Below the pieces are notes generated by a model that saw only the letters and a list, made by a program, of their open reading frames with translations, did not search any database and had not been told where the DNA came from. Positions 1 to 64,000 of a stretch of DNA of 64,000 bases are shown here, in pieces. Source of the DNA: Aquimarina spinulae (GTDB lineage Bacteria > Bacteroidota > Bacteroidia > Flavobacteriales > Flavobacteriaceae); contig NZ_CALSBP010000001.1 of NCBI RefSeq assembly GCF_943373825.1, forward strand, positions 806,001 through 870,000, in the 5' to 3' direction. Position 1 is the stretch's first letter. Every line of letters starts with the position of its first letter. A program made the position numbers and the translations under genes.

Positions 1-2
1 TT

Positions 3-3000
3 GAACAAAATGAAAGATTGACATTTATTGATAATGTTTCCCTAAAGGCAGGGGATTGTTTTCCGTCTATGGCTACAAATTATACTGCGGTATATGGTTG
101 TAATACTACATTTTGTGAAGCCGTAGATGATAAAGATGCGACTTCTGTAAATTATTTGAGTTTTGTTCAAGGATCTCCACGTTTCTTGACTGAAAGATCA
201 ACTCTAGTAACAGGAGATTTATGTGGAACTCCTGCTAAACTAAGATTAAAATATACAAATGTAGGAAATGGTTCTAGTTTTACTACTGCAGATACTGCTT
301 TTGATATATATTTAAGTGTTAGTAAAGATTTGGGGCCATATGAGTTATCAATAAATGGAATATCCTTAGGTAGAATAGAAGGTAATAATTATAACCATAA
401 TTTTTACAAATTTTCAGATAACCCAGGCGGTATATTTTCATCTGATCCTGATGGTGTTGGTGTTGGTTTAGACGATATAGATAAAGATGGAGTTTATGAT
501 GATTTACCAGTTGGAGCTTCATTCTTTATTGATGCTGAACTAAGCCTGACATGGGGACCGGATGAAAATATATCTTATGAAGCTCCTTTTATAACCCAGG
601 TATACGGTAAAACTAATGATTGCGGATCAAATACTTTTGTTAATCAATATATGAGGTTAACTTTCCGGTCTACTGAAAACTCTGCTGCAAGCGCTGTTAT
701 ACCAACTGAATTAGCAACGAATCAATCAGAAACATTAATCTTTAAAGTTAATTATCAAAGAATATTGGATTTCTTTCCAGATGATTTACTAAATCTACCT
801 GAAAATTTTTATTCAAAAATTAAACTCCCCCAAAATTATGAAATTACTAATGTAGTATGGAAGGACAACCAAGGCGTTTCTAATGTAGTTTCAGCTAATC
901 AAATAGGTACTGATCTATACGAAATTAAAGCTGGAGGTAAGAGTGGACAATATGAAGTTACTGTTACTGTTGGGTGTAGTGATAGTTTAGTAGAAACAAT
1001 AGAAGATATCGATTGGAATATGTATCTCGATATCTGTAACGATTATAATAGTCTTGAACTTGTTGAGATTGCTAATGTTTCATCATCAATTTTCACATCC
1101 TATGAAAGATGTACTACTGATCCAGGAGGAGGAGGAGGAGGTTCTTGTGATTTTGAAACCAATACATTTGAAGTTAATAGAAATACTTTTGGGTATGTAG
1201 ATAGGTATAATGGAAAACCATTTTATAAAGCAAATGAATTAAGCTCAATACCTAAAGTAAATGTTAACACTCCAGGAATAGAATTAGATGCCGCATATCC
1301 TCAAGATAAGATTCTTATTGAATCTACAGGGAATTTAAATGCTAGTAGTGGAGATTCTTATAATGAAATATCTTTCGAAATAGCTTTTAACCTTCCTGAT
1401 GGGGTAAATCAGAGTTTATTGTCTCATAGTGACGATGGGTTTTTAGTTATTGGGGGAGTGAACTATACTTTGACCAATCCTAATGTGTCAATTGATAATA
1501 GAAATAGAATTACTTATAAGTATTCAGTCCCAGTTAGCTCAATTTCATCTTCTGTATCGTTGGAAGTTAAAGATTTACAATTACAATTTAATAAAAAATC
1601 AACTATAGCATTAGAAAGAGGAGTGTACGACCTACCTGTGTTTAGGGGTAAGTTTTCTGGTAAAAAATCTGGCAGTGATGTAGATTGCGGGACTTCTAAA
1701 GGAGATACTTTTAAAATATTGATTCCATATGTAAATTATAGTTTTAGAGGGACAAATATTCTTGAATGCGATCTTCAACTACAATTATCAACAACATATC
1801 GAACTAATTCTGCAACAGGATCTGATGATTTTTTAAATGAGTATAGGCCACAGTCTTTTTTACAAAGTATGGATGTTACTTTACCTGATGGGTATAGATT
1901 GAATTTTGATAACCCCGGTGCTGTTTATTATGATTATGATTATAATTCAACAGATTACCCACTAAATGTTATTCAGCAATCTCCAGGTAAATTTACTATA
2001 ACTTTTGAAGACGTCTTCGTGTTTTCAGGTAACCGTTCTTATAAAACTATGAAGTTATTTGCAAATATGGAACCTATATGTGATGGCAATTATGTAATTC
2101 CTCCTTTTAATACAGGGGTTAATTATACTATAGATAAAGTTCTTTATATAGATCCTTTTGAAGATTCTGAACAAGTTATAGATCATTATCAATCTACAAA
2201 CTTAAGTCCTACTAGAAATATTAGAGAATATTATAACCTACCGATTAGTGTATCTTCTAATCAAGTTCAAGAAGGTTTTGAGCGAACTACCGATTGGCCG
2301 GTACAGTTTTGTAACATTAGTGAAACAAGTAATTATTGGACAAATATTTCAAATACTTGGATAGCTTTAGAATTAAAGAATGAAGATCAGAGTACCATTT
2401 TGGTTGGTGCTAGAGATGAAAATGGTAATAGTATATCGCAAGAAGATATTATATTTTATGGACCTATAAACCCTCGTTCCGGTAAACCTAGAAATATGTT
2501 GGTTCGAATAAAGGATTCAAAAGTGGCAGCGAAAACCTGTATCACTATTTATCCGATTGCCGAATATCGAGTTTGCGAAAATGATGTACAACAAAACATT
2601 GATCTAATCTCTAGTTGGTCATGTGATTCCTGGCCTCTTTCTGGAGAAGCATATGATGAAATTTCAGAGTTGACAGCTGTAACTTCAATAAACAATCCAG
2701 GAGTATTAGCCTGTCATTTCGAGGTAAAACAAGATATAGTAACGCTACGTTATAAAACCGGAGGAATCGATTGGGAAGTAAACCGTTTGGCAAATGAAGT
2801 AGATCTTTGCGAGAATATTGCTTTTGATGTAAAAGTAGTAAGCTCTAAGTTTGCTAATGTATATGATACCAATGTAACTGTAGATTTACCAGTTGGAGTT
2901 TCGGTTTCAGATGTAAGTACGATAACCTATACCTATAATGGAGCTTCAGCTACAGTACCAGTTTCTTTTATTCAGCAAAATGTATCAGGTACTCAAGATC

Positions 3001-6000
3001 TAATAATCAAAGCATCAGACTTAGTAACTTCTTTACTTGTCGCTTCAGGAGATCTTGTTGATGCTACAGAAAGTACTATTCCAGGGATTCGTTTGCAAGG
3101 TAAGAACGAGATTAGTTTTAGAATAAACCTGAATTCCGATTGTAACTATAATCCAGGAAAACCAGTTCAATTTTTCTTAGAAGGAACGACCAACTGTTCA
3201 GAAAATATCAATCTTCAGTTTGATCGTTTTATTCCGCTTAAAGGATTAACTACTCCAGATATAACAGTAGATATTACGGGTAGTAACTTCTTAGTTTGTA
3301 ATGATAGTAATGAAGTAACAATAGCAGTAGTAAATGCAAGTGTTAACCCAATTGCTCAACAGCAATTGGTAGTTACATTACCAACCGGGGTTACGTATGC
3401 AAACGAGGTAAGTGGTTTCCCTGCACCGACAAGTACTACAGCAACCACAGTAACCTGGAGTCTAGCAGATTTGGATACTAATAAAAATCAAACTTTTAAA
3501 ATAAATACCCGTTTAACCAATCTATCGGGAACCAGTTTTGAGTATCAGGCAGAAACTATACAAAACGGGCAAGCTACTTGTATTTCAAACAATCAGGTTT
3601 GTGACCTTGAGGTTACTACAGCAAGTGATACTGTAGAAGTGGTAAACTCTCCATTTCCGGGAATAACGATCAATACATTAAGTAGTTCTCCTGTGTGCGA
3701 AGGTGAAGACGTGGTGGTAGAAGTTGTACTTTCCGGAGCATTAGCAGGAGGAAGTTATACCTATACCTGGAATGTACAGCCTATATCTTCTAATGGTAAT
3801 CAGTTTACTTTTAGACCATTAAATTCAACATCATTACAGGTTACTGTACAATCTGCAACAAACCCTGCACCTAATTGTAGCGGTACTGCAACTGTAGATG
3901 TAGAAGTATATCCAAGTGCAGAGATAAACCTTACTTTGGTAGATGGTATAAGTTGTTCTGGTAAGTCTGATGGTAAAGTTACGGTTAGCATAACAGGAGA
4001 ACAAGGAACCGGGTATTTAGAGCAAGAACCTTTCGAAATTGTAAATTCTACATATCCTAACCTGGTTACTATTGGTCAACAATTAACAAATGGGCAGGAA
4101 TTAACTATAGAAAATATACCCGAAGGAAACTTTAGCATTACATTCAAAGATAATTATGGGTGTCAATTTGAAAAATCAATAGCGATTGGTGTTGTAGCTA
4201 AACCCATAGATGAATTATGTGTTTCGTTATTACCTTGTGATGTGACAAGTGGTAATATAACGGTATCATTTAGTACTTTAGATGTTCATCCATCTCTTAC
4301 AGGAACAAATTATACAGGAAGAATATATAAAATTACTGGAGGAACGTCTGAAGATATTGTAACCTATACGGGAACATTTCCTGATACACAAAGTCACGAA
4401 CTTATAAATGCAATTGTTGGTGATTTTTATTCTATCGAACTTACTGCAACTAATGGCTGTATATTTAGGACTTCTTTTGTGCCAAAGACTATTGGAGCAA
4501 GCATAAAAATTGAAGATAATAATGGAGATCTAGAAGTTTGTTTTGCCAATGACACTTTAGATGTAAACTTTGAATTAAGAAATAATGGGAACGGCTGTTC
4601 AATTTATGCTGTTTCAGGGTATACTGTATTCTTTGGAGGAGTAGATGATGAAGGTGAATTCGTAGGAACACCAGAAGTGTTTAATGATATTCCTTCATTA
4701 GGAAGTGATCCTACACCATTTCAATTACAGAATGTTGGTCCCGGTAATTATAAAATTTTTGTACAACCAAGTGCGGTTTCATCCTATAGTGGAGATCTTG
4801 GAGTTTGTGGAGAATCTAGTTATTTTAATATAAAGGCGCTTTCTAACTTATCTGTAGATACGATAGCGAATAATCCACAATGTGCGGGAGAAGATTCAGG
4901 TAGTGCAGAAGTTGTGGTAACAGGAAATTCTGGTGCTGTTAGTTATGAATGGACCAATACAGCAGGAGAAGTGGTTTCAGTAGGATATATTGCTACGGGA
5001 CTTATAGCTGGTGAATATAGTGTAGTAGTAGCAGATGAGAGTGGATGTGGAGCAACAGATCCTATTAAAGTAATCTTAGAAGATCCAACGCCTTTAGAAA
5101 CTCCAATAATAGAAGATATCCAAACCAGTTGTGATGCAGTTTCAGGATCAGGAACAACGGGAGGCACAGTATCTGGATATACATCAGGTACCGCACCCTA
5201 TACATTTACATGGTATTTGGTAACCGAAGAAGAAGTTCTTCCTCCAGACGGAGATCCCGTTATTGAATTGGTAGAAGAATTAAAATATCAAGAAATTGTT
5301 CAGGAAGGTGGTACATCTAGTTATCCCGGTATTACACCAGGTAATTATAAGGTTATCGTAACAGATGCCAATGGTTGTACTGCAGAAACAGTAGTTACAG
5401 CAGTAACACAACCCCCTGTAAGACGTAATTATAATATATGTTTAAGTTGGGTATCTCCGACTCAAAAAGAAAGAAATGATACAGAACCAGATACTACGCG
5501 TACGGTTAAACCTATAGGACCATCTACATTTAATCAAGCGATTGCATCAAAAGTAGAGCTTTGTGTTGTTGAAAATGTAGATAAGTTAGAGGCTAATGTA
5601 AATGAGGTTCTTTATAATACAGGTGGATTAGACGATGAGGTGACGTTAAAATATACTCAGGGAACGAGTGATACATATCACTTCACTCTATATTATTATG
5701 ATCGTGCTGGTAACCTGGTACGTACAGTACCACCAGAAGGAGTTCGCACGGTTAGCGATCGTAGTGCAACCGCACATACATATGTTACGGGATATGACTA
5801 TAATAGTATTTCACAATTAGCCAGTCAAAACACACCAGATGGAGGTACTTCACAATTCATATATAATGATATTGGTCAATTATGGTATTCTCAAAACGAA
5901 CGCCAGCAACGAGAAGGAGTATTCTCCTATGTGGTATATGATGAACTGGGTAGAGTGCGCGAAGGTGGAGAAGCCAAATTAAATGGGAAAATATTCCCTG

Positions 6001-9000
6001 CCGATTTCTTGATTAATAATCAGGCGAATCCACAAGTGGCAATCAATTTACCAATGGTTGATAAAACTGAATATATTCAAACTACTTATAATGATAGAGT
6101 AGAAGAAATTTCTTATCGCGATCAAAAACAACGTTTTTTACGTAATAACGTAAGTTTTATTAATAATAAAGATAAAAATGGTAAGCTTACGAAAACATAT
6201 TATAGCTATGATCCTCACGGTAATGTAGAGTGGTGTATACAGGAACTTCCCGGAATCGGAAGAACAACTGTTGCCTATACATATGACTTAGTATCGGGTA
6301 ATGTAAACGAAGTTCATTTCAACAGAGGGCGAGTAGATGAATATCGTCATAAATATACCTATGACGAAGATAATAGAATCGTATCTGTAAAAACGTCTAA
6401 AGATGGTTATGTCTGGGATGAAGATGCTCGATATGATTATTATCTACATGGCCCATTAGCAAGAACCGAACTAGGTGAAGATAAGGTACAGGGATTAGAT
6501 TTTACCTATACCATTCATGGATGGTTAAAAGGTATCAATACACCAGACCTTGCACAGAATGCGTATAACCCAGATGCGAATAATAAACGTGGTGATGCCG
6601 CAACAAAACATGCCAAGGATGAATTTGGTATGGCATTAGGCTATTATCGTGGAGATTTTACTCGTGATGGAGTATTAAATTCTGGACTTACAGCAGCCAA
6701 TCCGTTTAATCTGGAAAATGCAGTAAACGGCGTACAACAGAACCTATATAATGGTAATATTAGCACCTGGACTTCTCAGGTTGCAGAAGAAGCAAAAGAG
6801 AAAAACAGAGCAAGTTACCTTACCGGAAATAGCTACCATTATGACCAGTTAAACCGAATCAAATCATCAACTACACAATTATATAGTGATACCAATCAAA
6901 CTTATGGAGCTATTGGAGGTAGTGCCAATGCCTTTAAAACATCTTACGAGTATGATAAAAATGGTAACCTACAACGATTAAAACGTCATAAGGATGATGG
7001 GCAGTTAATAGATGATCTTACGTATCACTATAATCTTGAAGATCCAAACCTATCAAATCGTTTAACATATGTAGATGATGCTGCAGGACAAGTAAGCACG
7101 GTAATCAATGATTTACCTGATCAAAATGTAGGAAACTATGAATACGATGAAACGGGGCAGTTAATGCGTGATAATAGCGAAGGACTACGTTACGTATGGA
7201 CAGCTGCTGGTAAAGTATCAGAAATTATCCCGGATAATACAGCTAATCCTGATACGCAAAAAGTACACATGTCATTTACTTATGATGGTATGGGTATGCG
7301 TGCGATGAAGCAAGTAAACCGTATGCCATATAATGCGACTGGAGAAGGTCCGCAAATTCATAATCCGGCAGCAGTAGAAACAACCTATTATACTTGTGAT
7401 GCCTCTGGTAATGTAATGGGAATCTATAAGCGTGAGGATGTTAAGGTAAATCCAAATGATGCAACCGATAATACGTATACAGCAACATTTAGTATCTCAG
7501 AGCGACCTATTTACGGTAGTGATCGTGTTGGTCAGGATGTCTTTAACGAAGTGATCTATACACGTACTTATGGATTTGGTGCTATAGAAAACTATGAAGA
7601 GGTAGCTGTACAGTTTATGAGTAACATCACAAACGCATTAGACAATGTATTCTTAGTACAAAACGATAGTAAAGAGTTAACAGATACAAACGGTGCTGTA
7701 GTGCAGGTTCCTGGAACCAAGATGGCGAAAGCTAAAGCAGATCGAACGTTTAATGCATTAGAATATGAAGCTTTACAACAAGAAAATGAAGCTATTGTAC
7801 CTATAGTGACAGATAATAATGTTTTCTTAATCGAGGATACACAGGGTGAAATAATAAGCTATGGTGCAGTAGCGACTAATTACTTTAGTACTGATCCCGA
7901 TCGTTCTGTATTATTGATCTACGATGCATCAGGTAATCTGGTACCAGGATTAGAAACTATTAATGTTGATACGGCTACATCAATTGATCCACAAGCAAAA
8001 ACGGTAGTGGTAAAACACCCATCTAATCCTAGTGAATATTTGATATTCTATAGAGATACAGCTTCTGGGTTACATTGTGCAACCTTGCGTAATAGTGGTG
8101 GAGTATCGATTACAGGTCACCAGGATTTTGCCTATAGTAATTATGGGCGTCATATGGCAGTGATCCAGGATGAACAACAAAAAAAGGCGTATCTTTACGC
8201 CACCATGCATACCGAAGGTACTGTTGCAGCAGATGGTACAGTAACAACACCACCAGGAACCAACCTGGTTCGTTTTACGATTGGTGAAACAGGAGCTGTT
8301 AATTTTGATGGTACATTGCTGCCAGCATACTTTGATAGTTTCGATGCAGCAGGTAATGGAGAGTTGCAGATCGCAACCGATGGTACAGCAATAAGTGTGT
8401 ATCATAACACTTCCTTACCAGCACAGTGGACCGCAGCTACAGATGCAGAAATTCGTACCTGGCAGCTCGATCCGGATACGAAACTACCAGTAGTAGCAAG
8501 TGTATCGACTATTGCAGTAACCAACGGTAATATTGGTAAAGGTTCTTTGATAAACACAGGAGATGATATCTACTATACACAGTATACGCAAGAGGTAACA
8601 ACCAATGCAGATACCAAGGTCGTAAAACGAGCTTCAGATGATCAGGTAGTAGCTACTAACGCCTTAGGGGACCTTAGAGTAAATAAGGATAATAAACTCT
8701 ACCAGTTTGTAGGTACAACAAATAGCGGACAGGAATGGAATCTAGATACTCAAACCAGTACAGCGCTAAATAATTTACCTACTGCTACAGGAGGAGTTAC
8801 AGGATACCAACCATATCAACCGTATACCATTCTTACTACAGAAGATGAGGCAACCAGTGGATTGGTATATCGTGATCTGGGTAATAAGTATTACGAGATC
8901 AAGGATCACCTTGGGAATGTACGAGTAGTAGTAAACGATCGTAAAAATCTGGATCCTGCTACAGGAGACTTAACGGCTAAGGTAGAAAGCTATAATAGTT

Positions 9001-9047
9001 ACTATCCGTTTGGGATGCTACAACCTAATCGTCATAAAGACTTCTAA
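3..9047 (+). CDS. Giant RHS/YD-repeat surface protein core, 5'-truncated by the window, ends at a frameshift
   Basis: The reading frame is open to the left edge, so the true start is outside; the TTG at 18 is not a credible start. The N-terminal 1800 or so visible residues are beta-rich adhesin-like sequence, with a Gly6 linker near residue 370 and SprB-like repeats near 1300-1700 ending in patterns such as G-x-Y-x-V-x-V-x-D-x-x-G-C. YD repeats begin near residue 1870 (YYYDRAGNLVRTVPPEG). About residues 2595-2950 lack YD repeats and look beta-propeller-like. The end of the core (DHLGNVRVVVND, then YYPFGMLQPNRHKD) is typical of Bacteroidota RHS shells, which encapsulate a C-terminal toxin. The frame then stops at TAA 9045-9047, although the sequence continues into the conserved RHS motif in another frame. 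Recognition as an RHS protein is firm; export by T9SS is inferred. Confidence 0.93.
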   Translation, partial: EQNERLTFIDNVSLKAGDCFPSMATNYTAVYGCNTTFCEAVDDKDATSVNYLSFVQGSPRFLTERSTLVTGDLCGTPAKLRLKYTNVGNGSSFTTADTAFDIYLSVSKDLGPYELSINGISLGRIEGNNYNHNFYKFSDNPGGIFSSDPDGVGVGLDDIDKDGVYDDLPVGASFFIDAELSLTWGPDENISYEAPFITQVYGKTNDCGSNTFVNQYMRLTFRSTENSAASAVIPTELATNQSETLIFKVNYQRILDFFPDDLLNLPENFYSKIKLPQNYEITNVVWKDNQGVSNVVSANQIGTDLYEIKAGGKSGQYEVTVTVGCSDSLVETIEDIDWNMYLDICNDYNSLELVEIANVSSSIFTSYERCTTDPGGGGGGSCDFETNTFEVNRNTFGYVDRYNGKPFYKANELSSIPKVNVNTPGIELDAAYPQDKILIESTGNLNASSGDSYNEISFEIAFNLPDGVNQSLLSHSDDGFLVIGGVNYTLTNPNVSIDNRNRITYKYSVPVSSISSSVSLEVKDLQLQFNKKSTIALERGVYDLPVFRGKFSGKKSGSDVDCGTSKGDTFKILIPYVNYSFRGTNILECDLQLQLSTTYRTNSATGSDDFLNEYRPQSFLQSMDVTLPDGYRLNFDNPGAVYYDYDYNSTDYPLNVIQQSPGKFTITFEDVFVFSGNRSYKTMKLFANMEPICDGNYVIPPFNTGVNYTIDKVLYIDPFEDSEQVIDHYQSTNLSPTRNIREYYNLPISVSSNQVQEGFERTTDWPVQFCNISETSNYWTNISNTWIALELKNEDQSTILVGARDENGNSISQEDIIFYGPINPRSGKPRNMLVRIKDSKVAAKTCITIYPIAEYRVCENDVQQNIDLISSWSCDSWPLSGEAYDEISELTAVTSINNPGVLACHFEVKQDIVTLRYKTGGIDWEVNRLANEVDLCENIAFDVKVVSSKFANVYDTNVTVDLPVGVSVSDVSTITYTYNGASATVPVSFIQQNVSGTQDLIIKASDLVTSLLVASGDLVDATESTIPGIRLQGKNEISFRINLNSDCNYNPGKPVQFFLEGTTNCSENINLQFDRFIPLKGLTTPDITVDITGSNFLVCNDSNEVTIAVVNASVNPIAQQQLVVTLPTGVTYANEVSGFPAPTSTTATTVTWSLADLDTNKNQTFKINTRLTNLSGTSFEYQAETIQNGQATCISNNQVCDLEVTTASDTVEVVNSPFPGITINTLSSSPVCEGEDVVVEVVLSGALAGGSYTYTWNVQPISSNGNQFTFRPLNSTSLQVTVQSATNPAPNCSGTATVDVEVYPSAEINLTLVDGISCSGKSDGKVTVSITGEQGTGYLEQEPFEIVNSTYPNLVTIGQQLTNGQELTIENIPEGNFSITFKDNYGCQFEKSIAIGVVAKPIDELCVSLLPCDVTSGNITVSFSTLDVHPSLTGTNYTGRIYKITGGTSEDIVTYTGTFPDTQSHELINAIVGDFYSIELTATNGCIFRTSFVPKTIGASIKIEDNNGDLEVCFANDTLDVNFELRNNGNGCSIYAVSGYTVFFGGVDDEGEFVGTPEVFNDIPSLGSDPTPFQLQNVGPGNYKIFVQPSAVSSYSGDLGVCGESSYFNIKALSNLSVDTIANNPQCAGEDSGSAEVVVTGNSGAVSYEWTNTAGEVVSVGYIATGLIAGEYSVVVADESGCGATDPIKVILEDPTPLETPIIEDIQTSCDAVSGSGTTGGTVSGYTSGTAPYTFTWYLVTEEEVLPPDGDPVIELVEELKYQEIVQEGGTSSYPGITPGNYKVIVTDANGCTAETVVTAVTQPPVRRNYNICLSWVSPTQKERNDTEPDTTRTVKPIGPSTFNQAIASKVELCVVENVDKLEANVNEVLYNTGGLDDEVTLKYTQGTSDTYHFTLYYYDRAGNLVRTVPPEGVRTVSDRSATAHTYVTGYDYNSISQLASQNTPDGGTSQFIYNDIGQLWYSQNERQQREGVFSYVVYDELGRVREGGEAKLNGKIFPADFLINNQANPQVAINLPMVDKTEYIQTTYNDRVEEISYRDQKQRFLRNNVSFINNKDKNGKLTKTYYSYDPHGNVEWCIQELPGIGRTTVAYTYDLVSGNVNEVHFNRGRVDEYRHKYTYDEDNRIVSVKTSKDGYVWDEDARYDYYLHGPLARTELGEDKVQGLDFTYTIHGWLKGINTPDLAQNAYNPDANNKRGDAATKHAKDEFGMALGYYRGDFTRDGVLNSGLTAANPFNLENAVNGVQQNLYNGNISTWTSQVAEEAKEKNRASYLTGNSYHYDQLNRIKSSTTQLYSDTNQTYGAIGGSANAFKTSYEYDKNGNLQRLKRHKDDGQLIDDLTYHYNLEDPNLSNRLTYVDDAAGQVSTVINDLPDQNVGNYEYDETGQLMRDNSEGLRYVWTAAGKVSEIIPDNTANPDTQKVHMSFTYDGMGMRAMKQVNRMPYNATGEGPQIHNPAAVETTYYTCDASGNVMGIYKREDVKVNPNDATDNTYTATFSISERPIYGSDRVGQDVFNEVIYTRTYGFGAIENYEEVAVQFMSNITNALDNVFLVQNDSKELTDTNGAVVQVPGTKMAKAKADRTFNALEYEALQQENEAIVPIVTDNNVFLIEDTQGEIISYGAVATNYFSTDPDRSVLLIYDASGNLVPGLETINVDTATSIDPQAKTVVVKHPSNPSEYLIFYRDTASGLHCATLRNSGGVSITGHQDFAYSNYGRHMAVIQDEQQKKAYLYATMHTEGTVAADGTVTTPPGTNLVRFTIGETGAVNFDGTLLPAYFDSFDAAGNGELQIATDGTAISVYHNTSLPAQWTAATDAEIRTWQLDPDTKLPVVASVSTIAVTNGNIGKGSLINTGDDIYYTQYTQEVTTNADTKVVKRASDDQVVATNALGDLRVNKDNKLYQFVGTTNSGQEWNLDTQTSTALNNLPTATGGVTGYQPYQPYTILTTEDEATSGLVYRDLGNKYYEIKDHLGNVRVVVNDRKNLDPATGDLTAKVESYNSYYPFGMLQPNRHKDF

Positions 9048-9170
9048 ATCCTATAGATATGGATTCCAGGGACAAGAAAAAGATGACGAAATCAAAGGCG
9101 AAGGGAATTCTGTAAACTATAAGTATAGAATGCATGACCCTAGATTAGGGAGATTCTTTGCAGTGGATCC
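8999..9170 (+). repeat. Left inverted repeat (RHS tip junction), 172 bp
   Basis: This stretch matches the reverse complement of 14261-14431 with six substitutions and one 1-base indel (extra C at 9041). It starts at TTACTATCCG and ends at the GGATCC of the RHS motif coding for FFAVDP. The substitutions lie in three codons and are synonymous (Ser TCT/AGC, Arg AGA/CGT) or conservative (Val/Ile), so both copies have been kept under protein-level selection. Identity ends abruptly where the toxin tips diverge. This is the expected crossover zone for tip exchange. Confidence 0.95.
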
Positions 9171-10083
9171 ACTTACATCGAAATATCCTTTTTATTCAGC
9201 ATATAGTTTTAGTGGTAATAGGGTTGTTGATGCTTTTGAATTAGAAGGATTAGAACCATTTATGCCAGGTGTTTATGAATCTACTAGGGCTTTTAGAGAA
9301 AAACACATGGGTACCGCCTTTGTTGAACAGGATGACAAGGTTATTACAATAGGTCTGCTGGGAACAATGACCATTATAACAGGAGGAGCACTATTACCTG
9401 TTATGGAAGGTGCATTAGGTAGTAGCTTATTATGGGCTTCTAATCCAGGTAATCAAGCTCTGCTATTCGAAGGAACAGCCTTTACATCTGGTTTAGTTTT
9501 TGGTGATGCTTTGCCTGAAGGTTTGTTTCTTAATTCAGGAATGGATGAGACATCCAAAGTTATAAGACGTATTGCAGGAGGACTAGGAGATGATATAGTA
9601 AAAAATACTTCTTCTGTGCTAAGAGAGATTAGAAAAAAGATAAATCCTTCTGGAAGTATGGCGAATTGTGTTGATTGCGCAATTAATTTTCATAGAATGG
9701 TAGCTCAAGGAGCTAATGACATAATCGCAGCACCATCAAGTGGCAAACCAACGGAAAAAATAGGGTTTTATATGAAAGAAGTTTTTGGGTGGGGTAATGT
9801 TTTTGATGAAACTATAAACCATAGGAATAAAGAAGGGATTATAGGCTTATCAAATAATTTGTTTCATCATTTAGAAAATGTAGGACAAGAAGTAGTTACT
9901 ATTTTAGGGAGGTTGAAAGAGCCTAGAAATGGAATTACTGATCATGTTTTTAATGCAGTAAGAGATGGTAATGGAGTTTGGAAGGTAATAGATGTTCAAA
10001 ATGCTACGGAACCTGCAAATTCATTTATAAACAAAACTTACAATAATTTAAAAGTTTACCAAGCAATAATAGATAACAACTAA
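9010..10083 (+). CDS. RHS C-terminal tip 1: conserved RHS end motif plus papain-like toxin domain (out of frame with the core)
   Basis: The frame carries YRYGFQGQEKDDEIKGEG and DPRLGRFFAVDPL (residues 15-55), the hallmark that closes the RHS shell and precedes a variable toxin. The TTG at 9010 is not a real start: this is the continuation of the core after a 1-base insertion at 9041, and true coding probably begins about 9042. After a hydrophobic Gly/Ala-rich stretch (110-170), residues 215-357 carry NCVDCA (C220, C223), DHVF (H312) and VWKVIDVQ (D328, Q330). This Cys...His...Asp-x-Gln order fits papain-fold polymorphic toxins (Tox-PL, often glutamine deamidases). The enzyme assignment rests on motifs read by eye. 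The stop overlaps the next start by one base (TAATG), as in toxin-immunity pairs. Confidence 0.8.
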   Translation: MGCYNLIVIKTSKSYRYGFQGQEKDDEIKGEGNSVNYKYRMHDPRLGRFFAVDPLTSKYPFYSAYSFSGNRVVDAFELEGLEPFMPGVYESTRAFREKHMGTAFVEQDDKVITIGLLGTMTIITGGALLPVMEGALGSSLLWASNPGNQALLFEGTAFTSGLVFGDALPEGLFLNSGMDETSKVIRRIAGGLGDDIVKNTSSVLREIRKKINPSGSMANCVDCAINFHRMVAQGANDIIAAPSSGKPTEKIGFYMKEVFGWGNVFDETINHRNKEGIIGLSNNLFHHLENVGQEVVTILGRLKEPRNGITDHVFNAVRDGNGVWKVIDVQNATEPANSFINKTYNNLKVYQAIIDNN

Positions 10084-10613
10084 TGATTTCAGAAGAAGAA
10101 ATAGAAAAAATAATTAGTGATTTTAGACCAAAGGAAGGAGAGTATAAATGTTATAGATATGTTAAGGACGGAGTATTGTTCTTTAATTTTTCCCCAGAAG
10201 ATGTTGATGATAGAGAAGCTCAAGCTGGTGGAGGAGACAATAGAGGTTTTCCAACTATTAGATTGAGTACTGGAGAAATAGAATATATTCATTATTTAGA
10301 TTTTCCTTTAGAATTGTTTGATCAGATTCCAAAACCTAATTGTGAGCTAATTATCTCTAAGATAAAAAAAAGAAAATTCATTAATCTAGGGGATATATAT
10401 AATTTTTCACTAGACAAATTTGGTGAGGATAACCCTGAAGATGTTATTTATTATAAGATAGAAATAGATGTTATAGGTATAGAGTTTTTTAATGAAGATG
10501 TTAGAAAATCATATGAATCTTTTTTTAATCAAGTAGGGGCAAAATTTATAGTCAACACTAATGATAAACTAGAGGTATTAAGAGAATTGCCTTGCTCCAC
10601 TAAGGGTGATTAA
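10083..10613 (+). CDS. Predicted immunity protein for tip 1
   Basis: A 176-residue acidic protein without signal peptide or membrane segment, starting at ATG 10083 within the TAATG overlap with tip 1. Small size, cytosolic character and translational coupling directly 3' of an RHS toxin tip are the usual signs of the cognate immunity gene, which would bind and block the papain-like domain. I do not recognise a named immunity family; a central segment (GFPTIRLSTGEIEYIHYLDF) looks like a beta hairpin. The last codons (CSTKGD then TAA) resemble the start of two cassette-end elements further right (10830 and 11071), which read RSPKSD and RSSKSD before a stop in the same alignment. Confidence 0.7.
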   Translation: MISEEEIEKIISDFRPKEGEYKCYRYVKDGVLFFNFSPEDVDDREAQAGGGDNRGFPTIRLSTGEIEYIHYLDFPLELFDQIPKPNCELIISKIKKRKFINLGDIYNFSLDKFGEDNPEDVIYYKIEIDVIGIEFFNEDVRKSYESFFNQVGAKFIVNTNDKLEVLRELPCSTKGD

Positions 10614-10647
10614 CCTCAGATGACGCTAGTTTGTCAAAATAACAGAT

Positions 10648-10724
10648 ACCCCCCGATGGTTCTAGTATGTGAAAGTAAGGGCTACCGCTAAGCTTGGCTT
10701 AGTTGCGTGTAAGAGTAAGCAAAC
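10648..10724 (+). repeat. Cassette-end element A
   Basis: It starts ACCCCCCG, contains CTAG, GCTACCGCTA and a small hairpin (CTAAGC-ttg-GCTTAG), and runs into a hairpin terminator. It aligns with the minus-strand element D at 12592-12490: both share ACCCCCCG, CTAG and an exact GCTACCGCTA in the same order. It follows immunity gene 1, as element D follows immunity gene 2, so it seems to mark the 3' boundary of a tip-immunity cassette. Its function is unknown. Confidence 0.6.
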
Positions 10725-10753
10725 AAAAGCTGATTAGAGATGGTCAGCTTTTT
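10725..10753 (+). terminator. Hairpin terminator after tip 1/immunity 1 cassette
   Basis: AAAAGCTGA (10725-10733) pairs with TCAGCTTTTT (10744-10753), giving a short stem followed by T-rich sequence. It closes the RHS-tip-immunity transcript. Confidence 0.7.
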
Positions 10754-10829
10754 GTATTTTAGTCTAATAAGTAGGAAATATAAGTTTCGTAACAAGAGTG
10801 GTTTATATTTTGTAAGGGCTGTAGTTTAA

Positions 10830-10915
10830 ACCCCGCTCTCCGAAGAGTGATTAAATAAAAGTTATGATGCTGCGCAAAGTCTCCTGACTTCGCGTTAGCG
10901 TATAGTAATACAGAT
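10830..10915 (+). repeat. Cassette-end element B (scar copy)
   Basis: ACCCCGCTCTCCGAAGAGTG opens this copy. It is followed by an imperfect hairpin around 10871-10894 (GCGCAAAGTC and GACTTCGCG about a TCCT loop). It is a near repeat of element C at 11071, but no immunity gene precedes it. Only about 75 bp separates the element A terminator from it, and I see no gene there. It looks like the residue of a lost cassette. Confidence 0.65.
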
Positions 10916-10955
10916 AAAAACAGTTACAGGCATTTAGTTTGTAGCTGTTTTTTTT
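10916..10955 (+). terminator. Hairpin with T-tract after element B
   Basis: AAAAACAGTTACA and TGTAGCTGTTTTTTTT form an imperfect stem followed by eight T residues. It stands in the same position relative to element B as the other hairpins do to elements A and C, although no complete gene precedes it now. Confidence 0.65.
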
Positions 10956-10970
10956 ATGTTTTATGGAGTT

Positions 10971-11072
10971 CTAAGAATATACTAACCTAGCTTTAGCATC
11001 CCTAATCATAGCATCAATAGTAAAAAGGACATGTTCTCTATCAGTATCAGGTAGTTTTTGTATAGTTAGTAC
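10971..11072 (-). pseudogene. C-terminal fragment of an XRE-family (helix-turn-helix) regulator
   Basis: On the minus strand a frame ending at TAG 10973-10971 reads LPDTDREHVLFTIDAMIRD followed by AKARLVYS and the stop. This resembles the C-terminal tail of small XRE-type regulators of Bacteroidota, from memory of the family (a D-R-x-x-V-x-x-x-I-D-x-x-x-R-D-A-K-A pattern). The helix-turn-helix domain is missing: going upstream the frame runs into element C and then a stop. I take it as the remnant of a regulator from an earlier cassette. It is too short for firm family assignment. Confidence 0.5.
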
Positions 11073-11168
11073 CCCGCTCTTCGAAGAGTGATTAACTTAA
11101 AAACGTGATGTTACGCAACGTCTCCCGACTTTGCGTTTGAGTACAGTTATAGTATGCATAGAAATGAT
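11071..11168 (+). repeat. Cassette-end element C (scar copy)
   Basis: It opens ACCCCGCTCTTCGAAGAGTG, nearly identical to element B, and includes the palindrome CTCTTCGAAGAG. A hairpin follows (ACGCAACGTC, loop TCCC, GACTTTGCGT near 11111-11136). Stem bases differ from element B yet pairing is broadly kept, which suggests the folded form matters. No immunity gene precedes it. Confidence 0.65.
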
Positions 11169-11196
11169 AAAAGCTACTTAGAAATAGGTAGCTTTT
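11169..11196 (+). terminator. Hairpin terminator after element C
   Basis: AAAAGCTAC pairs with GGTAGCTTTT around a TTAGAAATA loop. The same AAAAGCTAC/GTAGCTTTT stem recurs in the terminator between the recombinase gene and immunity 2 (12444-12471). Confidence 0.7.
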
Positions 11197-11216
11197 GTCT
11201 TTATATCAAACAGAGT

Positions 11217-11250
11217 TTAATCGATATAAAATGTGTTTTATATCGATTAA
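11217..11250. repeat. Perfect 15-bp inverted repeat upstream of the recombinase gene
   Basis: TTAATCGATATAAAA (11217-11231) and TTTTATATCGATTAA (11236-11250) are exact reverse complements around TGTG. No T-tract follows; an A-rich stretch does. It lies 100 bp before the recombinase start. It could be a regulator operator, a recombinase arm site or an AT-rich hairpin. Only the symmetry is observed. Confidence 0.8.
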
Positions 11251-11275
11251 TATAAAAAAAATAAAAAAATATTTA

Positions 11276-11315
11276 CCCAGTCCCGAAAAATGAAACTCAG
11301 GACTCGTATTCTTGT
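11276..11315 (+). repeat. 40-bp direct repeat, copy 1 (leader of the recombinase gene)
   Basis: This 40-bp sequence (CCCAGTCCCGAAAAATGAAA at its start, ending ATTCTTGT) recurs exactly at 14674-14713 in the same orientation. An A-rich run precedes both copies. Inside it, AGTCC and GGACT form a small inverted repeat. Copy 1 lies 37 bp before the recombinase ATG. Confidence 0.93.
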
Positions 11316-11345
11316 TAGAGTAAATAATGTAGTGAGGCAAGAATA
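11307..11345. promoter_or_regulatory. 8-bp inverted repeat at the recombinase gene start
   Basis: TATTCTTG (11307-11314) and CAAGAATA (11338-11345) are inverted around 23 bp and end just before the ATG at 11353. The left arm is the tail of the 40-bp direct repeat; the right arm is absent after the second copy of that repeat. It could be an autoregulatory operator or a recombinase binding pair. Confidence 0.45.
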
Positions 11346-11352
11346 TAAATAA

Positions 11353-12402
11353 ATGAAAAAAATAGTTGATTTAATACCTCTTTTTAAACAGTTTATTCGA
11401 GATTCTGAAACAGGAAAGCGATTAAAAAAAAATGGGAATAGAATTACCTCGGGTACTATCGATAATTACCGATATGTATTGCATAATTTGATTGAGTTTT
11501 CCAGCTCTTGCGATTTTGATTTACGAATCTGTGATGCACAAAAACTAACAAAGCGAGAATTTGAATCTGAAAAGAACTATTGGAAGAAGTTCTATCGAAA
11601 ATTCTCTGATTTCATGTATAAAAAAGGATGTTATGATAATTATGTAGGTAGTAATATGAAACAGATACGTACCTTCTTTAATTACCTAAAAAATGAAAAA
11701 CATTTTAATACTGGCGATTTTCATAAGCTTTTATATGTTCGTAAAGAAGAAGTAGATATCTTAGTGATATCTCCAGAACAATTAAAGTTCTTGATTCATA
11801 ACAAAGAATTTGAAACTATACTTACTCCTCCCGAAAAGCGTATCAAAGATATTTTTGTATTTGGCTGTACTACAGGTTTGCGTTTTTCTGATATTTTTTT
11901 GTTAACGACTAAAAACTTTGAAATGCAAAATGGAGATTGGTATTTAAAGGTTAAAAGCAAAAAAACAAAAGCCTACAGCTCGGTAAAATTACCAGGATAT
12001 GCAGTGAACATCTACCAGAAGTATAAATCTAAGAGTGCCAAAATTACTTTGTTTACTCCAATAACATTATATAGCTTCAATAAAACGCTAAAAAGTATCG
12101 GTGAAAAAGCAAATTTTACTGCTCCTATAGAGCTTTCTAGGGAGCGACAGGGTAAAACCTATACTGTCTATAAAAATACTCAGAAAAAGCCAGAACGTTT
12201 TTGTGATAAAATGAGTTCTCATATGATGAGACGTACAGCTATTACCACTTTACTAATTTTAGGGATGCCAGAACATTTGGTACGTACCATAAGTGGGCAT
12301 AGTGCTAATAGTAACTCCTTTTATAGATATGTACATTTTGCTCAATCCTATGTAGATAAAGAGATTGAAAAAGTATACAATAAGTTAGAAACATACGAGT
12401 AG
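11353..12402 (+). CDS. Tyrosine recombinase / phage-integrase family protein
   Basis: A 349-residue protein with an N-terminal SAM-like core-binding region (about 5-130) and a catalytic domain (135-345). The catalytic set is readable: R177 in TTGLRFSD, a Lys in KSKKTKAYSS (about 204), H290 and R293 in SHMMRRTA, H316 in SGHS and Y326 in FYRYVHF. It resembles the Bacteroidota family that catalyses site-specific inversions, integration and shufflon switching. It lies between two inverted RHS tip modules, points away from tip 1 and converges with immunity 2. The obvious proposal is that it rearranges these tips, but its target site is not proved. The ATG start at 11353 is preceded by A-rich sequence. 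Confidence 0.93.
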   Translation: MKKIVDLIPLFKQFIRDSETGKRLKKNGNRITSGTIDNYRYVLHNLIEFSSSCDFDLRICDAQKLTKREFESEKNYWKKFYRKFSDFMYKKGCYDNYVGSNMKQIRTFFNYLKNEKHFNTGDFHKLLYVRKEEVDILVISPEQLKFLIHNKEFETILTPPEKRIKDIFVFGCTTGLRFSDIFLLTTKNFEMQNGDWYLKVKSKKTKAYSSVKLPGYAVNIYQKYKSKSAKITLFTPITLYSFNKTLKSIGEKANFTAPIELSRERQGKTYTVYKNTQKKPERFCDKMSSHMMRRTAITTLLILGMPEHLVRTISGHSANSNSFYRYVHFAQSYVDKEIEKVYNKLETYE

Positions 12403-12443
12403 TAGTTTTTCTGCTAAAAAAATATCTTAAATCATAAAATAAC

Positions 12444-12471
12444 AAAAGCTACCCATTTCTAGGTAGCTTTT
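12444..12471. terminator. Bidirectional terminator between the recombinase and immunity 2
   Basis: AAAAGCTACC (12444-12453) and GGTAGCTTTT (12462-12471) are perfect complements with A/T tracts on both sides, so it can work for both converging transcripts. Confidence 0.75.
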
Positions 12472-12489
12472 AGCTATTAGTATAGTATT

Positions 12490-12592
12490 ATTTCTTACTC
12501 TTATCGCGATTACTCTTACGTTGCCAATCTTTATCTCCACTAGTCAAAGACGTAGCGGTAGCAATCACTCTAGTGCTAGTCAAGCGGGGGGT
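12490..12592 (-). repeat. Cassette-end element D
   Basis: Read on the minus strand from 12592, it opens ACCCCCCG, then CTAG, AGAGTGATT and GCTACCGCTA. This matches the order in element A and shares the GAGTGATT block of elements B and C. It lies directly 3' of immunity gene 2. An open minus-strand frame runs through it, with a tail reading TSGDKDWQRKSNRDKSKK and a stop near 12488; this could be a decayed coding end, but I do not recognise it. Confidence 0.6.
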
Positions 12593-12617
12593 AAAACCCC
12601 AACTATCTATTAATTAT

Positions 12618-13334
12618 TTAAATTAGGTCTAATGTTTTCAACATTTTTTTCTGCTTATCTCTATGTTTAGAATAATCATCATTTATATTTTCGAATAATA
12701 GTACTTTAAATAAACCATTATTCATTTTATTCAATTTATATACAAAATCTAGTTTTTTAATAAAACCCTCATCAATAATTTCTCCGAACCATGAACAGTA
12801 TCCAGCTATGTATGAAATACCACCTTTAAAAATACTTCTACCATAATTTTTTGAAATATCTATACATTTTTTATCCCAAAAATCTACATTAAAACTCAGT
12901 CCCTTTGTAGTTTTATTATTCATTTCATAAAATAATATAGACTCTTCATCTTGCCATTTCACATCATAATAATTAGTCAAAACAGCATAGCATATATTAT
13001 TCAATCGTGACACAAAATTCTCGATTTCAATAACCATCTCATTATTATAGCTAAAATAATAAGAACAACAAAAGATTTTAGTGTCATTATAATCAATTTT
13101 AGATAGATGTAAGCTATAGTCATTTTCTAAATTAATTATTAATCCATCATTACTTTCGTTATCTATAATTTGTTTAAATCCAGAAAAATATTCGTCATTG
13201 TTAGTTACAATACTTTCTATTACAACATCATTTTTTATTAATTCATGAAAATCCAAAAATGTTTTTTTCTCACAACTATAAAATTTAAATATTGTTTCTT
13301 TTGAATAATCTTTAACTTTCTTTTTAAATATCAT
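12618..13334 (-). CDS. Predicted immunity protein for orphan tip 2
   Basis: A protein of about 238 residues, AT-rich, without signal peptide. I start it at the ATG at 13334, 13 bp after the tip 2 stop; an upstream TTG at 13364 would overlap tip 2 by 17 bp. Position and orientation directly 3' of a toxin tip on the minus strand suggest the immunity gene. No family is recognised. It contains many aromatic and acidic residues (for example CSYYFSYNN and SWFGEIIDEGF). It ends just before cassette-end element D and faces the recombinase gene across a shared terminator. Confidence 0.65.
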   Translation of the reverse strand: MIFKKKVKDYSKETIFKFYSCEKKTFLDFHELIKNDVVIESIVTNNDEYFSGFKQIIDNESNDGLIINLENDYSLHLSKIDYNDTKIFCCSYYFSYNNEMVIEIENFVSRLNNICYAVLTNYYDVKWQDEESILFYEMNNKTTKGLSFNVDFWDKKCIDISKNYGRSIFKGGISYIAGYCSWFGEIIDEGFIKKLDFVYKLNKMNNGLFKVLLFENINDDYSKHRDKQKKMLKTLDLI

Positions 13335-13347
13335 TTTGTTGACTGAG

Positions 13348-14415
13348 TTATAATTTTGAATCAATATTCACTTTTACATTATTATCTTTACCGTGCTTAA
13401 TTAATTTTTGAAAATCGTCATAATATTTACCTCCTTCTTTAGTGAATTCTTTTAGTAGTTTATCAGGTACTAATATATCTAAAACTCCTTCCTTTGGTGA
13501 GTAATTTATTCCTTTAAATTTAAATCCATTAGATACCTTGTTCGCTATTTTATTAATGTATCCCTTATATGTACTTAAAGAAAATTTATCTGCTTTAAAA
13601 GTTTTAAAAGAAGAAAAAACATTTCCTTTAACAAAATCAAAAGACGGAAAATTTGGAGATATGTTATCTAACCATTGCCATCCTTTATATTTAGTAGTTG
13701 CTGCGAATCTTTCAATTAATCTCCCTCTCGTAGTTCCATAAAAATTAGCAAACATTTGCTTAATCGCTGTGTTTGCAAAAGATTTTTGCATTACCTTTCT
13801 AAAAGTTCGGGAATAAATTCCACCTCCTACAAGGGCCAAAGGGTAGTCAATTAAACTAGAACCTTCTACATGAGTTGCATCAAAAGGTATGTCTAAGGAC
13901 ATCCTAATTGTTTCACCACCTAATAACCAACTTACATCATATTGGGCAAAATGTACAAATTCCCCATCCATATATGATGTTTTTGCTCCACCAGTAAATT
14001 TTAAATGGACATCAGTTTCATCATCAACTAACCCCATTCCTTTAAGTCCTTTCGCAATTCCTAAAATATTTTGTGTAAAGCTACCCTTAAATTTTTCTTG
14101 TACATTTCTTGGGTTAAGAACAAAAATTTTCGACTTATCATATCCTTCTAAAGAATTATTTATTACAATTCTTTTTTCTAGCCCTTCTAATTCAGTAGCC
14201 CATATTACACTATTTTCGCTAAAAGAATAAGGACTATTCCATGGGTATTTTATAGCCAACGGATCCACTGCAAAGAATCTCCCTAATCTAGGGTCATGCA
14301 TACGATACTTATAGTTTATGCTATTCCCTTCGCCTTTGATTTCGTCATCTTTTTCTTGTCCCTGGAATCCATATCTATAGGATTTAGAATCTTTATGACG
14401 ATTAGGTTGTAGCAT
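13348..14415 (-). CDS. Orphan RHS C-terminal tip 2: RHS end motif plus restriction-endonuclease-like toxin
   Basis: It begins inside the conserved RHS end: MLQPNRHKDSKSYRYGF, then DPRLGRFFAVDPL (residues 41-53), in one intact frame, unlike tip 1. There is no core upstream, so it is an orphan module and is expected to be silent unless fused to an RHS core. The ATG at 14415 is internal to the motif and may not be used. The C-terminal domain (about 225-355) shows RGRLIE (E235), PSFDF (D260) and SSFKTF (K271). That E...D...S-x-K spacing fits PD-(D/E)XK nuclease toxins (Tox-REase group), so DNA cleavage is the likely activity. The nuclease call is by motif only. Confidence 0.8.
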   Translation of the reverse strand: MLQPNRHKDSKSYRYGFQGQEKDDEIKGEGNSINYKYRMHDPRLGRFFAVDPLAIKYPWNSPYSFSENSVIWATELEGLEKRIVINNSLEGYDKSKIFVLNPRNVQEKFKGSFTQNILGIAKGLKGMGLVDDETDVHLKFTGGAKTSYMDGEFVHFAQYDVSWLLGGETIRMSLDIPFDATHVEGSSLIDYPLALVGGGIYSRTFRKVMQKSFANTAIKQMFANFYGTTRGRLIERFAATTKYKGWQWLDNISPNFPSFDFVKGNVFSSFKTFKADKFSLSTYKGYINKIANKVSNGFKFKGINYSPKEGVLDILVPDKLLKEFTKEGGKYYDDFQKLIKHGKDNNVKVNIDSKL

Positions 14416-14431
14416 CCCAAACGGATAGTAA
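14261..14431 (-). repeat. Right inverted repeat (RHS tip junction), 171 bp
   Basis: Reverse-complement partner of 8999-9170, about 96% identical. It keeps the RHS motif in frame (AAA GAT TCT AAA), which shows that the extra C at 9041 in the left copy is the deviation. Homology stops at TTACTATCCG; upstream sequence (14432 onward) has nothing in common with the RHS core. Confidence 0.95.
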
Positions 14432-14673
14432 TCAAAATCTTGTTTACATCAGTATTTAAAAGAACTTTGGCAATTTTTATGAGAACGAAAATAACCATTT
14501 GTTGTTAAAATCAACAATAATTTTACTGCTTTTATAACATCCCGTATACATTTTTTTAAGGGTAAAGGATATTCATTTCTAAATAAGAATTATTGATCTT
14601 TATGTACCACCAAAATAAAAATAGACTTATACTATCATAATGTTAAAGATCAAAAAAAATAAAAAAAATAATT

Positions 14674-14713
14674 CCCAGTCCCGAAAAATGAAACTCAGGA
14701 CTCGTATTCTTGT
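14674..14713 (+). repeat. 40-bp direct repeat, copy 2
   Basis: Identical over 40 bp to 11276-11315 and in the same orientation, again after a run of A residues. The pair brackets about 3.4 kb that holds the recombinase, immunity 2 and tip 2, so exchange between the copies would excise that block as a circle. No recombinase gene follows this copy. Confidence 0.93.
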
Positions 14714-14917
14714 ACTGTGAAAAATGATGGAGCGTGAAGATTAAGTATGATTTTCATGAGATTTAGGTTAATGTAAAAGCATGATGTAGAATGATTTGAT
14801 ATGTTTGATTGCATGTAATGTAAGGTGTGGAAAATGTATAGAGAGTTAGCTTTTTTGAGAAAAATAGACTTCTTAAAGCAAAGTTAAATCTTAACTTTTT
14901 AACAACTTAAAAATGAA

Positions 14918-14925
14918 TATATTTG
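14918..14925 (+). promoter_or_regulatory. Candidate -7 box (TATATTTG)
   Basis: Matches the Bacteroidota TAnnTTTG consensus in non-coding sequence. It is about 260 bp before the first gene of the secretion operon. No clear -33 element was confirmed. Confidence 0.35.
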
Positions 14926-15133
14926 CGACTTCGTTTTTTACAAGCATACAAAGTATTGTATCTATAAATGCTTTGTCGAAATGAATTTAAAATATTGATT
15001 ATTAGTGAATTAAATATGTGTGCAAGGTAGGTTTTTAGATTTTTTATAGTAGTCGTTTATGTAATCTAACAAGTCTGTTGTAGTGTAGAAAACAAAACGT
15101 TTTAAAAACTAAATATCATAACGGTACAACAAA

Positions 15134-15141
15134 TAAATTTG
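15134..15141 (+). promoter_or_regulatory. Candidate -7 box (TAAATTTG) of the secretion operon
   Basis: TAnnTTTG match about 45 bp before the ATG of the MORN-like lipoprotein, the first gene of the T2SS-like operon. Position and consensus make it the better promoter candidate for the whole run to 26526. Confidence 0.5.
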
Positions 15142-15186
15142 CGCAAAAAATAATAACCACGATGGTTGGAAAAGTATTGTAAAGGA

Positions 15187-15963
15187 ATGCAAAAAATAAT
15201 ATATATAAGTATCATATTCACCTGCCTGTTGAGTTGTAAAACTTCACAGGAACTGTTTAATAAGAAAAATATTAGTACTACCGAGTATAAAGAAAGTTTT
15301 CATATTACAGAAGATGAGCCAAAACCAAAACCAGGAGTAAAATACTATTGGTTTAAATCCAGAAAAGTACAGGCTACACAAAGTGATTATGCGGGAGAAT
15401 TATTGGATGGATTATATACCAAGTATTATTACTCTAATGAATTGGCAGAGAAAGGTAATTTTAATAAAGGAAAAAAGATTGGTATCTGGAAATCCTGGTA
15501 TAAAAATGGTCAATTAGCAACTACAGAAAACTGGAATAAAGGAATACTAAATGGCAAATGCGTATTCTATGATAGTATTGGTAATGTTATATCAAAAGGT
15601 AAATATACTAGTGGTAAACGATCTGGGAAATGGGTTTTCGTACAAAAAGGTGACACTATAGATTATAGTAAAAAAGTACGTAAAGAAAAAGATACACTAC
15701 AACCAGGATTCTTTGGTAGATTATTTAAAAAGAAAGCAAAAGATTCAGTAGCTACTCAAGAGAAAAAAACAGGTTTCTTTAAAAGACTTTTTTCTAAAAA
15801 AAATAAAAATAAAGCAACTTCCAAAAAAACAAAAAATAATAACCCAAAAGTAAAAGGCAGTACTAAAAAGGAAGCTAAAAAAGAAAAACAAAAAAAGACA
15901 GCTAACGATAAACCAAATTTCTTTCAACGATTATTTGGTAAAAAAGAAAAAGATAATACGTGA
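15187..15963 (+). CDS. Lipoprotein with MORN/YwqK-like repeats and three FFxRLF motifs
   Basis: I start at ATG 15187 (MQKIIYISIIFTCLLSC), which gives a lipoprotein signal with lipobox LLSC; the TTG at 15166 adds seven residues and spoils this. The middle (about 75-155) has repeats of the type G-x-W-x-x-W-Y-x-N-G-Q-L, as in YwqK/MORN proteins. The C-terminal third is very Lys-rich and carries three copies of a motif: FFGRLFKKK, FFKRLFSKK and FFQRLFGKK. It overlaps the next gene (ACGTGATA) and opens the T2SS-like operon, so a role as an outer-membrane accessory or pilotin-like part is possible but unproved. Confidence 0.75.
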   Translation: MQKIIYISIIFTCLLSCKTSQELFNKKNISTTEYKESFHITEDEPKPKPGVKYYWFKSRKVQATQSDYAGELLDGLYTKYYYSNELAEKGNFNKGKKIGIWKSWYKNGQLATTENWNKGILNGKCVFYDSIGNVISKGKYTSGKRSGKWVFVQKGDTIDYSKKVRKEKDTLQPGFFGRLFKKKAKDSVATQEKKTGFFKRLFSKKNKNKATSKKTKNNNPKVKGSTKKEAKKEKQKKTANDKPNFFQRLFGKKEKDNT

Positions 15964-17183
15964 TAAAAGCCGGTTCTATAGCGTATGCGATACTAATTTG
16001 TATTGTAGTAGGGATATTTTGTTATTCGCTGTTATTGATGAGTGGGTATTCTAAAATACATCAGGGAATGCTTGATGCCCATGCCGAATTAGTATCTAAC
16101 AATGAATCAGCACAAGAGTATTTTCTTGCGAAAATAGAGGATATCGAAGAGAAGGGAATTACTATAGATGTTTTTGATAATGGTATGGTTTCATCTGGTA
16201 GAATAAAACCATGGGGATTTTATAAAGTGTTATTAACTACTTCTGTTTTTAAGAAAGACACTATAAAAAGAGCAGCTTTGATAGGGCAGTGGCAAAAAGA
16301 AGATGCAATGGCACTATATCTTTCAGATGCATCTAAACCTTTGTTTATGGTAGAGAAAGCTAAAATAACAGGTAATGTGTTTTTACCAAAATCAGGTATA
16401 AAAGCAGGGTATATCACTTCTAATGCATATCGAGACACAAAATTTTTGATAGGTACAAAACGTAACTCAAAAACGAGTTTGCCAAAAATCGACCATGTAG
16501 ATTTTGCATATGATATTAGTAATGTACGCCAGATTAGGCTAAATGATATAAAAGACGATGTTCTTTTATATAATAGTTTTAGTAAGCAAACACTGGTTAT
16601 AGAAAGCGATACTATAATTATAAATAATAAAAAGCTTTCGGGGAATATTGTTATAAAATCTAAAGATTCTGTTTATATCAAGAAGAATAATGTATTAGAA
16701 GATATTATTATAGATGCTCCAAAGGTAGCTTTCGAATCTGGTTTTATTGGTAATGTACAGGTGTTAGCAGAGAAAGTGGTCGGGCTTGAAGAAAATGTAG
16801 TTTTAAAATATCCATCGGGTATTTTGATGAATACAGGTAATGTAGATAAAAGAGAGGTTATTATAGGGAAGAAAAGCAAGATCCTGGGAGGAGTGGTGAT
16901 CAATGATATAAATAGAGGATTAGATAAAATAGTTACTGTAGAGGAAGACGCCGAAGTAATTGGTGATATCTACTGTAGTGGTAAATTACAACTTAAAGGA
17001 AATGTAATAGGTACAGTCTACACAAGTAACTTTTACCTTAGGACAGAAGCTTCTGCTTATGATAATTATATTTTAAACGGAACAATTGATAAGAAAAGCC
17101 TTCCTGATGAATTTGTAAGGATACCGCTATTTAAAAATAAAAGTGAATACTTTAAACCCTATGCAATTATTAAACAAATATAA
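15960..17183 (+). CDS. Pseudopilin-like protein with a bactofilin/beta-helix-like C-terminal domain
   Basis: It starts at GTG 15960, overlapping the previous stop. MIKA-GSIAYAILICIVVGIF is a short class III-type leader followed by a hydrophobic helix, with Ala at -1 and Tyr rather than Glu at +5, as GspK-type minor pseudopilins often lack Glu5. The remaining 370 residues are beta-rich. From about 200 on, short repeats with regular hydrophobics and glycines (VIIGKKSKILGGVVI, GDIYCSGKLQLKGNVIGTVY) look like a right-handed beta-helix of the bactofilin kind. GspK proteins normally have a helical insertion instead. Position as first pilin of the operon supports a tip-pseudopilin role. Confidence 0.65.
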   Translation: MIKAGSIAYAILICIVVGIFCYSLLLMSGYSKIHQGMLDAHAELVSNNESAQEYFLAKIEDIEEKGITIDVFDNGMVSSGRIKPWGFYKVLLTTSVFKKDTIKRAALIGQWQKEDAMALYLSDASKPLFMVEKAKITGNVFLPKSGIKAGYITSNAYRDTKFLIGTKRNSKTSLPKIDHVDFAYDISNVRQIRLNDIKDDVLLYNSFSKQTLVIESDTIIINNKKLSGNIVIKSKDSVYIKKNNVLEDIIIDAPKVAFESGFIGNVQVLAEKVVGLEENVVLKYPSGILMNTGNVDKREVIIGKKSKILGGVVINDINRGLDKIVTVEEDAEVIGDIYCSGKLQLKGNVIGTVYTSNFYLRTEASAYDNYILNGTIDKKSLPDEFVRIPLFKNKSEYFKPYAIIKQI

Positions 17184-17502
17184 TGTAAAAGCAGGGTCTG
17201 TTATAGAATCGGTAATTGCCATGACTATCATTGCAATTTGCTTGTCTATGGCGCTTATAATTTATAGTAGAGTGTTGGGATCTGATCATAGTATTGCTCA
17301 TTATCAAGCTCGGCAGAAGGTAAAAGAATTGTTTTGGGAAACAAAAAGCGAAAAACAATTTATAGATGAAGATTATGATTTTGAATCTTTTACTGTAGTA
17401 AAAAAAGTAGAGAAATTAGAAAATAACACAGGATTTAAAGTTGTATTTACGATAAAGGTGCAATCAAAAAAAGAAACATATCAATACATTGTTAGAGAAT
17501 AA
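17161..17502 (+). CDS. Minor pseudopilin (GspI/PilV-like)
   Basis: A 113-residue protein from ATG 17161; a GTG at 17143 is an alternative. The leader MQLLNKYNVKA is followed by GSVIESVIAMTIIAIC, with Glu at +5 and a transmembrane helix typical of type IV pilin-like proteins. The remainder is a small alpha/beta domain. It overlaps the end of the upstream gene and the start of the next, so translation is coupled. Confidence 0.75.
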   Translation: MQLLNKYNVKAGSVIESVIAMTIIAICLSMALIIYSRVLGSDHSIAHYQARQKVKELFWETKSEKQFIDEDYDFESFTVVKKVEKLENNTGFKVVFTIKVQSKKETYQYIVRE

Positions 17503-17983
17503 AAAACATACACGATTACAAGCATTTACGATGTTAGAACTCGTTATTGGCATGGTGATATCATCATTGGTTATTACGATGGTATATGTTATTTATGATA
17601 ATTTATCTAGACAAGTAGTGGTTTATGCAGATCAACAAGATGATTTAATGACCTATAACCAGTTTCAAAACCTTTTTTCAAAAGATGTTCAACTTAGCAC
17701 CTCTATAGATATAGATGATGATAAACATATTGTATTAGAGAGTGCTAATAAAGAGATACACTATTTTTTCAAAACAGAAAAAATTATCAGAAAAGCAGAA
17801 GCTGTAGATACTTTTAATATAAAAGTTCTAGAGGTACTGTTTGACCAAAACGAAAAAATTGAGGAAAAATATCAAATTATAAAACTAAAGATTGAGATAC
17901 TAGGAACAAGTTTTGATTTTTTTGAATCAAAAGAAATTTCTCTTGCGTCGAGAATGAATAATTATTTGCTGGATGAGTATTAA
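17489..17983 (+). CDS. Minor pseudopilin (GspJ/PilW-like)
   Basis: It starts with TTG 17489 and overlaps the previous gene by 14 bp. The leader ends QA and is followed by FTMLELVIGMVISSLVITM, a classic N-methylation-type pilin helix with Glu at +5. Its length of 164 residues and the order I-like then J-like match pseudopilin clusters. It probably joins the pseudopilus tip complex. The subclass is inferred from order and size. Confidence 0.8.
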   Translation: MLENKKHTRLQAFTMLELVIGMVISSLVITMVYVIYDNLSRQVVVYADQQDDLMTYNQFQNLFSKDVQLSTSIDIDDDKHIVLESANKEIHYFFKTEKIIRKAEAVDTFNIKVLEVLFDQNEKIEEKYQIIKLKIEILGTSFDFFESKEISLASRMNNYLLDEY

Positions 17984-19106
17984 TATTTCAACATATAAAA
18001 CAAAGAAGGTCACTAAGGCAAAGAAGAAAAACGATAGCTTTTTCTCTAAAGAAGTGAGTTTTGGTAATCGTTTTTCTGATAAAGATAAAATGGATTTCTA
18101 TAAAGAACTTTCTGTTTTATTAAACTCTGGAGTAGATTTTAGAAAAGCACTCGAAATATTAAAAGATCAGCAAAAAAAGGAGAAACACAAGAATCTAATA
18201 CAGGCTATAACAAAAGAAGTGGTACAAGGTAAAGCTTTATTCGAGGCGTTACGAGACTCTGGAAAATTCTCTCCGTATGAATACTTCAGTGTTAAAATTG
18301 GAGAAGAAACCAGAAAATTAGACGAAGTATTACTAGAACTATTTCAGTACTTCGATAGAAAAGTAAAAATGAGAAGGCAGTTGTTATCGGTTTTTACATA
18401 TCCTTCGTTTGTATTGCTGTTAACTTTTGGAGTGCTCTATTTTATGATGAAGTATGTGGTGCCTATGTTCGCTACTGTATTTAAACAGTTTGGAAAAGAT
18501 TTACCAGACTTAACTAAAAAGATTATTTATGTTTCAGAGCATTTTTCGACCATAAGTATAGTTTTTGGTATTGTGTTAATTTCAATAATAGCTTTTCACT
18601 TTTACTTTAAAAATCATACTTTTTACAGAAAAGCAATATCCAATGTAATTATACGCCTCCCGTTTTTTGGTAAACTGGTAAGAAAAATATACATCACTCG
18701 TTTTTGTCAATCACTAAGCTTATTATTATCTGCAAAAACTCCATTAGTAACTTCTTTGGATTTAGTGCAGCGTATGATATCCTTTTATCCATTAGAATCA
18801 AGTTTAGATATGATTAAAAAAGAGGTGACAAAAGGAACTCTTTTTTCAAAAGCATTAGCCAAACATTCTATATACGATTTTAAATTGGTTTCACTTGTTA
18901 GCGTAGCCGAGCAAGTAAATAAATTAGATGATATGTTTGAGCGATTGGCTAAGCAATATGATGAAGAAGTGCAGCACCAAACTAAGATGATTGGAGTTAT
19001 TATGGAACCATTAATAATTGTAATCATAGGTTTGGTTGTGGGTACTGTATTAATTGCAATGTATTCACCAATGTTTGATTTAAGTAAAATTATTCAACCT
19101 TCTTAA
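17973..19106 (+). CDS. gspF: Type II secretion/type IV pilus inner-membrane platform protein (GspF/PilC)
   Basis: 377 residues with the two repeated cytoplasmic domains and membrane segments of GspF. The first domain (about 30-140) contains FYKELSVLLNSGVDFRKALE, the second FCQSLSLLLSAKTPLVTSLD. Transmembrane stretches lie near 145-165, 190-210 and 345-367. The platform couples ATPase motion to pilin insertion. The start overlaps the preceding pilin. Family assignment is clear. Confidence 0.92.
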   Translation: MSINISTYKTKKVTKAKKKNDSFFSKEVSFGNRFSDKDKMDFYKELSVLLNSGVDFRKALEILKDQQKKEKHKNLIQAITKEVVQGKALFEALRDSGKFSPYEYFSVKIGEETRKLDEVLLELFQYFDRKVKMRRQLLSVFTYPSFVLLLTFGVLYFMMKYVVPMFATVFKQFGKDLPDLTKKIIYVSEHFSTISIVFGIVLISIIAFHFYFKNHTFYRKAISNVIIRLPFFGKLVRKIYITRFCQSLSLLLSAKTPLVTSLDLVQRMISFYPLESSLDMIKKEVTKGTLFSKALAKHSIYDFKLVSLVSVAEQVNKLDDMFERLAKQYDEEVQHQTKMIGVIMEPLIIVIIGLVVGTVLIAMYSPMFDLSKIIQPS

Positions 19107-19115
19107 AAAAGGAAA

Positions 19116-19538
19116 ATGAAGATAAAAATGAACACCAGTAAAAAGGTTTATGTAAAGGCATATTCGATGTCAGAATTGGTAATTGTATTGTGTATTATCG
19201 GGATTTTAATACTATTGGTATTACCAAACCAAACTTCTGTAGTATCACAAGCAAAAGCTATTGAAGCCCAGAGTATGTTAAATCATCTGTATGGATTAGA
19301 GAAAAGCTATTTTTATCGAAACTCTAAGTATACAGCCGATTTTGAAGCTCTAGGCTTTGAACCGGCGCTATCTATTAGTGAAGGAGGACAGGCTGTGTAT
19401 AGAATTGAGATCACAGAGGCGTCTACTAATTCTTTTAGAGCCAGAGCGGTTTCTCTATCTGATTTTGATGGCGATGGTACTTTTAATACCTGGGAGATTG
19501 ATCATAATAAGTTATTAAAAGAAACGGTAAAGGACTAA
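19116..19538 (+). CDS. gspG: Major pseudopilin (GspG/PilA-like)
   Basis: 140 residues. KVYVKA is followed by YSMSELVIVLCIIGILILLVLP, so cleavage after Ala puts Glu at +5. A single pilin helix precedes a short globular domain with YFYRNSKYTADFEALGFE and a C-terminal DFDGDGTFNTWEIDHN stretch, which resembles the calcium loop of GspG proteins. This is likely the main filament subunit. It is adjacent to its processing peptidase with overlapping stop and start (TAATG). Confidence 0.85.
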   Translation: MKIKMNTSKKVYVKAYSMSELVIVLCIIGILILLVLPNQTSVVSQAKAIEAQSMLNHLYGLEKSYFYRNSKYTADFEALGFEPALSISEGGQAVYRIEITEASTNSFRARAVSLSDFDGDGTFNTWEIDHNKLLKETVKD

Positions 19539-20023
19539 TGACATACGTATTAGTATCTATTTTATTCATCTCTTTTGGGATAATGCTATATCAAGATGTT
19601 AGGTATAGGCATATACATATTGGGCTACCTATTTTGGTGTTTGTGGTGAGTATGTATATGAATAAAGATATCATAGTTCTTTTTGATGGTTTGAAATCAT
19701 TGGCATTTATTGGAATTAATTTTCTTTCAATAGTAACCTATTTTTCTATTAAAAAATCAAAATTTCAAAATCCATTTAAAGAATACATCGGTATAGGTGA
19801 TTTGGTGTTTTTAATCGCCGTAATTCCTCTCTTTTCCTTTAGAAATTATATGTTATTCTTTATTTCGGGGATGATATTGTCTTTAGTATTGTATGCTATA
19901 TTTCAGAATAAAAACGAACAAAAAACGATACCATTGGCGGGATATTTATCACTATATATCATCGGTTTGATGATTCCTAATCTATTTTTATCAACTAACA
20001 TTTTTTACGACTTTATCATTTGA
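19538..20023 (+). CDS. Compact prepilin peptidase (A24 aspartyl protease)
   Basis: 161 residues, highly hydrophobic, with about six membrane segments. Both catalytic Asp motifs are visible: D20 in YQDVRYR and D88 in the GxGD motif GIGD. The N-terminal cytoplasmic and methylase portion of full-length GspO/PilD is absent, so it may cleave leaders without N-methylating them. It sits between the major pilin and the ATPase in the operon and should process the four pilins encoded here. Confidence 0.85.
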   Translation: MTYVLVSILFISFGIMLYQDVRYRHIHIGLPILVFVVSMYMNKDIIVLFDGLKSLAFIGINFLSIVTYFSIKKSKFQNPFKEYIGIGDLVFLIAVIPLFSFRNYMLFFISGMILSLVLYAIFQNKNEQKTIPLAGYLSLYIIGLMIPNLFLSTNIFYDFII

Positions 20024-21435
20024 GCACTGATACCAACATACAAATATCTGTAGAACTAAAACAGCTTATTAATGCTGATTTAGCACATCATTATAGTATT
20101 ATTCCTAAGAACAATACCGAAGATGTAATGGAACTCTATATTGATGCAGAAAAAGTAAATTCTGAGATCAAGGAAGAGTTAGAATTGTATTTGGGAAAAC
20201 CATTAAAGTTTGATGAAATTCCATCAGAAAGACTAAATAAAGCACTGTTTGTTTATTACAGAAAGAATAATAGAGATCAGGAAGCAACGCAAAGTATATC
20301 TACTGTAGAAAGTAGTTTTTTGGATAATTTGATTTTTGAAGCCAAATCTATTGGTAGTAGTGATATTCATTTCGAAGTGTATGAAGAAGAAGCAAGAGCA
20401 AGACTGCGTATTGATGGTGTTTTAGTTGAAAAATATAAAATTCCTAAAGAGAGTTATCTAGAATTAGTAAATAAGATCAAAATAGAATCTAATCTAGATA
20501 TCACAGAAAAAAGATTGCCACAAGACGGAAGGATCGATTATAAAGATTTTGATATTAGGGTTTCTATATTACCCACATTACATGGTGAAAAAGTAGTGAT
20601 GCGTCTATTAGGAAAAGATGCGTCTAATATTAGATTAGAAGACTTGGGGTTGGAGTCAGATGAAAAAGAAAAATACCTTGAAGCTGTAAAAAAGAATAAT
20701 GGTATTGTGCTAATTAGCGGGCCTACCGGATCTGGTAAAACAACAACATTATATGCTACGTTAAAACTTCTTAATGATGTAAAAAGAAATATTGTAACCG
20801 TAGAAGACCCGATTGAATATACATTAAAGGGAATTAATCAAGTACAACTTAAAGAAGACATCGGACTTACTTTTTCTTCTGCATTACGGTCATTTTTACG
20901 ACAAGATCCAGATATAATCATGTTAGGGGAAATCAGGGATGCCGAGACAGCTAAAATGGCAATCAGGGCTTCATTAACGGGACATTTAGTATTGTCGACA
21001 ATACATACTAATTCTGCACTGGGAACCATATCCAGATTAGTTGATATGGGAGTTCCTGCATTTTATATTGCAGAGACCTTAAACCTATCTGTAGCACAGC
21101 GATTGGTTAGAAAGTTATGTCCACATTGTAAAAAAGAGACTCCTTTTAATGAAGAAGAACTTCCTAGAAATTACAAACTTCCTAGGGCCTTATCTACACA
21201 TCATATGCCGGTAGGATGCACAGAATGTTACTATACTGGGTATAAGGGCAGAAGAGCAATTTATGAAATTGTATCGATCACAGATGACGTAGTGAATGCT
21301 ATTAAAAATAATAGTCATAATCTAGAACAAAATATAAGTTATAAATACCAAAGCCTCGCGGATAAAGCTTTTAATTTATTAGAAGAAGGGGAAACTTCTC
21401 TAGAAGAAATTTATTCGCTGCTAATCAAAGCTTAA
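20020..21435 (+). CDS. gspE: Type II secretion/type IV pilus assembly ATPase (GspE/PilB)
   Basis: It starts at TTG 20020, overlapping the peptidase stop. Of 471 residues, the N1/N2-like region is shortened. Walker A is GPTGSGKT (about 236-243), the Walker B region DPDIIMLGEIRD (about 297-308), then the His box TGHLVLSTIHTN. A four-Cys zinc site follows (CPHC near 367, CTEC near 400). It powers pseudopilus assembly at the inner membrane with GspF and GspL. Confidence 0.96.
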   Translation: MSTDTNIQISVELKQLINADLAHHYSIIPKNNTEDVMELYIDAEKVNSEIKEELELYLGKPLKFDEIPSERLNKALFVYYRKNNRDQEATQSISTVESSFLDNLIFEAKSIGSSDIHFEVYEEEARARLRIDGVLVEKYKIPKESYLELVNKIKIESNLDITEKRLPQDGRIDYKDFDIRVSILPTLHGEKVVMRLLGKDASNIRLEDLGLESDEKEKYLEAVKKNNGIVLISGPTGSGKTTTLYATLKLLNDVKRNIVTVEDPIEYTLKGINQVQLKEDIGLTFSSALRSFLRQDPDIIMLGEIRDAETAKMAIRASLTGHLVLSTIHTNSALGTISRLVDMGVPAFYIAETLNLSVAQRLVRKLCPHCKKETPFNEEELPRNYKLPRALSTHHMPVGCTECYYTGYKGRRAIYEIVSITDDVVNAIKNNSHNLEQNISYKYQSLADKAFNLLEEGETSLEEIYSLLIKA

Positions 21436-21437
21436 TT

Positions 21438-23330
21438 ATGAAGAAATTTTTATATTATATAGTATTAGTTTGTATAATTCCACTTTCGTATGGACAGCAA
21501 GACATGCAAAAGATCGAGGAACAAATTAATGCATATGCAGAGGAAACTCCCGAACTTAATGAAACGATACAGATTGATGTTTCGGGGCTTACACTATATG
21601 ATTTTTTAACCTCTGTTGCGATAGAGCACAAACTAAATATAAGTGCAGATCCAGATCTTAACCAGATTGTTTCCAGTAGTTTTTTTAATGTACCTGTTAA
21701 AGATGTGTTTCTTTTTGTAATCAAGAAATATAATCTAAGTATAGAGTTTATAAACAAAATCATTGTTTTTAAGAAAACTATAAAACAGAAAGAACTTCCA
21801 AAACCAAAAGTGCTTAAAGAAATCGATGTCACTTATAATAGCCAAAATGATTTCTTAGCAATTAAACTTAAAAATGATTCTCTGTCTCGCGTAGCTAAAA
21901 AGATTACCGATGTATCTGGTAAAAATGTAATCTTAGGACCTAATGTGAAAAATGAAAAAGTTTCTGCTTATATCTTAAATAGGCCATTTGATCAGGTAAT
22001 GGAGATGATGGCTAAATCTAATAAATTAATAGTGACCAAGGATGATAATGGGTTTTACTATGTAGAAAAAGATCAAGCAGCAGCAGGCACTACTGCAGGA
22101 TCATCAAGGAAAGGTAAGAAAACCAGGAGTCCGGAATCATCTGCAGATATAACGGTTCTCCCAAGTGGGTTTTTAAGTGTTCAGGCATTTGATGCTGATG
22201 TTACTTCGTTGATATTAGAAGCAGCAGAAAAACTCAATGTAAACTATTTCATGTATGATAAACCTGAGGGAGCAACAACAACATTGGTCGTAAACGAGAT
22301 TACTTTTGATGAGCTTTTAGATCATGTTTTTATGGGTAAAAACAGTACGTATAAAAAAACAGATGATTTTTATCTTATCGGAGATCAAAATGGAGAAGGA
22401 CTTAGAAGTACAGAACTTATACAATTAGAGAACAGAACAATAGAAACTGTTTTAGAAACATTGCCTAAGAACTTAATAGAAAATGTAGAACTTAAGGAAT
22501 TTATAGAACTTAATGGATTCGTGGTTTCTGGCTCAAGACCAAGAATATTGGAGCTAAAAGAATACATAAAACAAATTGATAAAGTAGTACCCATGATCCT
22601 TATAGAGGTGTTGATAGTACAGTATCAAAAAGGGTACGACATTCAAACCGGGATTAAAGCGGGGATAGATAAAAAAGAGAGAGTTACTTCTGGAGTTTTA
22701 TTTCCACAAGCTGAAGTTAATTTAAATTCATCTTCTGTAAATAAGTTGATCGATGCCTTTAATGGGTTTGGTATTTTTAACCTGGGTAAAGTTGCAAAAG
22801 ACTTCTATCTTAGTTTAAAAGCTCTAGAAAATAATTCTATAATCCGATTGCAATCAACTCCCAAGATTTCTACACTAAGTGGGCATGAAGCAAAAATTTC
22901 TATCGGAGAAACTAATTATTACTTCGAACAAAATAATAGGTTGATTAATAATGGAGTCAGTAGTGATATTTTACAGTCAGGTCAATGGAAAGCTACAGAT
23001 GCAAATTTAAGTGTTAATATAAAACCTTTTGTCTCTAAAGATGAGCAAATAACATTAACTATTGTCGTAGAAAAGAGCGCCTTTTTAGGAAGAGCAGGAG
23101 AGAACGCTCCACCAGGAAAATCAACCCAACAGTTTGAGTCCTTAGTTCGAGTACGAAATGGTGAAATGATACTTCTGGGAGGACTGGATGAATTAGAAAA
23201 AGAAAACTCTGGAACAGGAACACCTGTTTTATCTAGAATACCAATACTAAAATGGTTTTTTAGTAGTAAGATCAAGAGAAAAAATAAATCAAAGTTACAC
23301 GTGTTTATAAAACCGACTGTTGTTTACTAA
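21438..23330 (+). CDS. gspD: Secretin (GspD/PilQ family outer-membrane channel)
   Basis: 630 residues with a Sec signal (MKKFLYYIVLVCIIPLSYGQ). An STN/N0-like domain follows (ETIQIDVSGLTLYDFL, about 38-115), then N-domain repeats. The secretin core runs from about 375 (VPMILIEVLIVQ) to the C-terminus, with SALENN-type and LQSTPKISTLSGHEA sequences and the end motif NGEMILLGGLDELE, then PVLSRIPILKWFF. It forms the outer-membrane pore. It starts two bases after the ATPase stop and ends overlapping the next gene. Confidence 0.94.
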   Translation: MKKFLYYIVLVCIIPLSYGQQDMQKIEEQINAYAEETPELNETIQIDVSGLTLYDFLTSVAIEHKLNISADPDLNQIVSSSFFNVPVKDVFLFVIKKYNLSIEFINKIIVFKKTIKQKELPKPKVLKEIDVTYNSQNDFLAIKLKNDSLSRVAKKITDVSGKNVILGPNVKNEKVSAYILNRPFDQVMEMMAKSNKLIVTKDDNGFYYVEKDQAAAGTTAGSSRKGKKTRSPESSADITVLPSGFLSVQAFDADVTSLILEAAEKLNVNYFMYDKPEGATTTLVVNEITFDELLDHVFMGKNSTYKKTDDFYLIGDQNGEGLRSTELIQLENRTIETVLETLPKNLIENVELKEFIELNGFVVSGSRPRILELKEYIKQIDKVVPMILIEVLIVQYQKGYDIQTGIKAGIDKKERVTSGVLFPQAEVNLNSSSVNKLIDAFNGFGIFNLGKVAKDFYLSLKALENNSIIRLQSTPKISTLSGHEAKISIGETNYYFEQNNRLINNGVSSDILQSGQWKATDANLSVNIKPFVSKDEQITLTIVVEKSAFLGRAGENAPPGKSTQQFESLVRVRNGEMILLGGLDELEKENSGTGTPVLSRIPILKWFFSSKIKRKNKSKLHVFIKPTVVY

Positions 23331-24517
23331 TGTTAGAACAGATAAAAAATAATATTTTAAAGCCTTTTCAGGAAAAACAATACGCTATTGTAGGTGTAAT
23401 ATTGGGAGATACTCCAATATACAATGTTCTTATAGTAGATAAGAAATCTGATGCTTTGTCGGTAGAAACTTCTTTTTCTACAGAGGATTTTAACGTTGTT
23501 AAAGATAAAGTGAATACATCGGTTCCTTTACTTCTTAATTTTTATGGAAAAGGAATTATAAATAAACAAGTTTCTGCAAAAGGAAACTATTTAAAAGAAG
23601 TATTGTTTAACGCTTCTATTGATGATTTTTATATTTATGAACTGCACCAAAATCAACAAAATTTTATTTCAATTGTAAGAAAAGATGTCTTAGAAAAATT
23701 CTTTACATTGTTTTTAGAAAATAAATATTTGGTTGTAGATTATAGTATTGGCCCTTTTGTAGGAGTACTATTTAAAGGGCTATCTAATACATCATCAATT
23801 ATTTCTGCCGATTATGAATTAAGTTTTGAAGATGATTACCTAACAGAAACCCAAAAACTGGATACTATTACCAAGGAATATATCTTGGGAGAAGAGAAGA
23901 TTAACAATACTCAGGTTCCTTTATTTTCTACACTACTTCATTATTTATATCCATCAGATGATTTTAGCTACGATACAGAATTTTTAATAGAGAATAAAAA
24001 AGAAAATGTACTTAAAAAGGCATTTAATACCGTAGCTACAGTATTGGGAATTTTTTTCCTGTCTGCATTATTGATTAGCTATTTGTTATTGAATTACTAT
24101 AATGATAAGTATGTAAGTTATGAATCTCAATTATATAACCTTAATGATACTTATAATCAGGTAAAAAAATTAGAAAGCGAAAAAGAGAACAAAACAAAAA
24201 TACTTCAGGAATCGGGTATTTTAAATCAGAACTTTCTTTCTTTTTATATGTACCGTATAGTAAATTCTATTCCCGATAATGTAGGACTTAATAGCTTGAA
24301 GGTAAACCCTACACAGAAAAAGATTAAGAATTTTGAAAAGATAATATTTGAAACAAATACCATTATCATTAATGGTAATTCTAGTTCGAGTATGCCAATT
24401 AATTCTTGGGTTAAAGAATTAAAGAAGGAAAAATGGATTTCCAAAATAGAGATTTTGGATTTTAGTAAGAGTAGAAATAAAAAAAGTGAATTTACTTTAA
24501 AAATCGTTGTAAAATAG
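23330..24517 (+). CDS. GspL/PilM-PilN-like inner-membrane assembly protein
   Basis: 395 residues: a cytoplasmic N-terminal part of about 225 residues that could be the actin-like GspL/PilM domain, one transmembrane helix near 238-258 (VLGIFFLSALLISYLLLNYY), a coiled-coil stretch (260-290), and a periplasmic ferredoxin-like part resembling PilN/GspL. Sequence conservation is low, so the call rests on architecture and position between the secretin and a GspM-like gene. It would link the ATPase to the periplasmic parts. Confidence 0.65.
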   Translation: MLEQIKNNILKPFQEKQYAIVGVILGDTPIYNVLIVDKKSDALSVETSFSTEDFNVVKDKVNTSVPLLLNFYGKGIINKQVSAKGNYLKEVLFNASIDDFYIYELHQNQQNFISIVRKDVLEKFFTLFLENKYLVVDYSIGPFVGVLFKGLSNTSSIISADYELSFEDDYLTETQKLDTITKEYILGEEKINNTQVPLFSTLLHYLYPSDDFSYDTEFLIENKKENVLKKAFNTVATVLGIFFLSALLISYLLLNYYNDKYVSYESQLYNLNDTYNQVKKLESEKENKTKILQESGILNQNFLSFYMYRIVNSIPDNVGLNSLKVNPTQKKIKNFEKIIFETNTIIINGNSSSSMPINSWVKELKKEKWISKIEILDFSKSRNKKSEFTLKIVVK

Positions 24518-25041
24518 TGTTTGCAAATCTAACATATAAACAAAAATTAATTGGACTTATAGCAATTGGAATATTGCTATTCATGGCAGCGAATAAGAGA
24601 TCTTTTAAAATCACTCGACATGCCTATGATCAGGTTCGACAATTAGAAGATAAGTTAGCATATGTAAACTCATCAACAACCGATGTTACTCAAACACAGG
24701 CAGAATTAAAGTTTTATGATAAAATAATAGGAAAACAGGGAGTAGAACCTGAAGAAATACAACAACAAATACTGGATTTTGTATCTACTTATGATAATGT
24801 ATATGTTTTTAACTTAGATGAAATTCATATAGCAGAAAGTAATGGTTTTAATGTAATTAGTAACCAATTAACATTAGAAGGAGATTTTAACGGACTATTA
24901 GAAATAGTGTATGCATTTGAGAAAGAGTTTAAGTTTTCAAATATTGTTAGTATTTCATTTGTAAAAGAAAAAGAATTCCAAACACGAAAAAATAAATTAA
25001 GAGTAAAGATAATATTTCAGAATTATGAAAAGAATAGTTAA
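24517..25041 (+). CDS. GspM/PilO-like inner-membrane protein
   Basis: It starts at GTG 24517 directly after the previous stop. 174 residues: one N-terminal transmembrane helix (about 10-25), a coiled coil (30-65) and a C-terminal alpha/beta domain, the standard layout of GspM/PilO. It probably pairs with the preceding GspL/PilN-like protein. Identification is by size, topology and order. Confidence 0.65.
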   Translation: MFANLTYKQKLIGLIAIGILLFMAANKRSFKITRHAYDQVRQLEDKLAYVNSSTTDVTQTQAELKFYDKIIGKQGVEPEEIQQQILDFVSTYDNVYVFNLDEIHIAESNGFNVISNQLTLEGDFNGLLEIVYAFEKEFKFSNIVSISFVKEKEFQTRKNKLRVKIIFQNYEKNS

Positions 25042-25984
25042 TATAAGTATAGTTTTTAGCAGTTTGTTTCTGTTGATAGCGTGCGATGATGTCCTCGAAG
25101 AAGATATTACAGATGATTTGGTAACAACAGTAGCACCAAAAGATAAAAGTAATCTCGATGGTAATTCGGTTCAGTTTAGATGGGATGAATTAGGAGATGC
25201 AGATGATTATAGAATACAGGTAGTAGAAGAGGCTACGCAAAGAAGTGTATTAGATTCATTAGTTAAAGGGAATAACTTTACATATGGACTTAATCCTGGT
25301 GAATATAGCTGGAGGATACGAGGCGAAAATTTTGCATATACAACTGCTTATAGTTTTCCTATTTCTTTTACACTTTCTGTATCAGACGATTTAACAAACC
25401 AAACTGTGTTTCTAACATCACCATCAGAGAATTTTTATACGAATAAAGATGCTTTAATATTAACCTGGGATAGAATTCAGGCAGCAACTTCATATACTGT
25501 AGTGGTTGATAAGACCATTCAGGGAAATACAGCTACCGAAATCCAGACTCCTGATTTAACTAATAATAACTTTACACTTAGTTCTACCGTCTTGAGTGAA
25601 GATGCAATATATACCTGGAAAGTAAAAGGTGTAAATGATAATAGTGAAACCAAATTCTCAACGAGAAAGATTTTTCTAGATACCCAGGCACCTAATCAAC
25701 CCACCTTAGCATCTCCTAATAACGATGCAAAAGGATCATCTCCTATTACTTTTACTTGGAATATACCTAGTGATACCGGAGAAATACAATCTACATTATC
25801 TAGTGTTATAGAAGTAGCAACAGATAGTGGTTTTGCCACCATAATTGAAACTGTTCCGACTAATTCGAACTCTCAGGAAATAACATTTTCTAATTTGGGA
25901 GATTACTATTGGAGAGTGAGAATCTTAGATCAAGCGGGTAATAAGAGTATTTATAGTGAAGTTAGAAAAATAACGGTTGAGTAA
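25025..25984 (+). CDS. Lipoprotein with three Ig/FN3-like domains
   Basis: 319 residues. The signal peptide ends with lipobox LIAC (Cys about 20), followed by DDVLEEDITDD. Three domains of about 90-100 residues share the pattern of W-D/W-R strands and Y-x-W-(R/K)-V: GEYSWRIRG, IYTWKVKG and DYYWRVRI. It overlaps the GspM-like gene, so it belongs to the operon. Anchored in the outer membrane or on the surface, it could be an accessory or the substrate of the system; neither can be decided here. Confidence 0.7.
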   Translation: MKRIVNISIVFSSLFLLIACDDVLEEDITDDLVTTVAPKDKSNLDGNSVQFRWDELGDADDYRIQVVEEATQRSVLDSLVKGNNFTYGLNPGEYSWRIRGENFAYTTAYSFPISFTLSVSDDLTNQTVFLTSPSENFYTNKDALILTWDRIQAATSYTVVVDKTIQGNTATEIQTPDLTNNNFTLSSTVLSEDAIYTWKVKGVNDNSETKFSTRKIFLDTQAPNQPTLASPNNDAKGSSPITFTWNIPSDTGEIQSTLSSVIEVATDSGFATIIETVPTNSNSQEITFSNLGDYYWRVRILDQAGNKSIYSEVRKITVE

Positions 25985-26016
25985 ATAGAATCTAACGAAT
26001 TGTAATTTTTAGGCTA

Positions 26017-26526
26017 GTGAATAAAAAGATTTTAAATAGCGTTCTGATTTTTTTTATGCTTGTCATCTGGGCAATTGTTTTTAGTAAAATTTTTAATTTT
26101 TTTGGAAACAATGTAGAAGAGAACAACATATCGATTAATCCAATTACTATTGTGGATCCCAGAATGAATTTTTCAAAAGATACTTTTGATCTTAGAAAAG
26201 TTGAAAGAGACCCATTCTTAGGAAAATATGCTGTTTTTAGAGCTAAAAAGCGTAAAAAAAATACGAAACTAGTATCGAATAACAGATCTAAGAAAACAAA
26301 TGTTACTCCTAATAGCGTTAAGAAACCATGGCCTAAATTAAGTTATCATGGTTATGTAAAAGGGTCTAAAAGTACTTCGGAACTAATCTTAATTAGAATG
26401 AATAATAAATTTTATAAGATTAGAGAAGGGGATATGCTAGAAGATATTTCGGTAAAAAAAATATTTAGAGATTCTATAATTATAAAAAGAAGCAGAGAAA
26501 GTAAAACCGTATTAAAAAGTAAATAA
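26017..26526 (+). CDS. GspC/PilP-like protein
   Basis: It starts at GTG 26017. 169 residues: one N-terminal transmembrane helix (about 8-28), a basic linker (KKRKKNTKLVSNN), and a small beta domain (about 105-165; LSYHGYVKGSKSTSELILIR, FYKIREGDMLEDISVKKI). That domain is the homology region of GspC/PilP, which contacts the secretin N0 domain. It closes the operon. Confidence 0.75.
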   Translation: MNKKILNSVLIFFMLVIWAIVFSKIFNFFGNNVEENNISINPITIVDPRMNFSKDTFDLRKVERDPFLGKYAVFRAKKRKKNTKLVSNNRSKKTNVTPNSVKKPWPKLSYHGYVKGSKSTSELILIRMNNKFYKIREGDMLEDISVKKIFRDSIIIKRSRESKTVLKSK

Positions 26527-26529
26527 CAA

Positions 26530-26556
26530 CTGGGTATAATTTACTATTATACCCAG
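26530..26556 (+). terminator. Hairpin at the end of the secretion operon
   Basis: CTGGGTATAAT and ATTATACCCAG form a perfect 11-bp stem with loop TTACT, three bases after the GspC/PilP-like stop. There is no strong T-tract, so it may act as an mRNA end or a weak terminator. Confidence 0.6.
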
Positions 26557-26628
26557 AATACGTTCTGCAATTAAGAAAATATTCATACCATTCTTTACTC
26601 TATATATTCTAAAAAGTATATTATTAAC

Positions 26629-26814
26629 CCTGAGTTCGGTGCAAGAAAACTGCGTCAGGTCGAGTGTTTTCTTGGCTTGCAAAGACAAGAAAATGTATCG
26701 AGAATAAGCTGTTTTCCAACAAAAACCTAATCTCGATATAATTTTTCTTCATTACATTTCTAAAAATCACTCGATTTGACGATTTTTATTACCCTCTAAA
26801 TTTAGATCGAACTT
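26629..26814. repeat. Dispersed palindromic intergenic repeat, copy 1
   Basis: It is bounded by CCTGAGTTCG on the left and a degenerate CGAACTT on the right. It shares internal blocks (TCGAGTG-type, TGTATCGAGAATA, CACTCGA..TGACG) with 48858-49037. It fills most of the 331-bp gap between the secretion operon and the AraC gene. It is probably a non-autonomous mobile repeat of this genome. Confidence 0.7.
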
Positions 26815-26857
26815 ACGCTCTTTAAGAAAAGGTTTTATTGATTAATAAACTGTTGAG

Positions 26858-27961
26858 GTGTTATCTTTTGATAAAAATTTCGACATACTATACACTAATC
26901 AAGCGATTATTGTGTTTATAGAATTTACACCAGAAATAAATAAAGTATACTTTATAGATCAATATACTTTTTTCCAGGTTTTATCTGGTAGTGGTAGTAT
27001 TCAGGTTGATTTTAAGAATTACTTCGATTGGCAAAACAAAGCCATTTATCTCGAAAAAGGACAGTATGTAAAATTTCTTTCAGATAACTTCCTGATCCGA
27101 AAAATAGAATTTCCTGATGAAACGGTGATTAGAAATAAAGAGTTTAGAGTGTTATTTAAGCATCTTATCTCTCTTGGGTATATTAATTTTGATCAATCCG
27201 GTGATTTTCAAAAAATAACGGATCAAATAGCACATGATATAGAAGTAGATCGTATCATAGATGCTTCTGTAGAACAGTGGTATTATCAAAACCCGTTTAA
27301 GGCAAATAAGGAAGAGTACCGTGTTATTTTTGATACAAAGGATATTATTGATATGCAATATTCTAGTAATATTAACAATAGAGAACTCACCGCTTTGATT
27401 GATAAAAATGGATATAATATTCAGTCTTTGATTAAAAATAAAATAGGAATTTCTCTAAAATCTCTGTTATCTGGTAAAAAACTACTGGAAAGTAAAAAGG
27501 AGATTGCCTTTACCGATAAAAGTATTAAGGAAATATCTTATGATTTGGGATATAATGACCCGGCATATTTTACCAGAGTTTTTAAAAATAATGTTGGTAG
27601 AAACCCGCTAGAATTTAGAGAGGATTTTGACTATAAAAGAAGAGATCTTTTCTCTCAGAATATCCTCGAACTTCTTCAGCAATATCATACCAAAGAAAGA
27701 ACACTTGACTTTTATGCTTCAAAAATGAACCTTTCTCCAAAAGTATTATCCAGAAAAGTGAAAGATAAAATGCAAACTTCTCTAGGGAAACTTATTAGAT
27801 CTGAGATGATTACTACATCAAAGTCTCTTTTATCCAAAAACTTTACGATTAAAGAGATTTCAATAGAATTAGGTTTTGAAGAACCTAACCATTTTTCTAA
27901 CTTTTTTAAGCATTATACAGGAGAATCTCCATCACATTTCAAAAGCACATTTCAAGAATAA
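26858..27961 (+). CDS. AraC-family regulator with two tandem AraC HTH domains
   Basis: It starts at GTG 26858. The N-terminal 150 residues look like a cupin-type sensor. Two AraC DNA-binding regions follow: about 185-255 (SIKEISYDLGYNDPAYFTRVF then GRNPLEFRE) and about 285-365 (TIKEISIELGFEEPNHFSNFF then GESPSHFK). Each has the second-helix signature A/N-x-F-(T/S)-x-x-F-K and a P-x-x-(Y/F)R-like end. Most family members have one such region. Downstream are small SnoaL-like and YHS genes in the same direction, which it may control. Confidence 0.85.
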   Translation: MLSFDKNFDILYTNQAIIVFIEFTPEINKVYFIDQYTFFQVLSGSGSIQVDFKNYFDWQNKAIYLEKGQYVKFLSDNFLIRKIEFPDETVIRNKEFRVLFKHLISLGYINFDQSGDFQKITDQIAHDIEVDRIIDASVEQWYYQNPFKANKEEYRVIFDTKDIIDMQYSSNINNRELTALIDKNGYNIQSLIKNKIGISLKSLLSGKKLLESKKEIAFTDKSIKEISYDLGYNDPAYFTRVFKNNVGRNPLEFREDFDYKRRDLFSQNILELLQQYHTKERTLDFYASKMNLSPKVLSRKVKDKMQTSLGKLIRSEMITTSKSLLSKNFTIKEISIELGFEEPNHFSNFFKHYTGESPSHFKSTFQE

Positions 27962-27987
27962 AAAGTACAAGAACTAGTACTTTTTTT
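27961..27987 (+). terminator. Terminator after the double-AraC gene
   Basis: AAAAGTAC and GTACTTTTTTT pair around AAGAACTA, directly at the stop codon, with a T-tract. Confidence 0.75.
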
Positions 27988-28070
27988 GTAGCTCTCTTTC
28001 CTCGACATATCCAGAAATTTGTAGTGTAATTACAAAACAATATTTGTTTAATCATTTAAAAATAAAAACA

Positions 28071-28421
28071 ATGGATATTAAAGCATTAGCTACAGAAATG
28101 GATAGTGTTGTTACACAAGGAGCAATAGTAGATGCGGTAAAACAATTTTTTGCCGAGGATGCTACAACCTCTGATTATAATAACCTTACTACCAAAAATA
28201 AAGCACAAATGGTAGAAAAGATGGAAGGTTTTGCCAATTCTATTAAAAAAGTAAATGGTATTACTAATCACCATACGATAGTAGATGGTAATGTTTCAGC
28301 TTCAGAATTTACATTTGATTTCGAGATGACTGATAATAGTACAATTTATTGGCATGAAATCATTAGACGAATATGGAACAATGACGGACTAGTTATACAA
28401 GAAGAATATTTTAACGCTTAA
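28071..28421 (+). CDS. SnoaL/NTF2-like domain protein
   Basis: 116 residues from ATG 28071; nine further codons upstream are open but have poorer context. The pattern VVTQGAIVDAVKQFFAEDAT, then VDGNVSASEFTFDFEMTDN and a final WNNDGLVIQEEYFNA, matches SnoaL-like/NTF2-fold small proteins. Such proteins may be enzymes or ligand binders, and no specific reaction can be named. It is 10 bp upstream of the YHS gene, so the two are likely co-transcribed. Confidence 0.75.
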   Translation: MDIKALATEMDSVVTQGAIVDAVKQFFAEDATTSDYNNLTTKNKAQMVEKMEGFANSIKKVNGITNHHTIVDGNVSASEFTFDFEMTDNSTIYWHEIIRRIWNNDGLVIQEEYFNA

Positions 28422-28431
28422 AACAAAGAAA

Positions 28432-28908
28432 ATGAAAACTTTAAAAAATATAAAAATAGTACTAGTAGTAATGATAATGACAACCATGACTACTATTGCG
28501 CAGGATAAGAAAAGAAATAATATTGATAATAGCAATATAGCGCTACAAGGATATAGTCCTGTATCTTATCTGGATCTCGGTATTGCACAACGAGGAAACA
28601 AAGAATATAAATCTGAACATGAGAAGGTTGTGTATTATTTTACCTCTAAAGAGCAGAAATCTAAGTTTGATAAGAACCCTAAACATTACTTACCACAATA
28701 TGGGGGATTCTGTGCATTTGGGGTATATGCTGGTGCTAAATTTAGACCCGACCCTAATAAGTTTGTAGTAAAAGATGGAAAATACTTTTTGTTTTTATAC
28801 AACATAGAGTTAGATGCACAGCAATTATGGCTAGCAGAAAACAATCACAAAAAATTAGTTGCAAAAGCTAATAGTAATTGGGAGAAACTTCGTAATACAT
28901 ATAATTAG
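28432..28908 (+). CDS. Exported YHS-domain protein
   Basis: 158 residues with a Sec signal (about 1-24, ending TIAQ). The YHS domain has ALQGYSPVSYLD at its front, VVYYFTSKEQKSKFDKNPKHY in the middle and YGGFCAFGVYAG, then PNKFVVKDGKYFLFLYN. Proteins of this layout are common in Bacteroidota and may bind metal or assist redox enzymes, but their role is not established. It follows the SnoaL-like gene closely. Confidence 0.85.
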   Translation: MKTLKNIKIVLVVMIMTTMTTIAQDKKRNNIDNSNIALQGYSPVSYLDLGIAQRGNKEYKSEHEKVVYYFTSKEQKSKFDKNPKHYLPQYGGFCAFGVYAGAKFRPDPNKFVVKDGKYFLFLYNIELDAQQLWLAENNHKKLVAKANSNWEKLRNTYN

Positions 28909-29105
28909 AGGTTTTGATACTTTTCTTTAGTCTAGTAGAAAAGTTCTAACCGGTGTTTAGTTTTTCTTTTGTAGAGCACCTTAGCGAATTGGCTGGGGTG
29001 TTCTTTGAAGAATAAGGTTATAAGATCAAACAAATCTTAAATAAGTTAAGTAAAACCATATTATTTTATAATTTACTAATCAATTTATAAAACGTAATAT
29101 CAATT

Positions 29106-29678
29106 ATGCAAAAATTATTGTCTTTGATTTCCAAATGTAGTGAATGTGCAGCGCAATTAGAATTAGGGCCAAGACCAATAGTTTCAGCACATACTCATAG
29201 TAAAATAGTAATCATAGGGCAAGCTCCCGGGAGTATTGTTCATAAATCGGGAATCCCATGGGATGATAAAAGCGGGCAAAATTTAAGAGCCTGGATGGGA
29301 ATTGATGATGAGACGTTCTATAATCCACAAAAAATTGCACTTGTACCTATGGGGTTTTGTTACCCGGGAAAAGGGAAATCCGGAGATCTCCCCCCTACAA
29401 AAAAATGTGCTCCTTTGTGGCATCAACAACTCTTGACCAAAATAGAAAACGTAGAGCTTGTACTACTCATTGGCAAATATGCTCAAGAGTATTATTTGGG
29501 TGATCGATTAAAAAGAACACTAACAGATACAGTAAAGAATTACAAAGAATATTTGCCAGATTATTTTGTATTACCACACCCTTCACCAAGAAATAATATT
29601 TGGCAAGCAAAAAATGAATGGTATAAAAAAGAGGTTATACCCCGGTTACAACTACAAGTTCAATCAATCCTTAAGTAA
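29106..29678 (+). CDS. Uracil-DNA glycosylase family protein, probably with a 4Fe-4S cluster
   Basis: 190 residues. Motif 1 is IIGQAPGSIVHKSGIPWDD, the second motif HPSPRNN (about 159-165). Cysteines C11, C14, C85 and C101 show the spacing of Fe-S family 4-type uracil-DNA glycosylases. It would remove uracil from DNA as base-excision repair. Motif 1 lacks the usual Glu-Asp after GEAPG (here GQAPGS), so the substrate or activity may differ. It is single, with its own spacing on both sides. Confidence 0.88.
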   Translation: MQKLLSLISKCSECAAQLELGPRPIVSAHTHSKIVIIGQAPGSIVHKSGIPWDDKSGQNLRAWMGIDDETFYNPQKIALVPMGFCYPGKGKSGDLPPTKKCAPLWHQQLLTKIENVELVLLIGKYAQEYYLGDRLKRTLTDTVKNYKEYLPDYFVLPHPSPRNNIWQAKNEWYKKEVIPRLQLQVQSILK

Positions 29679-29738
29679 TTAAGAGTTCTGATGTATTTAG
29701 TGATTATTAACACATTTCATTAAGATTAAATAGTGGTG

Positions 29739-30761
29739 TTAAAATGTAATTGCAATTTTCCCAATGGTTTTTCCTGATTCTAATTTTTGATGAGCTTCTT
29801 TAAAGTTCTCAGTAGTAAAACCATCAAGGGTGCTATTGAGTGTTGATTTAATTTTATTGTTGTCGAGCAATGCAGCTATTTTGTTTAAGATATGATGTTG
29901 TTCAATCATATCTTCTGTCTGGTACATAGATCGTGTATACATTAGCTCATAGGATAAGGTTATACTCTTAGATTTAAAAGACCCTATGTTGATATGGTTA
30001 TCAAGAGATTCTGCAATAGTACATATATGTCCCTGTGGGTCAATTAACTCGATTATGTTTTCCCAATGATCAGAAGTTCCCGAAAAATTGAGAATGTAAT
30101 TTATGGTATTGATCCCTAAAGCATGTACTTCTTCTATGAGGTTATGATGATTTACAACATGATGGGCTCCCATGTTTTGGCACCATAATTGACTTTCGGG
30201 GCGAGAGGCGGTAGCTATAACGGTTAAATTGGTTAATTTTTTGGCTAATTGAGTTGCAATAGAGCCAACACCACCTGCACCACTAATGATTAGTATTGTT
30301 TTTCCTTCTCCCTCTCCCTCTCCTGGAGTTAGCTTGAGTCTGTCGAACAATACCTCCCAGGCAGTTAATGAAGTTAAAGGCATGACTGCGGCTTCAGCAT
30401 CAGAAATAGTATTCGGTTTTTTGCCTACTATACGCTCATCCACTAATTGATATTCGGCATTAGATCCGGGACGTGTAATGTCTCCTGCATAAAACACTTC
30501 GTCTCCCGTTTTAAATAAGGTTACTTTGTCACCCACCGCTTCAACAATACCTACAGCATCCCAGCCTAATATTTTTGGAGAATCTAATTCTTGATTTTGC
30601 ACGCTGTTTTGGCGAACTTTATAATCCACAGGATTGATACCCACTACCTTGATTTTTATTAATAAATCATGTCCTTTCGGTACAGGCTGCTCTGTTTCGA
30701 ACTGAATTAGACTATTTTCTTCACTTATGGGTAATGATGTTTTGATTCCTATTGCTTTCAT
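29739..30761 (-). CDS. Zinc-type alcohol dehydrogenase-like (MDR) quinone oxidoreductase
   Basis: 340 residues. GroES-like N-terminal domain (VVGINPVDYKVRQ, LGWDAVGIVEAVGDKV) and a Rossmann domain with ISGAGGVGSIATQLAKKL (about 155-175). No structural or catalytic zinc cysteines are apparent, as in NADPH:quinone oxidoreductases of the ZADH subfamily. A short Gly-Glu run (GEGEGEG) sits before the Rossmann domain. It is divergent from an AraC-type gene that probably regulates it. Confidence 0.9.
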   Translation of the reverse strand: MKAIGIKTSLPISEENSLIQFETEQPVPKGHDLLIKIKVVGINPVDYKVRQNSVQNQELDSPKILGWDAVGIVEAVGDKVTLFKTGDEVFYAGDITRPGSNAEYQLVDERIVGKKPNTISDAEAAVMPLTSLTAWEVLFDRLKLTPGEGEGEGKTILIISGAGGVGSIATQLAKKLTNLTVIATASRPESQLWCQNMGAHHVVNHHNLIEEVHALGINTINYILNFSGTSDHWENIIELIDPQGHICTIAESLDNHINIGSFKSKSITLSYELMYTRSMYQTEDMIEQHHILNKIAALLDNNKIKSTLNSTLDGFTTENFKEAHQKLESGKTIGKIAITF

Positions 30762-30786
30762 AAAAATATGTTTTAATAATTTAGAG

Positions 30787-30802
30787 CAAATTTATACCTT
30801 TG
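30787..30802. promoter_or_regulatory. Back-to-back promoter boxes between the oxidoreductase and AraC genes
   Basis: On the minus strand TAAATTTG (30794-30787) matches TAnnTTTG for the oxidoreductase. On the plus strand TACCTTTG (30795-30802) matches for the AraC gene. The boxes abut, so transcription of the two genes should interfere. Confidence 0.5.
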
Positions 30803-30855
30803 CTTATGTTTTTTGATAGTATATATTTTCCTTTTAAATGTAAAAATGTGTAATC

Positions 30856-31692
30856 ATGAATAAAAAGAATTTATATGAACCTTTTTCGATTGCTTTTGAA
30901 ACATTAGATCAATCTCCTGTGCATGAGCACAAAAACAGTTTTTTTGAATTGGTTTATATTTTATCGGGTACAGGAATTCAACGCGTAAATAAGAACGAAT
31001 TTCTATATCATCCGGGGCACATGCTTTTATTAACTCCAACGGATATATCTTCTATAGAAATCAATACAACTACACAATTTTTCTTTTTGAGATTTAATGA
31101 TATTTATATTAAATCAGGAAAGATAAGTGCTGATAATATTCAACGATTAGAATTTATTCTAAAAAATGCAAATCATCAACCAGGCTGTATTTTAAGAAAC
31201 CTCACCGATAAAACATTGGTTAAACCTATGGTAGAAGCTATGATTCGGGAATATGTTAACAGGGATTTATACAACAAAGAAATCATACAGCAGTTAGTGA
31301 ATACATTAATCGTTATTGTTGCGAGAAATATTGCAAAATATCTTCCTGATGTGATAGATTCAGGAACAGAAGAAAAAGCGATGAATATATTACAATATAT
31401 ACAAGAGAATATATATGATCCTGCCAAATTGAGAACAGAGGAAATTTGTCATCAGTTTGGTATTTCTAAAACATATCTTGGCCGTTATTTTAAAAAACAT
31501 ACTAAGGAAACGCTACAGCAATATATTACTAATTATCGGGTTCGATTAATAGAAAACAGACTTCAATATAGTGATATGCGTATAACCGAAATTACTGATG
31601 AATTAGGGTTCACAGATGTTAGTCACCTTAATAAATTCTTTAAAAAGAATAAAGGAATTAGTCCAACAAAGTATAGAAAAGAATTTATATAG
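30856..31692 (+). CDS. AraC-family transcriptional regulator
   Basis: 278 residues. N-terminal cupin sensor (HEHKNSFFELVYILSGTG, YHPGHMLLLTPTD) and C-terminal AraC domain (about 175-275; RTEEICHQFGISKTYLGRYF and RITEITDELGFTDVSHLNKFF, then GISPTKYRKEF). It is divergent from the MDR oxidoreductase, which suggests that gene as its target. Confidence 0.9.
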   Translation: MNKKNLYEPFSIAFETLDQSPVHEHKNSFFELVYILSGTGIQRVNKNEFLYHPGHMLLLTPTDISSIEINTTTQFFFLRFNDIYIKSGKISADNIQRLEFILKNANHQPGCILRNLTDKTLVKPMVEAMIREYVNRDLYNKEIIQQLVNTLIVIVARNIAKYLPDVIDSGTEEKAMNILQYIQENIYDPAKLRTEEICHQFGISKTYLGRYFKKHTKETLQQYITNYRVRLIENRLQYSDMRITEITDELGFTDVSHLNKFFKKNKGISPTKYRKEFI

Positions 31693-31749
31693 GTTTGCAA
31701 TTATTTTACCACATAAAGCCTATATCATTTTTTCTGAAATGTATACAAA

Positions 31750-32247
31750 TTATAATTTCCGATAAAAAATATGAGCATCTACATATCCTTTTTCAAAATG
31801 CCTAAACCCATCAGGGATTGTTCCTATAATCTCAAACCCATTGGCTAACCATACTTTTATTGCAGGTTTATTGGTGCTAACTACCAGATTAAACTGCATC
31901 GCATAATACCCTAGTTCCTTTGCAGCATCAATAGAATGAGCACAAAGTTTATGACCAAGACCCATTCCTCGTTTTTGACTGTTAACCATATATGAAGCAT
32001 TAGCAATATGATTTCCGTAACCCGGTTGATTAGGCTTTAAAATGTAAGCTCCTATAATTTCTTTTTCTGATTCTGCCACAAAACAATTATTTTTAAGATT
32101 GATCCAACTGTTTTCGATGTGTTCTCGGGAAAAACTATCATCATATGGAAAATAGATTTTTTGATCTACAACTACTTTCCACAGATTCCAAATTCTTTCG
32201 AGATCTTCTTTATTTGCAGGTCGAATATGTATTTCAGGTTTTTTCAT
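31750..32247 (-). CDS. GNAT-family N-acetyltransferase
   Basis: 165 residues. The acetyl-CoA-binding stretch NSQKRGMGLGHKLCAHSI (Q/R-x-x-G-x-G/A type) lies at about 90-107, and LVVSTNKPAIKVWLANGFEIIGTIP is the typical end motif B. The substrate is unknown. It lies between the AraC and LysR genes, possibly co-transcribed after LysR. Confidence 0.88.
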   Translation of the reverse strand: MKKPEIHIRPANKEDLERIWNLWKVVVDQKIYFPYDDSFSREHIENSWINLKNNCFVAESEKEIIGAYILKPNQPGYGNHIANASYMVNSQKRGMGLGHKLCAHSIDAAKELGYYAMQFNLVVSTNKPAIKVWLANGFEIIGTIPDGFRHFEKGYVDAHIFYRKL

Positions 32248-32298
32248 TATAATTTTGGTTATAATTTATTTTTTTAGGTCTGTTATTTTCACAATGTG

Positions 32299-33192
32299 CT
32301 AATTTAAATCTGTATTCTGCTCATAATGTTCTAAAATCATTTGAAAGAAAATTTTAGAAGCTTTTTTTTGATAATTACCCTTAAGGTATCGTATGGCCGA
32401 TCGTAATTTGAGCTTCTTTTTGTTTATAGGAATACTTTTGAGGGTAGGTAAATACTGTGTGGTTGATTTTGTAAGAACGGTTGCCCATTTTCCGGTTTCA
32501 ATGAGTCGAATTAATGTAGGGATATGATTTAATTCTATTTGATATTGATATGAAAGTTCATGTGTTCTAAATGCCTTATCCAGGACTTTTCTGGTCGTAA
32601 ACCCTTCTGCAGGTACAGCTAAATCTATTGTATTAAGCTCTTCGATACTGATTTGTTTTTTGCTGGCAAATGGATGGGATTCATGTATTACCAGTGTTAA
32701 ATAAGATTGAAATAAAGGAATAGTAGTAATCATTTGATCATCTGTTGCTTTATTAAAAGATAAAATAAAATCCAACATACCCGATTTGAGTTTTTCCATT
32801 AATTCATCAGATGTGCCAAAGAAAGCCTTAACCTGTATTAAAGGAAATTTTGTAGAAAAGGATATCAGTGTTTCTGTAAACAGATTGGTTAAACCATAGG
32901 TTACTCCAATATGTAAAGTCCCGGATTGTAGATTTTGTAAATCCTCTATCAATTGTTTGGCGTTTTCGGCATTTTTAAGCGTATGCCTCGCACGGGTCAA
33001 AAATAATGAACCAGCTTCTGTAAGTTGTATCCTCTTTCCGATTCTATCAAAAAGAGGAACTCCTAATTCCTGCTCTAAAAGCTTTATTTGCTGCGAAAGT
33101 GCACTTTGTGTTATGAATACTTTATGAGAGGCTTCTGTAAAATTTAAACACTCTGCCGCCTTAACAAAATAGTTTAATTGGCGTAATTCCAT
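32299..33192 (-). CDS. LysR-family transcriptional regulator
   Basis: 297 residues. Winged HTH at the N-terminus (MELRQLNYFVKAAECLNFTE, then ITQSALSQQIKLLEQELGVPLF) and a periplasmic-binding-protein-like effector domain (about 90-290). It is divergent from an MFS transporter, and the intergenic space carries a twin repeat that looks like its operator, so it probably controls the exporter. Confidence 0.93.
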   Translation of the reverse strand: MELRQLNYFVKAAECLNFTEASHKVFITQSALSQQIKLLEQELGVPLFDRIGKRIQLTEAGSLFLTRARHTLKNAENAKQLIEDLQNLQSGTLHIGVTYGLTNLFTETLISFSTKFPLIQVKAFFGTSDELMEKLKSGMLDFILSFNKATDDQMITTIPLFQSYLTLVIHESHPFASKKQISIEELNTIDLAVPAEGFTTRKVLDKAFRTHELSYQYQIELNHIPTLIRLIETGKWATVLTKSTTQYLPTLKSIPINKKKLKLRSAIRYLKGNYQKKASKIFFQMILEHYEQNTDLN

Positions 33193-33201
33193 TATTAATA
33201 A

Positions 33202-33246
33202 GTTTTACTAATGTATATGATAAGAAAATAACGTTTTACTAATGTA
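33202..33246. promoter_or_regulatory. Twin 14-bp direct repeat, likely LysR operator
   Basis: GTTTTACTAATGTA occurs at 33202-33215 and exactly again at 33233-33246. The 31-bp period is about three helical turns, which would put two bound regulators on the same DNA face. The repeat lies between the divergent LysR and MFS genes, just upstream of the MFS promoter box. Confidence 0.7.
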
Positions 33247-33250
33247 AAAA

Positions 33251-33258
33251 TAATTTTG
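33251..33258 (+). promoter_or_regulatory. Candidate -7 box (TAATTTTG) for the MFS gene
   Basis: TAnnTTTG match 56 bp before the MFS start and five bases after the twin repeat, so binding at the second repeat would affect polymerase. Confidence 0.5.
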
Positions 33259-33313
33259 AACTTTGTACTTCAAATCTTTTATAACTTATAAGAAAGAGGA
33301 GATAAATAAAGAA

Positions 33314-34528
33314 ATGAAAACAAAAGCAGAAAGAAATACAAGACGTTATAAAGAGATCCGAAAAGCGATCTTTATTCCAGGGTTGGCTGCTTTTTCACAG
33401 TTTTATATGTTTCAGCCATTATTACCATCATTAAGCGAAAGTTTTTTGGTATCTCCGGCTGTCAGTAGCCTGGTTGTTTCATCTTCTATGATTGGTATTG
33501 CTTTAGGTCTTTTTATGTTTGCGTTTTATGCAGATATACTACACCGCAAAAAATTAATGTTGATTGCTTTATTTTTGTCTTCATTAATCACAATGCTATC
33601 GGCAATCTCATGGAATTTTAATGTATTGGTCGTTTTTGGTTTTATAAAAGGGTTTTTGCTATCAGGAGTGATAGCGGTTGCTATTGTTTATATTTCTGAA
33701 GAAGTTGAGGTACGATATGTTGGGATTGTGATTGGGATATATTTAGCCGGAAATGTATTAGGTGGTATGTGGGGGCGTGTGGTTGCAGGTTTAATTTCTA
33801 GTTGGTATGATTGGAGAATAGCTACATTATTTATTGGAGGTGTAGGAATAGTATTAAGTACCTTTTTTATGAGACTTTTACCACAATCCTTAAACTTTAA
33901 TCCACAAAAAATCCAAACATTTCAAAAACTAATGTATATGAAAAACTTCCTTAAAAATCCGTTGTTTTTGGGAGTTTATATTTTGATGATCTTAATGATG
34001 GGGACTTTTGTGAGCATTTATAATTATTTAAGTTTTAGGCTAGAAATGCCTCCTTTTTCACTTCCACATTATGTTATTTCCCTATTATTTCTAATTTATG
34101 TCACGGGAGTAGGAGGGACGATAACAATTGGAGCACTAACTCATCGAATTCACTCTTTTCGTATGCTTAAAATCCTGTTAGTACTATTTCTAATAGGAAC
34201 ATTAGGGCTATTTGTAGAAGAGTTGTGGTTATTAGTATTAGGTTTAAGTATACTTACGTTTAGTTTATTAGGGATTCAGACTGTAGTAAACAAGATAATA
34301 TCTCAGTATGCTATTGAAGGAAAAAGCACAGCAAATTGCTTATACTTAATATGCCAGTACATGGGAGCAGGTGGTATCGGAAGTTCGACAGGGCATATAT
34401 TATCAAAATGGGGATGGTCTAATTTTCTTTTTACTTTAATAGGATTCATTCTTTTTTCATTACTATTATTTATGCTATGTGCCAGGCGGTATACCAATAC
34501 ATATAAATTAACAAAAGAGATTTCTTAG
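33314..34528 (+). CDS. MFS transporter (YnfM-like drug/metabolite efflux type)
   Basis: 404 residues from ATG 33314; 17 open codons upstream overlap the promoter zone. About 12 membrane helices. The loop between helices 2 and 3 reads YADILHRKKLMLIAL, the MFS motif A equivalent. The end is hydrophobic and short. Substrate unknown. The divergent LysR gene is the likely regulator. Confidence 0.88.
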   Translation: MKTKAERNTRRYKEIRKAIFIPGLAAFSQFYMFQPLLPSLSESFLVSPAVSSLVVSSSMIGIALGLFMFAFYADILHRKKLMLIALFLSSLITMLSAISWNFNVLVVFGFIKGFLLSGVIAVAIVYISEEVEVRYVGIVIGIYLAGNVLGGMWGRVVAGLISSWYDWRIATLFIGGVGIVLSTFFMRLLPQSLNFNPQKIQTFQKLMYMKNFLKNPLFLGVYILMILMMGTFVSIYNYLSFRLEMPPFSLPHYVISLLFLIYVTGVGGTITIGALTHRIHSFRMLKILLVLFLIGTLGLFVEELWLLVLGLSILTFSLLGIQTVVNKIISQYAIEGKSTANCLYLICQYMGAGGIGSSTGHILSKWGWSNFLFTLIGFILFSLLLFMLCARRYTNTYKLTKEIS

Positions 34529-34570
34529 AGAAGATCATGATCTAGTTTTAAAGAATAAATTTATTTAACT

Positions 34571-35458
34571 ATGCTAAAATCTAATTACTTATTGTTTATA
34601 ATTCCAGCATTAATATGGGGATCTACATGGTATATCATTAAATATCAATTGGGAACTGTAGATCCAATAGTTTCTGTTGCCTATCGGTTTGGATTAGGTG
34701 GGATTATACTATTGGGATATTCTAAGATTAGAAAACTTCCATTATCATTTACAAAGCAGCAACACTTTTTTATTGCTTTACAAGGAATTCTACTATTTGG
34801 AACAAATTATTGGTTGGTATATTTATCAGAACAATACCTAAGTAGTGGGCTAGTGGCTGTAGCATTTTCTACATTAATTTTTATGAATATAGTTTTTGGA
34901 GCGATATTTTTAGGAGATAAAATAAAAAAACAAATCATAATAGGAGCCGTCTTCGGACTTCTAGGAACAGTTCTGATATACCAGGCCGAGTTTAGAAGAA
35001 TAGATTTAACCAATGATCAACTTAAAGGATTGATGTTTTGTATTTGCTCTATCATTTTTGCTTCTTTGGGAAATATTACTTCTTCAAATAATCAACGTAG
35101 ATTTAAACTACCCGTTATTCAAACCAATGGTTTCGGAATGCTATATGGTGCAACTGCTATGTTATTAATAGCCTTGTTTACCGGAAAATCTATACATTTC
35201 GACACTTCATTTTCCTATATTTCATCACTAGTATATTTGACCATTTTTGGATCTATTATTGCATTTACTTCTTATCTCACTTTAATAGGCAAAATTGGAG
35301 CAAGTAAAGCAGCCTATGTTATTGTAGTGATACCGGTAATTGCTTTAACGATTTCTACCGTTTTTGAAGGATACAAGCCTGATGTATACGCTTTTCTAGG
35401 AATTGGACTTATTATTTTTGGAAATGTACTAGCATTAAGAAATAAAAAAACAAGCTGA
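34571..35458 (+). CDS. EamA-family (DMT) transporter
   Basis: 295 residues with ten predicted helices in two EamA halves (about 5-135 and 150-290). The first half starts LLFIIPALIWGSTWYIIKYQ, typical of this family. A metabolite exporter is likely, substrate unknown. It lies 42 bp after the MFS gene in the same direction and may share its transcript. Confidence 0.9.
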   Translation: MLKSNYLLFIIPALIWGSTWYIIKYQLGTVDPIVSVAYRFGLGGIILLGYSKIRKLPLSFTKQQHFFIALQGILLFGTNYWLVYLSEQYLSSGLVAVAFSTLIFMNIVFGAIFLGDKIKKQIIIGAVFGLLGTVLIYQAEFRRIDLTNDQLKGLMFCICSIIFASLGNITSSNNQRRFKLPVIQTNGFGMLYGATAMLLIALFTGKSIHFDTSFSYISSLVYLTIFGSIIAFTSYLTLIGKIGASKAAYVIVVIPVIALTISTVFEGYKPDVYAFLGIGLIIFGNVLALRNKKTS

Positions 35459-35530
35459 TTAAATTCTTGGCAAACTAAAGGAAACTACAGAAACATATAT
35501 CACTTATATACTAATCTATTGATTTATTGT

Positions 35531-35659
35531 ATGAACCCGTCATTTGAAAAATATTTCATTTGGTCTTTTTTTATGAAGAAAATTCTAAAGAAATTTAATA
35601 AACAGGATAAAGAAAAATTTCTGCAAGAAATTAAAAAAAGAAAAGATTATATGGATTAA
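35531..35659 (+). CDS. Possible 42-residue basic small protein
   Basis: ATG 35531 to TAA 35657-35659. The sequence starts MNPSFEKYFIWSFFMKKILK and ends in a Lys/Glu-rich stretch. It lies in the 255-bp gap between the transporter and a LytTR gene. No homologue is recognised; it may be chance. Confidence 0.25.
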   Translation: MNPSFEKYFIWSFFMKKILKKFNKQDKEKFLQEIKKRKDYMD

Positions 35660-35687
35660 AAAAACGATTCAAACCTCTTAAAAATAT

Positions 35688-35695
35688 TACTTTTG
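35688..35695 (+). promoter_or_regulatory. Candidate -7 box (TACTTTTG) for the LytTR gene
   Basis: TAnnTTTG match 19 bp upstream of the ATG at 35714. Confidence 0.45.
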
Positions 35696-35713
35696 GTTAA
35701 AAAATAGTTCTTA

Positions 35714-36613
35714 ATGTCTCGACATTACATTACCAAAATCATACATAAACCTTATCCTTATCTATTTTATTTCAAAAGAAATTTGATAATTGCTCTGGTA
35801 CTGGGAATGTTGATCTACATTATTAATGTATTAGCAGTAGATGAAAGTTATGTGAATACAAACTTTGTGTTTTCAAAACCGCTCCTCTGTATACTTGCAG
35901 GGTTAATGACATTTTTTAGTATTCTCTTGGTACTCGAAGTTATACCCCGAGTATTTTTTAAACCTGATTTAAAAGAAAATTGGACTATAGGAAAAGAATG
36001 TCTTTTAATTGTTTCACTTCTTTTTGTAATTACTATTTTTAATAATACCCTGTCTCTTGTAATTAGTAAAGAGCCTTCTGATAATATCATATTACATTTT
36101 TTAAACTCATCACTATATGTTGTTCTACTTGGTATTGTTCCGGCTTTTCTTCTTGTATGGATCAATTATACCATTCTTTTAAAGGAAAACTTAAAAAAAG
36201 TCTCCTTATACAATGAACAGCTTGAATCTAGAATTACATTTACAAAGAGTGAAGTATCCGATATTATAAGTATACAAACTAGTAATAAAAATGAGGTTCT
36301 GGAGCTAGATATTGGTTCCTTCTTATTCGCTAAATCTGAAGGGAATTATATAGATGTTTTTACCAAAACGTCTGGTAAAGTACATTGTAAACCATATCGA
36401 CTTACGATTCAAAAGCTTGAAGAAGAACTTAATAGTTATGCATTTATTATTAGTACGCATCGATCGTATGTCATTAATATAAGAAACATTAATACGACCT
36501 CTGGTAACGCCAGAAATTATCGCATTAGTTTTGAAGGAGTCCCTCATGAAGTTCCTGTGTCAAGAAATAAATTTCAGGCATTTAAAGATGCTTTTACTAT
36601 TAAAAAAGTGTAA
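35714..36613 (+). CDS. Membrane-anchored LytTR DNA-binding regulator
   Basis: 299 residues. Four transmembrane helices (about 20-40, 55-75, 95-115, 135-155), then a coiled linker and a LytTR domain (about 195-298) with LFAKSEGNYIDVFTKTSGKV and IISTHRSYVINIRNI, the usual DNA-contact block. No receiver domain is present, so the membrane part is likely the sensor. It converges with a beta-barrel-like gene across a 14-bp terminator stem. Confidence 0.9.
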   Translation: MSRHYITKIIHKPYPYLFYFKRNLIIALVLGMLIYIINVLAVDESYVNTNFVFSKPLLCILAGLMTFFSILLVLEVIPRVFFKPDLKENWTIGKECLLIVSLLFVITIFNNTLSLVISKEPSDNIILHFLNSSLYVVLLGIVPAFLLVWINYTILLKENLKKVSLYNEQLESRITFTKSEVSDIISIQTSNKNEVLELDIGSFLFAKSEGNYIDVFTKTSGKVHCKPYRLTIQKLEEELNSYAFIISTHRSYVINIRNINTTSGNARNYRISFEGVPHEVPVSRNKFQAFKDAFTIKKV

Positions 36614-36635
36614 TCTTATCAAAGATTACACTTTT
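36604..36635. terminator. Bidirectional terminator, 14-bp perfect stem
   Basis: AAAAGTGTAATCTT and AAGATTACACTTTT pair around ATCA. The LytTR stop codon lies inside the left arm. A/T tracts on both sides fit use by both converging genes. Confidence 0.85.
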
Positions 36636-36662
36636 AAAAATTGTGATTATTAAGTATACTTT

Positions 36663-37283
36663 CTACAAGGTATACCCAAGGCCTAATCCTAAGAAGAATC
36701 GGGAATCAAAATCTGCAGGTCTGTTTCTTCCTTTATCTAAAAAACCTTTTAAAGAAACCCATGCAAATGCACTAACACTAAAATTATTAATGTTGTAGCC
36801 TAGAGATTGAGAAACCCCATAATTAAAATACACATATTCATTTTTGTACTTTTCATACACCGAATATTGTGGTATTTTTAAAGTTCCTTTTGATTTTAAA
36901 TGTGTTGCTCCTATAAAAGGTTCTAGCGATAGGTAGAATTTCTTCTTGTTAAAAGGGTAATAAGTAACATCAAAAATAGAATACAATCCTATATCTCTTG
37001 TATACCCTTCTACATAATCGGTAAACAAATTATCTGTTTCGGCTATGTAACTATTTTGATGAGCTGTACCATAGGATAACGTAAAATGTTTGCTGTCTAG
37101 GCACTTTAATTTTCCTTTAAATATATACCCATAGTTTTTTCCATAACTGGTATTTAATATATCCTGAGTGTATAAAAGCTCTAATTTCCATCGTTTTTGA
37201 CCTGATTCTTTGTTTTCTTTTTGTCCCTGAACCCAAACAGGTAATGCAAGAAAAAACAAAAGAACTACTACATAGTTTTTCAT
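36663..37283 (-). CDS. Exported protein, probable small outer-membrane beta-barrel
   Basis: 206 residues with a Sec signal (about 1-20, ending VQGQ). Alternating aromatic strands (FTLSYGTAHQN, FYLSLEPFIGATH, YVYFNYGVSQSLGYNI) and a C-terminal FFLGLGLGYTL suggest a barrel inserted by BAM. Function unknown. It lies 10 bp after the esterase lipoprotein gene, so the two are probably expressed together. Confidence 0.6.
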   Translation of the reverse strand: MKNYVVVLLFFLALPVWVQGQKENKESGQKRWKLELLYTQDILNTSYGKNYGYIFKGKLKCLDSKHFTLSYGTAHQNSYIAETDNLFTDYVEGYTRDIGLYSIFDVTYYPFNKKKFYLSLEPFIGATHLKSKGTLKIPQYSVYEKYKNEYVYFNYGVSQSLGYNINNFSVSAFAWVSLKGFLDKGRNRPADFDSRFFLGLGLGYTL

Positions 37284-37293
37284 GATGTTGTAT

Positions 37294-38103
37294 TTATAAA
37301 ATTATAGATAATCCTTTTTTAAAGGTGATCATTGGGCTGTTTCTATGAGAAATGTTTTTTAATCTCTCGTGATGTAGAATTAAGTCGGTATAAGACCGTT
37401 CACTTATTTTTTCCTTAAAGGCATTGTAAAAAAGGTTGATAGAAGCTCCTTCTAAATCGCCAACAGTTATATAAAGATTTTTATCTAGCGAATCATGGGT
37501 GTCAAAGTAGTGCTGTTCTAAATAGAATAGATATGCATTATACCACATGAAATTTGAACTTGCAGCAATAATATTATCAAAAGAATTGGGTTGATCTTGC
37601 TGAAATAATATATACAAAGCAAGATATCCACCTAGAGAATGACCAAATAATGTCCTGTCGACACTTTCAATCTCAAGTTCATTTTCGATATGAGGAATAA
37701 GTTCGTTATTTATAAAATTGATAAATTCTTTTGCGCCTCCCGAAGTTCCTGGAAAATCTCTGTCTTCAGGATACGAGTAATCTCTACCTCTCTGGTTTTT
37801 ATTGGCATATCCCACTCCGATAAGAATAATATCCTCTCTACCAGATTCTGCAACGATATCTGCTGCTTCTTTAAAATAGTCATCTCCATCTAACATATAG
37901 ATGGTATGATAGCTATTTGAAGAATCATAAGCCTGAGGATACAAAATATTAATACTATATGTAGTATTTGTGTGATCCGATGTAATTGCAAAGGGATGAT
38001 TGTTTTTTATTGAAGAAAGGTCGTCTTTCTCACAACTGTTTAGGCCCAATATGCCAATGATTAAACACAGAAAACTCATAGAGTTCTGAATAATTTTTTT
38101 CAT
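37294..38103 (-). CDS. Alpha/beta-hydrolase lipoprotein (esterase D/IroE-like family)
   Basis: Start at ATG 38103 gives a lipoprotein signal ending GLNSC; upstream codons to 38139 are open but unlikely. About 269 residues. Nucleophile elbow GHSLGGYLAL (about 154-163) and YMLDGDDYFKE, as in the PF00756-type putative esterase family (siderophore or feruloyl esterases). The final catalytic His is probably in NISHRNSP. Substrate unknown. Confidence 0.85.
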   Translation of the reverse strand: MKKIIQNSMSFLCLIIGILGLNSCEKDDLSSIKNNHPFAITSDHTNTTYSINILYPQAYDSSNSYHTIYMLDGDDYFKEAADIVAESGREDIILIGVGYANKNQRGRDYSYPEDRDFPGTSGGAKEFINFINNELIPHIENELEIESVDRTLFGHSLGGYLALYILFQQDQPNSFDNIIAASSNFMWYNAYLFYLEQHYFDTHDSLDKNLYITVGDLEGASINLFYNAFKEKISERSYTDLILHHERLKNISHRNSPMITFKKGLSIIL

Positions 38104-38291
38104 AATGTTTCTTATTTTTTTGATTTCTAATTCCAGCAAAAGTATTTTTGAAACCTTTATATATCGCTTAAAGAAAGGCGATTGGTACGAAGTGTCACTT
38201 TTTTGTGACGTACTGGAGTCTTAGACAAAAGATAGATTCATTTAGAAAAAGGGGAGGAGGTATAATAGAAGTATATTATTTATGATCTCTT

Positions 38292-38978
38292 TTATTTTCT
38301 TTTGTATGTAAATGTGATGTTTTCGCTATTCTTAGGTTTCATTGTCATCATGTTATCATGAAATGTAACTATAAATACCTGAACATCTATAGCGCGATTA
38401 TAGTCTATTAAGTGTAGTTCGGGTTTGTGTGCATTCATATACCAATATCCATTTGATCTTGAAGTATCCGGATGTGTTTTACGGTACGTTCCTGTCCAGC
38501 GAATAAAAATAGCTTCTTTACCTTCTGGATTGTAAGATTTTGTAATGTTTTCTTGATTCTTGTATACAGAAACCAGTTGCCAGTTTCCGACAGCTTTATC
38601 TTTGGGGGATTTAGGTAAATTAGAGATTCTGGATAAAGAAACTATTACTTTCATTCCGTCTTCCATACGCGCCCATTTCATTTTGTTGTTAGAAAATTCG
38701 ACTTTAAAAGCTCCGTACTCATCTTTACCATTTTTACTTTCAGGAAGAAATTGCTTTTCTTTTTTATTGTATGTCCAGCTACCTTTGTCATTTTGTAACC
38801 ATCCATTACCAGCCTGATAAGAGTGATCAGTATTGTATTTAAACCATTTAGCGATTGGAGTCATTTTTTTGTCTCCTATGCTTACTTGATCTACGGACCA
38901 TAACCCAGTTATTGATTGCGAATTTATGATGCCCGAAACAAACAAAGTAATGCTTAGAAATAGTAATCTAGTTTTCAT
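38292..38978 (-). CDS. Exported lipocalin-like domain protein
   Basis: I start at ATG 38978, giving a signal peptide ending INSQ and about 228 residues. Two related halves share GLWSVDQVSIGDKKMTP and GNWQLVSVYKNQENITK, each a G-x-W-x-(L/V) strand start, typical of lipocalin-like repeats. Its start overlaps the stop of the serine hydrolase by 11 bp, so the two are translationally coupled. Ligand unknown. Confidence 0.65.
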   Translation of the reverse strand: MKTRLLFLSITLFVSGIINSQSITGLWSVDQVSIGDKKMTPIAKWFKYNTDHSYQAGNGWLQNDKGSWTYNKKEKQFLPESKNGKDEYGAFKVEFSNNKMKWARMEDGMKVIVSLSRISNLPKSPKDKAVGNWQLVSVYKNQENITKSYNPEGKEAIFIRWTGTYRKTHPDTSRSNGYWYMNAHKPELHLIDYNRAIDVQVFIVTFHDNMMTMKPKNSENITFTYKRK

Positions 38979-40119
38979 TTTCTGTAGTATATAGTAGTGC
39001 TGTAATTTTTTTAGCAAGATCAAGTTCATTTGTCTGATCGCCTGTATTGGCGAGAAAAGCGATAATATACTCCCCATCTTCAATATTTATAAGCATAGAT
39101 TTATACCCTTCGGTAGCTCCCCCATGTATGATGTATTTCTTATCGACACCGATATCTCCTATACGATATTGCTTTTCTCCATCAAATACGACCCAACCGT
39201 AACCATAAGAGATTTCGGGATTAATCTTTGATAAATGATTGGTTTGCATAAGTTCTATCTGTTTGCCATTAAAAAGAATAGGAGAACTCATTTCTTTTCC
39301 CCAACGATAGAGATCTTCAGCCGATGAAAATATTCTTCTGCCAAGGGTTAGATCAATAAATTGATTTCGTGTCCAGTCGTTAGTTGTTTCGTTATAATTA
39401 TATCCTTCTACTACATGTTCAAAAACAATACGATTGTCAGAAGTACTAAAAGTATGCTCTAGCTTAAGAGGTTTTGTGATTTTTTGCTCTAAAAGTTTAG
39501 AAAAAGGAAGTTGATAAAGGTCTTCCAGAATGATAATAAGCAAGTGATAAGCGAAATTGCTGTAATAAAACTGTTGGTTTGGATCACTTACTGCAGGAAT
39601 CTTACTAATGAAATCAATATACTCTGTATTATCAAAGTGTTTCCGCTTAAATTTTAAGTGTTTATTTTTTGAAAGATTAGGATGTACCTGACCATAATCG
39701 GGTAAACCAGAAGTATGGCTCAGCAAGTTATGAATTGTGATATTATGATTAAACTCTCCAGAGTATGAATATGTATTAATATGATCGGTAAGATGATCAT
39801 TAAGAGATAATTTACCTTCTTCTACCGCTATAAGAATTAGTGCTGCGATAAATGATTTATTGATAGAACAAATGTCAAAACGATGATCTATTTGCATTGG
39901 GATATTCCAGATTCTATTGGATATGCCTATCGATTTTTTATAGATTATTGTATCCTTAGTGCCTATCACAACAGTACCATTAAACCGATTTTCACGATGT
40001 TCAATTTCAAATAGACGATCCAACTTACTTGTTAGGAAACTGGTATTTACGCTCTTTTGTTTAGAGCAGGATGATGATATAAGAACAATGCATGTGGCAA
40101 TTACAATATATTTTTGCAT
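38968..40119 (-). CDS. Serine hydrolase, beta-lactamase/class C-like lipoprotein
   Basis: Start at ATG 40119 gives a lipoprotein signal with SSSC; the 55 open codons upstream overlap the preceding gene. About 383 residues. S-x-x-K motif SINK in FDICSINKSF, Tyr-x-Asn-type YYSNFAYHL, and HGGATEGYKS as the third (HxG) motif. Such proteins act as D-amino peptidases or esterases more often than as lactamases. It follows a LytTR gene in the same direction. Confidence 0.88.
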   Translation of the reverse strand: MQKYIVIATCIVLISSSCSKQKSVNTSFLTSKLDRLFEIEHRENRFNGTVVIGTKDTIIYKKSIGISNRIWNIPMQIDHRFDICSINKSFIAALILIAVEEGKLSLNDHLTDHINTYSYSGEFNHNITIHNLLSHTSGLPDYGQVHPNLSKNKHLKFKRKHFDNTEYIDFISKIPAVSDPNQQFYYSNFAYHLLIIILEDLYQLPFSKLLEQKITKPLKLEHTFSTSDNRIVFEHVVEGYNYNETTNDWTRNQFIDLTLGRRIFSSAEDLYRWGKEMSSPILFNGKQIELMQTNHLSKINPEISYGYGWVVFDGEKQYRIGDIGVDKKYIIHGGATEGYKSMLINIEDGEYIIAFLANTGDQTNELDLAKKITALLYTTENEN

Positions 40120-40201
40120 ATTTTTATTTAGTTGTGCTGTACAAAAGAATACCTCTGGATAGACTTTCTCAATTAATTTAGGTGTTTTGGTACGAAATTT
40201 C

Positions 40202-41002
40202 TTAATGTGTGGCGAATAATTTAGGAAACTTCTCAGCAAGTGATCCGACATATTTTTTAGATACAGAAATAACCTCACCAGCAATATACACTTCTACCTT
40301 ATTGTTTAATCTATCTACATGATCAATGTTATTAGAATTAATGATATAACTTCGATGACACCTTATTAAAGATTGATTTAAACCAAACTCATCTTCAATA
40401 TCTTTTAGGTTTTTACGCATCAGATGCATATTAACCTGTTGGTTCGACAAGTAGAATATTTCGATGTAATTATCTGCTGATTTGATATAAAGTAAATTTT
40501 CTATACTGATTTGAAACCGTTGCTTTTGATTACTGGATACAATCACAATTAATGAACTCGGTGAATTGTGAAAATGACTTAAAAAGTGGTCAATTAAAAT
40601 ACTTAAAGTAACCGGAAATGCGATAATAAGAGGATACTCATAAAGAAAAGGCCAATAACTTGTCCAGTATAATTCTGTCCACTGATAAAAATAATTGAAT
40701 GCAAGAAATGAAAGATTAAGTCCAATAAACGTAGCCATTAATGCAGTTACAAATGGTTTAACCTTTTTATCAATAGTCAACCATGGACTTAAATGAAATT
40801 CAACTAAATAAAAAGAAAGAGAGGTTATAAATGCGTGCGATAGCGATCTAACAAACATGCTGTGCCCGGTTATGGCTGGTATCTTATCAATATGGTAAGC
40901 TCTGTATACAAACAATACTAGAAAAATAAAAAAACCAGATAAGATTGTAACTATCCATTTGTAGTTGTTTTTTCTATTATTTGATAATAATCTAATTTGC
41001 AT
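40202..41002 (-). CDS. Membrane LytTR regulator
   Basis: 266 residues: four predicted helices in the first 150 residues, and a LytTR domain from about 160 (LLYIKSADNYIEIFYLSNQQ, LIRCHRSYIINSNNI). The layout resembles the regulator at 35714. It heads a minus-strand run with the serine hydrolase and lipocalin-like genes and may regulate them. Confidence 0.9.
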   Translation of the reverse strand: MQIRLLSNNRKNNYKWIVTILSGFFIFLVLFVYRAYHIDKIPAITGHSMFVRSLSHAFITSLSFYLVEFHLSPWLTIDKKVKPFVTALMATFIGLNLSFLAFNYFYQWTELYWTSYWPFLYEYPLIIAFPVTLSILIDHFLSHFHNSPSSLIVIVSSNQKQRFQISIENLLYIKSADNYIEIFYLSNQQVNMHLMRKNLKDIEDEFGLNQSLIRCHRSYIINSNNIDHVDRLNNKVEVYIAGEVISVSKKYVGSLAEKFPKLFATH

Positions 41003-41224
41003 AAATTACAGGTAATGGCTTGCTAAATACGTTTTTGTATTTTTTAAGTAAATATAAAAAATCTGTTAACCATTATTTGATTCCACCTGATATGCTTCAA
41101 CTTTTGTTTTAAAGTTTTCTAAATATATTAATCTCCAGGGCGTCCCTCTTTTAGTAGATATACTTCTTCCCTTATTATTTTTTATTGGATATCTTGAGAA
41201 TTCTACCTCAGTTTTTATTTATTA

Positions 41225-41680
41225 TTAAAGTTGTACACATTTATTATTTGTGATTTTTCCTCCGGTCACAATATCGGATAGGATAACAGAAGTTGAAGGA
41301 GTTCCATATTGAGATAAAATATCGATAAACTGTTCTAAATGATAATTATCCCGTACTACAACTTTCATAATAAGACAATGAACCCCTGTTATTCTACTAC
41401 ACTCCAGGATTTCAGAAAAATTACCAACTAATTCTAAAAAGGGATAAAACTGATTGTCTTTAAAACTCATAGAAATATAGGAAGATAAAGAGTATCCTAG
41501 TTTTTCATAATTTAATTCACTGGTATAAGATAATATTACACCTGTATCTTCTAATCTTAGGATTCGTTCACCTACTGCAGATGAAGAAAGCCCAATTTCT
41601 CGCCCTATTTGAGCATATGAAAATCTTGAATTTTTTTTTAGTAATTGAATTATTTTTAAATCTAAATTATCTTTTATCAT
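41225..41680 (-). CDS. Lrp/AsnC-family regulator
   Basis: 151 residues. N-terminal HTH (DLKIIQLLKKNSRFSYAQIG, then LSSSAVGERILRLEDTGVI) and a C-terminal RAM/ligand domain (about 65-145; ECSRITGVHCLIMKVVVRD). It probably senses an amino acid. No target is evident nearby; the 222 bp upstream of the LytTR gene and the 1-kb gap on the other side contain no obvious partner. Confidence 0.9.
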   Translation of the reverse strand: MIKDNLDLKIIQLLKKNSRFSYAQIGREIGLSSSAVGERILRLEDTGVILSYTSELNYEKLGYSLSSYISMSFKDNQFYPFLELVGNFSEILECSRITGVHCLIMKVVVRDNYHLEQFIDILSQYGTPSTSVILSDIVTGGKITNNKCVQL

Positions 41681-42741
41681 TATTGGTGGGGTTTTGAAAA
41701 TTTAGTATATAATTAATAAAGAATTAGGCTAAATTTTATTAAAAATGAATTATGGCTGTTTATTTATCGCATAAACTTAGTCATGAATTTGTAATATTCT
41801 TAGTTATAATTATCATAAAAATTCTAAATATTTTCTTAAATAAAAAACAAGATAACGTATTGTTATTAAACGATTTCCTTCTATTTGTATAAGATATTTC
41901 CTGAGCTTTTTAGTGTGCGTTTTAAATTCTTGGTTTGTTGGCTAAAAAAAACTTAATTCATCGGATAATGATTGTTTTTTCAGGTTAGTCCATTTAGATA
42001 GAAACTTGATGTTTAGCTAAATTTGAAAAAGAGAGTAAACCAATTTTAGTTTTTAAGAATTGACACTTGTATTTATGATATTGTATGTCCGTTTTGATAC
42101 TTAATATATTTTTATAAAAGGTTGAAAAAGTTTTTTTTGGCGAGTTTATAAGCAGATTTGCGATTTCAAAATGTAAAAAGTCCTGAATGAAGCTAAAACG
42201 GATATACAATTATAAAATCAAGTTATTTTTTAAGAAGAACAAATTGATTTTTTTCTCACTCTTTTCATAACTAATGTAATACTAGTTACATATTAGTCAA
42301 GTATACAAAGAGTATTATGAATTTTAGAAGTTCTGTTTTCTTACTGAAGCGATGAAAATTTATACAAAAAACTTACTTAGTTTTTTCTCAAAATTAGGCT
42401 ATAGTTATTAAATGACCCTAAGTTAATGGATATAGTTGAGTTTTAGTCTGGTTTTGAGTTTTTCTCCCTACAATACATTGTTGTGTAATGAATAATAAGG
42501 AGAAAAAGGGTTTAGGATGAAGAGGTATGAGTAAATCCTCTTCACCTTGATCCTTAATGCAGAATGGTTACATAAATATTTGAAACCAAATAAGGAGCTT
42601 AAATATCAATAAAAAGATAACTACTTACTGTGTTGCAATACTTAAAATTTTGAGGACAATATCAGTTTTCTACTCATTTGTATCTACAGAATACTTCTAG
42701 AAAAAACAAAATTTAACGCCTTAACACAAATCAAATCTAAA
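41681..42741. other. 1.06-kb gene-free gap
   Basis: Very AT-rich. The only open frame (minus, about 71 codons at 41994-42209) has no convincing start or composition. A hairpin GAAGAGG (42519-42525) / CCTCTTC (42537-42543) lies 200 bp before the next gene. No RNA gene could be recognised. Probably a long leader or promoter region of the 1211-residue surface protein. Confidence 0.6.
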
Positions 42742-45700
42742 ATGAAAAAAAATGTATTTAAATGTATCATGATGATAATCATGATATTACCTCTCAATGT
42801 TGCAATGCCTCAAGATAATATTCCAATTCCGTCACCTTTAATTATCCCTAGAAAGGCCAAACCTTTCACATATCATGTGCAAGAGAACAAAATGCAGTAT
42901 GTTGATTTATCTGCTACTAGTCCTCTTTTTGATTATGGCCCGTTAAATAAAGATACAGCACCAACCTATGTAAGAGAAATACCAATGCGTGCTGGAGTCG
43001 GTGAAAATTTTGAAACTATTGGGTTATCAGCTTTTAGAGAGTGGGTTATTGCAGAGCTTCCTAAAAATGGAGATATTTACCACAAGAAACAGTTAATTTC
43101 AACACCAGGTAGTATTCCTGATTCACGAGGATTGGTATATATCCCAAATGATGATTTTGAAGGAGTCGATACAATGACCTATTATGCTGTAGAGACAACA
43201 GGAAATCAAACCACTAGTGCAACTATCACTTTTAAGGTAAACAGTGCAGAAAACTATGAGATGCCTTTAGGTTTCCCAGCAGATCAGTGGGGTTTGTTTA
43301 TCGCCGCACCATCAGACCCTGAAGAATGGCCGGAAAGAGAATCTCCTATAGACTGGTATATAGATCTTAATTGTACTAATTGCGCTCCTTTTGGAAGTAA
43401 AGGAACACCAAATCAACCTCGTCAGTTTTTACCTCCCGGAGGTACTGTTTTTCAGGCCGGAGCTAAAATTGTTATTAAAGGGGGTACCGCTGATGATAGA
43501 TATTTTTTGGATAATCAGGGAAAACATATATGGACATTTAATGGAACAGCAGAGAACCCGATCTTTATACTTGGTGATGATAATAGTGTTACTCAACCCA
43601 TAATAAGTACGTCACTCGATCGACCATCAACCACGGCGTTAACATGCGAAGGTCAAAACTTTGTGATTTCTGGTCTGGCATTCTATAATGTAAGATTATA
43701 CGGAGGCCGGGGGTCAGTAAATAATGCTGTTGTTCGTCATAGTGAGATAGCCTATGGCAGAATGACAAATGGTACTGCTGTTAATCTTGGAGGCACTCGA
43801 AGATCTAGCAATCTTAGTGTTTTTTCTTGTTCTATACATAATAATGGATTTCGGGGTTCTAATTTTGACGAATTTGATGTACATGCTATGGGATATAGTA
43901 CTGCCTCAGAAAGTATGATTCTGGATGTATTATGTAGTGGTAATGGTGGAGATTCTTATCAGCACCTTCAGAACAATATAAATGGTCTGGTACGTATAGG
44001 AAGGCTTAAAGGTCATGGAGAAGGAGAAAATACGGTTGACATTAAAGCACAAGCCGGGGTTTGGGTAGTAGATTGTGATGGTTGGGATATGCGAGAAATA
44101 AACTGGTCTAACGGTTCTGGAGGCAATGGGCAATTATTTTTTCAAAATGATGATGATTGCTCTGTAGGCAACTGTAGACAAACAGGAGATATTATTTTTT
44201 TAAATAACAGAGGAAGTGATAGCAATGGACCAATGATGGAATCATCAATTGGTGGAGGGCGTCATTATTTGGTAGGAAATGTTGCGTTTGATTCACCCGG
44301 ATCTGGGATAAATATAGAGAACAGTAATGGAGGAGGCGCTACTGAAACTCATGCTTATTTCAATACCTTTTCTAATGTAGGAATTGGTATGCAAAGTAGG
44401 CCTAATGCTTCTATTACACGTGTAGCCTTTAATGTGGTTGATAATCCAAGATATAATGTTTGGATGTTGAACCCCAGTAACCATACTGTGTTTGATTATA
44501 ATTTTTATACTGATGATCCAGAAACAATGATCTTTCAATGCTGTAGTAATGGTAACCCTAATTTAATAAAAGGTCTATCTTCTTGGCAAACAAGGACAAA
44601 CCAAGATCTTAATTCTATTGCAGGTGTACAAGCAGATTTTAATCCAGATTTTTCTTTGCAAGAAACTTCAGAGTTAATAGATCAAATTAATCAAGAACAA
44701 TTAGATACAATAGCACCTGGTATAGCAGATATGCTAAATATTTTGGGAGTCACTTTTGAAGATGCCTTTGGAGTACAACGCCCAGCAAATGGCTCTTATG
44801 ATGCAGGAGCATCAGAGTTTGGTGCCCCCGGTCCTGGTAATCCTCGCCCAATCGCAAGAGATGATACAGCCACTGTAGATGAAAATAGTACCAATAATAA
44901 TATTGATGTATTGGTAAACGATGTGTATAGAGGAGATGGTGCTAGTACAGATAATCCTATAGTAATTGTAACTGCACCAGATAACGGTACAGCAACAGTT
45001 GATAATAGAGGAACTAACACACAAGGCGATGATCGTGTCGTGTATACCCCAAATGCAGGATATACTGGTTCAGACTCTTTGGTGTATAGAATTCAGGATG
45101 GTAATGGAGATACCAATACAGCAAGAGTAAGCATAACTGTGGGAGTTGTGGCAACTCCACCTGTAGCCAATAATGATACAGTAAGTGTTGTACAAGATAG
45201 TGATGTCAACATGATCAACGTATTGGCAAATGATGAGAATTTTAACCCAGATGAGGATAGTATTGCAATAGCAACTGCACCAGCCAATGGTACTACGTCT
45301 GTTAATGCGACAAATAATTCAATTACATACACACCCAATGCAGGATTTACAGGTTCAGATTCATTTACTTATACGCTTACAGACCCAAATAACGTAACAA
45401 GTACTGCAACAGTAAGTGTAACGGTTACCCCTGTGGGCGACACCACTCCGATTCCATTAGAGAATGGAGTGCCCATAACAGATATCAGCGGCCCTGATGA
45501 AGCAAAATTTTATTATACATTAGAGGTACCTGTCGGAGCAACAGATTTGGTATTTGAGTTAACAACACCTGCAGGAGGTTCTGGAAATGGAGATTTATAT
45601 ATAGGTTTTGAAAAAGCGCCAACATTTACAGATAATATTTGTAAATCAGAAAGTAATTCTAGGCCTACTAATGAGCGATGTGAAATTTCTGATCCAGTAC

Positions 45701-46377
45701 AGCCAGGAACATATTTCGTGTTCGTAAACCCGTTTAAAGAAGCGATTAATAATTTAACGCTAACAGCTAGTTATACAGTACCGATTCCATCAGTACCCGT
45801 ATTGCAAAACGGTGTACTGGTTACCGATATTACGGCAAAAAAAGGAGAAGAACGTCGCTATATAATGGTAGTACCTACGGGAGCAACAGATTTATCGTTC
45901 AAATTAATAAAAGGTAATGGTACAGGAGATGCCGATCTATATATAAACCTTGATGCACCAGCAACATTTACAGATAGAATTTGTGCATCTATAGGGAATA
46001 CAAGTAACGAAGAGTGTTTAATCCCAGATCCAGTACAGCCAGGAGTGTATCATGTACTGGTAAATGCATCAAATGATATTGCGGGAATAACATTGGTAGG
46101 AAGTTATACTGAGTCATCGAGTACTGCAGGTGCTGATGTGGCAAATATTATGATTTCTCCAATTCCGGCAAATGATCATATTAATGTACAGTTACCTAAC
46201 GTAGAATCGGGTAGGGTGGCTGTATTCGATCTTGTAGGAAATCTTTTATTAGAAGAGTCTTTTGCAAATACATCAAAAGTTGCACTAAATGTTAGTAGTC
46301 TTCCTAAAAGAAAATTATATGTCATGAAGATAACAACGAAAGATGGTAGAACCTATGTTAAGAAGATGATCAAGTAA
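42742..46377 (+). CDS. T9SS-exported beta-helix protein with Ig-like and PPC domains
   Basis: 1211 residues with a Sec signal (about 1-24). About 180-690 looks like a parallel beta-helix (polysaccharide-lyase-like): SNLSVFSCSIHNNGFRGSNF, GSGINIENSNGG, TRVAFNVVDNPRYNVWML. Two Ig/cadherin-like domains follow (about 695-905; NIDVLVNDVYRGD and PNAGYTGSDSLVYRIQDGNG, then a similar copy). Two pre-peptidase C-terminal (PPC) domains come next (about 910-1120; PVGATDLVFEL and PTGATDLSFKL). A type A T9SS sorting domain ends it (about 1130-1211; ISPIPANDHINVQ to VKKMIK). Binding or degradation of a polysaccharide is a fair inference; no catalytic residues could be identified. Confidence 0.85.
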   Translation: MKKNVFKCIMMIIMILPLNVAMPQDNIPIPSPLIIPRKAKPFTYHVQENKMQYVDLSATSPLFDYGPLNKDTAPTYVREIPMRAGVGENFETIGLSAFREWVIAELPKNGDIYHKKQLISTPGSIPDSRGLVYIPNDDFEGVDTMTYYAVETTGNQTTSATITFKVNSAENYEMPLGFPADQWGLFIAAPSDPEEWPERESPIDWYIDLNCTNCAPFGSKGTPNQPRQFLPPGGTVFQAGAKIVIKGGTADDRYFLDNQGKHIWTFNGTAENPIFILGDDNSVTQPIISTSLDRPSTTALTCEGQNFVISGLAFYNVRLYGGRGSVNNAVVRHSEIAYGRMTNGTAVNLGGTRRSSNLSVFSCSIHNNGFRGSNFDEFDVHAMGYSTASESMILDVLCSGNGGDSYQHLQNNINGLVRIGRLKGHGEGENTVDIKAQAGVWVVDCDGWDMREINWSNGSGGNGQLFFQNDDDCSVGNCRQTGDIIFLNNRGSDSNGPMMESSIGGGRHYLVGNVAFDSPGSGINIENSNGGGATETHAYFNTFSNVGIGMQSRPNASITRVAFNVVDNPRYNVWMLNPSNHTVFDYNFYTDDPETMIFQCCSNGNPNLIKGLSSWQTRTNQDLNSIAGVQADFNPDFSLQETSELIDQINQEQLDTIAPGIADMLNILGVTFEDAFGVQRPANGSYDAGASEFGAPGPGNPRPIARDDTATVDENSTNNNIDVLVNDVYRGDGASTDNPIVIVTAPDNGTATVDNRGTNTQGDDRVVYTPNAGYTGSDSLVYRIQDGNGDTNTARVSITVGVVATPPVANNDTVSVVQDSDVNMINVLANDENFNPDEDSIAIATAPANGTTSVNATNNSITYTPNAGFTGSDSFTYTLTDPNNVTSTATVSVTVTPVGDTTPIPLENGVPITDISGPDEAKFYYTLEVPVGATDLVFELTTPAGGSGNGDLYIGFEKAPTFTDNICKSESNSRPTNERCEISDPVQPGTYFVFVNPFKEAINNLTLTASYTVPIPSVPVLQNGVLVTDITAKKGEERRYIMVVPTGATDLSFKLIKGNGTGDADLYINLDAPATFTDRICASIGNTSNEECLIPDPVQPGVYHVLVNASNDIAGITLVGSYTESSSTAGADVANIMISPIPANDHINVQLPNVESGRVAVFDLVGNLLLEESFANTSKVALNVSSLPKRKLYVMKITTKDGRTYVKKMIK

Positions 46378-46411
46378 AAAGAATATTAATTTTTAAGGTT
46401 AAAAAGTGACT

Positions 46412-46456
46412 AGTCCTAACAAAACTGTAAAGGTTTTTTTAGGACTTGTTTTATTT
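46412..46456 (+). terminator. Terminator after the beta-helix protein
   Basis: AGTCCTAA (46412-46419) pairs with TTAGGACT (46439-46446), with further A/T pairing inside, followed by TGTTTTATTTT. Confidence 0.75.
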
Positions 46457-46701
46457 TAACCTGAATTCTAAAGCAGATTGAAAAAAAAAGTAAAGTTCAT
46501 ATTGTTTGCAATCATTGCCAAAATACAGATCAAAGGAATTTATGGTAATAAACACTTTATTCAGTGGGTGTAAACCTATTTTTTAGAAGAAAATGAGCTT
46601 TTTGCACTTATCTATATAGTGTAATTTTGCCCCACCCTCTTGTTATTTTTAACCTAGGAATCTTTTTAAGAAGCTCCTACTGATGATAAAACCTCTTCTT
46701 G
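46453..46701 (+). repeat. Conserved leader block, copy 1
   Basis: It aligns over about 250 bp with 51304-51570. It starts TTTTAACCTGAATTCTAAA, shares AAATACAGATCAAAGG, AATAAACACTTTATTCA and TGGGT, and ends GATAAAACCT..TCTT. In both places it directly follows a terminator and precedes a new exported-protein gene. The rest of the 412-bp gap holds nothing else I can name. Confidence 0.75.
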
Positions 46702-46789
46702 TTAAATATATAAGAGATTTAAAATCTTCTGTGCTACAAAAAAACCAAGAAAAGTTCAATACTAAACAATCAATTTAAAGTAATTATTA

Positions 46790-48679
46790 ATGAAAAATCA
46801 TTTTAAAATTAAAAGGCTTACCGTTTATACAGTGGCATTAAGTTCATTTCTTATTTCTTGTGAAAAAGAGATACCTGAGGCTATAGAAGAAGAAAGCGTA
46901 GAACATGTTTTGGAGGATACCAATGTTTCTGTTGAAAAAGCATATCCCAATACGACAGGAGAATGGGTAGAGATTCAATTATATGGAGAAAAGGTAATGG
47001 TAGAAAAAATAGGAGAAAATTATATCTTGGAAGGGGATATGTTAGTAATTCCTGATAACATGGTTAAACAAAAAAATCAAAAAAGTGTGGGGAGAACACG
47101 ACTTGATACCCGATGGCCAAATAAAACCGTTTATTATGCGATACAAAGCAGTATACCTAAAGATAAAAAAGAGTCTATAAAAAGTGCGATAGCACACTGG
47201 GAAACTCATACTCCCTTAAAATTTGTACGACGAGAGAATGGCTCTAGTCAATCAGATTACGTGTTTTTTAAGAAAGGTAATGGATGTTCATCTTATGTAG
47301 GTCGTGTTGGAGGCCGGCAAGAGATTATTATAGGTGAAGGTACTTATTGTACTCGAGGAAATATTATTCATGAAATTGGCCATGCCGTAGGACTCTATCA
47401 TGAGCACAGTAGAAAAGATCGAGACCAATACGTCAAAATTCATTATAAGAATATAGAATCAGGTAGGGAATCTAATTTTTTGAAATATGAAGAACTGGGG
47501 GCTGACGGAAATGAATTTACTTCTTCATTAGATTTTAATAGTATTATGATGTATGACTCGTATGCTTTCACAAAAAGTCTCAGAAAACCTACTATGACCT
47601 ATCTCAATGGAACCCCTTTTGCCTCTAATAGAAGTTTTTTAAGTACTGGTGATATCGAAGGGATTAAAAAAATGTATCCTGGTCTTAGAGAGTTTACCCA
47701 AAAAAGATGGGCAACTAGGCAAGGAGGATTTTGGGACCCTCAATATCAACAATGGTTAACCGGTGATTTTAATGGCGATGGTAAGGAGGATTTTGCACAT
47801 GTTTTTAACCATGATCATCGTACAAGTATTAATGTACATATATCTAATGGTTCTGGTTTTTATTTACAAACATGGGCAACTAAGCAGGGGCCGTATTGGA
47901 ATGCTCTATATCAACAATGGGTGAGCGGTGATTTTAATGGAGATGGTAAGGATGATATTGCACAAATTTATAACGAAGAAAATCATTCGACTATTAATGT
48001 GCATGTATCTAATGGCTCTGGTTTCACTTTAAAAAGGTGGGCCACTAAGATAGGAGGGTACTGGGATGCTCAATATCAACACTGGTTGAGTGGTGATTTT
48101 AATGGAGATGGATTTTGTGATATTGCCCATGTTTTTAACCATGAAAATGGTGCAAGTATTGATGTACGTGTATCTAATGGCTCTAATTTCTTTTCACGTA
48201 GATGGGCAACTAGAGTAGGACCATATTGGAATGCCTTATATCAAAAATGGGTGGTTGGCGATTTTGATGGGAATGGTAAGGATGATATTGGACAAATTTA
48301 TAACGATGCGCATCGCGCGACTATTAATGTGCGTATATCTAATGGCTCTAGTTTTTCTAATCATAGATGGGCTACCAGATATGGTAGTTATACTAAAGAG
48401 GGTTCTCAACAATGGGGAGCAGGTGATTTTGATGGAGATGGGGCTGACGATATTTTTGTAGCTGAAGATTTTTTAGGAAAAGCCAATTTAAGCGTGTACA
48501 AATCGAGTGGTTCAGATTTTGGTTTGCCCTATCGTAAAGGCACCCAACAGGGCGGCTATTGGCCTTCTCAACAATGGAGAGTTGGTGATTTTAATGGAGA
48601 TGGATACTATGATTTCTTAAAAGCCTTTAATGATGGAGGATATGCAACTATAGATGTACATCTTTCAACAGAGAAGTAG
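46790..48679 (+). CDS. Astacin-like (M12A) metalloprotease lipoprotein with VCBS/FG-GAP repeats, paralogue 1
   Basis: 629 residues. Lipoprotein signal ending LISC. The protease domain (about 105-300) has HEIGHAVGLYHEHSR (HExxHxxGxxHExxR zinc motif, about 194-208) and a Met-turn SIMMYDSYAF. About 305-629 contains six to seven repeats of roughly 48 residues around GDFNGDGKDDI, which are FG-GAP/VCBS-type calcium-binding blades probably folding as a propeller. The substrate is unknown. It is tandem with a close paralogue at 49088. Confidence 0.92.
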   Translation: MKNHFKIKRLTVYTVALSSFLISCEKEIPEAIEEESVEHVLEDTNVSVEKAYPNTTGEWVEIQLYGEKVMVEKIGENYILEGDMLVIPDNMVKQKNQKSVGRTRLDTRWPNKTVYYAIQSSIPKDKKESIKSAIAHWETHTPLKFVRRENGSSQSDYVFFKKGNGCSSYVGRVGGRQEIIIGEGTYCTRGNIIHEIGHAVGLYHEHSRKDRDQYVKIHYKNIESGRESNFLKYEELGADGNEFTSSLDFNSIMMYDSYAFTKSLRKPTMTYLNGTPFASNRSFLSTGDIEGIKKMYPGLREFTQKRWATRQGGFWDPQYQQWLTGDFNGDGKEDFAHVFNHDHRTSINVHISNGSGFYLQTWATKQGPYWNALYQQWVSGDFNGDGKDDIAQIYNEENHSTINVHVSNGSGFTLKRWATKIGGYWDAQYQHWLSGDFNGDGFCDIAHVFNHENGASIDVRVSNGSNFFSRRWATRVGPYWNALYQKWVVGDFDGNGKDDIGQIYNDAHRATINVRISNGSSFSNHRWATRYGSYTKEGSQQWGAGDFDGDGADDIFVAEDFLGKANLSVYKSSGSDFGLPYRKGTQQGGYWPSQQWRVGDFNGDGYYDFLKAFNDGGYATIDVHLSTEK

Positions 48680-48751
48680 CTATATACCATCATATGTCAT
48701 GATTATTGATTTATTACTATAATATGGAGTACTATTATTTCCCTTACTCCC

Positions 48752-48787
48752 TATATATTCCCCTAGACCTCAATAGGGGAATATATA
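48752..48787 (+). terminator. 14-bp perfect hairpin after protease 1
   Basis: TATATATTCCCCTA and TAGGGGAATATATA pair around GACCTCAA. There is no strong T-tract, but its position 70 bp after the stop suits transcript termination or 3' protection. Confidence 0.65.
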
Positions 48788-48857
48788 TCCTTCCTTTAAG
48801 GAGAGAGGTGGGACTAGTACAATTATATGCACAAAACTGTATATTTTATATTAAAAA

Positions 48858-49037
48858 CCTGAGTTCGATTAATATTAGATATTCCATAAAAACTGTCAAT
48901 TCGAGTGGTTTTTCATAGTGAAACGGAGAAAAATTGTATCGAGAATAGGTTTTTAGTACTGAAATTCTGGCTTTCGATACAAAATTCTTCACAGAATTTC
49001 ACTCAAACTGACGCATTTCAGATTAATCGAACTCAGG
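48858..49037. repeat. Dispersed palindromic intergenic repeat, copy 2
   Basis: It is bounded by a perfect 16-bp inverted repeat: CCTGAGTTCGATTAAT (48858-48873) and its complement (49022-49037). The inside matches copy 1 in several blocks. It lies in the spacer between the two protease paralogues; the spacer after paralogue 2 lacks it, so it inserted after the duplication or was lost there. It takes up much of the 408-bp gap. Confidence 0.8.
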
Positions 49038-49087
49038 TTAAAAGGAAAATTTATTGTACACCCCTAACTAATTTAAATTAATTATTA

Positions 49088-50941
49088 ATGAAAAATGATT
49101 TTAAAATTAAAAGGTTTACCATGTACACAATGGTATTAAGTTTATTTCTTATTTCTTGCGAAAAAGAAACACCTGAGACTATAGACGAAGGCGTAGAAAA
49201 TATTTTGGTGAATACCGATGTTTCTGTCGAGCAAGCATATCCCAATGCGAGAGGAGAATGGGTAGAGATTCAATTGAATGGACAATCAGTAATGGCAGAA
49301 AAAATAGAGGAAGATTATATTTTTGATGGAGACATACGGGTGATTCCTGATGCTATGGTTAAAAGAAAACATCAAAAAAGTACAGGAAGAACTCAAGCAC
49401 GATGGCCAAATAATACGGTATATTATACGATAGATAGAGATTTGCCTAATAAAGAACGAGTAACGTATGCAATAGCACACTGGGAAACTAATACTTCTCT
49501 AAAATTTATACCCCGAACGCATCAATCAGATTATGTTCATTTTAAGAAAGGTAGTGGATGCTCATCTAATATAGGTCGTGTTGGAGGTCAACAAAATATT
49601 ATTTTAGCTTCCGATTGTACAATGGGGGTTGTTATTCACGAAATCGGTCATGCCGTAGGATTATGGCATGAGCAAAGCAGAGTAGACAGAGACCAATACG
49701 TCACAGTTCATTATGAAAATATAGAACGAGGTAGAGCAAATAATTTTCAAACGTATATAGAGCAAGGGTTTGATGGAGATGAATATACCCAAGCATTAGA
49801 TTTTGGAAGTATTATGTTGTACGATTCGTATGCTTTTTCAAAAAATAACAAACCTACCATGACCAGAAAAAAAGATGGAAGAATTTTTTATTCGCAACGA
49901 AATGGTTTGTCAAGAGGAGATATGCAAGGAATTGCAAGGATGTACCCTGCTGTGAGTAGATTTACTGCACAAAGATGGGCAACTAAACAAGGAGGATTTT
50001 GGGATCCTGAATATCAACAATGGTTAACCGGTGATTTTAATGGCGATGGTAAGGAGGATTTTGCACATGTTTTTAACCATGATCATCGTACAAGTATTAA
50101 TGTACATATATCTAATGGTTCTGGTTTTTATTTACAAACATGGGCAATTAAGCAAGGGCCGTATTGGAATGCTCTATATCAACAATGGGTGAGCGGTGAT
50201 TTTAATGGAGATGGTAAATTTGATATTGCACAAATCTATAATGAGGAAAATCATTCGACTATTAATGTACATGTATCTAATGGCTCTGGTTTTACTTTAC
50301 AAAGATGGGCTACCAAGATAGGAGGGTATTGGGATGCTCAATATCAACACTGGTTGAGTGGTGACTTTAATGGAGATGGCAAGTATGATATTGCACATAT
50401 TTTTAACCAAGAAAATGGTACAAGTATTGATGTACGTGTATCTAATGGCTCTAATTTTTCTTCACAAAGGTGGGCAACTAAAGTAGGACCGTATTGGAAT
50501 GCCCTATATCAAAAATGGGTGGCTGGCGATTTTGATGGAAATGGTAAGCATGATATCGGACAAATTTATAATGATGCACATCGTGCGACTATTAATGTGC
50601 GTATATCTAATGGCTCTAGTTTTTCTAATCATAGATGGGCTACCAGATATGGTAGTTATACTAATAGGGATTCTCAAAAATGGGGAGCAGGTGATTCTAA
50701 TGGAGATGGGGCTGACGATATCTTTGTAGTTGAAGATTCTTCAGGAAGGGCGAATTTAAGCGTGTATGAATCAAGTGGCTCAGGTTTTGGTTTCCCCCAG
50801 AGGAGAGCTACCCAACAATGGGGCTATTGGCCTTCTCAACAATGGAGGGTTGGTGATTTTAATGGAGATGGATTTTATGATTTTTTAAATGCCTATAATG
50901 ATGGAGGGTATGCGAGTATAGATGTGCATGTTGCAAACTAA
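49088..50941 (+). CDS. Astacin-like (M12A) metalloprotease lipoprotein with VCBS/FG-GAP repeats, paralogue 2
   Basis: 617 residues, same plan as paralogue 1: LISC lipobox, HEIGHAVGLWHEQSR zinc motif (about 187-201), Met-turn SIMLYDSYAF, then six to seven repeats with GDFNGDGK. In the sixth blade GDFDGDG of paralogue 1 reads GDSNGDG here. The protease halves differ clearly, while part of the repeat region is identical DNA (138 bp at 50010-50147), which points to gene conversion. A tandem duplication including 3' flank (AGTAGCTATATACC after both stops) is evident. Confidence 0.92.
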   Translation: MKNDFKIKRFTMYTMVLSLFLISCEKETPETIDEGVENILVNTDVSVEQAYPNARGEWVEIQLNGQSVMAEKIEEDYIFDGDIRVIPDAMVKRKHQKSTGRTQARWPNNTVYYTIDRDLPNKERVTYAIAHWETNTSLKFIPRTHQSDYVHFKKGSGCSSNIGRVGGQQNIILASDCTMGVVIHEIGHAVGLWHEQSRVDRDQYVTVHYENIERGRANNFQTYIEQGFDGDEYTQALDFGSIMLYDSYAFSKNNKPTMTRKKDGRIFYSQRNGLSRGDMQGIARMYPAVSRFTAQRWATKQGGFWDPEYQQWLTGDFNGDGKEDFAHVFNHDHRTSINVHISNGSGFYLQTWAIKQGPYWNALYQQWVSGDFNGDGKFDIAQIYNEENHSTINVHVSNGSGFTLQRWATKIGGYWDAQYQHWLSGDFNGDGKYDIAHIFNQENGTSIDVRVSNGSNFSSQRWATKVGPYWNALYQKWVAGDFDGNGKHDIGQIYNDAHRATINVRISNGSSFSNHRWATRYGSYTNRDSQKWGAGDSNGDGADDIFVVEDSSGRANLSVYESSGSGFGFPQRRATQQWGYWPSQQWRVGDFNGDGFYDFLNAYNDGGYASIDVHVAN

Positions 50942-51265
50942 AAGTAGCTATATACCCTCATATTGTATTTATGACTATTAGTTTATTAATATAAGGTGTG
51001 CTACAAATTTTCTTTACTCCCTTCCTTTTTGGGGTGGGGAGAAAAGAAAATCTTGCAAAAAAAGAGAAATTTACTGTACATCCTTTAAAATTTTAAAACT
51101 GGTCCAAATCATCTTGAATTTTTTAATTGGCTGCAAAATGATTTTTTGCTTCTACATTTTACCTTTTTTCTTTCCTCTGATAGGTAACTCAACAAGGGTT
51201 GTGTTCAGATACAAAATTTCAATTTTTTGCTTCAATCAAAAAAAATAAATGATTTCACTTTATTG

Positions 51266-51296
51266 AAAGATAAGTTTTAAGAACTTATCTTTTTTA
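51266..51296 (+). terminator. Rho-independent terminator before leader block 2
   Basis: AAAGATAAGTT and AACTTATCTTT pair around TTAAG and continue into a T run. Confidence 0.8.
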
Positions 51297-51303
51297 TATA
51301 CTC

Positions 51304-51570
51304 ATTTTAACCTGAATTCTAAAAACAATCTATCCAAAAAATAAAGCCTACTCTGCTTATAATTACTATGAAAATACAGATCAAAGGTTTTATTGTTAAT
51401 AAACACTTTATTCAATGGGTATAAGTCTGTTTTTTCAAGAAAAAGAGTTTTTTACACTTGTGTAAGTTGTATAATTTTATTCTCCATTTGTTACTTTTTT
51501 GACCTAGATGTTCCTTCTAGTATTGCTTAAACTAAGAAGTTTTTTATTATGATAAAACCTTTTCTTATGA
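51304..51570 (+). repeat. Conserved leader block, copy 2
   Basis: It matches 46453-46701 (see that entry). It follows the terminator and ends about 135 bp before the 1575-residue gene. Possible roles are a promoter region, an RNA leader or a dispersed repeat. Confidence 0.75.
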
Positions 51571-51705
51571 ATTTACGTAGATACTATTGTTTCTGATATA
51601 TGTGTGTGAAAAATGTAATAGTGTTTATTGAAAAATTGTAAAAATTAAATCTTAGTATATCGATTAAAGAGGATACTATTTTTTACCCAAATCTTAAATG
51701 TTTCT

Positions 51706-54700
51706 ATGAAAGTAAAATTATACTTAGTCCTGTTTTGTTTTGCATTAAATTCATTTTTTGTTACAGCTAATGAAAAAGATTCTTTGTTAATAGATAAAAA
51801 GGATAGAATTGAAAAGGAAAAAAATAATGATGAATTTGCTTATTTAAAAGAATTGGATAACAAGTTTCCCATTCAGAACTTACTAAAGAAAACATCTTCA
51901 GAATTTAATTTTGATACTATAGAAAATGAGTTTGCGGAAACTCCTCTAAGTGTCAATACTTCTAGAACAATAGCAAAAAAATGGTTTGAGAAAATAGAAA
52001 AATTAGGAACTTGGATATCCTCTTTCGCTACTAGTAATAGCCAAGCACTACCCGTAGGGATTAAAAAAGAAATAAATGGAGTAGAATATCAGTTGGGTTT
52101 TATCAAAGCTAAATTTACCAAGGATTATACAGAACTTACAGTTTTTGCAAGAGCTATATTACCTCAAACCGATGAAAAAGGAAATCCAATTGACCTCTAT
52201 TTTGGAGCTGACAATATTAAACTATCCCATCAAGGAGGCATTATCGGAGAAGCCAAGCTTGTACTATTAGGAGATATGTTTATCCCTTTTAATGCAGGAA
52301 ATTGGTTACTTACTCTTAAAGGAGGATTAGATTATACTACAGGTGCTATTGATAATAAAACATTTGTAGTTATTGATTGTGATGGAGTAAAGGAAATGGG
52401 AATAGCAGGAGAAGTACAGTTTTCTAGAAATCTAATCCTGCCCGTAGATGAAAAAGGAAATTCTTTGGCAGATACACGGACATATATTGGAGCGGATAAT
52501 AAAACTACTCAAATACCCAATCGAGTAACTGGTACTTTTAAAACAACAGCTTCAGACTGGAATGACCTTATTGTAAATATTAATCTTTCGCCATTTGTAT
52601 TGGTAAGTCAACCCGATAAATTTGTCTTTTCTGCAAATCAGGCTGTTTTTGATTTTAGTGATTTAAGGACAGAAAATGTTGATTTTCCACAATATTATTT
52701 TGATGAAGGATTATTGCTTCCTGATATAGAATCCTGGAGAGGTATATATATAGCTTCTTTACAGGTAGGTTTGCCAAAAGAATTTAAAACCAAACAAAGT
52801 ATTTCTGCAAATAGTAGGGTTCAATTTGAAGCTGCAAATTTGTTAATAGATAGCTACGGTGTTTCGGGATATTTTACTGCAAAAAATCTTTTTACTATTG
52901 ATTCTGGGCGTACATCAACATCAAAATCCTGGGCATATTCTATAAACAAGATTGGTATTGATATTGCTTCTAGTCAATTGATCGGAGCTGATTTTGAAGG
53001 AGAAATACAACTTCCTATTTCTGCTGCGAAGGAAAATAAGAATACTAAAAATGGATTAACATATAAAGGAATCATTTCTGAAGATGAATATTCATTAACA
53101 GTATCTGCAATCGATACCTTAGATTTTGATATTTTTAGCGCAAAAGCAGAACTACTGCCCAACTCTTCGGTAGAATTAAGGGTAGTAGAAGGTTCTTTTA
53201 GGCCTAAAGCAATCTTGAATGGAAGCATGTCTATAGCTGCGAACCAGAAAACCTCGCTAAGCAATTCGGGAGCGGGTAGTACTAGTAAAACAGTTGATTT
53301 TAAAGGAATAGAATTTCAAAACCTTATTCTTCAAACAGAATCACCAGTTATTCAAGTTGATTATTTGGGATATACAGGAAGTGTGGCATTAGCAAATTTC
53401 CCTGTTTCGATTAATAATATCGCCTTTAATTCTAATGATAATGAAGCAGGTATTGAATTTGATCTTAGAGTGAATCTAATGGGTAAAGGAAGCAAAGGTT
53501 TTTCTGCGGATACTCGCCTTGGAATTTATGGAAAATACAGAGAGGAAGAATATAGGCAACAATGGAAATATGATCGGATAGAATTATCCAGAATAAATTT
53601 AGAGGCTAATTTGGGGGCGATTCAACTTAAAGGAACATTAGAACTCATGGATGATGATCCTGAATATGGAGATGGATTTTCTGCCGATGTAGAAGGTACT
53701 TTTGGTAGTTTTGGGCCCATAACCAGTAAAGCAATTTTTGGTAAAAAAGACTTTAGATACTGGTATGTAGATGCAGCAATTTATGGATTAAAAATACAGG
53801 CAGGACCATTACAGATAAATGGTTTTGCGGGAGGAGCATTTTATAAAATGAGTAGAAAACCTACCACAGGTTCATCTTTTTCTCCTTCAGGGCTTTCTTA
53901 TATTCCAGATGAAAATATAAATCTTGGTGTAAAAGCTATGGCATTAGGAGCTATTGGAGATGAAAGTGCAATGGCTATCTCAGCAGGATTTGAAATAGAA
54001 TTTAATGGTAGTGCAGGAGTAAATCGCCTTGGCTTTTTTGGAGAAGCACAAGTTATGAAAGCATTTGATTTTTCTAATCCAGTAAATAAGCTTAAAGAAA
54101 AACTTGGTCAATTGGCAAACAACGAATTGGTACAAGGAGCATTAGATACCAAATCGGGTAAAACATTTTTACAAAAAGCATCAGAAGAATATGAAACTGA
54201 GATCGTTGGTGAAGCAGCAATTAGTGCAAAACTAGGTATGGATTTCGATTTTGTAAATGATTCTTTTCATGCAACACTCGATCTTTATGTAGATGTTGCA
54301 GGAGGAGTTATTGAAGGAAGGGCATCAAATGGTAGAGCTGGTTATGGGGTGGTACATGTTTCTCCCGACGAGTGGTATGTGCATATGGGAACACCAACAG
54401 ATCGACTTGGATTAAAAATGAACGTAGGCCCTATATCACTGGAAACAGGTGGGTATTTTATGATGGGAGATAATATTCCTTCAAGCCCTCCTCCTCCTCC
54501 GATAGTAGCCAGTATACTTGGTATAGATGCCAATAGTCTCGACCACGGAAGAGATGAAGGCTCTTTGGGGCAAGGAAGAGGATTTGCGTTTGGTGCTGAT
54601 TTTAAGGTAGATACAGGGGATTTGAGATTCCTAATCTTATATGCCCGTTTTCAGGCAGGAGTTGGCTTTGATCTAATGCTCAAAGATTATGGCAATGCGC

Positions 54701-56433
54701 GGTGTGTAAATACCGGTGATGAAGTAGGGATTAACGGATGGTATGCTAACGGACAGGCTTATGCATACTTACAGGGAGAACTCGGGATTAGGATTAAGTT
54801 ATTCTTTAAAAAGAAAAAAATACCGATTATCAAAGGTAGTGCAGCAATATTGATGCAGGGTAAAGGGCCTAACCCATACTGGTTTAAAGGATATGCCGGA
54901 GGGAAATACAGTTTACTAGGAGGATTCATTAAAGGAAAATACAGATTTAAGATTACTATTGGAGAAGAGTGTGAATTCGATAATGCATCTCCTTTAGGAG
55001 GGCTTAAAATGATTACCGATCTAACCCCAAAAGATGGAGGAAGTGATGTTGATGTCTTTGCATCACCTCAGGCAACTTTTGCCTTAAAAGTAAATGAGCC
55101 GATAGTTTTACCTGAAGATGATGGAGATAAAACCTATAAAGTGATACTTGAAAAATTCACACTTACAGATGAATTAGGAGCTGAGATTGTAGGTAAACTA
55201 GAATGGGGACTTTATAAGGATAGAGCAACCTTTGTCTCAGATGATATTTTACCCCCTGAAACTAAACTAAAAGCTTCAGTAGAAGTAAGTTTTCAGGAGA
55301 AAATAAATGGCGTGTTCCAAACTATTCTCGAAAATGGACAAAAAGCAATTGAAATAGAAGAAAGGACTTTTGTGACAGGAAATGCACCCAACAATATCCC
55401 CTTGTCAAATATTTTATATTCATATCCTGTGGTAGACCAGCAATTATTCTATTTTGGTGAATACCCTAACGGATATATTCAATTAAAAAGAGGGCAAGAT
55501 TATCTTTTTGATGACAAGCAATGGAAAAGCACATTACGGTATATAGATGAAAACGGCAGTCAGGATGAATTTGATTTTGGATATTCGAATGCAGATAATA
55601 AGATAACTTATAAATTGCCTAGAGTAAGTAGAGACACCAAATATCAGATGTCTATTGTTAGTACCTCTAAGGGAGCAGATGGTGGCACTAAGGATCAAGA
55701 AGAAACTAAGATCACCAATTTTGATGATCAAAATACATTGAGTATAACTAGTAATATAGCTCAAAATGTGTTCAGAGAAGGAGAAATAGATAGATTAACC
55801 TATGATTTTAAAACCAGTACTTACAAAACTTTTAAAAACAAAGTAAATAGTATTGATATTAATAATAACAGTTATGAAAAAATAAACTCCCTGGTCATTA
55901 ATCTTGTCTCTAGAATAGATACACATGAAGGGTTTGATTTGGTCGAATTACATGGAAATAAGTTTTCTCAAAATACACCTCTTGTAGTTGTAGAATCGGA
56001 TTTAAAAGACTCCTATTTTAATAGGGACATAAATCCAGTGTTATATCAAAAATACCCAGAGGGAAGTAAGTTTAGCACTAGTGTTAAGAGGGATTATTCT
56101 ATATATGGATATGTACCTAAAAAAGCAGTCCCAATAATAGGAAGTTATCTAACGAGTCTCGAAAATAATATAGATATAGACTTTAGGGCAACCAGTTTCC
56201 CGTTTAGGTACAATTTGGCCCAGGTATACTATCAGGATTTTGAAAACATTCAGGACGCCGTACGTTTATCTTATGTTAGAGGTTTGGGGACTACTCCTCA
56301 AGAGTTAAGCATTCTTTCTGAATACTTTAAGTTCATATCCTATGGTAAATACACCATAAACCTAAAATATACTTTGCCTGGAGGAATAAAAGGAACTTCT
56401 GCAACCTATAAATATACTAACCCTATTAAATAA
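51706..56433 (+). CDS. Large exported protein of unknown function, first of the surface operon
   Basis: 1575 residues with a Sec signal (about 1-21, ending VTA). No catalytic domain recognised. The sequence is beta-rich and Gly-rich, with long amphipathic strands (about 330-1000), a Pro stretch (SSPPPPPIVAS, about 926-936) and Ig-like strands near the C-terminus. No T9SS sorting domain is seen, so it may stay in the periplasm or outer membrane. The next gene starts four bases after its stop, which marks an operon with the FN3, SprB and PKD proteins. Proteins of this size and place precede RHS/TANFOR genes in related bacteria (from memory). Confidence 0.75.
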   Translation: MKVKLYLVLFCFALNSFFVTANEKDSLLIDKKDRIEKEKNNDEFAYLKELDNKFPIQNLLKKTSSEFNFDTIENEFAETPLSVNTSRTIAKKWFEKIEKLGTWISSFATSNSQALPVGIKKEINGVEYQLGFIKAKFTKDYTELTVFARAILPQTDEKGNPIDLYFGADNIKLSHQGGIIGEAKLVLLGDMFIPFNAGNWLLTLKGGLDYTTGAIDNKTFVVIDCDGVKEMGIAGEVQFSRNLILPVDEKGNSLADTRTYIGADNKTTQIPNRVTGTFKTTASDWNDLIVNINLSPFVLVSQPDKFVFSANQAVFDFSDLRTENVDFPQYYFDEGLLLPDIESWRGIYIASLQVGLPKEFKTKQSISANSRVQFEAANLLIDSYGVSGYFTAKNLFTIDSGRTSTSKSWAYSINKIGIDIASSQLIGADFEGEIQLPISAAKENKNTKNGLTYKGIISEDEYSLTVSAIDTLDFDIFSAKAELLPNSSVELRVVEGSFRPKAILNGSMSIAANQKTSLSNSGAGSTSKTVDFKGIEFQNLILQTESPVIQVDYLGYTGSVALANFPVSINNIAFNSNDNEAGIEFDLRVNLMGKGSKGFSADTRLGIYGKYREEEYRQQWKYDRIELSRINLEANLGAIQLKGTLELMDDDPEYGDGFSADVEGTFGSFGPITSKAIFGKKDFRYWYVDAAIYGLKIQAGPLQINGFAGGAFYKMSRKPTTGSSFSPSGLSYIPDENINLGVKAMALGAIGDESAMAISAGFEIEFNGSAGVNRLGFFGEAQVMKAFDFSNPVNKLKEKLGQLANNELVQGALDTKSGKTFLQKASEEYETEIVGEAAISAKLGMDFDFVNDSFHATLDLYVDVAGGVIEGRASNGRAGYGVVHVSPDEWYVHMGTPTDRLGLKMNVGPISLETGGYFMMGDNIPSSPPPPPIVASILGIDANSLDHGRDEGSLGQGRGFAFGADFKVDTGDLRFLILYARFQAGVGFDLMLKDYGNARCVNTGDEVGINGWYANGQAYAYLQGELGIRIKLFFKKKKIPIIKGSAAILMQGKGPNPYWFKGYAGGKYSLLGGFIKGKYRFKITIGEECEFDNASPLGGLKMITDLTPKDGGSDVDVFASPQATFALKVNEPIVLPEDDGDKTYKVILEKFTLTDELGAEIVGKLEWGLYKDRATFVSDDILPPETKLKASVEVSFQEKINGVFQTILENGQKAIEIEERTFVTGNAPNNIPLSNILYSYPVVDQQLFYFGEYPNGYIQLKRGQDYLFDDKQWKSTLRYIDENGSQDEFDFGYSNADNKITYKLPRVSRDTKYQMSIVSTSKGADGGTKDQEETKITNFDDQNTLSITSNIAQNVFREGEIDRLTYDFKTSTYKTFKNKVNSIDINNNSYEKINSLVINLVSRIDTHEGFDLVELHGNKFSQNTPLVVVESDLKDSYFNRDINPVLYQKYPEGSKFSTSVKRDYSIYGYVPKKAVPIIGSYLTSLENNIDIDFRATSFPFRYNLAQVYYQDFENIQDAVRLSYVRGLGTTPQELSILSEYFKFISYGKYTINLKYTLPGGIKGTSATYKYTNPIK

Positions 56434-56437
56434 GTTG

Positions 56438-58534
56438 ATGATGCCGATTGAGAAAAGAAATATAAGTATGTATAGGAAATCGATATATCTGTTGTTTTTT
56501 ATGTTTTTTTTGGTGAGTTTTTCTCAAGAAAACCCAAAAGATGAGGTAAAAGTTGTAGCGAGAGCCAATACAGGTAAAATTCTACTTAGATGGGGTGTCA
56601 CTACTCCATCAGCATGGCTTAAAGCTAATACATATGGATATGTTATAGAACGTTATACTATCTTAAAAAAAGGTCAATTAGTAAATCCACCAATAAAAAA
56701 AGTTATTACCCCAACTCCATTGCTTCCCGGTCCTGTTAAAGATTGGGGAAAAATTTCCGAGACTAATGATTATGCAGCCATTCTTGCACAAGCTTTATAC
56801 GGAGAAAGTTTTGAAGTCGAGGAAATGCAACAAGGTGGTCTAGCGTCGATTGTTAACAAATCTAGAGAAATAGAACAACGTTTTTCTTTTGGGCTATTTG
56901 CTGCTGATATGAATTTTGAAGCAGCAAAACTAGCAGCTTTGGGATACGAAGACAGGGATGTCGTTGCTGGAGAAGAATACCTGTATATAATACAAACAGC
57001 AGTTCCTGAGTCACTTTTGAATATTGAAGAAGGAAAGGTGTCTGTAAAAATGTCAAATATAGAACCTTTACCTCCTCCTATAGATTTGATTGCCGTACCT
57101 AGAGATAAGAGCATTATGCTTACCTGGGAATATGATCTTTTCAAATCTATATATACATCATACTATGTAGAACGATCAGAAGATGGTACAAATTATAAAA
57201 GGCTGGGGGGGGATACTCCACTGGTTAATTTAAATGACTCTCCAGAAAACCCTGTAAAAAGAATGTTTTATATTGATACACTACCTCAAAACAATAAAAA
57301 ATATTATTATAGGGTATTAGGGATATCTCCATTTGGAGAGCAAAGTGACCCTTCTAAAGTAGTGTTGGCAGAAGGTATAAAAGAACTTACTGCAATTCCT
57401 TTTATATCCAAGCATGAAATTAATGCTTCAGGTAATATTATCATTTCATGGGATTTTAAAAAAGAAGCAGAAAATGAAATTAGTGGGTTCGAACTCAATT
57501 GGGCACCAAAAGAAAAAGGCCCTTATAAAGTTGTAAAATCTGACCTATCTCCTAATAGTCGAACTACAGTATATACACAACCTGAAGAGTCTAGTTATTT
57601 TAGAATATCTGCGATTGGAAAAAATAACCAAAGCACAAGCTCATTAACTGCTTTTGTACAAACTATAGACTCATTGCCGCCTGTTGCTCCAAATGGTTTG
57701 CAGGCCGTTATTGATACATTAGGTATTGTAACCTTAAAGTGGAATCCTAATTTAGAAAATGATATGTTGGGGTATAGAGTTTTCAGAGGGAATAGAAAAA
57801 ATGACGAACTATCGCAGATTACTATAGATCCAATAGTTAAGAATAGTTTTATAGACACCGTACAAGTTAAATCTTTAAACGCCTCTATTTTTTATCAGGT
57901 TGTAGCTGTTGATAAACGGTATAATATGTCAGAATACTCAGACCTTCTTGAGCTTAAAAAACCAAGTTTAGTACCGCCATCATCACCTGTGTTTTCAGCA
58001 TATAAAGTTAACAACAGTGCTATTTCCCTTACATGGATAAATAGTACTAGTGCTAACATTAAAAACCATCTACTGTATAGGAAAAATGTAGAAAAATCAG
58101 AATGGAAGTTACTTTTTAAAACAGATACCGTATCGACATATACAGATGCTCAAATTAATCCTGGAATCAAATATCGTTATGCGATATATGCAGAAAACGA
58201 AGCAGGAATTCAATCAGTTTCATCTACTCCAGTTACCGTTACAAGTAGGATATCTGTCGATGAAGATTTTGTTAAGGGATTCACGGTGATATCCGATAGG
58301 GCAAACAATAAAGTCCTCTTAAACTGGAGGAAAATGTCTGCTATGATTACAGAAATTCTAATTTATAAATCAAAGAAAGAAGAGAAACCTACCTTATGGA
58401 AACAGCTACCTGGCTCAATTAATAAATTGACTGATGAATCTGTTTCTCCAAATAATACGTATGTATATCAAATAAAAGCTATTTCCAACAAGGGAAATCA
58501 CTCTAAATTGAAAAAAAAGGAAATAAAGTTTTGA
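56438..58534 (+). CDS. Exported fibronectin type III repeat protein
   Basis: Starts possible at ATG 56438, 56441 or 56468; the last gives the cleanest signal peptide (MYRKSIYLLFFMFFLVSFSQ). About 690 residues. At least five FN3-like domains, starting near 205 (PPPIDLIAVPRDKSIMLTWE), 315, 410 (PPVAPNGLQAVI), 510 (PPSSPVFSAYKVNNSAISLT) and 605, each with the Y-x-(Y/V)-x-V pattern near its end. No sorting domain. It is the second gene of the operon and a structural or adhesion role is likely. Confidence 0.82.
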   Translation: MMPIEKRNISMYRKSIYLLFFMFFLVSFSQENPKDEVKVVARANTGKILLRWGVTTPSAWLKANTYGYVIERYTILKKGQLVNPPIKKVITPTPLLPGPVKDWGKISETNDYAAILAQALYGESFEVEEMQQGGLASIVNKSREIEQRFSFGLFAADMNFEAAKLAALGYEDRDVVAGEEYLYIIQTAVPESLLNIEEGKVSVKMSNIEPLPPPIDLIAVPRDKSIMLTWEYDLFKSIYTSYYVERSEDGTNYKRLGGDTPLVNLNDSPENPVKRMFYIDTLPQNNKKYYYRVLGISPFGEQSDPSKVVLAEGIKELTAIPFISKHEINASGNIIISWDFKKEAENEISGFELNWAPKEKGPYKVVKSDLSPNSRTTVYTQPEESSYFRISAIGKNNQSTSSLTAFVQTIDSLPPVAPNGLQAVIDTLGIVTLKWNPNLENDMLGYRVFRGNRKNDELSQITIDPIVKNSFIDTVQVKSLNASIFYQVVAVDKRYNMSEYSDLLELKKPSLVPPSSPVFSAYKVNNSAISLTWINSTSANIKNHLLYRKNVEKSEWKLLFKTDTVSTYTDAQINPGIKYRYAIYAENEAGIQSVSSTPVTVTSRISVDEDFVKGFTVISDRANNKVLLNWRKMSAMITEILIYKSKKEEKPTLWKQLPGSINKLTDESVSPNNTYVYQIKAISNKGNHSKLKKKEIKF

Positions 58535-58571
58535 GAAAATAAACCTTATTCTGTTATACAAAATTGTAACA

Positions 58572-61500
58572 ATGAATGATGTAAAAAAGAATGAAACTAT
58601 GACCAATGTATATAAAATGCCCCTAACTATTAACTATAAGAGTATCATGTCAATGCTAGTTTTTGTAATGATGTGTGCTGGTATATTTGCTCAGGCTGGT
58701 GATACTACAACAGAGAAAACAAAAATAGTAGTAGAGGAATTTATTCGTGGACTGGGATTTGATCCTCGTACAGATCAGATAAGTGTTTTTGCTGTGTACG
58801 AAGACCCTACCAAAGGATATGTTATACCTGACTTTGGAGGCAAGCCTGCAACAAATGGCCAACAGTTTATTTTTTGGAGTAAATTTTTCTATTATGACGT
58901 TTTTAAATATCCCTTTAATACAGCACCCAATAATCCGTTACAAAAAGATTATATATCGTTTGGCGATTTTAATGAGGGTGTTCAGAAATCTATTAGTCAT
59001 AATCAATCTAGAGTTGCTCCTTTTAATCAATATTTGCAACGAGAATATTACTTTGAGCATAAAGTAAAAGAAATCCGTATTCATTTTAATTATAGAAAAA
59101 AAAAGAACAGTAGTGATAGACATGAGGAAGTATATTCTTTTCCTGTTGGTGGGGTAGATCCATGTCAACCACAAACGATCAATACAGGAATTGTTAATGG
59201 TAGCCTCCCTGTGGGGCGTGATATAAACCCCCAAAGTATTAATTTTAGATTTAGAGTAATTCCTTTGCCGGGTATAACAAGAGGAGGCTCTGGTGTTAAT
59301 ATAGCAGGATTTAATGATCCAATGAGAGTCAATGCCACTGGTCCTCATCACCCCAATGTATACCATTGGAAATATAGAATAGAAGGAGAAGGAGGGTCAA
59401 ACATACGGCCAATAGCAAACGCTTTCAGACAAGGAGATTTTGCTAATGGTAATCTTGGTTTTGTTAATAAAACCAATTATCTATGGATCGACATTCCTAC
59501 TGCTCCTAATAGATCGATATTTGACTTAAGACCAAGTGATTTTTTAGGAGGACTCGGTAATGAAGATACCTTTTTGGATAAAACCATTATCATAGGAGCA
59601 TTTTCAAGGAATGGATGTGATAGTCATACCGTACATCATAATTTTACATCATTTAGGATCGTTAGGTCTGCACCCTATTTTCAAATTGAAAGGAATACAC
59701 CTGTAACTTGTAAAGGTGGAAGTGATGGTGAAGTATCCATTAATTTTACTCCATTTAAGTCTGGTGATCAATTAAATTTCACACTACATAAAAAACTTGC
59801 CAGTGGTATTTATGATACTGGTGTAGCGTATTCAAATATAACCCCTACAGGAACAGTATCCAGTATGACGTTTTCTAATCTCCCGGCAGGGGATTATAAA
59901 TTCGATAACCTTATAGGGAAGTATATACGAGGTGGGGTTCTTCAGAATTTTTATACAGATGGAGAATTCCATACATTAGAATTTACCGTAAGGGAACCAG
60001 ATGCAGTTGCTTTTGCAAGGGAACCAGCCGATGATAAAACAGATGTTTGGTGTTTTGATGGGGCTGATGGTGAGATTTTATTAACTGCTACAGGAGGTGT
60101 AGGTGGATATCAATATCTTTTGAGAAAAGAAAGCGACACTTTTGGAACCAATTGGATCTCATTTGCTTCGGGAACAACACATTCTATTACAGGATTAGAG
60201 ATTGATACGTATTATATAAAATTGAGGGATAGAAATGGTTGTATTTCAAAAGATACTTTAAATAATGATCTAGTGAAACAGGTAATGATAGATAAGCCTG
60301 ATGCCCCGGTCGATGTTGAGGTAGAACTTATTAACGAACCAAGAGCTTTTGGTTTTGAAGATGGAAGAATGAGTGCTAGAATTTTTAACGGAACTCCTTT
60401 TACAGATGGCACGTATACATTTGTATGGAAAAATGAAAGAGGGGATGTACTCAATACAGCTATAAATACAGTCCTTTCTGGCGATCAGGGATATCAAACC
60501 CTACTGCATTCAGTTGGGGCAGGAGTGTATACTCTAGATGTATTTGATGCTAATTTTAACCCTGCTACTGATAAAAAAGGATGTTTTGTAACCAATATTC
60601 AGTTTAATTTACAGCAACCAGAGCCGTTAGAAGTTACTATAGAAGTTTTTAACCTTATTTCATGTCATATCGAAAATGAATATAGCGACGGAATTGATTT
60701 TATCGACCCTATTGGGATTGCAGATCAGTTTCAGGATGGAGCGTTAATAGCAACTGTAACAGGAGGTGTTCCTTTTGATAAAACTACTCTTGCTAAAGCT
60801 GGAGAGTGTAGAGAAAATTTTAGTTTGTATTGTTATCGTTGGAAAAAAAATGTAGGTGGAGTTTGGCAAGACATTGCTGATAATGATGAGATTATTGAGG
60901 GATTGAGTGTAGGCACTTATGCATTAAATGTTGAGGATGCAAATGGAATTGTTTTAGGAACTTATGAAGAGTATACAGATATTGATGGCTCTAGAGAATA
61001 TAGACTAATTCAGGCTGTTGATAGTACAAAATATTTAGCACAACCTGATAAACTAGAAATTTCCTTTCAAAATACAGAAGTGACTTGTGCTAGCGGAGGT
61101 GATGCAACAGCAAAAGCTGTGGTTACAGGTGGAACAAAACCATATACATATCAATGGAGTAACGGAGAGACAACATCAACAATAAACAATCTCATAGCAG
61201 GTACTTATCTTGTTTTTGTAATAGACGCCAAAGGATGTGAGATTGAAGGTAGAATAAAAATTGATCAACCTAACGGGATTGAAATAACCCCGATATCAGT
61301 AATATCACCAACATGTTTTGGTGGGAATGATGGAAGCATACGTGTAGATGTCGAAGGAGGCAGCCCTCCTTATCGTTATCGTTGGAATACAGGTAGTACA
61401 TCATCTACTAATATTACAAATTTATCTTCAGGGATCTATAGCATAGAAGTAACCGATAGTAAAGGGTGTAAAGCTATTTATGAAGAAATATTAAAAGATC

Positions 61501-62273
61501 CAGATCCTGTTGTTGTTCGCTTAGAGAATAAAAGAACTCTTTGTAAAGATCAATCATTTAATCTTGATATTACAATTGATGATCCTGGAGCGACGTATTC
61601 ATGGTCAGGTGATAATGGGTTTACGAGTTCGAATAGTAAAGTAGAACTTAATCAATCAGGCAGATACATTGTGACTATTACAAATAGTATTGGATGTGTT
61701 GGAGTAGGAGAAATAGAGGTAGAAGTTACAAATATTCCAATAGATTCAGATTTTTTGATTACTACTCAGGCATATACTAATCAGGAGGTTATACTGGTCA
61801 ATATTAGTGAGCCAATTGGGGAAACAATAGAATGGACAATCCCTGAAGGAGTAGAAGTAGTTTCTGAAACAGAGGATCAAATAGTTCTCGTATTCGATGA
61901 AGAAGGATCGTATGATGTTATTCTGAGGTCAACTCAAGGAGACTGTTATCAGGATTTCACAAGAACTGTTTTAGTTCAACCAACGATAGTGGGGCCAGCA
62001 GTCTCTAATTCTGAAAATGATTTTATAGAAGAGTTTATTGTATTTCCTAACCCCAATGGAGGCAATTTTCAAACCAAGATTGGTCTGACAGAAGAGTCTA
62101 ATGTAACATTGAAGATCATAAGCCTAATGTCTGGTGCAATAGTAGATCAACGTGTCGAGGGCAGCAATATTGACTTTTTACTAGACTATTCTCTTGCCTT
62201 ACCCACAGGAGTATACTTAATGTTATTAGAAACACCTAGAGGTTCAGAAACCCGTAAACTGGTGTTTGAATAG
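58572..62273 (+). CDS. SprB-repeat surface protein with T9SS type A sorting domain
   Basis: 1233 residues. A signal segment lies at about 25-42 (SMLVFVMMCAGIFAQ); start 58572 or 58599. SprB-like repeats occur at about 370-460, 480-560 and 830-985, with TCKGGSDGEVSI and TCFGGNDGSIRVDVEGGSPP as starts and GIYSIEVTDSKGC as end. The last 80 residues (FIVFPNPNGGNFQTKI to TRKLVFE) form a T9SS sorting domain, so it is exported across the outer membrane. SprB repeats are known from gliding adhesins. It is third in the operon. Confidence 0.88.
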   Translation: MNDVKKNETMTNVYKMPLTINYKSIMSMLVFVMMCAGIFAQAGDTTTEKTKIVVEEFIRGLGFDPRTDQISVFAVYEDPTKGYVIPDFGGKPATNGQQFIFWSKFFYYDVFKYPFNTAPNNPLQKDYISFGDFNEGVQKSISHNQSRVAPFNQYLQREYYFEHKVKEIRIHFNYRKKKNSSDRHEEVYSFPVGGVDPCQPQTINTGIVNGSLPVGRDINPQSINFRFRVIPLPGITRGGSGVNIAGFNDPMRVNATGPHHPNVYHWKYRIEGEGGSNIRPIANAFRQGDFANGNLGFVNKTNYLWIDIPTAPNRSIFDLRPSDFLGGLGNEDTFLDKTIIIGAFSRNGCDSHTVHHNFTSFRIVRSAPYFQIERNTPVTCKGGSDGEVSINFTPFKSGDQLNFTLHKKLASGIYDTGVAYSNITPTGTVSSMTFSNLPAGDYKFDNLIGKYIRGGVLQNFYTDGEFHTLEFTVREPDAVAFAREPADDKTDVWCFDGADGEILLTATGGVGGYQYLLRKESDTFGTNWISFASGTTHSITGLEIDTYYIKLRDRNGCISKDTLNNDLVKQVMIDKPDAPVDVEVELINEPRAFGFEDGRMSARIFNGTPFTDGTYTFVWKNERGDVLNTAINTVLSGDQGYQTLLHSVGAGVYTLDVFDANFNPATDKKGCFVTNIQFNLQQPEPLEVTIEVFNLISCHIENEYSDGIDFIDPIGIADQFQDGALIATVTGGVPFDKTTLAKAGECRENFSLYCYRWKKNVGGVWQDIADNDEIIEGLSVGTYALNVEDANGIVLGTYEEYTDIDGSREYRLIQAVDSTKYLAQPDKLEISFQNTEVTCASGGDATAKAVVTGGTKPYTYQWSNGETTSTINNLIAGTYLVFVIDAKGCEIEGRIKIDQPNGIEITPISVISPTCFGGNDGSIRVDVEGGSPPYRYRWNTGSTSSTNITNLSSGIYSIEVTDSKGCKAIYEEILKDPDPVVVRLENKRTLCKDQSFNLDITIDDPGATYSWSGDNGFTSSNSKVELNQSGRYIVTITNSIGCVGVGEIEVEVTNIPIDSDFLITTQAYTNQEVILVNISEPIGETIEWTIPEGVEVVSETEDQIVLVFDEEGSYDVILRSTQGDCYQDFTRTVLVQPTIVGPAVSNSENDFIEEFIVFPNPNGGNFQTKIGLTEESNVTLKIISLMSGAIVDQRVEGSNIDFLLDYSLALPTGVYLMLLETPRGSETRKLVFE

Positions 62274-62303
62274 ACATTTCTATTTCTCTCTAAGTTTTGT
62301 AAT

Positions 62304-63653
62304 ATGAAAAACATAATATATATCATATCAATACTTTCTCTTTTTGGCTGTGCCAAAGAAGAGGCGATCCCTGTTATTGTTGATTTTGACGTTGAAATTT
62401 TTAATGATGATTTTTCTATTCCTGTTCAAGTTGTGTTTATTAATAAAACAGAAGGAGGAGAAGATTATGAATGGATTTTTGAAGGAGGAACTCCCTCTAG
62501 ATCTGTTAATCGTAACCCCGGGGTTATACAGTATGATCAAAAAGGGATATATACAATAGAACTTACTGCAACTAATGAAGATGGGTCCAGAGATACTAGA
62601 ATAGAGGAGATACAAATAGATGATCCCGTAATAGTAGATTTTGAGGCCACTAATTTGGTAGATAACTTTTCGCCTGCAGCCTATAGCTTTCAGAATAACT
62701 CATCTGGAGCAGATACTTTTTTATGGATTTTTGAAGAGGGTACTCCTGCAACATCTACAGAACAAAATCCGGGAGAAGTCGTTTTTACAGAGCCGGGAGA
62801 TCATATAGTTATATTACAAGTAAGTAACGGAAGAGAGACATATGAGCAACAAAAAACAATTACTGTAGCTCCATTTTTGGAGTCAGATTTTGATGTTGAT
62901 TTAGCTTTTGAAGATGATGATTTTCAGATCCCGGCACGTATACAATTTAATAATAATTCGGTTAGTGCTACATCGTATGAATGGAAATTTAACGGAGCCT
63001 CAACTTCTATGTCAATAGAAGAAAATCCAGAAGTGATATTTAATCAGGAAGGAGTTCAAACGATTAGTCTAACAGTTTCTAATGGAAAAGAAACTAAGAC
63101 AATCAGTAAACAAATAGAATTTTTTAAAAACACCAATCTTAGAATATTGAATGATATCAGGTTTGGTATTAATACAGCTCATATATCAAATACAATAGGA
63201 AGTTTTTATAGTGTTGCCGACCGAAAAGTGTATACAGCAGAAGAGATTACTTCTGATATCGAGAAACGTATTGACCTTACTTTTTTTGGGCTGAGTGATA
63301 CGTTTACCCGCAATAGGTTTGTGAGCCCTGATGCATTATTAGGAACCACATTTGATGAGTTGATAAACCCTAAGAAAACCATTTTTATTAATTCTCAAGA
63401 ATTGTGTAGCTGCTCTGCTTCATTAACGGTAGCAGAGTTTGATAGTATGCCAGATGATACATTACTTGAAAGCTTACTCATACAAGAAACCTCTGGAGGG
63501 TTACAAGACTTTGATGATACATTGATACCAAGAATTGTTCTTTTTCAGACTCAAGAAGGTAAAAAAGGGGCTATTAAAGTCAAAAGCTTTATTAGGGATG
63601 GACAGAATTCTTATATACTTACGGATATCAAAATCCAAAAAGAAAATAGATAA
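62304..63653 (+). CDS. PKD-domain lipoprotein
   Basis: 449 residues. Lipoprotein signal with lipobox LFGC (Cys16). Three PKD domains: about 27-108 (YEWIFEGGTPSRS), 112-188 (FLWIFEEGTPATS) and 193-272 (YEWKFNGASTSMS), each ending in a Y-T-I-x-L-T-x-x-N-type strand. The C-terminal 170 residues are unclassified and contain CSCSAS. It follows the SprB protein by 30 bp. Confidence 0.85.
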   Translation: MKNIIYIISILSLFGCAKEEAIPVIVDFDVEIFNDDFSIPVQVVFINKTEGGEDYEWIFEGGTPSRSVNRNPGVIQYDQKGIYTIELTATNEDGSRDTRIEEIQIDDPVIVDFEATNLVDNFSPAAYSFQNNSSGADTFLWIFEEGTPATSTEQNPGEVVFTEPGDHIVILQVSNGRETYEQQKTITVAPFLESDFDVDLAFEDDDFQIPARIQFNNNSVSATSYEWKFNGASTSMSIEENPEVIFNQEGVQTISLTVSNGKETKTISKQIEFFKNTNLRILNDIRFGINTAHISNTIGSFYSVADRKVYTAEEITSDIEKRIDLTFFGLSDTFTRNRFVSPDALLGTTFDELINPKKTIFINSQELCSCSASLTVAEFDSMPDDTLLESLLIQETSGGLQDFDDTLIPRIVLFQTQEGKKGAIKVKSFIRDGQNSYILTDIKIQKENR

Positions 63654-63701
63654 TAAGTCATGTATTTAAAAATGAAGGATATTTTTAGAAATAATAGTAT
63701 T

Positions 63702-64000
63702 ATGCAAAAAAAATATAAATATTGCCTTTTAGCGTTTACGGTATTTTTTATATCTACAGTAAGAGCACAAGTATTTCCGGTAAATATTACCCCTCAAGTA
63801 ATACCACCTTATAGTTTACAATTATCAGAATATACAACATCTGCTTCAGAGAAATTATTGGTAAACTTATTACTTACAGATATCACAAGATCTAATTTGG
63901 AAATTCGGTTAAAGCTGTATATCGAAAACAATGCAGGAATATCGATACAAAGTACCGATGTAGTCCTTGGTACAAATCCTATTTTTTTAGATGGTGGGAT
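63702..64000 (+). CDS. Start of a TANFOR-domain-like surface protein (3'-truncated by the window)
   Basis: Open to the right edge. ATG 63702 gives a signal peptide (about 1-23, ending VRAQ); ATG 63660 and 63672 are in frame further up. The mature start VFPVNITPQVIPPYSLQLSE, then SEKLLVNLLLTDI, resembles the conserved N-terminus of Bacteroidota surface proteins annotated as TANFOR-domain proteins (from memory). Such genes often sit next to giant RHS genes. Only 99 residues are visible. Confidence 0.7.
   Translation, partial: MQKKYKYCLLAFTVFFISTVRAQVFPVNITPQVIPPYSLQLSEYTTSASEKLLVNLLLTDITRSNLEIRLKLYIENNAGISIQSTDVVLGTNPIFLDGG

What the first reader, a model, noticed from the sequence alone, without database searches (positions are those of the whole stretch)
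8999..14431. Invertible RHS toxin-tip switch: core plus tip 1, recombinase, and an inverted orphan tip 2
A 171/172-bp inverted repeat covers the junction of the RHS core with tip 1 and the start of an orphan tip 2 on the other strand. A tyrosine recombinase lies between the two modules. Inversion between the repeats would join the same giant core to tip 2 (nuclease-like) with its immunity gene and park tip 1 (papain-like) in reverse. This is shufflon logic applied to a polymorphic toxin: one delivery shell, two warheads with immunities, and a recombinase inside the invertible block. The repeat copies are constrained at protein level, as expected if each is used in turn.
Basis: partly seen in the sequence, partly recalled or inferred. 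Interest (0 to 1): 0.9.

Follow-up and report, generated by a model that had tools for sequence, protein, structure and literature searches.

The report
Flippable toxin-tip switch in marine bacteria
A bacterium keeps two probable toxin tips, each with a probable antidote gene, on one DNA segment bounded by mirror-image copies of a short site, with a DNA-flipping enzyme gene inside; relatives show the segment both ways round, so flipping probably chooses which tip is attached to the giant delivery protein.

Summary
The inverted repeat is real (~257 nt, 42 nt identical) around a block with tip 1, a putative immunity gene, a tyrosine recombinase, and an oppositely oriented immunity 2/tip 2 pair. 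Recombinase relatives were found at 66 further Bacteroidota loci, 59 with RHS arms; in all 44 loci with arms on both strands (window included) the arms converge. Of 27 loci with a full site on each strand, 26 pairs are identical over 20 nt although wobble bases differ between loci; identity drops to background just upstream. The crossover site is therefore placed in the YYPFG codons. In Aquimarina sp. AU58 (same species by label) the recombinase lies inverted relative to both flanks. Recombinase orientation is mixed when the gene is inside the block (9 versus 7). Twelve of 43 nearby contig ends lie within 10 nt of the site. Corrections: in this assembly the core is NOT in frame with tip 1 (stop at 9047; the 25 other core joints examined are open); AU58 carries different tips; no reads or experiment were available. 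Ten searches of an open-licence paper library found no described equivalent. A secretin/pilin-type cluster lies next door.

The parts
3..9047 (+). RHS core (delivery shell) reading frame; begins before the window, stops inside the arm
   Evidence: RHS repeat matches; full-length relatives of ~3,590 aa, P0234 with the YYPFG site near residue 3,256
8999..9255 (+). inverted-repeat arm 1 (core side), start of the tip-1 module; RHS-associated core region
9000..9019 (+). core-side copy of the proposed crossover site, in the YYPFG codons
   Evidence: identical in both arms of 26 of 27 loci, sharp identity step
9043..10083 (+). tip 1 (unique part 9256-10083); weak match to papain-fold glutamine-deamidase-like families
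10083..10613 (+). putative immunity 1, overlapping the end of tip 1
   Evidence: no family; inferred from position
11353..12402 (+). tyrosine recombinase inside the invertible block
12618..13364 (-). putative immunity 2, overlapping the end of tip 2
   Evidence: no family; inferred from position
13348..14415 (-). orphan tip 2; no convincing family match of its own, 4 of 21 aligned relatives weakly match a restriction-endonuclease-like CDI toxin family
14176..14431 (-). inverted-repeat arm 2 (orphan side)
14411..14430 (-). orphan-side copy of the proposed crossover site
14460..14465 (-). GTTCTT hexamer 35 nt upstream of the orphan site; fixed position in many loci, possible recombinase accessory element
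   Evidence: GTTCTT in 26 of 42 orphan sites, 0.76 expected
17489..25984 (+). neighbouring secretin/pilin (type II secretion / type IV pilus-like) cluster, candidate exporter (association only)

Best explanation
This is a site-specific DNA inversion switch for an RHS polymorphic toxin. The tyrosine recombinase is inferred to recombine two inverted ~20-nt sites placed in the codons for YYPFG.M, at the border of the constant RHS core and the variable tip. One site is in the core gene; the other heads an orphan tip with only a few open codons upstream. Each flip would swap which tip, followed by its own putative immunity gene, is attached to the core, and park the other. SHOWN by sequence: convergent arms, the identity step, a conserved catalytic set, and a naturally inverted recombinase stretch in a genome labelled the same species. 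INFERRED: that this recombinase does it, that it is reversible within a culture, that the parked tip is silent, and that the tips are toxins with cognate immunity. As assembled, this strain's core-tip 1 joint is out of frame: a real lesion, or an assembly fault at a mixed site.
For: 1): window vs Aquimarina AU58: core 2251-9268 (94.5%) and right flank 14183-22621 (95.0%) align in one orientation, recombinase 11169-12502 (93%) in the other; this locus is in G056, labelled same species. 2): 19 core/orphan arm pairs: identity about 0.3 upstream, 1.00 at all 20 site positions, then decline; 26 of 27 pairs identical over 20 nt, 27 of 27 over 14. 3): within pairs 0 of 96 synonymous differences in codons 1-6, vs 13 of 69, 26 of 167, 107 of 338 further on; between loci 270 of 855 in codons 1-6. 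4) TACTATCC in 70 of 74 YYPFG runs at recombinase loci vs 2 of 20 and 1 of 6 (window's own copy left out) in other RHS genes of the genus. 5) RHS arms in 60 of 67 loci; arms converge in 44 of 44 loci with arms on both strands. 6): recombinase orientation to the core is mixed when inside the block (9:7, not clustered on the tree); when outside with core visible it is the same in 8 of 8. 7): the same secretion-cluster flank with both recombinase orientations (W, L037, L059, L069 vs L021, L038, L043). 8): none of 49 loci has two full sites on one strand. 9): 12 of 43 contig ends within 10 nt of a site. 10): R177, K204, H290, R293, H316, Y326 kept in at least 65 of the 65-67 sequences with a residue there.
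Against: No reads, PCR or experiment. AU58's tips are unrelated to the window's, so its state is inversion plus tip replacement, not a clean flip. Neither tip has more than a weak match in 65 other genus genomes. The window's own core stops at 9047. In 16 of 60 loci arms were seen on one strand only, several cut by contig ends. L085's sites differ after position 14. L054 and L055 have two sites but no long core frame at either. L075 and L086 have the recombinase outside the block in another layout, core not visible, so the outside position is not one fixed layout. Contig ends at the site could also come from RHS paralogues.
Confidence: 0.88

Rival explanations
1. RecA-type homologous recombination or gene conversion between ordinary displaced RHS tips; the recombinase is an unrelated neighbour.
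For: The arms are alike over ~257 nt, and orphan RHS tips proposed to recombine with the main gene by homology are known (PMC3967940, passages).
Against: Identity begins at the same codon in the 19 pairs, is 100% over 20 nt including wobble bases and decays after that. RHS arms lie near the recombinase in 60 of 67 loci, where about 0.05 RHS cores per 21 kb would be expected from this genome's 14 matches in 6.24 Mb (another model than one search's).
Confidence: 0.06
2. The recombinase is mainly a tip-capture integrase (cassette insertion at the YYPFG site), and inversion is a by-product.
For: Both tips differ completely between the window and AU58 while core, flank and recombinase stay 93-95% alike. 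Arrays of extra tips with altered half-sites exist.
Against: Insertion of circular cassettes should leave same-strand full sites; none of 49 loci has two. Convergence in 44 of 44 two-strand loci suits inversion.
Confidence: 0.15
3. Relic: a once active switch, now locked in this strain by the frame break in the core-side arm.
For: Core stop at 9047; the 25 other core joints examined are open.
Against: Recombinase open, with the conserved residues. A database record of tip 1 (P0048, 355 aa, 833,641-bp contig) has an uninterrupted arm and starts inside it as a stand-alone ORF, while no near-identical stand-alone record of tip 2 was listed (best 66%).
Confidence: 0.12

Closest known systems
Shufflon of plasmid R64 (Rci tyrosine recombinase, PilV tips; recalled, seen only as a reference title)
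   Same: constant N-part gene, alternative C-parts exchanged by DNA inversion by a neighbouring tyrosine recombinase
   Different: cargo is an RHS toxin tip with its own putative immunity gene; at most one full site per strand in 49 loci; site lies in conserved RHS codons; recombinase scores on Xer-type models, below their cut-offs; no Rci test was made
Salmonella Typhimurium rhs-main/rhs-orphan rearrangement (PMC3967940; abstract and passages)
   Same: an orphan tip with immunity gene becomes joined to the main rhs gene
   Different: there a 522-bp region of 95% identity and proposed duplication plus homologous recombination that deletes one copy of an immunity gene; here inverted sites, a conserved recombinase and, if it is inversion, no loss of either immunity gene
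RHS C-terminal displacement arrays (Jackson et al. 2009, seen only as a reference in PMC13183296)
   Same: arrays of parked tips and immunity genes with the core
   Different: as PMC13183296 puts it, tips change by displacement and leave pseudogene tips; here a recombination site and enzyme are conserved
Invertible phase-variation switches, some with the recombinase inside the segment (Hin, RecV; PMC5903667 passages)
   Same: inversion by an adjacent recombinase, sometimes located in the segment
   Different: those switches control expression (in part recalled); this one swaps protein domains inside a reading frame

Membership tests
RHS/YD polymorphic toxin locus | RHS repeats plus RHS-associated core domain before a variable C-terminal tip | tested here: met
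   (tip 1's domain just under cut-off)
RHS/YD polymorphic toxin locus | tip followed by an immunity gene | tested here: inconclusive
   overlapping downstream ORFs at both tips, no family match
RHS/YD polymorphic toxin locus | tip is toxic and neutralised by its neighbour | not testable with these tools
   only weak toxin-family matches
Tyrosine-recombinase DNA inversion switch | two inverted recombination sites around the segment | tested here: met
   by sequence; recombination at them not shown
Tyrosine-recombinase DNA inversion switch | adjacent recombinase with R-K-H-R-H-Y set | tested here: met
   (that these are the catalytic residues is from general knowledge)
Tyrosine-recombinase DNA inversion switch | both orientations found | tested here: met
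   between genomes only; not within one culture
Tyrosine-recombinase DNA inversion switch | inversion depends on the recombinase | not testable with these tools
   needs a deletion or reporter assay
Shufflon (Rci/PilV) | shared N-part with exchangeable C-parts by inversion | tested here: inconclusive
   anatomy fits; exchange not shown
Shufflon (Rci/PilV) | recombinase is an Rci orthologue acting at sfx sites | not tested
   best model matches are Xer types, below cut-off
Salmonella-type rhs main/orphan pair | orphan in the same orientation as the main gene | tested here: not met
   orphan tip 2 is on the other strand

The most novel reading that the evidence does not exclude
A two-tier toxin diversification system widespread in Bacteroidota. 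A dedicated Xer-like recombinase flips two live tips at a site written into conserved RHS codons. It is backed in some loci by an archive of further tips whose half-sites are altered so that they cannot be flipped directly. The module is linked to a secretin/pilin machine that may export the giant RHS protein.
Probability: 0.5. Interest if true: 0.92.

Novelty: new variant of a known kind. Interest (0 to 1): 0.86.

Why it matters
How orphan toxin tips are brought into use is an open question for RHS systems (my judgement); the one described route that I read about is homologous recombination that costs a copy of an immunity gene (PMC3967940 passages). A programmed, reversible swap that retains both immunity genes would let a clone hold two weapon states while all siblings keep both immunities. 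It would explain why orphan tips are kept, and makes the question testable with long reads. The site would be a 20-nt sequence under two constraints at once: it must encode conserved RHS residues and be recombined.

Tried and rejected
Direct repeat 11254-11315/14652-14713 as attachment sites of a mobile unit: rejected, it is a dispersed repeat with 13 matches in the genome. Direct repeat 10822-10910/11063-11151: two local copies plus a 26-nt match elsewhere, no role found. Same tips elsewhere: no match in 298 other family genomes (searched with own); in 65 other genus genomes two weak matches each. Giant RHS proteins with the same core (P0234-P0238, 96-100% over 410 aa; only the 7,993 candidates sharing most words were scored) bear other tips: no blastp match of either window tip among the 26 proteins listed. 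Solved-structure sequence searches for recombinase and both tips: nothing convincing. PADLOC: none for 5 proteins. Palindromic arms in the site: looked for by eye only, not convincing. Ten paper searches listed no paper that I recognised as describing an invertible RHS tip; only open-licence PMC papers are held and most were seen as listings, so this is not proof of absence.

Full report
OBSERVATION. The inverted repeat is confirmed: 42 nt at 100% (8999-9040/14390-14431) followed by 214 nt at 81%, one arm being one nucleotide longer. Between the arms lie tip 1 and an overlapping downstream ORF (+), a tyrosine recombinase (+), and a mirror-image ORF/tip 2 pair (-). Both tips start with the RHS-associated core domain (tip 1 at 32.1 bits, just under the 32.5 cut-off). 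The recombinase is a Phage_integrase protein, the only match at E<=0.001 in the 6.24-Mb genome. Of 26 core-side joints examined, 25 are open for at least 250 codons; the window is the exception.

RELATIVES. One scan of one-genome-per-species contigs with the recombinase returned 66 loci, 46-97% identical, from Bacteroidota: mostly Flavobacteriaceae, also Chitinophagales and a Xanthocytophaga; a few come from one genome (for example L024 and L028). With a profile made from 46 arms of these same loci, RHS-associated core segments were found in 60 of 67 loci (66 plus the window). The seven misses (L027, L030, L048, L065, L075, L081, L084) have the recombinase within 1.3 kb of a contig end, and L030, L075 and L081 show the site there. 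The window's genome has 14 matches to TIGR03696, so about 0.05 are expected per 21 kb. In the 44 loci with arms on both strands the arms converge, without exception; 16 loci show arms on one strand only.

THE SITE. Sites followed by fewer than 40 open codons were dropped, the window excepted; 49 loci keep at least one full YYPFG-coding site and 27 have one on each strand. Of these 27 pairs, 26 are identical over 20 nt and 27 over 14 nt; L085 differs after position 14. For the 19 of them with a clear core side and orphan side, identity is about 0.3 upstream of the site (0.63 in the last five bases), 1.00 at every one of 20 positions, then falls through 0.9 and 0.8 to about 0.5-0.65 (compared without gaps, so the window's pair is out of register beyond its length difference). 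These 19 pairs hold 11 different 20-mers. Within pairs 0 of 96 synonymous codons differ in codons 1-6, against 13 of 69 (7-10), 26 of 167 (11-20) and 107 of 338 (21-50); between loci 270 of 855 differ in codons 1-6. The pairs were chosen by the encoded residues, not by synonymous bases, so the absence of synonymous differences is not a selection effect. At recombinase loci 70 of 74 YYPFG runs read TACTATCC. In other RHS genes of the genus 2 of 20 do and 17 read TATTATCC (40 regions fetched with YYPFG), and 1 of 6 once the window's own copy is left out. Most control genomes had been searched for the recombinase and the control regions lie elsewhere; G057 and G058 (4 of the 20) had not. A GTTCTT hexamer sits at preferred distances upstream: orphan sites 26 of 42 (0.76 expected; 15 at -35), core sites 9 of 26 (0.49 expected; 8 at -18), array arms without the full site 37 of 63 (1.16 expected; 23 at -17/-18). 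Its role is unknown; an accessory recombinase site is my guess.

INVERSION IN NATURE. Against Aquimarina sp. AU58 (L021) the window's core (2251-9268, 94.5%) and right flank (14183-22621, 95.0%) align in one orientation, while the recombinase stretch (11169-12502, 93%) aligns in the other. AU58's coordinates match genome G056, labelled the same species. AU58's two tips are unrelated to the window's, so tips have been replaced too. When the recombinase lies inside the block it points with the core in W, L023, L024, L029, L037, L047, L050, L058, L060 and against it in L021, L025, L031, L038, L043, L062, L064. When it lies just outside, with both full sites and the core visible, it points with the core in 8 of 8 (L028, L032, L041, L053, L073, L076, L077, L080). 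I classified these by hand; L060's second arm is a motif match only. L075 and L086 show another outside layout, with the recombinase pointing at a site and the core not visible; L054 and L055 have two sites but no long core frame. On a recombinase tree of these 24 the inside orientations need 7 and 6 changes, as many as shuffled labels (7.4, 6.2); the outside layout is clustered (3 against 6.9). The same secretion-cluster flank appears with both recombinase orientations (W, L037, L059, L069 against L021, L038, L043). None of 49 loci has two full sites on one strand, so inversion and not excision is the expected product.

MIXED STATES IN CULTURES: indirect only. Of 43 contig ends within 10 kb of the recombinase, 25 lie between 130 nt upstream and 260 nt downstream of an arm start, and 12 within 10 nt (about 3.9% and 0.2% per end expected if uniform with one arm per side). 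L022, L026 and L052 are contigs that end 3-8 nt outside the site at both ends. For L022's strain a core protein record ends 23 residues from the start of YYPFG, marked partial, on another contig (P0239). Forks at the site are what reads from both orientations would cause, but RHS paralogues sharing arms could do the same. For the window's own tips: a tip 1 record, P0048 (355 aa, 833,641-bp contig), starts inside an uninterrupted arm as a stand-alone ORF, and no near-identical stand-alone record of tip 2 was listed (best 66%; only proteins of 0.55-1.75 times its length are candidates). So an intact arm is on record; whether the window's frame break is real or an assembly fault at a mixed site I cannot tell.

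TIPS AND ENZYME. Tip 1 matches an OspI-like glutamine deamidase family weakly (0.013) and 4 of 18 aligned members match the papain-fold toxin family (best 0.0099). Tip 2 itself has no convincing match; 4 of 21 aligned members match a restriction-endonuclease-like CDI toxin family (best 0.0038) and one a YwqJ-like deaminase (3.7e-4). A tip 2 homologue joined in frame to a core end exists (P0001, 66%, 435 aa). The recombinase keeps R177 (65 of 67), K204 (67 of 67), H290 (65 of 67), R293 (66 of 67), H316 (65 of 65) and Y326 (65 of 65); that these are catalytic is general knowledge of the family.

ARRAYS. 19 of 60 loci show 3-6 arm matches (a few may be fragments). The extra arms that I could read in L022, L029 and L044 have an altered left half of the site. 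I read them as retired tips, reachable by homologous recombination only; this is inference.

NEIGHBOURHOOD. Directly downstream lies a cluster with matches to T2SSF, T2SSE, secretin, pilins, prepilin peptidase and PilN. Homologues of its genes lie within 10 kb of the recombinase in 12 of 66 loci, AU58 among them. It may be the exporter; not tested.

LITERATURE. Ten searches of an open-licence library listed no invertible RHS tip system that I recognised. Passages were read in PMC3967940, PMC13183296, PMC10210955, PMC5903667 and PMC5808330. Shufflon details are recalled.

VERDICT. The switch is real anatomy with strong comparative support; confidence 0.88 that it works by site-specific inversion. 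It combines two known kinds (DNA inversion and polymorphic toxins) in a way of which I found no description: a new variant of a known kind, of high interest.

Noticed in passing
window 17489-25984; L021, L033, L037, L038, L043, L059, L065, L068, L069, L070, L085, L086: A secretin/pilin (type II secretion or type IV pilus-like) gene cluster lies next to the RHS switch in the window; homologues of its genes lie within 10 kb of the recombinase in 12 of 66 related loci. In L065, L068 and L085 its T2SSF match abuts the recombinase tail to tail.
   Followed up: partly
L069 6142-16954: The orphan-type site lies between parts of the secretion operon, so that MORN, bactofilin-like and T2SSF matches are on the recombinase side of it.
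   Followed up: no
L022, L029, L044, L085: Extra RHS tips whose site has an altered left half, many with GTTCTT near -17/-18.
   Followed up: partly
window 11254-11315 and 14652-14713: Dispersed repeat with 13 matches in the genome, two of them flanking the recombinase/tip 2 part; function unknown.
   Followed up: partly
window 10822-10910 and 11063-11151: Local 89-nt repeat pair, 79% alike, between immunity 1 and the recombinase.
   Followed up: no
window 8999-9047: The core-side arm is one nucleotide longer than the other arm; the core frame stops at 9047.
   Followed up: partly
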